From a virus: 32,465 bases of DNA. Location: the IMG/VR virus record IMGVR_UViG_3300017767_003284, positions 1 to 32,465 of that record; one strand, given 5' to 3'. Of the stretch, positions 1 through 32,465 are shown piece after piece (positions within the stretch are counted from its first letter, which is position 1; the number at the start of each line of letters is the position of its first letter). A program made the position numbers and the translations under genes. The notes beneath the pieces were generated by a model that searched no databases, was not told the DNA's origin, and was given only the letters and a program-made list of their open reading frames with translations.

Positions 1-1161
1 CTGAATTTTGCCATAGTCTTCTAGTCCTTTCTTAACTTTGGTTAGTTGATCTCTGTTTGCTTGGTATAATATTCCGTACCCGCCAGCGGCCTGCCATTTC
101 TGTATGTTAACAGGTCTGTCGTCAATTAGGATATTGGGTGTGCCTGTGCCCTTGTCTGTGGCGTAAGTTTCTTTCCTACCGGTCACTATAATTTCGTCTG
201 GTCGTTCTATGTTGTTCGAAATCCATACTTTCTTGTATTTGCTTGAGTTTTCATGGTCGCCTCTTAATGGTGATGTGTTAATCGAAAATGTTCCACCTGT
301 AAACTTCTTGACCATGTCGATTAAACTATCTGCTGTAGGAAACTTAGGTAATGTTGCAAAGAAGTCTGTACCAGTGATTCTGTCTATGACCTCTTTCTTA
401 AGATCTTTAGTTTTGTCGTTGGTAAGTTGTTTCCAATTCTCTACACCATACATTTTTTCAATACCGCCAAAGAAGTCTGCTAGGACTCCGTCCATGTCGA
501 GATATACAATTGGCTTTGCGTCTTCCATATCTTCATTATACAACTTCTTGTTGTTTTCGTCAATCTGCTTACCAAGTCTGTCTTGTATGATGTCATACAA
601 CTTTTTACCAGTGTTACCACCCATTATAATTCTAGAAAATTCTTGCTCTTGGCCTTTGTTGGCAAGTTCTCTGGCCTTCGATGCTGATGCACCTGTGGCA
701 CCTTCCTGGTCAGGATCTCTTTCTCCAGCACTTATTACATCAATTTTGTCAAATTTGTAAAGCTCATTACCTGCCTTGTCTGGTTTCCCGTTGTATTGAT
801 CCAAAAGTTTTTTGAACTCCATGACCCTATCTGATCCAGCTATCATTACAATCCTCGTCCTGCCCTCGGATTGTATTTTTTGTAATGCCTGGATAATTGT
901 TTTCACACCAGCATCTCCTATGGCAAGTGTAGGATAAAACATCTTAATGTAATCCTGTTTCTCTTTGAACGTAAGTGGATCTGTTTTGTTATTCTGTTTT
1001 TGCGATAGAAAGATATAACCTTTGCCATTTAGGCCTTGTGCGGTATCTATTACTTTGCTTATTAATTTTTGATGTCCTATTGTTGGTGGATTGAATCGGC
1101 CAAAGGCAAAAACTGCTGTTGAACGATCGTCTTCCTTAAGAAACAGTTCCCTTAGGTGCAT
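1..1161 (-). CDS. Nucleotidyltransferase-HAD phosphatase fusion (3' end outside window)
   Basis: 387 codons are visible and the frame is still open at base 1, so the C-terminus is missing. The N-terminal half has the nucleotidylyltransferase signature GRFNPPTIGH (residues 21-30, HxGH type). Further along it has a DVISAGERDP segment and then GASASKARE, which resembles the second ISxxxxR-type motif of NMN/pantetheine/cytidylyl transferases. The second half opens a HAD fold with YLDMDGVLADFF (about residues 220-231), like phage and bacterial 5'(3')-deoxyribonucleotidases, and has a later NILIDDRPVNIQKW segment typical of HAD motif IV. The likely roles are nucleotidyl transfer on a small cofactor or sugar plus a linked phosphatase; the substrate cannot be read. 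The start ATG at 1161 lies inside the preceding gene (26 nt overlap) with AAGGCG upstream. It is probably co-transcribed with that gene from a late promoter. Confidence 0.8.
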   Translation of the reverse strand, partial: MHLRELFLKEDDRSTAVFAFGRFNPPTIGHQKLISKVIDTAQGLNGKGYIFLSQKQNNKTDPLTFKEKQDYIKMFYPTLAIGDAGVKTIIQALQKIQSEGRTRIVMIAGSDRVMEFKKLLDQYNGKPDKAGNELYKFDKIDVISAGERDPDQEGATGASASKARELANKGQEQEFSRIIMGGNTGKKLYDIIQDRLGKQIDENNKKLYNEDMEDAKPIVYLDMDGVLADFFGGIEKMYGVENWKQLTNDKTKDLKKEVIDRITGTDFFATLPKFPTADSLIDMVKKFTGGTFSINTSPLRGDHENSSKYKKVWISNNIERPDEIIVTGRKETYATDKGTGTPNILIDDRPVNIQKWQAAGGYGILYQANRDQLTKVKKGLEDYGKIQ

Positions 1162-1492
1162 CGTATTCGCCTTGCTTTATACTTTCTAGTTCTCTGTCTG
1201 ATATAAGTCTCGCAACCTGTTGTCTTGTTTCTTTGGGGAACATGTTGCTGACATCATCTTGCGTGGATCCAAATTCTCTCACATACTCTTTTGCGGCATC
1301 GTCCACCAGGTACATCCATAGTTTTTGTGCCTTTTCGTGATCATAAACGTTCTTAGCTAGTTTTCTCTTGATGTTTGATATGATGGGCATGAATCGTCTA
1401 CGATACAGGTTCTCGTTGTTCATAATGTATGTATCCAGCTCGTTTACAGCGTCTGAATCTATGTTCTCTTTGATAAATTGTGATGCTCTCAT
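1136..1492 (-). CDS. Hypothetical helical phage protein (118 aa)
   Basis: I do not recognise a family. The protein starts MRASQFIKEN and is rich in charged and helix-favouring residues, with a basic stretch RRRFMPIISNIKRKL near residues 31-45. There is no membrane segment or signal peptide. A longer reading from 1591 is possible, but it would run inside the preceding gene. The ATG at 1492 is preferred because an AATAAATA late-promoter element (1500-1507) ends only 7 nt upstream of it and the preceding gene stops at 1506. Its 3' end overlaps the start of the nucleotidyltransferase-HAD gene, so the two are likely expressed together late. Confidence 0.65.
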   Translation of the reverse strand: MRASQFIKENIDSDAVNELDTYIMNNENLYRRRFMPIISNIKRKLAKNVYDHEKAQKLWMYLVDDAAKEYVREFGSTQDDVSNMFPKETRQQVARLISDRELESIKQGEYDAPKGTVS

Positions 1493-1499
1493 ATAAGCA

Positions 1500-1507
1500 T
1501 ATTTATT
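1500..1507 (-). promoter_or_regulatory. T4-type late promoter element, AATAAATA
   Basis: Read on the minus strand this is AATAAATA, one base from the T4 late consensus TATAAATA. It ends 7 nt before the ATG at 1492. With T4 spacing (start about 6 nt after the element) the transcript would begin 1-2 nt before the start codon. Confidence 0.6.
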
Positions 1508-1988
1508 AGTAAAGGTTGTGCAACAGCCACATGTAAAACGGTGAGGTAAAGCCAAATGTCCAAGTGCCGTTATGCCCCATTTGGGTGACATTTGTAAACG
1601 ATGCTTTTAATTCATGACCTTGTTTTTTTTGCTGTGTAGCCCATGGTTCAGGATAATTGGGTGTGTATACTCCTTCATATATCAGTGATCCCAGATCAAT
1701 GTCGTCTATTGAAATAGTTTTAATGTTCAATAATTGATCTTTAAGTATGTCTCCCTTTTCATTAACCACTGTTTGTCCATTGCTTTTGTTGGACCTCTTT
1801 ATCACTAGCTGATATAATTTGTCCTCCTCACACTCGTGTTCGAATTCAATAACATTTGGTTTATCTTGAGAGCCTGTTATGTTTTTTTTAAAATAAGTTT
1901 GATTATCGACCATGATCTCTGCATGAGGCGATTTGTCCCACATTGTGGCGTATAGTTCTAATTTAAATTTTAATTTTTCGGTTCCCAT
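1506..1988 (-). CDS. Hypothetical beta-rich protein (160 aa)
   Basis: Function not recognised. The composition alternates polar and hydrophobic residues (KLKFKLELYATMW, IEFEHECEEDKLYQLVI) as in a beta-sandwich. It is rich in aromatic residues, with several Trp in the C-terminal third (PEPWATQQ, GTWTFGF, YMWLLHNLY). A carbohydrate-binding-like fold is possible but is only a guess. There is no signal peptide or membrane helix. The ATG at 1988 overlaps the preceding 64-aa gene by 19 nt, which suggests translational coupling within a run of small genes starting at 2681. Confidence 0.6.
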   Translation of the reverse strand: MGTEKLKFKLELYATMWDKSPHAEIMVDNQTYFKKNITGSQDKPNVIEFEHECEEDKLYQLVIKRSNKSNGQTVVNEKGDILKDQLLNIKTISIDDIDLGSLIYEGVYTPNYPEPWATQQKKQGHELKASFTNVTQMGHNGTWTFGFTSPFYMWLLHNLY

Positions 1989-2164
1989 TCAAACTCTAAT
2001 CCTGCTGTCCTTCCTGTATACGGAATATTTACGTCATCCCTAAACATCTCGATAAAGAGTTGAGTTCCTGGTACTTGAACTTTCATGTACATATCTGACC
2101 GTTCTAACACTTCTGCTTCTTTAGTCCTGTCGTTGTTAGTGCATGTTATCACTATTGTTTCCAT
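1970..2164 (-). CDS. Small hypothetical protein (64 aa)
   Basis: A short acidic protein (METIVITCTNN... ending WEPKN) with a predicted beta-strand pattern, no cysteine motif and no membrane segment. An AAAGGATG Shine-Dalgarno-like sequence lies just upstream of the ATG. It overlaps the preceding gene's end by 13 nt and the next gene's start by 19 nt, which supports it being real. No function can be assigned. Confidence 0.6.
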   Translation of the reverse strand: METIVITCTNNDRTKEAEVLERSDMYMKVQVPGTQLFIEMFRDDVNIPYTGRTAGLEFEWEPKN

Positions 2165-2496
2165 TTGTACATCCTTTCAAAGTGCTCTGTGATTTGTGTT
2201 CTACTGCCACCTTGTGCTTCGAAAGAATCAATGAAACCATCGATTAGATTAGCGGCAAGTCTTCTGTATTCCGGCAAAACATCTTTTTGTAACTTTACGA
2301 TAGATTGTTGTGGATCCGATTGCACTATAGTGCCTATAGGCATGTTCTCTATCCAACTACCAGCTTTGCACATATCATTCTGAACCTTATGGACGTCTGA
2401 TGTAGGCTTATACGAAGGCAAAAATTTACGTGCTTCGTCAATAAGGATACACATAACCGTCCCAAAATAATCTTCTTTGTAGATATCCTTTTGCAT
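2152..2496 (-). CDS. Hypothetical protein (114 aa)
   Basis: No family recognised. Mostly helical, soluble, with two cysteines (residues about 16 and 43) and a C-terminal half (LPEYRRLAANLIDGFIDSF) that looks like an amphipathic helix. It starts 2 nt after the stop of the preceding small membrane gene and lacks a clear Shine-Dalgarno sequence, so coupled translation is likely. Probably part of the early transcript that begins at 2681. Confidence 0.6.
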   Translation of the reverse strand: MQKDIYKEDYFGTVMCILIDEARKFLPSYKPTSDVHKVQNDMCKAGSWIENMPIGTIVQSDPQQSIVKLQKDVLPEYRRLAANLIDGFIDSFEAQGGSRTQITEHFERMYKWKQ

Positions 2497-2498
2497 TT

Positions 2499-2681
2499 TT
2501 AAAGCACAAGCCCAACGACGTACGCACCGAGTAAAAAAGCAATACTGTATTTCATCCAGGATGTCCAGATTTTCTCGACTTTGTATCCGTTTTCCCTAAG
2601 ACACAATACGTGAGCGTCTATTGATTCTGCTGTTACTTCTATATCAAGTGTTTGTATATTTTCAATTTCATTGTCTGTCAT
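2499..2681 (-). CDS. Small C-terminal-anchored membrane protein (60 aa)
   Basis: The first 40 residues are acidic and soluble (MTDNEIENIQTLDIEVTAES). The last about 20 (YSIAFLLGAYVVGLVL) form one hydrophobic helix, so it is probably a tail-anchored inner-membrane protein with its N-terminus in the cytoplasm. Function unknown. It is the first gene of an early operon: a near-consensus sigma70 promoter ends 6 nt before the ATG, predicting a leaderless message, and no Shine-Dalgarno sequence is present. Early expression and small size would fit a host-takeover protein, but that is inference only. Confidence 0.7.
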   Translation of the reverse strand: MTDNEIENIQTLDIEVTAESIDAHVLCLRENGYKVEKIWTSWMKYSIAFLLGAYVVGLVL

Positions 2682-2687
2682 ATTATT

Positions 2688-2715
2688 ATTGTACTATACA
2701 TTGGAAAATTGTCAA
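2688..2715 (-). promoter_or_regulatory. Sigma70 early promoter, leaderless type
   Basis: On the minus strand TTGACA (2710-2715) is followed by a 16-bp spacer and TACAAT (2688-2693). Only 6 nt (AATAAT) separate the -10 box from the ATG at 2681, so transcription should start at or within 1-2 nt of the start codon. Confidence 0.75.
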
Positions 2716-2754
2716 CCAAGTTGATCTTGCTAGAACCTAGTAATACTGCTAATT

Positions 2755-3330
2755 TTACGAATTGATCAGCACAGAACTAATTGTGCCTGCTGTAACTGAA
2801 GTGGCTTTTGCTCTTACCCATACAAAATTGCCAGTGAAATTTGCGGTCGAAATCAAAGTGCTTTGGTCTGCTGTGAAAGTAGTGCCTGTAATATCAAAGT
2901 AATCATCTTCTGTTGGAGTGGTGGCCAATGATCCCTGCATCTTTATGGAACCAGTCATTGTGGAATTTACTTGATAAGCAACTGTGTGGACACCATCTGG
3001 TTGTGAATAGTACCCGTCACCTTTGGACTTATCACTTACAAATCCTGTGTGGTCTAATGTCGTTGTTGTAGATCCATCTGCTGTTTCTGTTGTTACAATT
3101 TCTTCTACAATTAGTTCATTAGCCGAAGTTTCCGTCTTGACAGTGAAAGTGCTATTGTTGTTTGAAGTGCCTGTGACAGTTATTAGATCTCTTACATTGA
3201 ATCCAGCCAAACTTGTAGTTGTAGATGTAATCTTGTATTCCGATCCCGTGGCAGTAAAACTGATATCTGTACCAGTAACGTTTGCCAGGTGCGATTTAGA
3301 TGCTAATAGTGTTGTACTTGTCTGTGCCAT
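2755..3330 (-). CDS. Putative virion structural protein (191 aa)
   Basis: Rich in Thr, Ser, Val and Ala with almost no charged clusters, as in phage capsid-decorating or tail beta-structures. Strand-forming repeats such as TSTTTSLAGFNVRDLITVTG and VTAGTISSVLINS are spread over the whole length. The C-terminal part (NFTGNFVWVRAKATSV) resembles the closing strand of phage beta-sandwich domains. There is no signal peptide. A late element ends 6 nt before the ATG, which fits a structural role. Which part of the virion it belongs to cannot be said. Confidence 0.65.
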   Translation of the reverse strand: MAQTSTTLLASKSHLANVTGTDISFTATGSEYKITSTTTSLAGFNVRDLITVTGTSNNNSTFTVKTETSANELIVEEIVTTETADGSTTTTLDHTGFVSDKSKGDGYYSQPDGVHTVAYQVNSTMTGSIKMQGSLATTPTEDDYFDITGTTFTADQSTLISTANFTGNFVWVRAKATSVTAGTISSVLINS

Positions 3331-3336
3331 CGTTGT

Positions 3337-3344
3337 TATTTATT
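3337..3344 (-). promoter_or_regulatory. T4-type late promoter element, AATAAATA
   Basis: AATAAATA on the minus strand ends 6 nt before the ATG at 3330 (spacer ACAACG). T4 geometry predicts a 0-1 nt leader. No Shine-Dalgarno sequence is present. Confidence 0.6.
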
Positions 3345-3636
3345 CAGTATTTTTTCTTTTGAATCTTGCTGTCTTTGGGCCTAGTCCGTACACAGCGGCC
3401 AACTCGTTAGGTTCTTGTCCATCAACTGTCAATATATTGATATACTTGATCTTATAGGCTTTGCCATCTGCTTCTCCCAGTTCCTCACAAAGACAATGGT
3501 CTTCGTCGACTTTTCTTACCCTTAATAAGCTTCTCTTGATGACAGGAGACCCCATCCAGTTTTTTTGTATCATGCTTTCCACGATGCTTTGATCATTGAA
3601 TATCTTCTTATCTCGTAGTTTTTTTATTGCTTCCAT
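3340..3636 (-). CDS. Hypothetical protein (98 aa)
   Basis: A basic protein with no recognised family. It has a short acidic segment with two cysteines (DEDHCLCEELGEADG, about residues 46-60) and a basic C-terminal end (ARFKRKNTE). The start at 3636 lies within the preceding gene (29 nt overlap) and has AAAGG upstream. It is the last gene of the dnaJ-def-clpA transcript. The late promoter of the next gene overlaps its 3' end. Confidence 0.6.
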   Translation of the reverse strand: MEAIKKLRDKKIFNDQSIVESMIQKNWMGSPVIKRSLLRVRKVDEDHCLCEELGEADGKAYKIKYINILTVDGQEPNELAAVYGLGPKTARFKRKNTE

Positions 3637-4249
3637 TTTTAACCTTTCTAAATTGAATTACTTTTTCTATGGCCTGCTGTGCTAACATATATATTGGTGT
3701 CAAGAATTTTTCTTCTTTCACATAGAAATATCCGCCAAAGCAGTGCTGAGATCTGTCTTCAAGGAAGTCTATTATGTTGTAGTTCGTTACTAAACAGTTG
3801 TACACATTCCTCTCCAAGAACTCCCATAGGCTTTTCTTCTGTGCGTCGGTCATGTACACCTGTGCATCTTTTTTTAAGTACACCTGGTATTGATATTTGC
3901 CATGTGGCAGTCTTGTACATCCTACAGTGTCCTTACCGAGATTCTTGAACCTCGGATCCACTGTCTCGGATCCAACCCAGAAATCCCAGAAACGTTCTAT
4001 CAGTTCCTGCGACTTGTCAAGATGCGAATAGAATATGGTTTTCCTGTCCTGCATACGAAACTTCAAATTTCTCCTGTTAGCAATTATAAAACTGGCTAGG
4101 TGGCATATATCTGGTGCATCTGCATATTCTTTCTTTAGATATAGTAGGTGCTCATCTGTGGTTGGATAAAACATTAGGCTACCAGGCAGTTTGAAGACTG
4201 TCTTGTGCCTATATCTGCCGTAGTATAATTTATTGTGATTTTTTCTCAT
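3608..4249 (-). CDS. Hypothetical protein (213 aa)
   Basis: No family recognised. The protein is very basic and aromatic-rich (MRKNHNKLYYGRYRHKTVFKL at the N-terminus, repeated Tyr/Phe/Trp), with no membrane segment. Its centre (LPHGKYQYQVYLKK) looks like a beta-hairpin, and the rest is helical. The basic N-terminus would allow nucleic-acid or membrane-surface binding, but nothing specific can be claimed. The start overlaps the clpA stop by 20 nt, so it is translated from the chaperone/protease transcript. Confidence 0.6.
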   Translation of the reverse strand: MRKNHNKLYYGRYRHKTVFKLPGSLMFYPTTDEHLLYLKKEYADAPDICHLASFIIANRRNLKFRMQDRKTIFYSHLDKSQELIERFWDFWVGSETVDPRFKNLGKDTVGCTRLPHGKYQYQVYLKKDAQVYMTDAQKKSLWEFLERNVYNCLVTNYNIIDFLEDRSQHCFGGYFYVKEEKFLTPIYMLAQQAIEKVIQFRKVKNGSNKKTTR

Positions 4250-6575
4250 CAGACATCTTAGGTTTGACCGGTTCTAGCACTTTTGGCTCTTTCTTTGCTT
4301 TGAAATTTACTGTTAGTTTTGGAACTATATCATCTGTAAGTCCAACTTCTACCATACCGCCTTTTGTAAGTTCACCGAACAACATCATCTTAGATAAGGG
4401 TTTCTTTATCTCATCATCTATTACACGTTGTAAAGGTCTGGCACCTAGTTTTGCATCAAATCCTTTTGTCATCAAGAACTCAATTGCCGTGTCTGTAGCA
4501 TTTACTTCTACATCTTTTTCAATGGTCATTGCATTTAACTCTTGCAAGAACTTCTTAACAACGGATTTCATTGTGTCTTTGCCTAATTTGTCAAACTTAA
4601 TTACTGCGTCTAGTCTGTTTCTAAACTCTGGAGGAAAGAACTTCTTAAGTGCTTTATCATCCTCACCTGTTCTCTCACTCTTTCCAAATCCTATATTGTT
4701 TCTTTCTTGCTCTTCTGCACCTAGGTTAGATGTCATTATTAGTGTAATGTTTCGACAGTCTGCTTTCTTACCATTTGATCCTGTGACTGTACCATAGTCC
4801 ATCACCTGTAGCAACATGTTCGATACATCTCTATGTGCTTTCTCTATCTCGTCGAACAATACGACTGCGTGTGGATTTTTTTCAACTTCGTTGATAAACA
4901 TACCACCACCCATATTGGAATCTTCATAGCCAACGTATCCCGGAGGCGATCCAATCAGTTTTGCAATAGAATGTTTCTCTTGATACTCCGACATGTCAAA
5001 TCTAATCAGTTCAACACCTAGTGTTTTTGCCAGTTGTTTTGCAGTCTCCGTCTTACCACAACCCGTTGGGCCTAGGAATAAGAACGATCCAACAGGTTTA
5101 GTCAAACTCTTAAGTCCCGCTCTGGCAACCAGGATCTTGTCTGTGATAGTGTTGATTGCTTTGTCCTGTCCATAAACTTGCAGTTTCATCTTCTCTTCGA
5201 GTGTTTTTAGATTACTAGCTTGTTTTTGCGACAACTGTTCAATGCTTATTCCTGTCATGACAGATATCTCATGTATTATTTCTTCGTGATCGATCTTGCC
5301 ATCCTTGACTCCATTCAGTCTCAGTCTTGCACAGGCAACGTCTATGACATCTATGGCCTTGTCTGGTAGTTTCTTGTCAGCGATAAATTTAGTTGAATAA
5401 TCTACTGCATCCTCACAGGCTTCGTCTGTTATTGTACAGTTATGGAACTTCTCATAATATTGTTTTACACCTTTAAGTATTTTTACTGCTGTTTCTTTTG
5501 AAGGTTCTCCAACTTGAAGTCTTTGGAATCTTCTCATCAATGCTCGATCCTTTTCAAAGTATTTCCTGTATTCTTCCCACGTGGTAGAAGCAAGTACTTT
5601 GATCGATCCTTTTAAGAGTGCAGGTTTAAGCATGTTAGCCATGTCCATGTTGTTGCCTTGGCCTGTTGCACCGGCACCAACTATCATGTGGGCTTCGTCT
5701 ATGAACAATATAGACTTGCCCTTTTGATCTAATGCATTAACAATTAGTTTCAATCTTTCTTCGAAGTCACCTCTGAATTTACTCCCTGCTATTAAACTGT
5801 TTACGTCCAGACTCCAAACAATATGGTCCTTGAGATATTCGGGCACATCATCTTTGTTTTTTGCAATTCTTCTAGCTAGGCCTTCTACAACTGCTGTTTT
5901 ACCAACACCAGGATCGCCTACAATAAGAACATTGTTTTTATTCCTTCTTGCGAGTATTTGTTTTAAATTTTCAGTTTCTTCTTTCCTACCTATGACTGGA
6001 TCTATTTTCTTATCAAAGTATTTCTGATTTAAATTTTCACAGTAGCTTTTTAGTATCCTGTCAGCTTGGTTAGGTCTAAGTTTCTGTTCGGGGCCTCCTG
6101 GTTGTGGTCCACCCATTGACGCCATTCCGTCATCTAATATAGTTTCTGTAGAAACTAAATCTATAAGATCTTGTTTGCTAACCTGATGTTTCTTTAAAAA
6201 GAATGCGGCATAACTTTTTTTCTCAGAAAATATTGATATTAGTATATCAACTGATGTAACATCTTGTCTACCCTGGAACAGTGCCTGAGTAAACGCTCTA
6301 TTCATTAATCTTTCAAGTGATGCTGTCTTCCTAGGAGTCATTGGTTCTTTTCCCTTTGCAATAATATCATTGCATTTTGTGTCAAGGTAATCTTCAACAT
6401 CTTTTATTAGAGCACCTACTTGTACTTTGAAATCATGTAGCACTGTGCCTATGGACTCGTCTTTAATAAGTGATAGCAATACGTGTTCGATTGTTACGTA
6501 TTCGTGTCTTCTCTTCTCGGCTTCCTTGACCGAATTTTCAAATATATTCTCTAGTCCTTCATTTGCTTCTAACAT
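4230..6575 (-). CDS. clpA: ClpA-like AAA+ unfoldase
   Basis: A full-length (781 aa) Hsp100 unfoldase of ClpA type. It has a Clp N-domain (about 1-145) and AAA module 1 with Walker A GDPGVGKT (220-227) and Walker B ILFIDEAH (289-296). AAA module 2 has Walker A GPTGCGKT (502-509), Walker B VVLFDEIE (571-578) and FRNR (651-654). It lacks the long coiled-coil middle domain of ClpB. The sequence NNIGFG (626-631) sits where ClpA/ClpX carry the IGL/IGF loop that docks on ClpP, so it probably feeds substrates to a protease. No ClpP gene is in the window, and host ClpP is the likely partner. The Shine-Dalgarno AAAGGATAG overlaps the stop codon of def. The C-terminal tail after about 760 is Lys/Pro-rich and appears phage-specific. 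Confidence 0.95.
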   Translation of the reverse strand: MLEANEGLENIFENSVKEAEKRRHEYVTIEHVLLSLIKDESIGTVLHDFKVQVGALIKDVEDYLDTKCNDIIAKGKEPMTPRKTASLERLMNRAFTQALFQGRQDVTSVDILISIFSEKKSYAAFFLKKHQVSKQDLIDLVSTETILDDGMASMGGPQPGGPEQKLRPNQADRILKSYCENLNQKYFDKKIDPVIGRKEETENLKQILARRNKNNVLIVGDPGVGKTAVVEGLARRIAKNKDDVPEYLKDHIVWSLDVNSLIAGSKFRGDFEERLKLIVNALDQKGKSILFIDEAHMIVGAGATGQGNNMDMANMLKPALLKGSIKVLASTTWEEYRKYFEKDRALMRRFQRLQVGEPSKETAVKILKGVKQYYEKFHNCTITDEACEDAVDYSTKFIADKKLPDKAIDVIDVACARLRLNGVKDGKIDHEEIIHEISVMTGISIEQLSQKQASNLKTLEEKMKLQVYGQDKAINTITDKILVARAGLKSLTKPVGSFLFLGPTGCGKTETAKQLAKTLGVELIRFDMSEYQEKHSIAKLIGSPPGYVGYEDSNMGGGMFINEVEKNPHAVVLFDEIEKAHRDVSNMLLQVMDYGTVTGSNGKKADCRNITLIMTSNLGAEEQERNNIGFGKSERTGEDDKALKKFFPPEFRNRLDAVIKFDKLGKDTMKSVVKKFLQELNAMTIEKDVEVNATDTAIEFLMTKGFDAKLGARPLQRVIDDEIKKPLSKMMLFGELTKGGMVEVGLTDDIVPKLTVNFKAKKEPKVLEPVKPKMSDEKKSQ

Positions 6576-6578
6576 TGT

Positions 6579-7073
6579 CTATCCTTTGTTTGCCATGTCC
6601 CATCGCAGTTTAGAGACTCTTTTATTAAATGTAATACCGTCAAGGTGATCGAGTTCATGCTGGAAGCATTTTGACTCCATTCCGTCGAGTTTTGCGAATT
6701 TTGTTTTTCCTTGTGTTGTTTCATATTGCACTTCTATTTGTTTTGGTCTTTCAACTTTTACGAAGATGTCCTTAAAACTCAAACATCCTTCCACATCAAT
6801 AACCTTTTCTTTACTTGAATTTATCACATGTGGATTCCAAATTATAGCATGTTTTTGGAATGTGTCAAATGTTTCGTGACCTATAGCAAAAAATCTTTTG
6901 GTAATGCCTATCTGGTTTGCGGCCAACCCCATGCCACGTTCGTCTAGCATCAGTTTGACCATGTCGGCCTCGAACTTTTCGATGTCCTCGTAACCCACGA
7001 TGTTGTCATCCTTTGTCCATGGTGTGCTGGTTTGTAGGAGTGTTTCGTATGGATATTGGAATACTTGAATCAT
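6579..7073 (-). CDS. def: Peptide deformylase
   Basis: Removes the formyl group from the N-terminal Met of new proteins using a bound metal. All three family motifs are present: GMGLAANQIG (47-56, motif I), EGCLS (95-99, metal-binding Cys97) and QHELDHLDG (138-146, metal ligands His139 and His143, catalytic Glu140). The length of 164 aa is normal. Unlike many cyanophage deformylases, which are short at the C-terminus, this one keeps about 18 residues after the HExxH motif. The ATG at 7073 overlaps the dnaJ stop in ATGA fashion, and clpA follows after 3 nt, so it is tightly coupled in an early operon. Confidence 0.95.
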   Translation of the reverse strand: MIQVFQYPYETLLQTSTPWTKDDNIVGYEDIEKFEADMVKLMLDERGMGLAANQIGITKRFFAIGHETFDTFQKHAIIWNPHVINSSKEKVIDVEGCLSFKDIFVKVERPKQIEVQYETTQGKTKFAKLDGMESKCFQHELDHLDGITFNKRVSKLRWDMANKG

Positions 7074-7933
7074 AGATCCTTTATCTTCTTCAAGTCGGAG
7101 GCACTCAGTTGTGGAATCAAAACGTGTATCTTCACGTAAAGGTTACCACGTATGCCTATTGTCTTGTGCACCGGCATGCCTCTTCCTTGTACTTGTAATA
7201 TTGTGTTAGGTTGTGTTCCTGCAGGCACTTTCACTTTAATAATATTATTGTCTAGGGTCTTAAGATTGAAGTCCGCACCCCTCACAGCTTGGAAACAGTC
7301 TATTGTCTTGTCTGTGTATAAGTCGTTGCCCTTGCGTGTGTATCCATCTGAGTCTAACACACTCATGATAACCATAAGGTCTCCACGTGGCATGTTTTTT
7401 ATGGAGTCATCTCCCATTCCTGCATATTTAAATGTTACACCGTGTTGCACGCCTGCGGGCACTTTGACCGTGGCAAATTCTTCTCGACCTGATGGCAATT
7501 TATAGTTTATAGTTTTCTCATTGTTCATCATGGCTTCCTTGATGCTTAAAGCCATTCTAACCTGCACATTTTTGTTACCCTGTGGTTGGGATCTGAATGT
7601 ACGAGCTCGGCCTGGTCCTTGTGTAAAATTAAATCGTCCTCCGAAGTCCATGTCACCTTTTTGAAACCCAGAAAAGAAATCACCAAATACGTCTTCATTA
7701 AAAAAAGGGTGTTGTCCGCCTGTACCACTTGATCCAAACTTCCGCATGGTATCATAGTCATGACGCTTTTGTGAATCCTTCAAAGTTTCATGTGCTTCAT
7801 TAATTTCTTTGAATTTTGATTCGTCACCGCCCCTGTCAGGATGATACTTTTTTGCTAGATCTTTGAATGCTTTTGTAATGTCCGCACTGGTGCTTTGTTC
7901 ATTCACACCTAGCACGTTGTAATAATTCTTCAT
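7070..7933 (-). CDS. DnaJ/CbpA-type J-domain co-chaperone
   Basis: An Hsp40 that would stimulate host DnaK. The J domain (1-65) has the essential HPD at residues 31-33 and the KFKEINEAHETL helix. A Gly/Phe-rich linker (about 66-120) includes GGQHPFF and FGDFFSGFQKG. Two C-terminal substrate-binding beta-domains follow (for example VKVPAGVQHGVTFKYAGMGD and VKVPAGTQPNTILQVQGRGMP). The CxxCxGxG zinc repeats of DnaJ are absent, so it is the CbpA/type II form; 287 aa is close to CbpA size. The start at 7933 is fixed by the J-domain N-terminus. There is no Shine-Dalgarno sequence: the -10 box ends 7 nt upstream, so the mRNA should be leaderless. It heads the dnaJ-def-clpA transcript. Confidence 0.93.
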   Translation of the reverse strand: MKNYYNVLGVNEQSTSADITKAFKDLAKKYHPDRGGDESKFKEINEAHETLKDSQKRHDYDTMRKFGSSGTGGQHPFFNEDVFGDFFSGFQKGDMDFGGRFNFTQGPGRARTFRSQPQGNKNVQVRMALSIKEAMMNNEKTINYKLPSGREEFATVKVPAGVQHGVTFKYAGMGDDSIKNMPRGDLMVIMSVLDSDGYTRKGNDLYTDKTIDCFQAVRGADFNLKTLDNNIIKVKVPAGTQPNTILQVQGRGMPVHKTIGIRGNLYVKIHVLIPQLSASDLKKIKDL

Positions 7934-7940
7934 ATGTAAT

Positions 7941-7968
7941 ATTATATAACAGAATTATTTACTGTCAA
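7941..7968 (-). promoter_or_regulatory. Sigma70 early promoter of dnaJ-def-clpA, leaderless type
   Basis: The minus strand has perfect TTGACA (7963-7968), a 16-bp spacer and perfect TATAAT (7941-7946). Seven nt separate the -10 box from the ATG at 7933, so the predicted transcription start falls on the start codon. Confidence 0.85.
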
Positions 7969-7978
7969 TGTGTGGTAA

Positions 7979-8299
7979 TTATTTTTTGATGTCTGTCTTC
8001 TTACCGTTAACGTAAAGTCCAAACCAGGCCGCACCCGCACCAACTACAACTGACACAAAACCTGCCTGTGCGTTGTTTGGATTTTCTAGCATCATGAACC
8101 ATTGCATTGTGTTGTAGAACACTATTCCGTACAATGCCATCATGATTCTTGGAACTGTTCTCCAGTTAGACAGAAATTGTGGAAGTTCGTCTCTCAAGAA
8201 TACCCAAATTATTTTGATTAGTGCCCAGCCGTCTTTGGCACCTTTCTTGACCATGTTGTCGTTTTTAATAATCAGTTTATCTTCTTTTAATTCAGCCAT
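7979..8299 (-). CDS. Small membrane protein, holin candidate (106 aa)
   Basis: The sequence shows two hydrophobic segments (about 52-68, IMMALYGIVFYNTMQWF, and about 80-96, FVSVVVGAGAAWFGLYV). They are flanked by a charged N-terminus and a short Lys-rich tail (NGKKTDIKK). Size, charged ends and a place in a lysis-like gene block fit a two-helix holin, which would form the membrane lesion that times lysis. Holins share little sequence, so this is inference from topology and neighbours. The start overlaps the stop of the DUF1353 gene by one base, so the two are translated together. Confidence 0.55.
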   Translation of the reverse strand: MAELKEDKLIIKNDNMVKKGAKDGWALIKIIWVFLRDELPQFLSNWRTVPRIMMALYGIVFYNTMQWFMMLENPNNAQAGFVSVVVGAGAAWFGLYVNGKKTDIKK

Positions 8300-8889
8300 T
8301 ATTTTATACCCGGGATTTTAGCGTTTCTTTTTCTGTGACCATTCCATGCAACAAAGCCACCTATTCTCAATGACCAATATGCAAGTCTGTTCATTGTGTA
8401 GAATCCATTGACGATAATGTTGATGTCTCTGAAAATCTCATCTGCTCTTTTCTGCGTTATTTCACCCATTGTGTCTTTTTTGTTTTTCTTCAAAAGTGTT
8501 TTGTACTTGTAGGCATAGTCATGAACCAGGCCACCTACTAGAAGAACACCAACTGGCGAGAAGAAAGTTCTCAGGAACTTAGGAATACTTGCACCATCAA
8601 ATTGGAAACCCGCTGGTATCACATACTCTGTGCCGTCTATGTTGTATTTCCAGTCTTCTGTTAATATCCAGTTCCTTGTGGAAAGCAACCACATCACAAT
8701 ACCTTTCCAAAACCCTTTGCCTTTTGTTTTGATAGGAACAGGTTGCAAGGTTGGCATTCCTTTGTAATAGAATTTTAATTTTGTTTTTGCCCTTTTGTCT
8801 GTGAAATTTATGATCGCGGCAATTATTACGACAGCGATTAACACTGTCCACTGCCAAAATTTCATTGCTAATGTAATTAATAGTTCCAT
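8299..8889 (-). CDS. DUF1353 protein with N-terminal membrane helix
   Basis: Residues about 10-28 form a membrane helix (WTVLIAVVIIAAIINF). The soluble part carries the DUF1353 signature: LTEDWKY (76-82), IPAGFQFDGASIP (91-103) and LVHDYAYKYK (121-130). Members are found in phages and often lie near lysis or tail genes. The conserved Asp, Ser, His and Asp suggest a hydrolase-like active site, but no reaction is established to my knowledge. A GAGGAG Shine-Dalgarno sequence lies upstream of the ATG at 8889. A late element lies 26 nt upstream, so unlike several neighbours it has a normal leader. Confidence 0.8.
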   Translation of the reverse strand: MELLITLAMKFWQWTVLIAVVIIAAIINFTDKRAKTKLKFYYKGMPTLQPVPIKTKGKGFWKGIVMWLLSTRNWILTEDWKYNIDGTEYVIPAGFQFDGASIPKFLRTFFSPVGVLLVGGLVHDYAYKYKTLLKKNKKDTMGEITQKRADEIFRDINIIVNGFYTMNRLAYWSLRIGGFVAWNGHRKRNAKIPGIK

Positions 8890-8915
8890 TTATTTGCTCT
8901 CCTCGTTAATATGCG

Positions 8916-8923
8916 TATTTATT
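8916..8923 (-). promoter_or_regulatory. T4-type late promoter element, AATAAATA
   Basis: AATAAATA (extended GAATAAATACGC) on the minus strand, 26 nt before the ATG at 8889, overlaps the stop codon of the upstream nuclease gene. The intervening leader contains a GAGGAG Shine-Dalgarno sequence. Confidence 0.65.
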
Positions 8924-9353
8924 CTATTGCCCCTTTGACCACACCTTCAGCTACAAGTTTCTTCCTGTTCTTCATGTGTTGTTTCTGCGTGTCCGCTTTT
9001 GCTCCCCCGAAGTATGGTACTGCGTGTCCTGTTTTGCACATGATTTCAGTCACTTGTTTGCCCTCTATAAGGAAGTCACCTAGTACTCTACCGAACTTGC
9101 CCTTCATGTCTTCACCTTTTTTACTGATTGTTGTTTGCAATACAGGGTTAGGTCCTAGCAGTGATTTCAGTTTGGCTTTTGCGGCTAATCCAAATTTCTT
9201 TTCAATTTTGTCTCTTGTTCTCGATTCCGGTGTGTCTATGCCCATAATCCTCACACGTTCATTCATCTGCCATATGCCAAATCCTAGATCTATGTCTACA
9301 TCAACTGTGTCTCCGTCTACCACTCTCCTCAGTTTACATCTATATGTCCACAT
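8919..9353 (-). CDS. Staphylococcal-nuclease-like (thermonuclease) endonuclease
   Basis: A Ca2+-dependent phosphodiesterase fold (SNase/TNase). Visible catalytic elements are VVDGDTVDVD (11-20), VRIMGIDTPES (34-44, providing Arg35, Asp40 and Glu43 equivalents) and GKFGRVLGDF (85-94, Arg89 equivalent to SNase Arg87). The C-terminal helix segment (MKNRKKLVAEGVVKG) also fits. There is no signal peptide, so it would act in the cytoplasm, perhaps on host or competing nucleic acid. The start overlaps the stop of the acyl-carrier-like gene by one base. It sits within the late lysis block, an unusual place for a DNA-degrading enzyme meant for early host takeover. Confidence 0.9.
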   Translation of the reverse strand: MWTYRCKLRRVVDGDTVDVDIDLGFGIWQMNERVRIMGIDTPESRTRDKIEKKFGLAAKAKLKSLLGPNPVLQTTISKKGEDMKGKFGRVLGDFLIEGKQVTEIMCKTGHAVPYFGGAKADTQKQHMKNRKKLVAEGVVKGAIE

Positions 9354-9571
9354 TATTTTTTCTCTACTAGGTTTATTAAATCTTGAACAGTCTGGACTTT
9401 GTCACCGTCGTCCTCTGATATTTTGACACCAGTTGCTTTTTCAACTTGTATGCATAATTCGATTGTGTCAAATGGATCTGCACCTAAGTCATCTACTAGG
9501 TGTGCTGTAGGTACTACTTTGCCTGTTGCTACATCTAGGTGTTCTGCTATAACTTTGATTACTGTCTGCAT
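9353..9571 (-). CDS. Acyl carrier protein homologue lacking the phosphopantetheine serine
   Basis: At 72 aa it aligns by eye along its length with bacterial AcpP: HLVDDLGAD at 24-32 matches FVEDLGAD, and TIELCIQVEKATGVKISED and VQTVQDLINLV match the later helices. The carrier serine of the DSL motif is absent. The codons read GAT CCA TTT GAC, so Asp-Ser-Leu-Asp has become Asp-Pro-Phe-Asp (32-35). It therefore cannot carry a 4'-phosphopantetheine at the usual place. It may still bind ACP partners such as acyltransferases, SpoT-like enzymes or MukB. The gene is packed between a small membrane protein and the SNase homologue. Confidence 0.88.
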   Translation of the reverse strand: MQTVIKVIAEHLDVATGKVVPTAHLVDDLGADPFDTIELCIQVEKATGVKISEDDGDKVQTVQDLINLVEKK

Positions 9572-9572
9572 A

Positions 9573-9782
9573 CTATTTCAATATAATTGCTTTGATTGAC
9601 TTCTGGCCCATGTATATCTCTGTTTCGGCTTGGCCTTTCCAACATTGATATTTCACACTGGCACTGTATTGTCTCTCTGCCTGTCTTTTACCTCGCAGGC
9701 ACTTTGCCATGTTTTCTTGTATTCTGTGTTCCTTGATCTCACCATTCACAAACATCAATAATGCAACAACTGATTCTATCAT
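9573..9782 (-). CDS. Small conserved-type phage protein (69 aa)
   Basis: It begins with a short hydrophobic stretch (MIESVVALLMFVNG) and then a basic, charged body (EIKEHRIQENMAKCLRGKRQAERQYS). Small proteins of this appearance occur beside lysis genes in other marine phages as I remember them, but no function is known to me. The ATG lies in a TAATG junction with the stop of the upstream membrane coiled-coil gene, so translation is coupled. The N-terminal segment is too short for a confident membrane call. Confidence 0.65.
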   Translation of the reverse strand: MIESVVALLMFVNGEIKEHRIQENMAKCLRGKRQAERQYSASVKYQCWKGQAETEIYMGQKSIKAIILK

Positions 9783-10228
9783 TAATGACCCTCCCCGTTA
9801 CCGTTTTTATAAACTATTTCTCTGTCAGCGTCTTTCAAATCTTCAATATGTTTCTGAGCCTTTTCCATTTGTTTTGATAAGAACTCAATGTTAATTTTAT
9901 TGTTAGCCATGCTGTCTAGATGCTGTTGCATTCTGTCCACTGTTTTATAAAGATCCTCTATCAACATGAATTGTTCAATGTCCTGTGAACTTTGCCCCAA
10001 CTCACCTCTTGGATATTTGATCCTAAATTCTGTGTTCTGTTTGACTTCGTTGTGTAATCTTTCGTCCTCAGCACTCATGTCTTTCTCAATCAAGACTGTA
10101 TTTGTTTCTAACTTGTTCAGTCTTTCGATCACACCAAAGTATGCCCAAACTCCAACCGCTACTGCGGCCACAATGGACAACAGATTCCGCATAGGCATTG
10201 AAATTGATGTTGAATCACTAATTTTCAT
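9782..10228 (-). CDS. Membrane-anchored coiled-coil protein (148 aa)
   Basis: One membrane helix near the N-terminus (about 15-33, LLSIVAAVAVGVWAYFGVI) is followed by a long, charged, heptad-like region (RLNKLETNTVLIEKDMSAED and EQFMLIEDLYKTVDRMQQHL). The topology is N-in with a periplasmic coiled coil. This resembles the anchored proteins found next to endolysin and spanin genes in marine phages and could be part of the envelope-disruption module, but no enzyme motif is present. An AATAAATA late element ends 8 nt before the ATG and no Shine-Dalgarno sequence is seen. Confidence 0.7.
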   Translation of the reverse strand: MKISDSTSISMPMRNLLSIVAAVAVGVWAYFGVIERLNKLETNTVLIEKDMSAEDERLHNEVKQNTEFRIKYPRGELGQSSQDIEQFMLIEDLYKTVDRMQQHLDSMANNKINIEFLSKQMEKAQKHIEDLKDADREIVYKNGNGEGH

Positions 10229-10236
10229 AATAGTAG

Positions 10237-10244
10237 TATTTATT
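10237..10244 (-). promoter_or_regulatory. T4-type late promoter element, AATAAATA
   Basis: AATAAATAC on the minus strand ends 8 nt before the ATG at 10228 and overlaps the stop codon of the upstream gene. The predicted leader is 2-3 nt. Confidence 0.65.
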
Positions 10245-10635
10245 TGGAATTACCAGAGTCTTCGTAGTACTTCTTGTATTCTTCGAGCAGGTTGTTGGTT
10301 TCCTGCAGTTTTTGCCTGATCTGTGCAAAGTTTCTGGCCAGCACCTGGAAGTCCTTGTCAGTGATTCCAAACAATACGGGATCTATGCCTGCCTCTTCTA
10401 GTTTTTTGAAAACCTCATCTGCATTCTCCGAAGTGATTATTATCCACTTGATCTCTTCCATCTGCAATGGAGTTGGCATAGGATAGTCTAATTTCTTTCT
10501 AGGCTCCTCGACTGAGAATATCTTTATCTTCTTTTCGCCACCTATACTACATTCTGATAATAGCATACACACCATCAGTGGTACTGCTACTATCCATGAT
10601 AGTCTATAAGTTTTATCTTTATTGGAATGGTACAT
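10240..10635 (-). CDS. Possible outer spanin or spanin partner (131 aa)
   Basis: An N-terminal hydrophobic segment (about 13-27, SWIVAVPLMVCMLLS) ends in SEC at residues 27-29, like a lipoprotein signal except that Glu at -1 is not typical of a lipobox. The mature part is charged, with a Pro-containing stretch (KKLDYPMPTPLQM) and a C-terminal coiled coil (ARNFAQIRQKLQETNNLLEE). The gene starts inside the 3' end of the Rz-like gene (17 nt overlap), an arrangement reminiscent of Rz/Rz1 pairs. That position and the signal make an outer-membrane spanin plausible. It is larger than lambda Rz1 and may instead be another envelope protein. Confidence 0.5.
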   Translation of the reverse strand: MYHSNKDKTYRLSWIVAVPLMVCMLLSECSIGGEKKIKIFSVEEPRKKLDYPMPTPLQMEEIKWIIITSENADEVFKKLEEAGIDPVLFGITDKDFQVLARNFAQIRQKLQETNNLLEEYKKYYEDSGNSK

Positions 10636-11092
10636 AGTTTGGATTCGCTAGTGCCGGGCACTCTGGGTTGATTTGTGATTTCAATGTTGCTTTTAATTCT
10701 TCTTCTGTGTGTTCGGCACCTGATGCCAATTCGATACACCTTGCGGCGTTCTTGCCACCCTTGTTTACAATTCTTTCAATTGATTTTGTTCTTTGTAACG
10801 CCAGTTTGCCAATGTCTCTGTTTTTCTTTGTGAATCTCTTGTCTAGATCATCGAGGTCTTTTTTGAAAGTTCCGATCAACACATTAAGTTTCTTGTTGCT
10901 TTCCATTATTGCTTCAAAGTCTGCCTTCTGTTGCTCTAACACTTTATTTTGTTCTTCAACCGCTGTTTCAAGTTTTAGTTGGTTCGCCTTCAGCGTGGCG
11001 TTGTCCGCACGTAATTTCATCACGTACATACCCGCACCGGCTATTCCTGTGATAAGCATTATGGCTATTGCCATCTTTATTGTTGAAAACAT
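10619..11092 (-). CDS. Rz-like inner-membrane spanin
   Basis: A membrane helix at about 6-25 (KMAIAIMLITGIAGAGMYVM) is followed by a long coiled coil (about 30-90, LKLETAVEEQNKVLEQQKAD). The C-terminal part IERIVNKGGKNAARCIELAS and then NPECPALANPNY matches the pattern of Rz-like proteins of marine phages as I know them. Rz spanins sit in the inner membrane and fuse it to the outer membrane in the last step of lysis, which implies a Gram-negative host. The next gene starts inside its 3' end. A late element ends 8 nt before the ATG, with no Shine-Dalgarno sequence. Confidence 0.75.
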   Translation of the reverse strand: MFSTIKMAIAIMLITGIAGAGMYVMKLRADNATLKANQLKLETAVEEQNKVLEQQKADFEAIMESNKKLNVLIGTFKKDLDDLDKRFTKKNRDIGKLALQRTKSIERIVNKGGKNAARCIELASGAEHTEEELKATLKSQINPECPALANPNYVPFQ

Positions 11093-11100
11093 AATGTACG

Positions 11101-11108
11101 TATTTATT
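11101..11108 (-). promoter_or_regulatory. T4-type late promoter element, AATAAATA
   Basis: AATAAATACG on the minus strand ends 8 nt before the ATG at 11092. It overlaps the 3' end of the endolysin gene, so the spanin can be transcribed separately. Confidence 0.65.
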
Positions 11109-11568
11109 GGATAAGACCAGGCTTGTAAACAGTTTTACCGTTTTCTTTCATTGCAGTCAATACACTCTTACGATTACCTTCCGACTTGTACGATACGTGT
11201 ACCCATCCTGAATCAGGTATGCCTGGAGTGTAAAATTCTAATATCAGCTGATCGAAGTCACAGTTGTCTTCGATCCATTTGGCAACATCATAATTTCCCG
11301 TGCCTGGACACTCTATGTCCACCGCCTCACCTTTGCAATGTTGTGATTTGCTCGAACCACCTACAGCTTCATTCAAAGCCGGGCCTCTGTATCCTGAGTT
11401 GATTACAGTCACACCAAAGTTGTCTCTGACCTTCTGCACCACATTTTCAAAAAGCTCTTTTGCATTGGCTAGATGTTCTTCACCCGGGGTATTGTCTAGG
11501 CCTTTCCTAGTTGCGGTTTGGCTCTTGGTAAATTCAGCTAAGGTAAAATTGTTTGATAAACGTGTCAT
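11104..11568 (-). CDS. Peptidase M15-type endolysin (zinc D-Ala-D-Ala/endopeptidase)
   Basis: A 154-aa M15 (DUF882/VanY-like) peptidase that would cleave peptide cross-links of the cell wall at lysis. The zinc motif SKSQHCKGEAVDIE holds His77 and Asp84, and the third ligand is His124 in GWVHVSY. DQLILEF (106-112) is the usual catalytic-acid region, and NSGYRGPALNEAVGG (57-71) is the family's substrate-loop signature. There is no signal peptide or cell-wall-binding domain, so a holin is needed for export. It lies next to the Rz-like gene and has its own late element 8 nt before the ATG, with no Shine-Dalgarno sequence. Confidence 0.92.
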   Translation of the reverse strand: MTRLSNNFTLAEFTKSQTATRKGLDNTPGEEHLANAKELFENVVQKVRDNFGVTVINSGYRGPALNEAVGGSSKSQHCKGEAVDIECPGTGNYDVAKWIEDNCDFDQLILEFYTPGIPDSGWVHVSYKSEGNRKSVLTAMKENGKTVYKPGLIQ

Positions 11569-11576
11569 TACACTGG

Positions 11577-11584
11577 TATTTATT
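11577..11584 (-). promoter_or_regulatory. T4-type late promoter element, AATAAATA
   Basis: ATAATAAATACC on the minus strand ends 8 nt before the endolysin ATG at 11568. The predicted leader is 2-3 nt. Confidence 0.65.
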
Positions 11585-11592
11585 ATATGATA

Positions 11593-12177
11593 CTATAACT
11601 TCATGTTAATATTCCTGCAATCGGGATATTCTACCATGTGAGGAAGGTGACTGTCTCTTTTTTTATACTCTTCTAATAGTCTGTTGCATTGTTCTGCATG
11701 TTCGTAGGGCATGTTATAGTGGAATCCTAATCTATATTCTGTCTGGTCGATCCATCTTTTGAACTTTTTATCTCGTCCATCATGGCTCATCTTTTTCAAT
11801 ACTGAATACTCTTTCTTTGTGCCACACAGTATAGCACCACCACGTTTGTTGTCCACCGGTTTTCCGTTACCAAAACTTAAACACTGCAATTGACCTTTCC
11901 TGTACATCTTAGGGTGTAGCAACCTGGCACTGTCCCAGATTCTTGAACCGTGTAATTGGTATTCACCCAACCAATGCTCCTCTTTTAGTTTGTACTTGAT
12001 GCCAAGTTTCAAAAAGGTCATGGGGACACTTAGATAGGTGTAACATGTACTGGTTAGTTTTTTTATGTTGTCGTGTCTAAGACACAGCTCGATAGCGTGT
12101 GTGCAACAATCGGTAGCGACCACAAAGGGTGCTCCGGTGAATTCTGCCAAATTTTTTTCGAATTTTTCTACTACCAT
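11593..12177 (-). CDS. Short DegT/DnrJ/EryC1/StrS-type aminotransferase homologue
   Basis: Resembles the PLP-dependent sugar aminotransferase family but has only 194 aa against about 370. The small N-terminal strand-helix TGAPFVVATDCCTHAIELCL matches the cofactor-phosphate region. WDSARLLHPK (81-90) carries the PLP-ring Asp82. LQCLSFGNGKPVDNKRGGAI (97-116) corresponds to the SFxxxK...GGA region with candidate Schiff-base Lys106. The C-terminal small domain is essentially absent, and the protein ends soon after YRLGFHYNMPYEHA. The reading frame is intact, so it may be a reduced working enzyme, a sugar-binding relic or half of a split protein. It overlaps the preceding gene by 7 nt and belongs to the X-W-V late transcript from about 13.4 kb. 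Confidence 0.75.
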   Translation of the reverse strand: MVVEKFEKNLAEFTGAPFVVATDCCTHAIELCLRHDNIKKLTSTCYTYLSVPMTFLKLGIKYKLKEEHWLGEYQLHGSRIWDSARLLHPKMYRKGQLQCLSFGNGKPVDNKRGGAILCGTKKEYSVLKKMSHDGRDKKFKRWIDQTEYRLGFHYNMPYEHAEQCNRLLEEYKKRDSHLPHMVEYPDCRNINMKL

Positions 12178-12914
12178 CCACTCTTACTTAATAAAGCAGA
12201 CTGGTCACCTTTTGTAAAAATGAATTGGTTTTCGTTAGTTTTGGTAATATCGTATGGTCCAAAGTACTTTGTAAGGTGTGTGCATTCTGCGATTGAGTCC
12301 ATGTCTATCTTGAATGCTTTGGTTTCTTTCATTATTTCGTTTGTTGGACCAAACTTGTGCAGTTCGAATTTAAGGTCATGCCCTGCACCTGACTTTCTAA
12401 CTGTCATTGTGTTCTCTACTATCTTGCACTCCATCATGTCGTATTTGTCAAAGAAATGCCTTGCTTCACTTACTCTCATCTCATTTACTTTCATTTCGTA
12501 TGATTCAGGCGTTGTAGGAATTTGTTCTCCCAGCGTTTCGGCTGACACTAGTGTTGGATTTTCTCCCTTGTGATATGTGTATTCAAATTCTTCTATGTTT
12601 GTCAGTTTTTTAAGATCCTCTAAGAATGAAATTATTTGTTTGACCACTTCCGGCTTTCTGGCAAATTCTATAAACACTCTGTGTTTGCCATCTTCCAACG
12701 TGCCTGGAGTAGCGTCTGCGTCAAGCACACTTGAGTAGCCAACCTCTGCAAATCTTTCTAAATCTCTTGCAGGTGCCTGTCCGTCCACAACAAATCCAAG
12801 AACCAAAATATTCTTGTCGTCACCCATTTTAGATTTATACTGGTCCACCGAAAATTGTTTGCTTACAACACCATCTAGATCGCCGGCCTTTAAACCTTCA
12901 TTAACTAATGTCAT
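12171..12914 (-). CDS. Hypothetical T4-like phage protein (247 aa)
   Basis: No domain recognised. The protein is acidic and soluble, with an alternating strand/helix pattern (ILVLGFVVDG, HRVFIEFARKPEVVKQIISFLEDL), as in small ferredoxin-like folds. Its second half is helix-rich (MRVSEARHFFDKYDMMECKI). The start is the ATG at 12914; a TTG just before it would add one residue. It overlaps the end of the preceding gene by 14 nt, and the aminotransferase homologue starts inside its own 3' end. The late promoter ahead of the first gene in this trio suggests a late role, perhaps virion-related. Confidence 0.65.
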   Translation of the reverse strand: MTLVNEGLKAGDLDGVVSKQFSVDQYKSKMGDDKNILVLGFVVDGQAPARDLERFAEVGYSSVLDADATPGTLEDGKHRVFIEFARKPEVVKQIISFLEDLKKLTNIEEFEYTYHKGENPTLVSAETLGEQIPTTPESYEMKVNEMRVSEARHFFDKYDMMECKIVENTMTVRKSGAGHDLKFELHKFGPTNEIMKETKAFKIDMDSIAECTHLTKYFGPYDITKTNENQFIFTKGDQSALLSKSGW

Positions 12915-13374
12915 CAATGTTCCCTAAATCTGCAGATGGATTATCCTCTGTTTCGATTTCATCTTGGCCATACTTCATGTTTCCCATTAAGGCCTTTGGC
13001 ATCTTTATTTCAACTATCCAGATGTCATGGGCATCTATTTTACCTTTCGTAGTGCCTGGCCTGTAATCCTCTGGTGATTTGATCTCTCTTGGTTTAAGTA
13101 ATTCATCTTTCTTGTAACTTACTTTACATCCTTTGTCCACTAGTCTTTTTCCGCCAGCTGGATCAGGCATTTTGTCAATTGGCCACATGAAAGAACATGT
13201 AACGAAATGTCTAGAATCGACTGGACCAGACAGTAATTCTCCGTCTTCCCAATTTTTAAACACGTAAACATCTAGCTCATCAATTACCCTCTCGAAATCT
13301 TTCAATATTCCTAATGTAGGACCTGTTCCGTATAGGGTTTGTACGTTTCTGATTATGTCTAAGACGTCATGCAT
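12901..13374 (-). CDS. Hypothetical T4-like phage protein (157 aa)
   Basis: Function unknown. The body is compact with well-formed motifs (VYVFKNWEDGELLSGP, FVTCSFMWPIDKMPDPAGG, WIVEIKMPKALMGNM) and an acidic tail (QDEIETEDNPSADLGN). I recall similar proteins in marine T4-like phages, often next to a homologue of the following gene, but I could not check this. It has no membrane segment. A GATAAATA element ends 6 nt before the ATG at 13374. The same stretch could also be read as a weak TTTACA/TAAATA sigma70 promoter, so its timing is less clear than for its neighbours. Confidence 0.65.
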   Translation of the reverse strand: MHDVLDIIRNVQTLYGTGPTLGILKDFERVIDELDVYVFKNWEDGELLSGPVDSRHFVTCSFMWPIDKMPDPAGGKRLVDKGCKVSYKKDELLKPREIKSPEDYRPGTTKGKIDAHDIWIVEIKMPKALMGNMKYGQDEIETEDNPSADLGNIDDIS

Positions 13375-13380
13375 AGTTCT

Positions 13381-13388
13381 TATTTATC
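13381..13388 (-). promoter_or_regulatory. Probable late promoter element, GATAAATA
   Basis: GATAAATA on the minus strand ends 6 nt before the ATG at 13374. A TTTACA lies 16 bp upstream of TAAATA, so an overlapping sigma70 reading cannot be excluded. Confidence 0.5.
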
Positions 13389-13451
13389 TTAAAGATCTGA
13401 GTTGTAAAATATGCATAGTTTATTTGGAAATTTTATCGTAAGTATTTGTAC

Positions 13452-13592
13452 ATGAGTCGAAAACTAAGACACATTAAATCACAGTCAAACACAACCTACG
13501 AGGAACCTTATGCTAATATCAAACGGCCTACAAATGCGACCTTTATTCCAAAGGAAACTATGGAAACTAATGAGGAAAAAGAGAGTGTATGA
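13452..13592 (+). CDS. Possible small plus-strand gene (46 aa)
   Basis: The ATG at 13452 opens 46 codons starting MSRKLRHIKSQSNTTYEEPY and ending KESV, with a tail rich in Glu and Lys. It fills the only larger gap between minus-strand genes. Both neighbouring minus-strand genes stop or start outside it, so nothing forbids it. There is no strong promoter or Shine-Dalgarno sequence upstream. The next plus-strand reading frame overlaps its 3' end by 23 nt, an arrangement typical of coupled genes. Function unknown. Confidence 0.45.
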   Translation: MSRKLRHIKSQSNTTYEEPYANIKRPTNATFIPKETMETNEEKESV

Positions 13593-13737
13593 TAAGCGAG
13601 TGAGCTTGTATCTACAGAATCAGAATTGGCTTAAGATAAGGAAACAGAAGGACAGGAGAAGACGTAGGATATTGTCCAGACTATGGAAAGCAAAGCAGTT
13701 ATCCATGCTTAGACGCATGTACAGTCAGTCTATTTGA
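13570..13737 (+). CDS. Possible small, very basic plus-strand gene (55 aa)
   Basis: The ATG at 13570 gives MRKKRVYDKRVSLYLQNQNW followed by a run of Arg and Lys (RKQKDRRRRRILSRLWKAKQ). The same frame is open further upstream to 13510, but the shorter start avoids most of the overlap with the 46-aa ORF. The strong positive charge fits a nucleic-acid-binding peptide. It ends 8 nt into the convergent 3' end of the minus-strand 90-aa gene. Arg-rich frames can arise by chance, so confidence is limited. Confidence 0.4.
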   Translation: MRKKRVYDKRVSLYLQNQNWLKIRKQKDRRRRRILSRLWKAKQLSMLRRMYSQSI

Positions 13738-14002
13738 TGAATTGATCCAACATGTCTCCATACGCTTTATGGAAATGTTTGTACAGGGTGTCGTAGGTAA
13801 TATGGTCAACTAGGTTTGGCTGACCGGGCACTTCACACTTCAAAACTTCTTTGTCGACGAGGTCCAACACAACTCCGGATTTTACTAACTTACCTGGTCC
13901 AACATTCTTCTTTGAAAGTTCGACAAGCTCATCGTAAGTGCCCTTCATATTGAGACTGTAGTTAACGATCATATATCTTTTTTTGTTGTGCTTACTGCCC
14001 AT
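13730..14002 (-). CDS. Hypothetical protein (90 aa)
   Basis: A small basic protein with no recognised domain. It has a short strand-rich start (RYMIVNYSLNM) and a helix (TYDELVELSKKNVG). The C-terminal part KHFHKAYGDMLDQFIK is helical. It overlaps the oxygenase-like gene by 11 nt and is the last gene of the uvsE-gp44 transcript. It converges with the possible plus-strand genes. Confidence 0.6.
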   Translation of the reverse strand: MGSKHNKKRYMIVNYSLNMKGTYDELVELSKKNVGPGKLVKSGVVLDLVDKEVLKCEVPGQPNLVDHITYDTLYKHFHKAYGDMLDQFIK

Positions 14003-14564
14003 TCTTTACTCCGAGTATTGCTAAAATATATCTGTCTTTGAAACCTGCATTTACACCTGAGTGCCAAGTGTTAGTAAATGACGCCTCCACTATGGTGCCT
14101 TGGGGAACATTGTAAAACACCTGGTCACCAATAAAGAATGCGTGTCCAAATTCTGGTGGAGACAGAGCCACCCACAATTTTCTAACATTTTCCGGCGTCG
14201 TTTGTAATTTTTTAACAGATCCTCCCATTGTGTCTTGGTGCGGAGGTGTGAATTGTCCAGGTTCAAACTTATAAACATTTATATCTATTGGTTCTTTCTT
14301 GATATCAAATTTATCATAAAAATCATCTCCAATTAAATCTGCCAATCTATCATTTTTAATCCAGAATGAATACGCCGAATCCTTGTACCAAGTTTCACAT
14401 TGTTCCTCGATCGCTTGTACATGATTGTTTTTTTGTGCCTGTCCTTCGTAGTAGTCATTCGTTCTTTGATATAAGTTTGTTTTTTCCTGTGTGGTATTGT
14501 TTACAATATCCATAAATTTTTCAAAGTCAATATTCAGTACGCCGTGGTTTACTATGTCAGACAT
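13992..14564 (-). CDS. 2-oxoglutarate/Fe(II) oxygenase-like protein
   Basis: The 190-aa protein has the jelly-roll iron triad in the expected order: His109 and Asp111 in PPHQDTM, then His168 in NTWHSGVNAG. Arg178 (FKDRYILAILGV) sits where these enzymes bind the 2-oxoglutarate carboxylate. Strands such as WVALSPPEFGHAFFIGDQVF and VPQGTIVEASF lie between them. The substrate is unknown; phage members are variously proposed to act on nucleic acid or protein side chains. It starts 8 nt inside the clamp-loader gene, so it is co-translated with replication proteins, and a DNA- or repair-related substrate is a reasonable but untested idea. Confidence 0.75.
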   Translation of the reverse strand: MSDIVNHGVLNIDFEKFMDIVNNTTQEKTNLYQRTNDYYEGQAQKNNHVQAIEEQCETWYKDSAYSFWIKNDRLADLIGDDFYDKFDIKKEPIDINVYKFEPGQFTPPHQDTMGGSVKKLQTTPENVRKLWVALSPPEFGHAFFIGDQVFYNVPQGTIVEASFTNTWHSGVNAGFKDRYILAILGVKNGQ

Positions 14565-15483
14565 TGTTTAACCTTGACAGTTTGATCATCACACTTGCTA
14601 AATTTATTTCTGGATCTGCCACAAAAGAATGGTCAACCAACCCTTGTTTAATAATTAGTACCGCTTTGTCTTGTGCGTCTTCGTCCTTGGATATAATTTC
14701 TAAGTTGTCATACAACCATCTGTATATCTCCTCGCACTCCTCTGGCCTTGCTTGGGCACAAACAAGTTTTCTGGCTTCTTGTATTTTGCCCTGTTTGAAA
14801 AGATCCACCATCTGCAACCTGTAATCCTGCTGTCCTGAGTCACCACTTGCTGGTGGCATCAGTTTGCCGTTCCTACAATTCTGCTGTATCATGTTGATAC
14901 ACTTTCTAAGATCGGGATATGATGCTTTTACATATGTGTCAAGTACTTCTATATCTGGCTCCATTTGTTCAGCTATTAATATTTCTGCTGTTCTCGCCGT
15001 GAATTCATTTTTGTCTATTGTTTCCATATGGAATCCTTGGCATCTTGAATGCAGTGCCGGGATAACCCTGTTGGGATAGTTGCAAGTCAATATGAATCTT
15101 GCTGATGTGTGATACATTTCCATCACGCCACGCAACGCCGCCTGTCCGTTCGGACTCATGTAATCTGCCTCATCCAACAAAACATATTTGTATGCACCAA
15201 ATGGCATAATCTGTACAAATGAATTAATTTTTTCTCTTACTGTGTCTACTGAATTTTCTCTAGAAGCATTTATTTCTAGTATGTCATAACTGCTTACCTC
15301 TAGTTCTTGGAATAGCACTTTTGCCAGCGTAGTTTTACCCACACCTGGAGCACCGCTCAACAACAAATGCGGAATCGCTTTGTCATCAATCCATGTTTGT
15401 ATTTGATTACGTTGTGCATCATCTCGCACAACATACTCTTTCAATGTTTTTGGTCTATATTTTTCTACCCAAAGTTCTTTCAT
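14557..15483 (-). CDS. 44: Sliding-clamp loader large subunit, T4 gp44 type
   Basis: An AAA+ ATPase of the RFC/gp44 family (308 aa) that opens the sliding clamp and places it on DNA. LWVEKYRPKTLKEYV (4-18) is the family N-terminus. Walker A is GAPGVGKTT (44-52), the Walker B/DEAD box is LLDEADYMS (102-110), sensor 1 is ILTCNYPNRV, and the SRC arginine finger is at 146-148. The start at 15483 is chosen because a longer reading (to 15570) would lie inside a separate small gene, whose TGA overlaps this ATG as ATGA. No small subunit (gp62) or clamp (gp45) is recognisable next to it, unlike T4 order. Confidence 0.93.
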   Translation of the reverse strand: MKELWVEKYRPKTLKEYVVRDDAQRNQIQTWIDDKAIPHLLLSGAPGVGKTTLAKVLFQELEVSSYDILEINASRENSVDTVREKINSFVQIMPFGAYKYVLLDEADYMSPNGQAALRGVMEMYHTSARFILTCNYPNRVIPALHSRCQGFHMETIDKNEFTARTAEILIAEQMEPDIEVLDTYVKASYPDLRKCINMIQQNCRNGKLMPPASGDSGQQDYRLQMVDLFKQGKIQEARKLVCAQARPEECEEIYRWLYDNLEIISKDEDAQDKAVLIIKQGLVDHSFVADPEINLASVMIKLSRLNNV

Positions 15484-15587
15484 AATACAAATGTTAATAT
15501 TAACAGAAACACACCCACAATAGCAAGAAAATATCCTGGTGCGTGTAATAGAGGAATCAAGCTGACCCACCTTATAAATTTCTTCAT
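15480..15587 (-). CDS. Tiny membrane protein (35 aa)
   Basis: Thirty-five codons, MKKFIRWVSLIPLLHAPGYF then LAIVGVFLLILTFVL. Two positive residues in front and a run of about 15 hydrophobic residues form a single inner-membrane helix. Its reality rests on position: the ATG overlaps the stop of the 72-aa gene and its own TGA overlaps the gp44 ATG, both as ATGA. It is therefore a link in a translational-coupling chain. Function unknown. Confidence 0.7.
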   Translation of the reverse strand: MKKFIRWVSLIPLLHAPGYFLAIVGVFLLILTFVL

Positions 15588-15802
15588 TTTTGTTTTTCCA
15601 TTAATATTTGTTTTGGCGTTTTGCTTCCTGGATGTAGTTTTGCCAGCCTACAACTCAATAATTTTTTAGCACCCTTGCTTGTTATTATAACAGGTTGTCC
15701 ATTTGCATCCAACTCTATTTTTTTAATTTTTGTTGATACATTACGAAATCTCCCAACCTCGACAAGGTCACCAACCTTTACGGTAAGTTTATATTCCTTC
15801 AT
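15584..15802 (-). CDS. Small basic protein with SH3-like appearance (72 aa)
   Basis: VKVGDLVEVGRFRNVSTKIK followed by strands IELDANGQPVIITSK has the look of a small beta-barrel (KOW/SH3-like), with a Lys-rich C-terminal half. No specific family is recognised. Both ends overlap neighbours as ATGA (15802-15799 and 15587-15584), so it is co-translated with the clamp-loader genes. Confidence 0.65.
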   Translation of the reverse strand: MKEYKLTVKVGDLVEVGRFRNVSTKIKKIELDANGQPVIITSKGAKKLLSCRLAKLHPGSKTPKQILMEKQK

Positions 15803-15963
15803 TTACGTAACCACTTTCTTGCGGCTTCAATAGGATTTTTCAATCCATCATATGTTGAATCAATAAACTTGATATGTTTATAAAGTTTCCCAGAAAGTTT
15901 GTCAATAGACTTCTGTAACCTATCGACTTTGTCGTTTAAGTTCTTTATTTCTTCTTTTGTCAC
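15799..15963 (-). CDS. Small coiled-coil protein, GTG start (54 aa)
   Basis: Fifty-four codons from GTG: (V)TKEEIKNLNDKVDRLQKS then helix IDKLSGKLYKHIKFI and a C-terminal NPIEAARKWLRK. The first half is a leucine-heptad-like coiled coil. The GTG start overlaps the preceding stop as GTGA, and its own TGA overlaps the next ATG as ATGA. This leaves little doubt that it is translated. Function unknown. Confidence 0.65.
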   Translation of the reverse strand: MTKEEIKNLNDKVDRLQKSIDKLSGKLYKHIKFIDSTYDGLKNPIEAARKWLRK

Positions 15964-16166
15964 TTTACACTTCTTTTTAAATCGTCTCTATTGTTGACAA
16001 ACACTCTCACCAGTCTTGATACCTCAACTTCTTCTGTTTTGAGTGTTTTAGGATTTGTAAAGATCACTTTGCTTTTGTTGACTTCTAATTTTATACCTAT
16101 GTCAGAGGCCACCACAATGGCGTCATCCGTGTTCTTTCTCCAATCATGAGAACTATATTCTGTCAT
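15960..16166 (-). CDS. Small hypothetical protein (68 aa)
   Basis: MTEYSSHDWRKNTDDAIVVA starts a soluble protein with strands IGIKLEVNKSKVIFTNPK and a basic tail (RDDLKRSVK). A longer reading from 16283 would sit inside uvsE, so the ATG at 16166, 8 nt after the uvsE stop, is preferred. It leads the four-gene chain into gp44. Function unknown. Confidence 0.6.
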   Translation of the reverse strand: MTEYSSHDWRKNTDDAIVVASDIGIKLEVNKSKVIFTNPKTLKTEEVEVSRLVRVFVNNRDDLKRSVK

Positions 16167-16173
16167 GCAACTA

Positions 16174-17214
16174 TTATACAGCTTTTTCTTTGTACTGTCT
16201 ATATAATTGTTCTGTGGCCATGTTTTTACCTTTGGCCTCGACCTGTATATCAAAGTATTCAGAGAACGACAATGCCCAATCATTTACCTTTCTATTTGGT
16301 AATAAGTCACTATGTGCTCTAAGTTTCTGTTTTTTGCAACCACGTGCAAGTAGATCCTTAATGTTGTGCATCTCAGTGTGTGTTTTGTCTCCTAGTTCTG
16401 CCACTGCGAGATGTTCGTCCCTCGAATAGGAGTAATGCATACTTGGCCTCTGTCCTCGCCAACTGTCGATAACACGTTTTACCCTGTCATCAGTAGCTTC
16501 AATGTATTCCTCATCTCTGATCCAGTGGTGATGTATGTCTAGCACCAGTGCTAGATCCTTTTCAAGTTCTAGACTCTTCTCAAGTCCATGTCCCATCTCA
16601 TCGTTCTCGATTGTAATCAAGTTTCGAGCTTCTTGGGATAGTCGTGGAAGTGCCTTACGTATGCCATCTGGTCCCTGTCGTCCTGAGATGTGTACGTTAA
16701 TCTTGCAACCATCTTGGAACGATTTGCCAAATCCCATCCAACGAGCCATGTCAGCATGATATTCAAATTCTTCAATACTACGTTCTACTATTTCTGGAGT
16801 GTCACTTGACAGGACACAAAATTGTCCAGGATGGAAACTTACTTTGACATCTAAACTTCTTGCCATCTCACCAACAGGTGCAAATAAATTTGCCAAGTGG
16901 CTCTGTAACTCTGGTCTTTGCCACCAAGACTTCCAATCTTTCTCTGTGTATCCTTGTAGCATTTCACTACCAAGTCTGACCATCCTGCGTTCAGGTGGGA
17001 GAGATCCTACACGTTGCACCAATCTACGTGCGGCAAGTGTATTGTGAGTCATGATATCCCACTGTCGTTGTTCGGCCTCGTCCTTGTGTTCTCGTAGCCA
17101 ACGCATAGTGGTTGATCTTCCGTTGAGCTCTCGGTCTTTAGCGTTAACTTTCATGCCACCAAATTCGCTAGTGTCATTTAGCCATTTGCAACAGAAACCA
17201 AAACGTTGTATCAT
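16174..17214 (-). CDS. uvsE: UV damage endonuclease
   Basis: Nicks DNA 5' to UV photoproducts and other lesions, starting excision repair. It is a TIM-barrel enzyme with three metals. Family residues are seen in order: FHPGQFCVLSS (127-137), INVHISG (172-178), TIENDE (201-206), LDIHHHW (225-231), RAHSD (299-303) and EAKGK (326-330). The length of 346 aa is usual. The start MIQRFGFCCK is fixed by the first barrel strand. Its sigma70 promoter leaves only 6 nt between the -10 box and the ATG, so the message should be leaderless. It heads a transcript running through small genes, gp44 and the oxygenase-like gene. Carriage fits a sunlit surface-water lifestyle. Confidence 0.93.
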   Translation of the reverse strand: MIQRFGFCCKWLNDTSEFGGMKVNAKDRELNGRSTTMRWLREHKDEAEQRQWDIMTHNTLAARRLVQRVGSLPPERRMVRLGSEMLQGYTEKDWKSWWQRPELQSHLANLFAPVGEMARSLDVKVSFHPGQFCVLSSDTPEIVERSIEEFEYHADMARWMGFGKSFQDGCKINVHISGRQGPDGIRKALPRLSQEARNLITIENDEMGHGLEKSLELEKDLALVLDIHHHWIRDEEYIEATDDRVKRVIDSWRGQRPSMHYSYSRDEHLAVAELGDKTHTEMHNIKDLLARGCKKQKLRAHSDLLPNRKVNDWALSFSEYFDIQVEAKGKNMATEQLYRQYKEKAV

Positions 17215-17220
17215 GTAGAT

Positions 17221-17248
17221 ATTATAACAGATATTTTTTAAATGTCTA
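17221..17248 (-). promoter_or_regulatory. Sigma70 early promoter of uvsE-gp44 operon, leaderless type
   Basis: The minus strand has TAGACA (17243-17248), a 16-bp spacer and TATAAT (17221-17226). Six nt separate the -10 box from the ATG at 17214. The -35 box overlaps the end of the upstream ParB-like gene. Confidence 0.75.
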
Positions 17249-17638
17249 CTCTTCTAGTAGTGTTTCCATCATGGCCCAGTGTCCAATGATGTCACTACAA
17301 TGCAGTTTGAATCCGTATTCTCGGTCGATGTCTCTTAAAATTTTATTTGCTTTTGCCATGCTTATACCCGCATTAGCTGGTAATTGTAATGCATTAATTG
17401 TTTTTTTCTTCAATCCTTTTGCCGCTTGTACTCTATGCCAACCATCTGTTAACAAGTAATATCCTGAATCTTTTATTGGCGTAACCAGTATTGGATCCCA
17501 AACGCCATCTTTCTTCAACTTGTTAATCCATGTTCTTTTTTCTTTATTAAGTGGACGCTCAACGCCCAGTCCCATCTCTGCCATGGTGACTAATTTATCT
17601 ACTTCAACTTTAACTTTTTTTATCTTAATCGCTTTCAT
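17246..17638 (-). CDS. ParB-like N-terminal domain protein
   Basis: WDPILVTPIKDSGYYLLTDG followed by WHRVQAAKGLKKKTINALQL (67-86) is the ParB/sulfiredoxin-type nucleotide-binding core (DGxHRxxAA). The 130-aa protein has this domain and a short helical tail but no helix-turn-helix, so it is not a partition protein. Phage members with only this domain may be CTP/ATP-binding switches or nucleases; which applies here is unknown. It overlaps the zinc-finger gene by 14 nt and is the last gene of the gp31-like transcript. Confidence 0.75.
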   Translation of the reverse strand: MKAIKIKKVKVEVDKLVTMAEMGLGVERPLNKEKRTWINKLKKDGVWDPILVTPIKDSGYYLLTDGWHRVQAAKGLKKKTINALQLPANAGISMAKANKILRDIDREYGFKLHCSDIIGHWAMMETLLEE

Positions 17639-17867
17639 ATTCGATATAATTTATGTCGTTTATTATTTGCCATTCTGGACCCTTAGGAAGTGGTCTTCTT
17701 TGTGGATAGTCATTTACATCTGATATTTCCCTGTATTTGTTTGCACAGGCAGGCCCACAAAAGGGTCTAATAATTCGTTTATCGTATTTGGTATCATGCA
17801 AACTATCATACCAGTAAATTGCGTTTGTGAAAGTTTTCTTACAGACGTAACAAGTGTGGTTAATCAT
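17625..17867 (-). CDS. Small zinc-finger protein (80 aa)
   Basis: Cys6-X2-Cys9 and Cys37-X3-Cys41 (TCYVC and FCGPAC) can bind one zinc ion, as in treble-clef/FYVE-like small fingers. The stretch between them (WYDSLHDTKYDKRIIRP) is basic and aromatic. The C-terminal part is acidic. It lies between the gp31-like and ParB-like genes with short overlaps on both sides. A nucleic-acid or protein-binding adaptor role is likely from the fold only. Confidence 0.65.
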   Translation of the reverse strand: MINHTCYVCKKTFTNAIYWYDSLHDTKYDKRIIRPFCGPACANKYREISDVNDYPQRRPLPKGPEWQIINDINYIEYESD

Positions 17868-18327
17868 TACCCGGAAGTTTTGTCATCTGTTGGGCTCCAC
17901 CCATGTTGATGTATCCGGCCTTGTGTCTGTTGAAGTCAGGCTCTTCGTCTGATACTAGAAGTATATCGTTTTCGTCTATCATTCTCACTTCCATTTCGAT
18001 ACCTATGTCGTCCCCGTTAGAACCTTTTTCTTTCCGTTTAAGTTTGAATGCTCTCGACCATCTACCATGTGCGACAAGCACCCATTGGCCTATCTCGACA
18101 TCATCCTGCAGTTTACCCACAGCGTATACCTTGCCCCATCTAGGGTGGATACCTTCTGCAGTACCATCGTCATCAACCAGTATGATTCCACCTTTGGATT
18201 TGGTCTCTCCAAAGTGCATGTCGGATACTAGTACTCTCTTTTTAAGGGGGGTGATATCATTCTCGACAGTGTATTGTTTTCCACCATCTGATCCAAAGCC
18301 TTTTGCCTGTGCTGATTGTATGTCCAT
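17860..18327 (-). CDS. GroES-like co-chaperonin (T4 gp31 analogue)
   Basis: The core ITPLKKRVLVSDMHFGETKS (25-44) and KGGIILVDDD (45-54) aligns with GroES, including the mobile loop ETKSxGGIxL that touches GroEL. WGKVYAVGKLQDDVEIGQWV (64-83) and DENDILLV (118-125) match the later strands. At 155 aa it is longer than GroES (97 aa), with a longer roof region (about 95-112) and a tail after 128. T4 gp31 replaces host GroES so that GroEL can fold the large capsid protein, and the same role is likely here. It is first in an early operon with zinc-finger and ParB-like genes. The start is 9 nt after the -10 box. Confidence 0.8.
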   Translation of the reverse strand: MDIQSAQAKGFGSDGGKQYTVENDITPLKKRVLVSDMHFGETKSKGGIILVDDDGTAEGIHPRWGKVYAVGKLQDDVEIGQWVLVAHGRWSRAFKLKRKEKGSNGDDIGIEMEVRMIDENDILLVSDEEPDFNRHKAGYINMGGAQQMTKLPGND

Positions 18328-18336
18328 CTTAGTATT

Positions 18337-18365
18337 ATTATACTAGATCTATTCTAAGCCGTCAA
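18337..18365 (-). promoter_or_regulatory. Sigma70 early promoter of gp31-like operon
   Basis: The minus strand has TTGACG (18360-18365), a 17-bp spacer and TATAAT (18337-18342). Nine nt separate the -10 box from the ATG at 18327, giving a leader of only 2-3 nt. The -35 box lies within the upstream gene's end. Confidence 0.75.
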
Positions 18366-18735
18366 GTGCCGCGTCTATACCTTTTTTAGATTTTGTTTCT
18401 GTTTTTGGTTTAGGTGCTGTTTTCTTAGGTGCTGTTTTAGATGCTACCGCCGAAGGCTTTGCCACTTGTTTAGGCGGCTCTCTTCTTGGTGCTGGCATTG
18501 GCTTACTGACTGGCGTGTCGCTTACCATACCTTTTGGCTGTTCGTAATACTTCTTAATGATAGTTTCTTTTGGAGTCACTACCTTACCGCCTGCGCCTAT
18601 TACATCGCCTCTTGCATTAACGTTCATGTTTCCAACTGCTTGTACACTTTCGTTTGCAGATCTTAATTTTTCTATGTCAATCATGCGTCCCTGCATTGAT
18701 TTGTACATTCTTTTCCTGGGTGCTCTTGCTACCAT
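18349..18735 (-). CDS. Hypothetical phage protein with Lys/Pro/Ala tail (128 aa)
   Basis: The N-terminus is basic (MVARAPRKRMYKSMQGRMID). A conserved-looking middle follows (VGNMNVNARGDVIGAGGKVV), then a low-complexity tail rich in Pro, Lys, Ala and Thr (for example KTAPKKTAPKPKTETKSKK). I recall proteins with the same N-terminus and middle in T4-like cyanophages, with no known function. The basic, disordered tail suits binding to nucleic acid or to a capsid interior. A good Shine-Dalgarno sequence (TAGGAG) lies upstream of the ATG. Confidence 0.65.
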   Translation of the reverse strand: MVARAPRKRMYKSMQGRMIDIEKLRSANESVQAVGNMNVNARGDVIGAGGKVVTPKETIIKKYYEQPKGMVSDTPVSKPMPAPRREPPKQVAKPSAVASKTAPKKTAPKPKTETKSKKGIDAALDGLE

Positions 18736-18763
18736 AATAATATGCTCCTATATAAATTACTTA

Positions 18764-19285
18764 TCATCTTAGAAATTCGGTGATGTCTAAATTGTACAGC
18801 AAAGGATTTATCTTGTGTACCCCTATCAAAAATAAACAGAAACTGGCCACACTTGATCCTCGACCTACACCCCATACAATGTTGTTAGCTCTTAGTGTGT
18901 CTACAAAATAAATTAAAAACTGTAGCACCTGTATAAATTTTTTCTTCTCAAACAGGTCATACTCCATCTGTACTCTAAGTTTTTCTTCGTCGTTTTGACA
19001 TTTGTCTAATAACCATTGCAACACATTAATTTGGTAATACTTCTCAGGCATGTGCCACCTGTCGCAATTTTCTTTGTCAAATTCACTAATGGCTGGTCTT
19101 TGTGGCACTGTGTTTACCACTGGCAAGTCTATGCCAAGCTCTTTCAAACTGTCAGTGTACTTTGTGATGTCGCTGAAATATAATTTTGTTATATCAAAAT
19201 CTGGATCTGTGTATAGCAAGTCGATGACATCCTCTTCCGAGAATATCACGTCACCGTGATCATTTATCTTTGTCTTTACCGCCAT
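18764..19285 (-). CDS. DnaE-type GRGS fragment protein (173 aa)
   Basis: The last about 35 residues, VWGVGRGSSVASFCLFLIGV then HKINPLLYNLDITEFLR, closely match the GRGSAAGSLVAY...ITDIDPLxYxLxFERFL segment of bacterial DNA polymerase III alpha (DnaE), including GRGS at 141-144. The protein stops just before the catalytic PDxD motif. The first 130 residues, with WHMPEKYYQINVLQWLLDKC, have no match that I know. It is therefore not a polymerase but may mimic or bind part of one. I recall similar proteins in other T4-like marine phages. It overlaps the preceding gene by 26 nt. Confidence 0.7.
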   Translation of the reverse strand: MAVKTKINDHGDVIFSEEDVIDLLYTDPDFDITKLYFSDITKYTDSLKELGIDLPVVNTVPQRPAISEFDKENCDRWHMPEKYYQINVLQWLLDKCQNDEEKLRVQMEYDLFEKKKFIQVLQFLIYFVDTLRANNIVWGVGRGSSVASFCLFLIGVHKINPLLYNLDITEFLR

Positions 19286-19895
19286 CTAAAACCTTTGGTT
19301 GGAACTCAAATATTTTAGCATGATACTCGTGCTGTTTGTCAACAGGAATCTCGTTATTGTTCCAACTGAAGTGTCCTGTGTAGATGCCTTTGTCAAGTTC
19401 TTGATCATATGTTGCCGTGTCTGCCCTCAACCACCATGGATCGAATTTACTGAACTTCGCTGAAAACCAATCGGGTCTATCTAACAGTATAAGCTCTTTG
19501 CTGTCTTTGTCAACCGAATAGGTAATACCATCACCTTGCCATGAGGATAATTCGACGTAATTGATAACAATCTTGCTGTCCAGTATAGCATTTGCTTTGC
19601 AAAAACACACCGCGGCCATTATTTGATCATATGGAGGCTTTGGTAATTCAATAAATCTGTTTGTGGTGCTTTTCTTTAATGTTGTGTAGAGAGGTTCATC
19701 CCTCCACGTGGTTATCGTGTTGGCGAAGACCTGTTCGAATAAGTTCTTAAGCCTCTCGAAATATTCCGTTTGTTCTTTAAGACTGGCTGTGTGTGGAGTC
19801 AATGATATGTTCAGTTTGTATTCATTTGCAAACAGTTCACCGTCCACTATTATGATTGATCTGAATTTTGTCTTCCAGGTAAATGTGTTTGACAT
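19260..19895 (-). CDS. Hypothetical protein (211 aa)
   Basis: Function unknown. Soluble, mixed alpha/beta, with Trp-rich patches (WRDEPLY, ELSSWQGDG, RPDWFSAKFSKFDPWWLRAD) and a charged tail (LDGGKDKDK). The ATG at 19895 is used rather than the TTG just before it. AGTAAATA (19902-19909), one base from the late consensus, ends 6 nt before the ATG and may be a weak late promoter. The DnaE-fragment gene starts inside its 3' end. Confidence 0.6.
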   Translation of the reverse strand: MSNTFTWKTKFRSIIIVDGELFANEYKLNISLTPHTASLKEQTEYFERLKNLFEQVFANTITTWRDEPLYTTLKKSTTNRFIELPKPPYDQIMAAVCFCKANAILDSKIVINYVELSSWQGDGITYSVDKDSKELILLDRPDWFSAKFSKFDPWWLRADTATYDQELDKGIYTGHFSWNNNEIPVDKQHEYHAKIFEFQPKVLDGGKDKDK

Positions 19896-19901
19896 CAAAA
19901 C

Positions 19902-19909
19902 TATTTACT
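19902..19909 (-). promoter_or_regulatory. Weak late promoter candidate, AGTAAATA
   Basis: It differs from the local RATAAATA consensus at one base but has the same 6-nt distance to the ATG at 19895 as two stronger sites. Confidence 0.35.
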
Positions 19910-20159
19910 AGTCGATGTTGACCAAGTCGCCAAGGTCTGGCTCGCCTCTCAACTTCTTGTTGTTCTTGTGCCATTCCTCTATACGTCTCTGCCTCACAGC
20001 ATCTTGATATGTCTTAAGTGCCATCTGTAGATTCTGTAACATTTCCGGATTACGTCCACGTCTTGCGATTGCAACTTTTCTAGATAACTCTTTGATTCTT
20101 TTGGATATGTCTTCTTCTGACATGTTGCCTATTTCTTCTTGTAATGGATGGAAGTACAT
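19908..20159 (-). CDS. Hypothetical helical phage protein (83 aa)
   Basis: Starts MYFHPLQEEIGNMSEEDISK and continues as one or two long amphipathic helices (KVAIARRGRNPEMLQNLQMA, YQDAVRQRRIEEWHKNNKK) with an acidic end. Proteins with the MYFHPLQ start are familiar to me from T4-like cyanophages as uncharacterised conserved proteins. A clear AAAGGAG Shine-Dalgarno sequence precedes the ATG, in contrast to the leaderless genes. Confidence 0.65.
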   Translation of the reverse strand: MYFHPLQEEIGNMSEEDISKRIKELSRKVAIARRGRNPEMLQNLQMALKTYQDAVRQRRIEEWHKNNKKLRGEPDLGDLVNID

Positions 20160-20174
20160 TATACTCCTTTGCTA

Positions 20175-20738
20175 TTATGCGTACTGTTTCCCTAGTTGGT
20201 GCATCAACACAGTTGTGCCTCCGTCTGGTGTCATGAATTCATAAAGAACTCTACCTAGACCGGGAGATATCTGATCTGAAGTTCCATCACTGCCGTGTAC
20301 GTTGTCTGCTTTAATAGTGGCAGTTGGGAACGTCAGAGTTGATGCTGTTGGAGCCACAATAATGTCAAGAATTATTCTCCCCAAGGCGCCAGATGGTGGG
20401 AAATTTGTAAATGTAAAAGTTGTTGATGCTGTGACAGTAGCAGTTTGGTAATGCCCGTTCTCATGATTAAGAGTGATTGCACCACTAGATACGCTTCCGT
20501 GTGCATAAACAGTTTCTGATGTGTCCTTTAATTTTGCTCTTGTAACTTCGTTGTCTGTGAAATTACTGGCCGCATTCATGTTTGCCTTGTTTGTTTGTAG
20601 ATTTACAATCTCTGTTACCGCTTCTGTAAAGTTATTTTTTATCGCAGTGAAATTATCTCTGAATCCTTGTGAGCTGTTGTCTTGCCCTGCTTTTGGATAC
20701 GCTCCGTCTACATTCCCTGGTACTATATTACTTGCCAT
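20175..20738 (-). CDS. Short tail-fibre-like structural protein (187 aa)
   Basis: The N-terminus has SSQGFRDNFTAIKNNFTEAV (22-41), a variant of the NFTEL module at the start of the larger fibre genes upstream. The body is a Thr/Ser/Ala-rich beta-structure (SSGAITLNHENGHYQTATVT) and the C-terminus is GGTTVLMHQLGKQYA. The likely role is a virion surface or baseplate-fibre component. It follows the Ig-repeat protein by 3 nt, with a Shine-Dalgarno AAAGGAA, and so is probably co-transcribed with it. Confidence 0.7.
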   Translation of the reverse strand: MASNIVPGNVDGAYPKAGQDNSSQGFRDNFTAIKNNFTEAVTEIVNLQTNKANMNAASNFTDNEVTRAKLKDTSETVYAHGSVSSGAITLNHENGHYQTATVTASTTFTFTNFPPSGALGRIILDIIVAPTASTLTFPTATIKADNVHGSDGTSDQISPGLGRVLYEFMTPDGGTTVLMHQLGKQYA

Positions 20739-20741
20739 TTA

Positions 20742-23345
20742 TTAAATTCCTTTATCCCTAAATTTAAGATATTTATCGTTAGCTCTTTCTACCTTAATTA
20801 TTGTACCTGCCGAAGGCACCTCTTTGGTAAAATTAATCGTTGTTTTCTTAGTTGTAGTATCGTGTGTGAGAGTTATCCCAAACTCGTGGTCGGCTGATCT
20901 AATAACGCCGTCTGCAGTAAGGTAAGCAGGTTTAACATTATTGTCTGCTGTAACACCAGATCCAACAAACACAGTTGAAGTTCCTTCCTTGACTAAGATA
21001 TCCTCTTCATGTAATATTTCTGCTACTTCAAACGCAGTTGTAGATCCATCACCGGTAAAGGTTTCTGTAGCAACTTTGCTCTTGCTTACAACATATCTAT
21101 CTATAATGAATGATATATTTTTAAAATTGTAACCACCGTCTGCTATTCTTTTCTTAACTAATTCAGAAGTTCCTGGCTTGCAATAGCAAATAGGTACAGC
21201 TTTAACAAATCCCAGTGGTGCAAGATCTCCACTTTGTGTTGTTTTCATCCAAAGAGGTAGATAGTCCCATTCTTTATGACCGAGACTCTTCATTCGTGAT
21301 CTCATATTGGCAACTGCATTTGGATACAACGTTTCAATGAAGCCAAGGTCAGCACTTAATTGATTTGCAAACCTAACCTTTGATCCTGAAGTGCTAAAAG
21401 CAAGTCCACTATCTGTTGTCACTTCGTAGTTTATGTAATCTGCTGTAGCATTCATACTTGATGCTCTTGGTCCTAAGATTGGTTTAGCCACTGCGTCTCT
21501 CAATGTAATCGAACTGGACACTGCCAATCCTGAACTGTTCTCTAATTGGTCTTTAATTTCTATATACACAACTTCATACTTGATAGTTGTTCCATCTTTG
21601 GCTACCGCTGTTTTTAGGTCACCAAAATATAGCGTTTTAGGTGCATGATTCTGTTCCATCTGTGTTTGGAATGCCGTCAACGTTTGGGCTTCCAACCCTG
21701 ACAACATTAACATATCTGGTTTTATCTTCATGCCAAAGTTTGAATCCTCTGGTCTATAAATGTATTCTGGAGAATTGATATCTGGATCTTGAGCTATGTT
21801 GTAAAAAATATTCTGATCAATAAATGATGTTGCGTGGCCTGTCATGTTTCCATACTCTATTGTAGTGTATGGTATGTCAATGTTTAACGTAAATTGCTTA
21901 GACGTCGCTGATGATTGGTATTGGTCACTTACCGTTACTGTGAATGTGTATGCTCTAGTGGAGTCTGTAAAATCGTTAGGATCAATAGCACCTATTAGAT
22001 GACCGTCAGTTGATAAACTTATACCTGTTGGTAATGAACCTGACGTAACAGAATATTGTAGCACCCTGTTAGCGGCATCTGACTCGGCCTCTATTGATAG
22101 TGTACTTGGAATGTCTGCTTTCAGTGTTCCAATGACCGTAGGTGTTATAAAGGCGATTCCAATGTCTATCTCACCTACTACTTTCATAGTGAAAGTTCTT
22201 TCTGAGAATGTGTTAAGCCCTGTTGCTACAACTCTGTTTGCTCGGATTGTAAATGTGTGATCAACTTCTACGGCCGACTGTCTTGCCAGGCTTCCATGTA
22301 TTTCTCCGGAATTTATGTCAATGCTTAGACCTGTGGGCAATGATCCAGATGTTATGCTGTATTCTAGATTGGCTTGTAATGGATCAAAGTCTGATACATC
22401 GATCCTTATCAGAACGTTGTTATCATGTCTAAACGTTCCTAGGTCGGCATCGGTTATGAACACAGGAGGTCTGCCTGTATGGGCGTCCATTGTAAGGAAG
22501 CTAGTTCCTACCAATGTTTGGTCAATAGTGACATTTGAATTTGAAACCACCCAGTAGTCTGCAGAGTAAACAAAAATATTAAAGTTTCTGTCTGTGCTAG
22601 ATACTCCGTCTGTTACCCTTACTATGAAATCATAGTTAACTGATTTAGATTTTGAAACAACGGTCCTGTCATAGATATTCCTAAGGTTTGTGGGCGACCC
22701 ACCGTCGCTCGGTGTAAGTGCTGAGTAATCTGGGAATGGATCAAAGTCATAACCACCTTGTGGTCCATAAGACTCGTCTATGGCAAGTCGAACTACACCA
22801 GATATCTTTCCACCAGTGGTCATTGTTACGCCTGGTGGTAGTGATCCCTGCACTACTTCATAGACTAGATTCTGTCCAGCGGCAGTGTCTGAGTCTGTTG
22901 CCACAATGTCATATTCGATAAATGATCCATCAAGCACTGTCACGTTACCTGTCACATCTGCTGTGGTCAATATACTGTCACAAGTTGAGGAACTGTCAGA
23001 TGTGTATACTGTTGATAATGGTCTGTTAAGTTGTCCAGCCACTGTTGTGAATGCTGGTGCATCTTCACCTTTGACATCTAATGTGAATGTTCTATCTGTT
23101 ATAGCGGTACCGGCCGTGGCTCGCACGACGAAGGTGTAAAGAGTTCTTTTGGCAACCTCGGCCGGAGTACCTGTTAGTAGTCCATCTGATGTGACTTTCA
23201 TACCTGATGGCAAACTTCCTGCTATTACGGAGTAAGTGATGGCCGTTGAGTCACTAGTATTCGCTTCAAGTTGTAGCGAAAACGCTGATTGTTCGTCTAT
23301 TGATGCAATTTTACCTGCAGTGGTAGACCATACCGGTGTTGCCAT
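20742..23345 (-). CDS. Large structural protein with putative-Ig (He_PIG-like) repeats
   Basis: At 867 aa it has four copies of a cadherin/putative-Ig unit centred on YSVxxGSLPxGxxxxxDGxLxG, near residues 38-60, 161-184, 328-352 and 430-453. Each is followed by a TFTV-type strand (for example YTFTVTVSDQ). The C-terminal about 110 residues (FTGDGSTTAFEVAEI... to KYLKFRDKGI) look like a phage tail-appendage end domain. Such repeats mediate weak adhesion to polysaccharides or host surface in phage virions. There is no signal peptide. A late element, a 21-nt leader and a strong AAGGAG Shine-Dalgarno sequence precede the ATG. Confidence 0.85.
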   Translation of the reverse strand: MATPVWSTTAGKIASIDEQSAFSLQLEANTSDSTAITYSVIAGSLPSGMKVTSDGLLTGTPAEVAKRTLYTFVVRATAGTAITDRTFTLDVKGEDAPAFTTVAGQLNRPLSTVYTSDSSSTCDSILTTADVTGNVTVLDGSFIEYDIVATDSDTAAGQNLVYEVVQGSLPPGVTMTTGGKISGVVRLAIDESYGPQGGYDFDPFPDYSALTPSDGGSPTNLRNIYDRTVVSKSKSVNYDFIVRVTDGVSSTDRNFNIFVYSADYWVVSNSNVTIDQTLVGTSFLTMDAHTGRPPVFITDADLGTFRHDNNVLIRIDVSDFDPLQANLEYSITSGSLPTGLSIDINSGEIHGSLARQSAVEVDHTFTIRANRVVATGLNTFSERTFTMKVVGEIDIGIAFITPTVIGTLKADIPSTLSIEAESDAANRVLQYSVTSGSLPTGISLSTDGHLIGAIDPNDFTDSTRAYTFTVTVSDQYQSSATSKQFTLNIDIPYTTIEYGNMTGHATSFIDQNIFYNIAQDPDINSPEYIYRPEDSNFGMKIKPDMLMLSGLEAQTLTAFQTQMEQNHAPKTLYFGDLKTAVAKDGTTIKYEVVYIEIKDQLENSSGLAVSSSITLRDAVAKPILGPRASSMNATADYINYEVTTDSGLAFSTSGSKVRFANQLSADLGFIETLYPNAVANMRSRMKSLGHKEWDYLPLWMKTTQSGDLAPLGFVKAVPICYCKPGTSELVKKRIADGGYNFKNISFIIDRYVVSKSKVATETFTGDGSTTAFEVAEILHEEDILVKEGTSTVFVGSGVTADNNVKPAYLTADGVIRSADHEFGITLTHDTTTKKTTINFTKEVPSAGTIIKVERANDKYLKFRDKGI

Positions 23346-23353
23346 TTATCTTA

Positions 23354-23374
23354 CTCCTTACAAGGGTATTTATT
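23354..23374 (-). promoter_or_regulatory. Late promoter element plus Shine-Dalgarno of the Ig-repeat gene
   Basis: AATAAATA lies at 23367-23374 and AAGGAG at 23354-23359, with the ATG at 23345. This is the long-leader form of late promoter in this phage. Confidence 0.7.
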
Positions 23375-23379
23375 CGCAA

Positions 23380-23538
23380 TTACCGATGATTATTCTGTGT
23401 ACGAATCCAATGTTCAAGATGCTGTTTCAGAGACTCACGTCGCATTGTGTCCTGTTCACGCCGTATGGCCTCCTCCAAGCGTTTAATCTCGGAATGTGGA
23501 GATCTACTCTGTCTTTTATTATTATAATGTCTCTTCAT
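23380..23538 (-). CDS. Small, very basic protein (52 aa)
   Basis: It lies in the 232-bp gap between the fibre gene and the Ig-repeat gene. The ATG at 23538 opens 52 codons: MKRHYNNKRQSRSPHSEIKR, then LEEAIRREQDTMRRESLKQH and LEHWIRTQNNHR. The second half is a clear amphipathic, Arg/Glu-rich helix, which is not what random sequence gives. It has no strong promoter of its own and probably rides on the upstream fibre transcript. Function unknown; a helical scaffold or nucleic-acid-binding role is possible. Confidence 0.55.
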   Translation of the reverse strand: MKRHYNNKRQSRSPHSEIKRLEEAIRREQDTMRRESLKQHLEHWIRTQNNHR

Positions 23539-23577
23539 TCTTGTATTGTAGAAAGACTATGTGTATTGTGTTAACTA

Positions 23578-25461
23578 TTAACTTACTGCCGCAGTAAATG
23601 GTGTTGCTGGGTTGGCACCTGCCGCTACCCTCATTACACCTCTTACATGATATTGGTTGGTAGCTATATCTATCAGCTCAAGATAATCACCAATAATACC
23701 ACCTGTAGTTCCACCGTTAAGTGTTATTGTATCTGAAGCCGCCACTGTTGGGAAGGCCGATACTGCTGTGCCGTCTTCATCTAGATACAACATGATACCG
23801 TCAATAGTGTCTGTTGCATCTGCAACCTGTATCTTATAGTTTGATGTATTCGTCACACTTACGATGAATTTATAAACTGCACCTGTACCGGTAGCCGCTG
23901 GTAGCGTCAAAGTCACCGCCGCGTTTCCACCAACTTCACCAAGTAATAAAGTTCTGCCGGCGTGTTCAGCTATTGTTATTGCGTCGGTTGCCGTGAATGT
24001 ATGTATGGCTGGTAGGAATGATCCTGTTAATGTAAGTTGTGTGTCTTCAATTTTTACTACACCTGTACCCTGCGTTGTAATATCTATGTCGGCGTTGGAT
24101 GTATCACTTGATATGAAATTCGCCCTTACAGTTGTGGCCTCCATCAATGTAAAGTTGGCCTCGCCTGCAGTTAAGTTCACGTTAGTTCCTGTTACTGCAA
24201 CGTTCTGACCAGCCGCCGGTGTTAGTGTAATACCACCCGATGTTGCTGATAATACGTTTCCGTCTAATCTTAAATTGTCAACATTTAATTGTCCTGTTGT
24301 CGTCTGTGTTCCTGTTGCTGTGATCGGTCCAGTCAAAACAATAGCACCAGTTCCAGCTGGGTCAATTACTATGTCACCATTTGTGTCTGATGTTATTGAA
24401 CCGTCAGCAATGATGTTTAAGTCACCTACTGCAAAAGTTCCTGTTGTCAAAGAACCAGAAATTGTGGTGTTACCTGTTGTGGCAACATCCGCTGTGTTTG
24501 TTGTTCCTTGAACAGTTAAATTTCCATCAACATTTACTGCGTCGTTAATGTTTACTATTGTTGAGTCCGTAGCACTTATTGTTGTTCCATTAAATGTCAA
24601 TCCAGTGGCCACTACAGAACCTGTGCCAGCCGGAGCAATTACAATGTCACCATTAGTGTCAGACGTGATTGTACCGTCAGCTAATATGTTTAAGTCACCT
24701 ATGCCAACAGCTCCAGCGATATTTACAGCGCCATTCAATGTAGCTGTGCCAGATGCTGTGATTGCCGCAACCGTTGTTGTTCCACTTATGTCGCAAGTAC
24801 CATTTATGTCTATGGCTGTTGCAGTTAAGTCGATCTCATCAGTTGCACCAAGTCCTAAAACTGTTGCACTAATACCTTGAATGAACTGAGATGCATCATT
24901 GAAACAAAGTTTGTTTGTTGAATTTAAAGTCAAACCAGTTCCGTCTGTGTGTGTTAAACTTGTATCTGAATCTGCACCAAAAGTGATTACTGCACTGTCA
25001 GAGCTTAGGGCAATGTCATCTGAGAAAGTTGCATCGGCACTGAATACTGGAGTTGCTGTAAATGTAGCAACACCTGTGACTCCTAACGTTCCAGCCACTG
25101 TTGCGTTTCCTGAAACACTCGCTGTGCCGTCAACCACTAAACCTTCGTTAATGTTGATTGTGCTTGAATCGTCTGAGCTTAAAGTTGTTCCTGCAATCCT
25201 TATCGCTGATGCAATTACTCCGCCTGTGCCAGATGGTAACAAAATGATGTCCTCGTTTGATCTTGCTGATGTGATTCTTCTTCCGTTAACATCAAGATCA
25301 CCACCTAACTGTGGAGTTGAATCTTCAATTAAATCGTTGGCTTCTGCTGTGGAGCCATACAACTCCGTAAAGTTGTCGTTAATTTTGTCAAATGCTGTTC
25401 GTAATGGATCACCTGTGCCGTCGTTAGCCGCCGATCCTATGTTTATACTTTGTTGTGCCAT
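23578..25461 (-). CDS. Fibre-like structural protein with beta-helix-type repeats (627 aa)
   Basis: The N-terminal module INIGSAANDGTGDPLRTAFD (6-25) and KINDNFTELY (26-35) is shared with three neighbours and probably attaches the fibre to the virion. A second shared module (SNEDIILLPSGTG, residues 68-80, and GTTLSSDDSSTININEGLVV, 91-110) follows. The shaft is Gly/Thr/Ala-rich and includes two near-identical blocks GDLNI-ADG-ITSDTNGDIVI (about 255-284 and 346-375). The C-terminal domain (about 480-627) differs from its paralogues and may determine binding. The likely role is a tail or neck fibre. A late element and an AAGGGG Shine-Dalgarno sequence precede the ATG. Confidence 0.85.
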   Translation of the reverse strand: MAQQSINIGSAANDGTGDPLRTAFDKINDNFTELYGSTAEANDLIEDSTPQLGGDLDVNGRRITSARSNEDIILLPSGTGGVIASAIRIAGTTLSSDDSSTININEGLVVDGTASVSGNATVAGTLGVTGVATFTATPVFSADATFSDDIALSSDSAVITFGADSDTSLTHTDGTGLTLNSTNKLCFNDASQFIQGISATVLGLGATDEIDLTATAIDINGTCDISGTTTVAAITASGTATLNGAVNIAGAVGIGDLNILADGTITSDTNGDIVIAPAGTGSVVATGLTFNGTTISATDSTIVNINDAVNVDGNLTVQGTTNTADVATTGNTTISGSLTTGTFAVGDLNIIADGSITSDTNGDIVIDPAGTGAIVLTGPITATGTQTTTGQLNVDNLRLDGNVLSATSGGITLTPAAGQNVAVTGTNVNLTAGEANFTLMEATTVRANFISSDTSNADIDITTQGTGVVKIEDTQLTLTGSFLPAIHTFTATDAITIAEHAGRTLLLGEVGGNAAVTLTLPAATGTGAVYKFIVSVTNTSNYKIQVADATDTIDGIMLYLDEDGTAVSAFPTVAASDTITLNGGTTGGIIGDYLELIDIATNQYHVRGVMRVAAGANPATPFTAAVS

Positions 25462-25469
25462 GTGTTATT

Positions 25470-25492
25470 CCCCTTGTACGTGATTATTTATC
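25470..25492 (-). promoter_or_regulatory. Late promoter element (GATAAATA) plus Shine-Dalgarno
   Basis: GATAAATA lies at 25485-25492, with AAGGGG nearer the ATG at 25461. It separates this fibre gene from the one upstream. Confidence 0.6.
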
Positions 25493-25518
25493 AGCAACTC
25501 TAAGAACCTAATGTAAAA

Positions 25519-27303
25519 CTATAGGTCAAATGTAATTCTTTGAAATTTAAATACACAGCTATCGTTCGATGTGTTAGTCACTAGGAGCCTTGCGTTTCCA
25601 CCGCTAACGTCTGCTGTGAATACAGTGAGCGGACCTGTGTGATCGGTGGTTGATCCAAAAGCAGTAACATAGGCATCTGATCCATCGTGCGTCACGTTGG
25701 CTTCAACAACTTCGAACCTGCTGTTGGTTGAGTCGGTGATGGAAATAAAATATTTGGCACTCCTAAATGTATCAACAGCGAATGTGTTCAATACAGTTGT
25801 AGTTGATGTGGCCACTGTGGTAGTCGCATCTACTAGGTCTGAATGGTTCAGTGTTGCCCCGGCAGTTGCAAATGATAGAGTACCTGATCCGTCCGTTTTT
25901 AAGAATTGGTTGCTAGTTCCATCCGACGTTGGGAAAGTGAAACCACTAATTGTAACTCCACCAGAACCGTTACCTGACAGTTCGAGGTTTGCGTTTGAAG
26001 AATTGGTCTTGACTGTGTTGTCGTCTATTGTTATTCCTTCCAAGGTCAACGCTTGAGTAACCGTAAGCGTAGTGAAAGTACCAGCGGCGGCAGTTGATCC
26101 ACCAATTACTGTGCCATCGATTGCTCCACTGTTTATGTCAGCCTTTGCTATAACAACTGATCCTGTACCTGAAGGAGATAGGATCAAGTCCGAGTTCGAT
26201 GCTGTGGCTTTGATATGGTTGTCCGTGATATTGATGTTGTCATCTATGGTTAGACTGTTGACTATTACTGCTCCAGTTCCTCCCGGAGTAAGACGTATGT
26301 CAGCGTTAGAACTTGAAGATATTATATTATCATTGAAACTTAGATTGTCTACAGTGACACCACCACTGGTGAATGTCATTGCGCCTGTGACGGTCAATGC
26401 TCCCAGTGTGGATAGTCCACTTACGTTTAATGTTCCTGTTGTGGTAAGGTTTTCATTGCCAAAACTAATAGCACCCGATGAGTCAGTAATAGATGCACCT
26501 CCTAAAGTCAAAGTGCCAGTGGTTAAAGTTCCAGACGTGCTTAAATTTTCATCACCAAAACTTATTGCGCCGGAAGAGTCAGTGATTGATCCATTTGCCA
26601 AAGTCAGGTTACCTATTGTTGAGCCTGTCCCCGCAGTCATTGTTCCGGTTGTGCTTAGATTCTCATTGCCAAAACTAATAGCACCTGATGAGTCTGTGAT
26701 CGATCCATCTGCCAGCGTGAGGTTACCAAATGTGGAACCTGATGCCGCGGTCATTGTGCCTGTGGTTGTTAGATTTTCGTTACCAAAACTGATGGCACCT
26801 GATGAGTCTGTAATTGAACCATTGGCGAGTGTAAGGTTACCGATTGTGGTTCCTGATCCTGCCGAAATGGCACCTGAAAATGTTGTTGCCCCAGACACTG
26901 AGAATGTACCGTCAACTATCAGTCCTTCATTGATGTTGATGCTAGTAGAGTCCGTCGAACTTAATGTGGTTCCCGCTATCTGTATGGCGCCAAACACAAC
27001 TGATCCTGTGCCAGACGGCACTAGGTTTATGTCTTCATTTGACCTTAAGCCTTCTATGTTGTTGCCGTTGATCCTTAACGCAGGAAATTGGACAGCACCC
27101 GAACCTGCAGGTTTGAATATTATGTCGTCGTTGGTACGTGTTGCTCTGATCTCATTGCCAGTGACTTGGATTGTGGTTAGATCAAATCCCGCTGATCCAT
27201 AAACTTCGGTGAAGTTGGTGTTCACCTTGATCATTGCGTCTCGTAACGTGTCTCCCGTTCCGTCGTTTGCTTGGTCTCCTACATTTAGAACTAATCTTGA
27301 CAT
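25519..27303 (-). CDS. Fibre-like structural protein with 38-aa repeats (594 aa)
   Basis: It shares the N-terminal module (LNVGDQANDGTGDTLRDAMI, residues 6-25, and KVNTNFTEVY) and the SNEDINLVPSGTG module with its neighbours. Residues 162-292 hold four tandem units with core GSITDSSGAISFGNENL; the first two are exactly 38 aa long and the others shorter. The C-terminal about 90 residues (FRSAKYFISITD, THDGSDAYV, FTADVSGGNARL) are the same domain that occurs five times in the next fibre gene upstream. The likely role is a virion fibre. It starts one base after the stop of that gene and has no late element of its own. Confidence 0.85.
   Translation of the reverse strand: MSRLVLNVGDQANDGTGDTLRDAMIKVNTNFTEVYGSAGFDLTTIQVTGNEIRATRTNDDIIFKPAGSGAVQFPALRINGNNIEGLRSNEDINLVPSGTGSVVFGAIQIAGTTLSSTDSTSININEGLIVDGTFSVSGATTFSGAISAGSGTTIGNLTLANGSITDSSGAISFGNENLTTTGTMTAASGSTFGNLTLADGSITDSSGAISFGNENLSTTGTMTAGTGSTIGNLTLANGSITDSSGAISFGDENLSTSGTLTTGTLTLGGASITDSSGAISFGNENLTTTGTLNVSGLSTLGALTVTGAMTFTSGGVTVDNLSFNDNIISSSSNADIRLTPGGTGAVIVNSLTIDDNINITDNHIKATASNSDLILSPSGTGSVVIAKADINSGAIDGTVIGGSTAAAGTFTTLTVTQALTLEGITIDDNTVKTNSSNANLELSGNGSGGVTISGFTFPTSDGTSNQFLKTDGSGTLSFATAGATLNHSDLVDATTTVATSTTTVLNTFAVDTFRSAKYFISITDSTNSRFEVVEANVTHDGSDAYVTAFGSTTDHTGPLTVFTADVSGGNARLLVTNTSNDSCVFKFQRITFDL
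26428..26820 (-). repeat. In-frame tandem repeats, about 114 bp units
   Basis: Four units encode the SITDSSGAISFGxENL core. The first three begin at residues 162, 200 and 238 and the fourth at about 270 of the 594-aa fibre. The unit is also found in the 1336-aa fibre. Confidence 0.85.
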
Positions 27304-27304
27304 A

Positions 27305-30300
27305 TTATATCTTTATTAATCTCCTAACCACAGTTATTTCGTGCGTGTTACTACTACTTATCTCGCCTCTCAACCTCACATTGTCGCCACTTATATCGGC
27401 GGACAACGTGGCCAGATCTGAACCTGTACTGCTTACCCGTCCAAAAACGGATATGTATGGCGTTGTGCCATCGTGTGTGATCCTTACATCTGTGGTTTCA
27501 TAGTTTCCTAATGCACCACTGTTTGTATCAGATATGGAGACTGTGTAGAAAGCACCTCGGTGTGTGGTCTTGTCAAAAGTGTCCAAGGTGGCAATGTTTG
27601 TTGGATTTCCAGCTCCCCTGTCCAGGTGCACCTGCCATGCATTTATTGTCCCTTGTGCTCTGCTATCTGCCAGTGATGCCCTTACTACAGCGTTGGTTCC
27701 ATCCACGGCAGTGGTCCAGTTCACAAGGTTAGATGTTGCAGAATCGGTGTTGATACCGTGTCGCAGGTTGTAAGCATCAGTGCCGTCTGTAACCACCATG
27801 AATTCATCTATTGCCGACTTGTTGTCATCCTGTTTTGTAACAGCGACATACATGGCACCTTGTGTGCTGGCGTGTGCAAATGAATCTATCTCAGTGTACT
27901 GTGTTCCTGCAGGTACAGGTATGTGAATCCTGTATGCGTTGACCGTAGTAGATCCACCTGATGTCGCAGACGCTTGTACTACTGCTGTTGCTGAAACTTG
28001 ATTGACAGTAAGATTCAACATAGGTGTCTCTTCTGTGCTGACCTGTGGTCCTTCTGATATACTTGCGGTGGTACCGTCACTAATCACCGTGGCCTCCATT
28101 ATACAACTGTCATTTGATTTTGTTCCAATTATGATATAGTGTGCCGCCGCATACGTGCTAGTGTTGAAACTGTCTATCAATGTGGCTGAACTTGAAACGG
28201 TCTTTGCGTTTATTACATTTACGTTTGTGCCGGTTGATGCTGACTGGTCATCTGCTAATAAAATTCTATACAGGTGTATTCTCAAGTTGGTCTGTAGTCC
28301 TGCCGCACTTACCACAACATTTGAACCGTCTATGGCCGCGGTGAAACTACACAGAACATCTGTGGAAGCGGCACCTGTGTTCCCTGAACTATGTTCATTG
28401 TAACTTGTGATAAAGGCCGCTGATCCATTGTGTACCACAAGTAGTTCTGTGTTCATAACTTCACCACCTGATGCATTCTTAACAGACACAAAGTATTTTG
28501 CACCCCTGTGGTCTGCATGTGCGAATGTGTCTATGGCCTCTGATGCACTGTCCACGTCTGTGTTAATCTCCACTGTCGCCAATGCTGATTCTTCTCCTGA
28601 ATACCCTGTTGAGTCATCATCGCCTAATCCAATCCTGTAATGATTGACGAAGTTGAACAAAGTGGTTGAACCATCATTTATTCCTGTTAATTTAAGTCGC
28701 ACGTTATTAGTGCCTTCTTGTACATCAACATTGGCAGTTACAACGTCGAATTCTTCCGATCTAACGACACCACTGTCTGTCACGAACGCTTCTATACTGC
28801 TGTCGTCACTTGTTCCGTGTAAAACAGAATATTTGTGGAATGCCAATCTACCATCAGTCATGTCTTTGGCCAGTGCCAGATAGAAAGCACTGTCATATTT
28901 TGTCGATGCAAATTCATCAACAACTTCCTCCGTTTCAAACCCTTGTCTTGATGTTTGTGAGGTTGTTACATGGTCAACTGCTGTAGTAGTTATTTGCCCA
29001 ATATCAGTTGCACCAACTATGGAGATTGGAGTGCCGGATCGGGCTGATTCACTATCGGACAGCAGTATTCTATACATTGTGATCCTACATGTTCCTGCAG
29101 TTCCATTGGCACCTCGTAGTCTTACATTACCTCCACTGATATCTGCAGTGAACGTAGCAAGTGGTGATGCCTCCGCGTTGGAAATTATTGTATTGTATTC
29201 ATTTATGAATGCATCTGAACCGTCGTGTACCAGCAAAATCTCGGTTGACTCGACTTCGTTTGTAGTTGTGTTGTTTATTGATATGAAATATTTCGCACCT
29301 CTGAAAGAAGAGGCAGAGAATGTGTCTATGTTGGCCGCCGCAGAATCGAGATCCGCCACAAGCAAAGTTTGTTGTTGTGTGAAAGTTGAACTTCCTGCCT
29401 GTGTGCCTGAAGAGTCATTGTCCCCGAGACCAATTCTAAAGAAGTGTAGCGTGTTGATTGCGGAATTAGTCGAACCATCTGCTAATTTTCCTCCAGCACC
29501 TAGCAACCTTACCTTATCTGATGCAGTCCTTATGTCTGAGGACAGTTGCACCTCCTCAGCCGCCGAAGTTCTTATAATCTGTGATGAACCAGAGAATGAG
29601 TCAAAAGTTGATCCGTCATCGGTGCCACGTGCAAGTATGTGTTTCTGCATTTGAAATTCTATTGAACTGTCTGCTTCTTCAACTCTACTCAGTGCTATGT
29701 AAAAGGCACTGTCGTACTTGGAACTAGCCCAATCATTGATCATGCTGGTATCTGCTGTAATTGATTCGTTTTCTCCAGTTGATAGATTGGCATCCAGCAC
29801 TACCTCAGAGGTGTTACCAACCGTGTTTTTTGCGTCCTGGATAGTAGACTCACTGAAAGAAATGGAAACACCTACAAATGATAGGTTACCACTTCCGTCT
29901 GTCTGTATAAATTGTCCAGTTTGACCATCGGCATTGGGTAATGCTAAATCGTTTACAACTACTTTTCCTGATCCACTGGCCTCAAACTCCAAATTGTCGT
30001 TAGTTCTATTTGTGGACATTGTGTTGCCCGAGAAAGTGATCTTGTTTGGTATGACCAAAGTTGAATATGATATGGGCTGAGTGAAAGCACCTGCGGCCGG
30101 TTCGTTGGCACCAATTACCACATTGTCTATGGTTCCTGCATTTAGATCAATGCCGTTTACAAGCACCGATCCTGTGCCGCTTCCTGCAAGATCTAGATCT
30201 GCGTTAGATGTCGTTACCTTAAGCACGTTGTCTTTGAAACTCAATGATGAATCTATTGTTAAGTTTGACATGTTTACTACCCCTGTTCCTCCAGGAGTAA

Positions 30301-31315
30301 GCCTTAGGTCAGCATTGGAACTGGTTGATATTATGTTGTCGTTGAACGTTAGGTTGTCTACCGTAATGGAATCCGCAAATGATGTGGCACCGGAAACTGT
30401 CATCGAACCAAATGTGGTTAGGCCTGATACGTCCAGTGTTCCTGTTGTGCTTAGGTTGTCATCTCCAAAACTTATGGCGCCTGTGGAGTCTGTAATTGAA
30501 CCACTGCCTGCTGTCAAGGTACTACCGATTGCCATTGAGGTAGCACTTGTTGAAAGATTCTCGTTGCCAAAACTTATGGCTCCTGATGAATCATTTATTA
30601 TTCCGTTGAGAAAGTCTAAGTTACCAAATTGCGAACCTGTTGCGGCTGACAAAGTTCCTGTTGTGGACAAGTTTTCGTTTCCGAAATCAATTGATCCACC
30701 CAAATAGTTTACGATTTGTCCATCTTGTAAATCAAGATTACCAAATTGTGAACCTGATCCTGCTGACAGTGTTCCGGTTGATGTTAGGTTTTCATTTCCA
30801 AAACTTATGGCGCCAGATGAGTCAGTGATTGATCCGTTTCCTAGTGTGAGATTTCCGATTACTGTTCCAGTGGCAAACGTCTGTGCACCACTAAAAGTAA
30901 AGCCATCCTCAACATTGAAGTCTCCATCGACTATCACATTCTCATTGATGTTAACCGATGAGGAATCGTCTGAACTTATAGTTGTGCCACCAAATCCTAG
31001 TCCGGCTATGGTCACACGACCGGATCCAGCGGCCCTAATTTTAATGTCATCATTGGTGTTTAGGACTTCTATATTGTTGTCGTTGAATCTTATAGCTGGA
31101 AATAAAACTGTGCCTGTGCCTGATGGATGAACATTTATGTCGGCGTTTGACAGCCTGGATGTGATATTGTTACCAAAGAACTTAATGTCTGCATCCACTG
31201 CCGCTTTCGCGAATAGTTCTACAAAATTATTGTTTATCTTGTTTCCGGCTTCATACAGCGAATCACCGTCACCGCTATTGGCATTTACACCTACATCTAT
31301 TACCTGTTGAGTCAT
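27305..31315 (-). CDS. Giant fibre-like protein with duplicated C-terminal domains (1336 aa)
   Basis: The N-terminal module VIDVGVNANSGDGDSLYEAG (5-24) and KINNNFVELF (26-35) is followed by the shared NTNDDIKI and SSVNINENVIVDG modules. The GxISFGNENLSTTG repeat region is at about 161-292, with one degenerate copy. The C-terminal half is built from two domain types. Type A (SKYDSAFYIAL ... FFRIGLGDNDSSG) lies at about 528-637 and 801-903. Type B (FRGAKYFISI ... VHDGSDAFI ... VRLRG) lies at about 663-753, 930-1022, 1047-1131, 1143-1231 and 1246-1335. The order is A-B-A-B-B-B-B. It is probably a long tail or host-recognition fibre. A weak late-type element (ACTAAATA) lies 9 nt before the ATG. 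Confidence 0.85.
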   Translation of the reverse strand: MTQQVIDVGVNANSGDGDSLYEAGNKINNNFVELFAKAAVDADIKFFGNNITSRLSNADINVHPSGTGTVLFPAIRFNDNNIEVLNTNDDIKIRAAGSGRVTIAGLGFGGTTISSDDSSSVNINENVIVDGDFNVEDGFTFSGAQTFATGTVIGNLTLGNGSITDSSGAISFGNENLTSTGTLSAGSGSQFGNLDLQDGQIVNYLGGSIDFGNENLSTTGTLSAATGSQFGNLDFLNGIINDSSGAISFGNENLSTSATSMAIGSTLTAGSGSITDSTGAISFGDDNLSTTGTLDVSGLTTFGSMTVSGATSFADSITVDNLTFNDNIISTSSNADLRLTPGGTGVVNMSNLTIDSSLSFKDNVLKVTTSNADLDLAGSGTGSVLVNGIDLNAGTIDNVVIGANEPAAGAFTQPISYSTLVIPNKITFSGNTMSTNRTNDNLEFEASGSGKVVVNDLALPNADGQTGQFIQTDGSGNLSFVGVSISFSESTIQDAKNTVGNTSEVVLDANLSTGENESITADTSMINDWASSKYDSAFYIALSRVEEADSSIEFQMQKHILARGTDDGSTFDSFSGSSQIIRTSAAEEVQLSSDIRTASDKVRLLGAGGKLADGSTNSAINTLHFFRIGLGDNDSSGTQAGSSTFTQQQTLLVADLDSAAANIDTFSASSFRGAKYFISINNTTTNEVESTEILLVHDGSDAFINEYNTIISNAEASPLATFTADISGGNVRLRGANGTAGTCRITMYRILLSDSESARSGTPISIVGATDIGQITTTAVDHVTTSQTSRQGFETEEVVDEFASTKYDSAFYLALAKDMTDGRLAFHKYSVLHGTSDDSSIEAFVTDSGVVRSEEFDVVTANVDVQEGTNNVRLKLTGINDGSTTLFNFVNHYRIGLGDDDSTGYSGEESALATVEINTDVDSASEAIDTFAHADHRGAKYFVSVKNASGGEVMNTELLVVHNGSAAFITSYNEHSSGNTGAASTDVLCSFTAAIDGSNVVVSAAGLQTNLRIHLYRILLADDQSASTGTNVNVINAKTVSSSATLIDSFNTSTYAAAHYIIIGTKSNDSCIMEATVISDGTTASISEGPQVSTEETPMLNLTVNQVSATAVVQASATSGGSTTVNAYRIHIPVPAGTQYTEIDSFAHASTQGAMYVAVTKQDDNKSAIDEFMVVTDGTDAYNLRHGINTDSATSNLVNWTTAVDGTNAVVRASLADSRAQGTINAWQVHLDRGAGNPTNIATLDTFDKTTHRGAFYTVSISDTNSGALGNYETTDVRITHDGTTPYISVFGRVSSTGSDLATLSADISGDNVRLRGEISSSNTHEITVVRRLIKI
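28250..29734 (-). repeat. Duplicated A-B domain pair in the giant fibre
   Basis: Residues about 528-753 and 801-1022 repeat the same two-domain order with clear sequence similarity (SKYDSAFYIALS/TKYDSAFYLALA, FRIGLGDNDS/YRIGLGDDDS, RGAKYF). Confidence 0.75.
30440..30835 (-). repeat. In-frame tandem repeats shared with the 594-aa fibre
   Basis: Four units with the ISFGNENL core lie at residues about 161-292. The second is degenerate (YLGGSIDFGNENL). Confidence 0.8.
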
Positions 31316-31324
31316 ATCAACTAA

Positions 31325-31332
31325 TATTTAGT
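31325..31332 (-). promoter_or_regulatory. Weak late promoter candidate, ACTAAATA
   Basis: ACTAAATA on the minus strand lies 9 nt before the ATG at 31315. It is two bases from the local consensus. Confidence 0.3.
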
Positions 31333-31361
31333 GGTTTTTGTGTGTATGCGTCGAACGGCTA

Positions 31362-32216
31362 TTATCCAGCACTGATCTTTAAAGTCCCAGAGTCGTTGTA
31401 TAGTTGACCTGCGTTTGATGGGTCACTAGTGGGCAGGTTCGCCATTAAAATTACAGCAGGAATCATTTCAATCGCTCCTGTGCCTGTGGCGTCAAGTTGT
31501 AAGTTTGCATTTGAGGCCGATGCAGTGATTAAATTGTCGGTGATGCTGATCCCACCGTCTATGTCCAAACTTCCTGTGACTTTTGCTCCGCCTTGTTGTA
31601 CTCTGAATGCCTCGGCAATTCCACCTGCCACTGTAAAGGTTTGGAAAATTAATTCGTTAGCTGTACCGCTTGTACCGTCAAATAAAATATTGGCACCTGC
31701 TGTGCCGGCCGAACCTACGAAACTTACGCCAGGAACGTTGGCGTTATCTGTTCTTTGAATTTTTACAAACGGTGTGCCGCCTTTTACAAGCAAACTACTA
31801 GCCATCTCAACTTCACCTGTGCCGGATGCAGATATTACTAAATTATCATTTGATCTTGATGCCGTAATTTTGTTGTCTGTTAAATCAATGCCACCGTCAA
31901 CGTCCAAAGTGCCTGATACTTTGATACTACCTGTGCCATTTGCTGTAAGGGTGATATCTGCATTAGTATCTAGTGAGCTTATTGCTGTATTGTTTATTGA
32001 TAATCTATCAATTTCAACGATACCTGTTCCATTTGCAAATATTTTCACATTACCGTTGGTATCTGAATTTGTTAAATTTCCATTTGCTGATGTTGTGGCC
32101 GCTAAATCTGTGTATAGTTCTGAGAAATTGTCATTGGCCTTCGTCATGGCTGTACGTAACGTATCGCCCGTTGCCGCGTTGCCTACTACACCTGTATCTA
32201 TTATTAATCTCGCCAT
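31362..32216 (-). CDS. Fibre-like structural protein (284 aa)
   Basis: The start MARLIIDTGVVGNAATGDTL (1-20) and RTAMTKANDNFSELY (21-35) is the shared module of the fibre family. A longer reading from 32297 would add residues upstream of the late promoter and is rejected. Two similar shaft units (DLTDNKITASRSNDNLVISA and SITDNLITASASNANLQLDA) flank a unique centre (about 150-215). The end NLPTSDPSNAGQLYNDSGTL resembles the C-terminal segment of many marine phage fibre proteins. It is the shortest and first gene of the four-fibre series. A late element lies 13 nt before the ATG. Confidence 0.8.
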   Translation of the reverse strand: MARLIIDTGVVGNAATGDTLRTAMTKANDNFSELYTDLAATTSANGNLTNSDTNGNVKIFANGTGIVEIDRLSINNTAISSLDTNADITLTANGTGSIKVSGTLDVDGGIDLTDNKITASRSNDNLVISASGTGEVEMASSLLVKGGTPFVKIQRTDNANVPGVSFVGSAGTAGANILFDGTSGTANELIFQTFTVAGGIAEAFRVQQGGAKVTGSLDIDGGISITDNLITASASNANLQLDATGTGAIEMIPAVILMANLPTSDPSNAGQLYNDSGTLKISAG

Positions 32217-32228
32217 AATCTTGTAATC

Positions 32229-32243
32229 GTATTTATTAAATAC
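32229..32243. promoter_or_regulatory. Palindromic, divergent late promoter
   Basis: GTATTTATTAAATAC is a perfect inverted repeat of GTATTTA around one central base. On the minus strand it gives AATAAATA (32230-32237) for the fibre gene. On the plus strand it gives ATTAAATA, ending 5 nt before the ATG at 32248. Confidence 0.6.
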
Positions 32244-32247
32244 ACAT

Positions 32248-32465
32248 ATGTTCATTGAGACGCTCAAGACTATGAGACTGTACGAACGCCAGAGCAAATT
32301 GGGAGTGTATCACACGTTTCACAGGAAAAATACCATTTACGTGTTCAAATGTGATTCATGTGGTGTAACATTTTTGAGACCCAAAGCCAAGGTCGATCCA
32401 GATCGTGCCTCAAACGATTACAAACACGTGTGTTCGTACTGTGATACTAAAAAGTACGCACAGAA
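32248..32465 (+). CDS. Zinc-finger protein (partial, runs off right edge)
   Basis: Seventy-two codons are visible and the frame is open at the window end. The sequence starts MFIETLKTMRLYERQSKLGV and has Cys35-X2-Cys38 (KCDSCG) and Cys62-X2-Cys65 (VCSYCD), a likely single zinc site. The region between them is basic (LRPKAKVDPDRASNDYKH). I recall short proteins with this start in other marine T4-like phages, without a known function. The spacing also resembles the zinc ribs of HNH-type proteins, but no HNH residues are visible in this part. It is the only clear plus-strand gene and shares a palindromic promoter with the fibre gene. Confidence 0.7.
   Translation, partial: MFIETLKTMRLYERQSKLGVYHTFHRKNTIYVFKCDSCGVTFLRPKAKVDPDRASNDYKHVCSYCDTKKYAQ

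Follow-up and report, generated by a model that had tools for sequence, protein, structure and literature searches.

Few bacterial proteins are as abundant or as highly connected as acyl carrier protein (ACP), and a standing question is which ACP functions depend on the prosthetic group. The ATPase of MukB is stimulated equally well by apo-ACP and holo-ACP (PMC8602292), and phages encode ACPs of their own: P-HM1 and P-HM2 also encode an ACP synthase (PMC3037559), and LC-MS/MS revealed an ACP in particles of an Erwinia jumbo phage group (PMC7760394). Our literature search on phage-encoded or serine-less ACPs found nothing direct.

Here, we analysed a viral DNA fragment of 32,465 nt (hereafter the window; IMG/VR record IMGVR_UViG_3300017767_003284, positions 1 to 32,465), in which an ACP with its essential serine replaced by proline had been predicted. 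The minus-strand ORF of this gene (Table 1) translates as MQTVIKVIAEHLDVATGKVVPTAHLVDDLGADPFDTIELCIQVEKATGVKISEDDGDKVQTVQDLINLVEKK. It matched the PP-binding profile PF00550 (E 1.5e-8, 35.2 bits against a curated cut-off of 20.8), and among the PHROG families it hit phrog_5934, an acyl carrier family, with E 5.5e-12. Against the NCBIfam ACP models, TIGR00517 and NF002148 among them, the window protein scored 62.8 (cut-off 70.45) and 69.5 (cut-off 71), and the whole phage family described below fell under every such cut-off, which a SAR11 ACP used as a control passed (107 and 115). Its carrier motif reads GAD-P-F-D-T-I-E-L, with Pro in place of the DSL serine that receives 4'-phosphopantetheine. 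The predicted replacement was thus borne out by profiles, fold model and codon.

Table 1. Coordinates of the ACP-like gene, its features and its neighbours in the window.
Feature	Position	Strand	Basis
Carrier-dead acyl carrier protein-like gene, 72 aa	9353..9571	-	ORF and translation, PF00550, phrog_5934, ACP fold model
Carrier-position codon CCA, Pro33 (Ser36 of E. coli ACP)	9473..9475	-	Direct sequence reading; alignments of 24 and 39 relatives
Helix II, residues 33-47; N-terminal half F34-D35-x-x-E38 conserved, C-terminal half altered	9431..9475	-	DSSP of model, canonical ACP comparison
Nuclease gene, phrog_452 endonuclease; ATG overlaps ACP stop codon by one base	8919..9353	-	
Small gene upstream of ACP, phrog_24646, function not assigned	9573..9782	-	
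phrog_20984, function not assigned	9782..10228	-	
o-spanin-like gene, phrog_812, Rz-like spanin	10240..10635	-	
i-spanin gene, phrog_739	10619..11092	-	
Endolysin, phrog_894	11104..11568	-	

The clamp loader encoded in the window is nearest to those of PA5oct-like jumbo phages (53%), indicating that the window phage is a T4-like or jumbo myophage. Several other genes were noted along the window. A protein-quality set (4230-6575, 6579-7073, 7070-7933 and 17860-18327, minus strand) comprises a ClpA-like ATPase and a J-domain protein, both assigned by sequence reading, a peptide deformylase (PF01327) and a GroES-like co-chaperonin (PF00166). The UV damage endonuclease UvdE lies at 16174-17214 (minus strand; PF03851, E 3e-31). 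A stand-alone piece of 173 aa, whose match to the bacterial DNA polymerase III alpha NTPase domain (PF07733, E 7e-11) is confined to the N-terminal part, adjoins a 212-aa gene without assigned function (18764-19285 and 19260-19898, minus strand); it may be a split DnaE-like protein. Four large, apparently paralogous repeat proteins of 627, 594, 1336 and 311 aa occupy 23578-32297 (minus strand) and share a similar N-terminal head, for example INIGSAANDGTGDPLRTAFDKINDNF; these are probably tail fibres that arose by duplication.

The structure of the window ACP was modelled with AlphaFold2 from an alignment of 34 sequences. The result was a confident four-helix ACP fold (pLDDT 92.6), as the original prediction had expected, and the best-matching solved structures were ACPs, with TM scores of about 0.9 and sequence identities of about 34-41%. 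DSSP assigned Pro33 as the first residue of helix II. Proline, glutamate, aspartate, serine and alanine are ordinary residues at the first position of a helix, so serine is maybe just one of several states tolerated there. The helix II surface itself proved to be only partly canonical. In E. coli numbering, D35, D38 and E41 were kept in all 39 aligned sequences, L37 was replaced by F in all 39, M44 had become I or V, E48/E49 were mostly lost (to K/A and others) and D56 was relaxed; in the window protein, EEEF of the second half of the helix, the part that fatty-acid enzymes use, reads EKAT and Met44 is Ile. The expectation of a preserved acidic helix II therefore stands for D35, D38 and E41 and fails for M44, E48 and E49. 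D35 and D38 might have been retained to maintain the fold or to bind a metal, and not for docking. When M44I was introduced into E. coli ACP, binding to FabZ, FabA, PlsX and MukB became undetectable, and growth was still supported (PMC3340395). Given this effect and the altered C-terminal half of helix II, the phage protein is unlikely to be a general decoy of fatty-acid enzymes.

Relatives were gathered by four relative scans of viral contigs and two pattern scans in which the carrier residue was left free, and an extra scan with the spanin as query added two more members. The family comprises 61 marine phage contigs in three groups, the window included, all of them metagenomic fragments. Group 1 (20 contigs, the window among them) mostly has P at the carrier site; two of its contigs have A and four have S. 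In group 2, whose 16 contigs encode proteins sharing about 55-60% identity with that of the window, the residue is D, E, N, P, V or I, and S does not occur. Group 3 (25 contigs, about 61% identical) always has D or E. Serine is thus present in 4 of the 61 contigs and absent from 57, so that homologues within the family do not mostly keep it, although more distant phage ACPs do. All four serine-bearing relatives use the codon TCA, which fits the single TCA to CCA step that had been proposed. The ORF is unbroken in every member. One relative in group 1 (L108) comes from a Pelagibacter MAG; the GC content of the phage is 40%, which is above expectation for SAR11, and a binning error is therefore possible for that contig.

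ACPs without serine were also found outside the three groups, in L299 (E), in L292 and L294 (D), in L107 (E; 138.9-kb contig, about 8001-8144, IDELD) and in L159 (D; 8119-8397, ADDLD). The L107 and L159 phage ACPs are possible independent losses of serine.

We then asked how the carrier site varies among otherwise similar proteins. In an alignment of 24 unique sequences from groups 1 and 2, no column had a higher entropy than that of the carrier residue (2.47 bits, 8 residues), and it was still at the top once group 3 was added (2.52 bits, 39 unique sequences); the residues seen were P, D, E, S, V, N, I and A. D32, F34, D35, E38 and about ten other positions were invariant. On a codon tree built without the carrier codon, whose deep branches are weak because the protein is short, the carrier site underwent at least 9 residue changes, against 6 in the next-highest column and a mean of 1.6 per column. 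Median pairwise dN/dS values of 0.077 (group 1) and 0.225 (group 2) indicate strong purifying selection on the gene. Canonical ACPs hardly vary in this column: in a control pattern scan that left the carrier residue unconstrained, 70 of 71 phage ACPs having Leu after the site carried Ser, compared with 4 of the first 59 family contigs (Fisher p ~1e-30, uncorrected for kinship). A hypervariable site amid invariant neighbours, low dN/dS and control ACPs that keep their serine together point to a maintained family of carrier-dead ACPs. DPF did not turn out to be a fixed or selected state, since six other non-serine residues occupy the same column.

These data also bear on simpler accounts of the substitution. 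Proline or another non-serine residue occurs there in related contigs from many metagenomes, and a sequencing error or one-off mutation was therefore rejected; gene decay was rejected on the basis of dN/dS values of about 0.07-0.2 and intact ORFs. If the family instead consisted of working carriers under relaxed constraint, the serine forms would be active and the others decaying. The four TCA-bearing members, which could in principle be modified, and the serine in more distant phage ACPs speak for this. However, the serine-less members are under strong purifying selection elsewhere in the protein, with invariant neighbours and unbroken ORFs, and groups 2 and 3 lack serine as whole clades, which makes a relaxed carrier very improbable. 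We also considered whether the four serine-bearing members avoid modification through a changed neighbour, since all four have G30D or T36K/I. This idea was dropped as weakened, because a proline-bearing member has N at G30 and T36 is also variable in group 3.

An unusual carrier with its cargo attached at another residue would account for the retained fold and acidic face, but no invariant nucleophile lies near the site. The alignment of 39 sequences contains no alternative invariant Ser or Cys, and its sole invariant Thr (T61) is on helix IV. Some sequences have I or K at T36, and some members of group 2 have P where others have S52. We regard this explanation as the least credible of all. 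Serine loss, a free carrier site and constraint elsewhere lead instead to the conclusion that the protein has been retained for binding and not for carrying, as the original prediction had proposed; we hold this with high confidence. The decoy or scaffold role directed at lipid enzymes that the prediction also suggested is conjectural.

The genomic neighbourhood was compared among the groups. The window gene was predicted to lie in the late lysis block, and this agrees with the gene order, which runs endolysin, i-spanin, o-spanin, phrog_20984, phrog_24646, ACP and nuclease. The window ACP gene follows the spanin genes, at about 0.7 kb past the o-spanin gene, and is not directly upstream of the i-spanin gene. 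By comparison, each of the 25 group-3 contigs, and likewise L299, has the ACP immediately 5' of an i-spanin homologue; the two genes typically overlap by 1 or 8 bases. Two side observations concern this region: a truncated DegT/DnrJ/EryC1 aminotransferase homologue of 194 aa (11593-12177, minus strand; profile positions 26-77 of 360) lies beside the lysis genes of the window, and a small protein (about 46-65 aa) with a CQNCGR cysteine motif is encoded between endolysin and spanin in many spanin loci of these marine phages (for example L251, 7874-8017).

The group-3 arrangement, the same order of ACP and then spanins in Serratia BF, GAP32 and Erwinia SNUABM_12, and the shared block in the window would suit a lysis-timing factor that works with the phage membrane lysis proteins, or a gene kept for translational coupling to the spanin gene. 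Yet no ACP was found in 57 of the 80 nearest spanin loci (within the available sequence of each locus), and group 2 is located away from the lysis genes. ACP is moreover cytoplasmic, whereas the working part of the spanins is periplasmic. We therefore consider a role in lysis timing rather unlikely, but a serious alternative.

In the 16 contigs of group 2, the ACP gene sits between a gp14-like virion protein gene and the tail sheath stabiliser gene, and in several of these contigs it overlaps each neighbour by one base. Two contigs have the ACP gene after tail-tube genes. These positions, together with the particle-associated Erwinia ACP cited above, could mean that the protein is a virion or assembly part, either an ACP fold reused as a small tail or neck adaptor or a protein that is packaged and injected. 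Against this, the neighbourhood differs by group (lysis cassette, neck-tail, tail tube and others), and the particle-associated ACP is of another type that keeps its serine. Relatives without the gene were also found at both places examined, which would be odd for a structural component: besides the spanin loci, the region between the neck and tail genes of cultured jumbo relatives, corresponding to the group-2 position, contains no ACP. A virion role is unlikely on this evidence, although it deserves some weight. A dedicated partner gene next door was rejected, because the neighbours differ among groups and nearby relatives lack the ACP. Varying neighbourhoods and relatives without the gene indicate that the ACP is an accessory gene inserted at various late loci, and for a removable insert of this kind an accessory, host-directed function fits better than a structural one. 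Neither a holo-ACP synthase (PF01648) nor a second ACP was found in 18 phage contigs, the longest of 204 kb and fragments included.

Taken together, an accessory gene, shifting late positions and the failure to find a synthase or a second ACP are best fitted by a host-directed ACP mimic. The attachment serine has been freed from constraint, and the acidic face around the site (D32, D35 and E38) has been kept. Because the attachment serine is lost, no phosphopantetheine or acyl chain could be held at the usual site, and a protein that does not carry would act through protein-protein binding. The gene is an accessory gene of marine T4-like and jumbo phages inserted in late clusters (lysis or tail), and the protein would be made late in infection. 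It would occupy the site at which a host protein docks ACP, in competition with host ACP; candidate targets include enzymes of lipid or envelope synthesis, the holo-ACP synthase and regulators. We put the probability of this full statement, a permanently apo, late-made, host-directed mimic that occupies the ACP-docking site of a host protein, at roughly 45%. Somewhat more tentatively, the family may represent a widespread class of permanently apo ACP mimics by which marine phages seize or block an ACP-dependent host process late in infection, a type of host takeover undescribed in the literature searched.

With its prosthetic-group site freed and its docking face frozen, this natural family separates binding from carrying, and its members are ready-made probes for ACP-binding proteins. 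It may also expose where the envelope or lipid network is vulnerable to ocean phages. The findings also call for caution with "acyl carrier protein" labels in surveys of phage auxiliary metabolic genes, which can mislead on function.

Compared with known systems, the phage family protein resembles bacterial AcpP (PF00550, TIGR00517) in its four-helix fold, its length and the DDLGAD-x-x-D-x-x-E core, and differs in that the attachment serine is missing, Leu37 is an invariant Phe, and Met44, Glu48 and Glu49 are replaced. Like phrog_5934 and the serine-bearing phage ACPs of Bajun, Harreka_1, ctuI7215 and P-HM1, it is small and phage-encoded, and the GADSFDTIEL motif of ctuI7215 is close to that of the window; unlike the window protein, all of these phage ACPs keep their serine. 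P-HM1-type phages pair an ACP with their own synthase, whereas the window ACP has no serine and no PF01648 gene accompanied the family in the contigs searched. The RaK2-like jumbo phages (Serratia BF, GAP32 and Erwinia SNUABM_12) share with group 3 an ACP directly 5' of the i-spanin and o-spanin genes, but their ACPs are unrelated to the family: they keep the serine (LDSLD), are longer and have low sequence identity to it. It is an ACP of this type that was reported among virion proteins (PMC7760394). The adjacency of ACP and spanin genes thus recurs across distant jumbo phages. The pairing of E. coli ACP with MukB is alike in that apo-ACP works there as a protein partner, independently of phosphopantetheine; E. 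coli ACP, however, is also a carrier, whereas the phage family has lost the carrier site.
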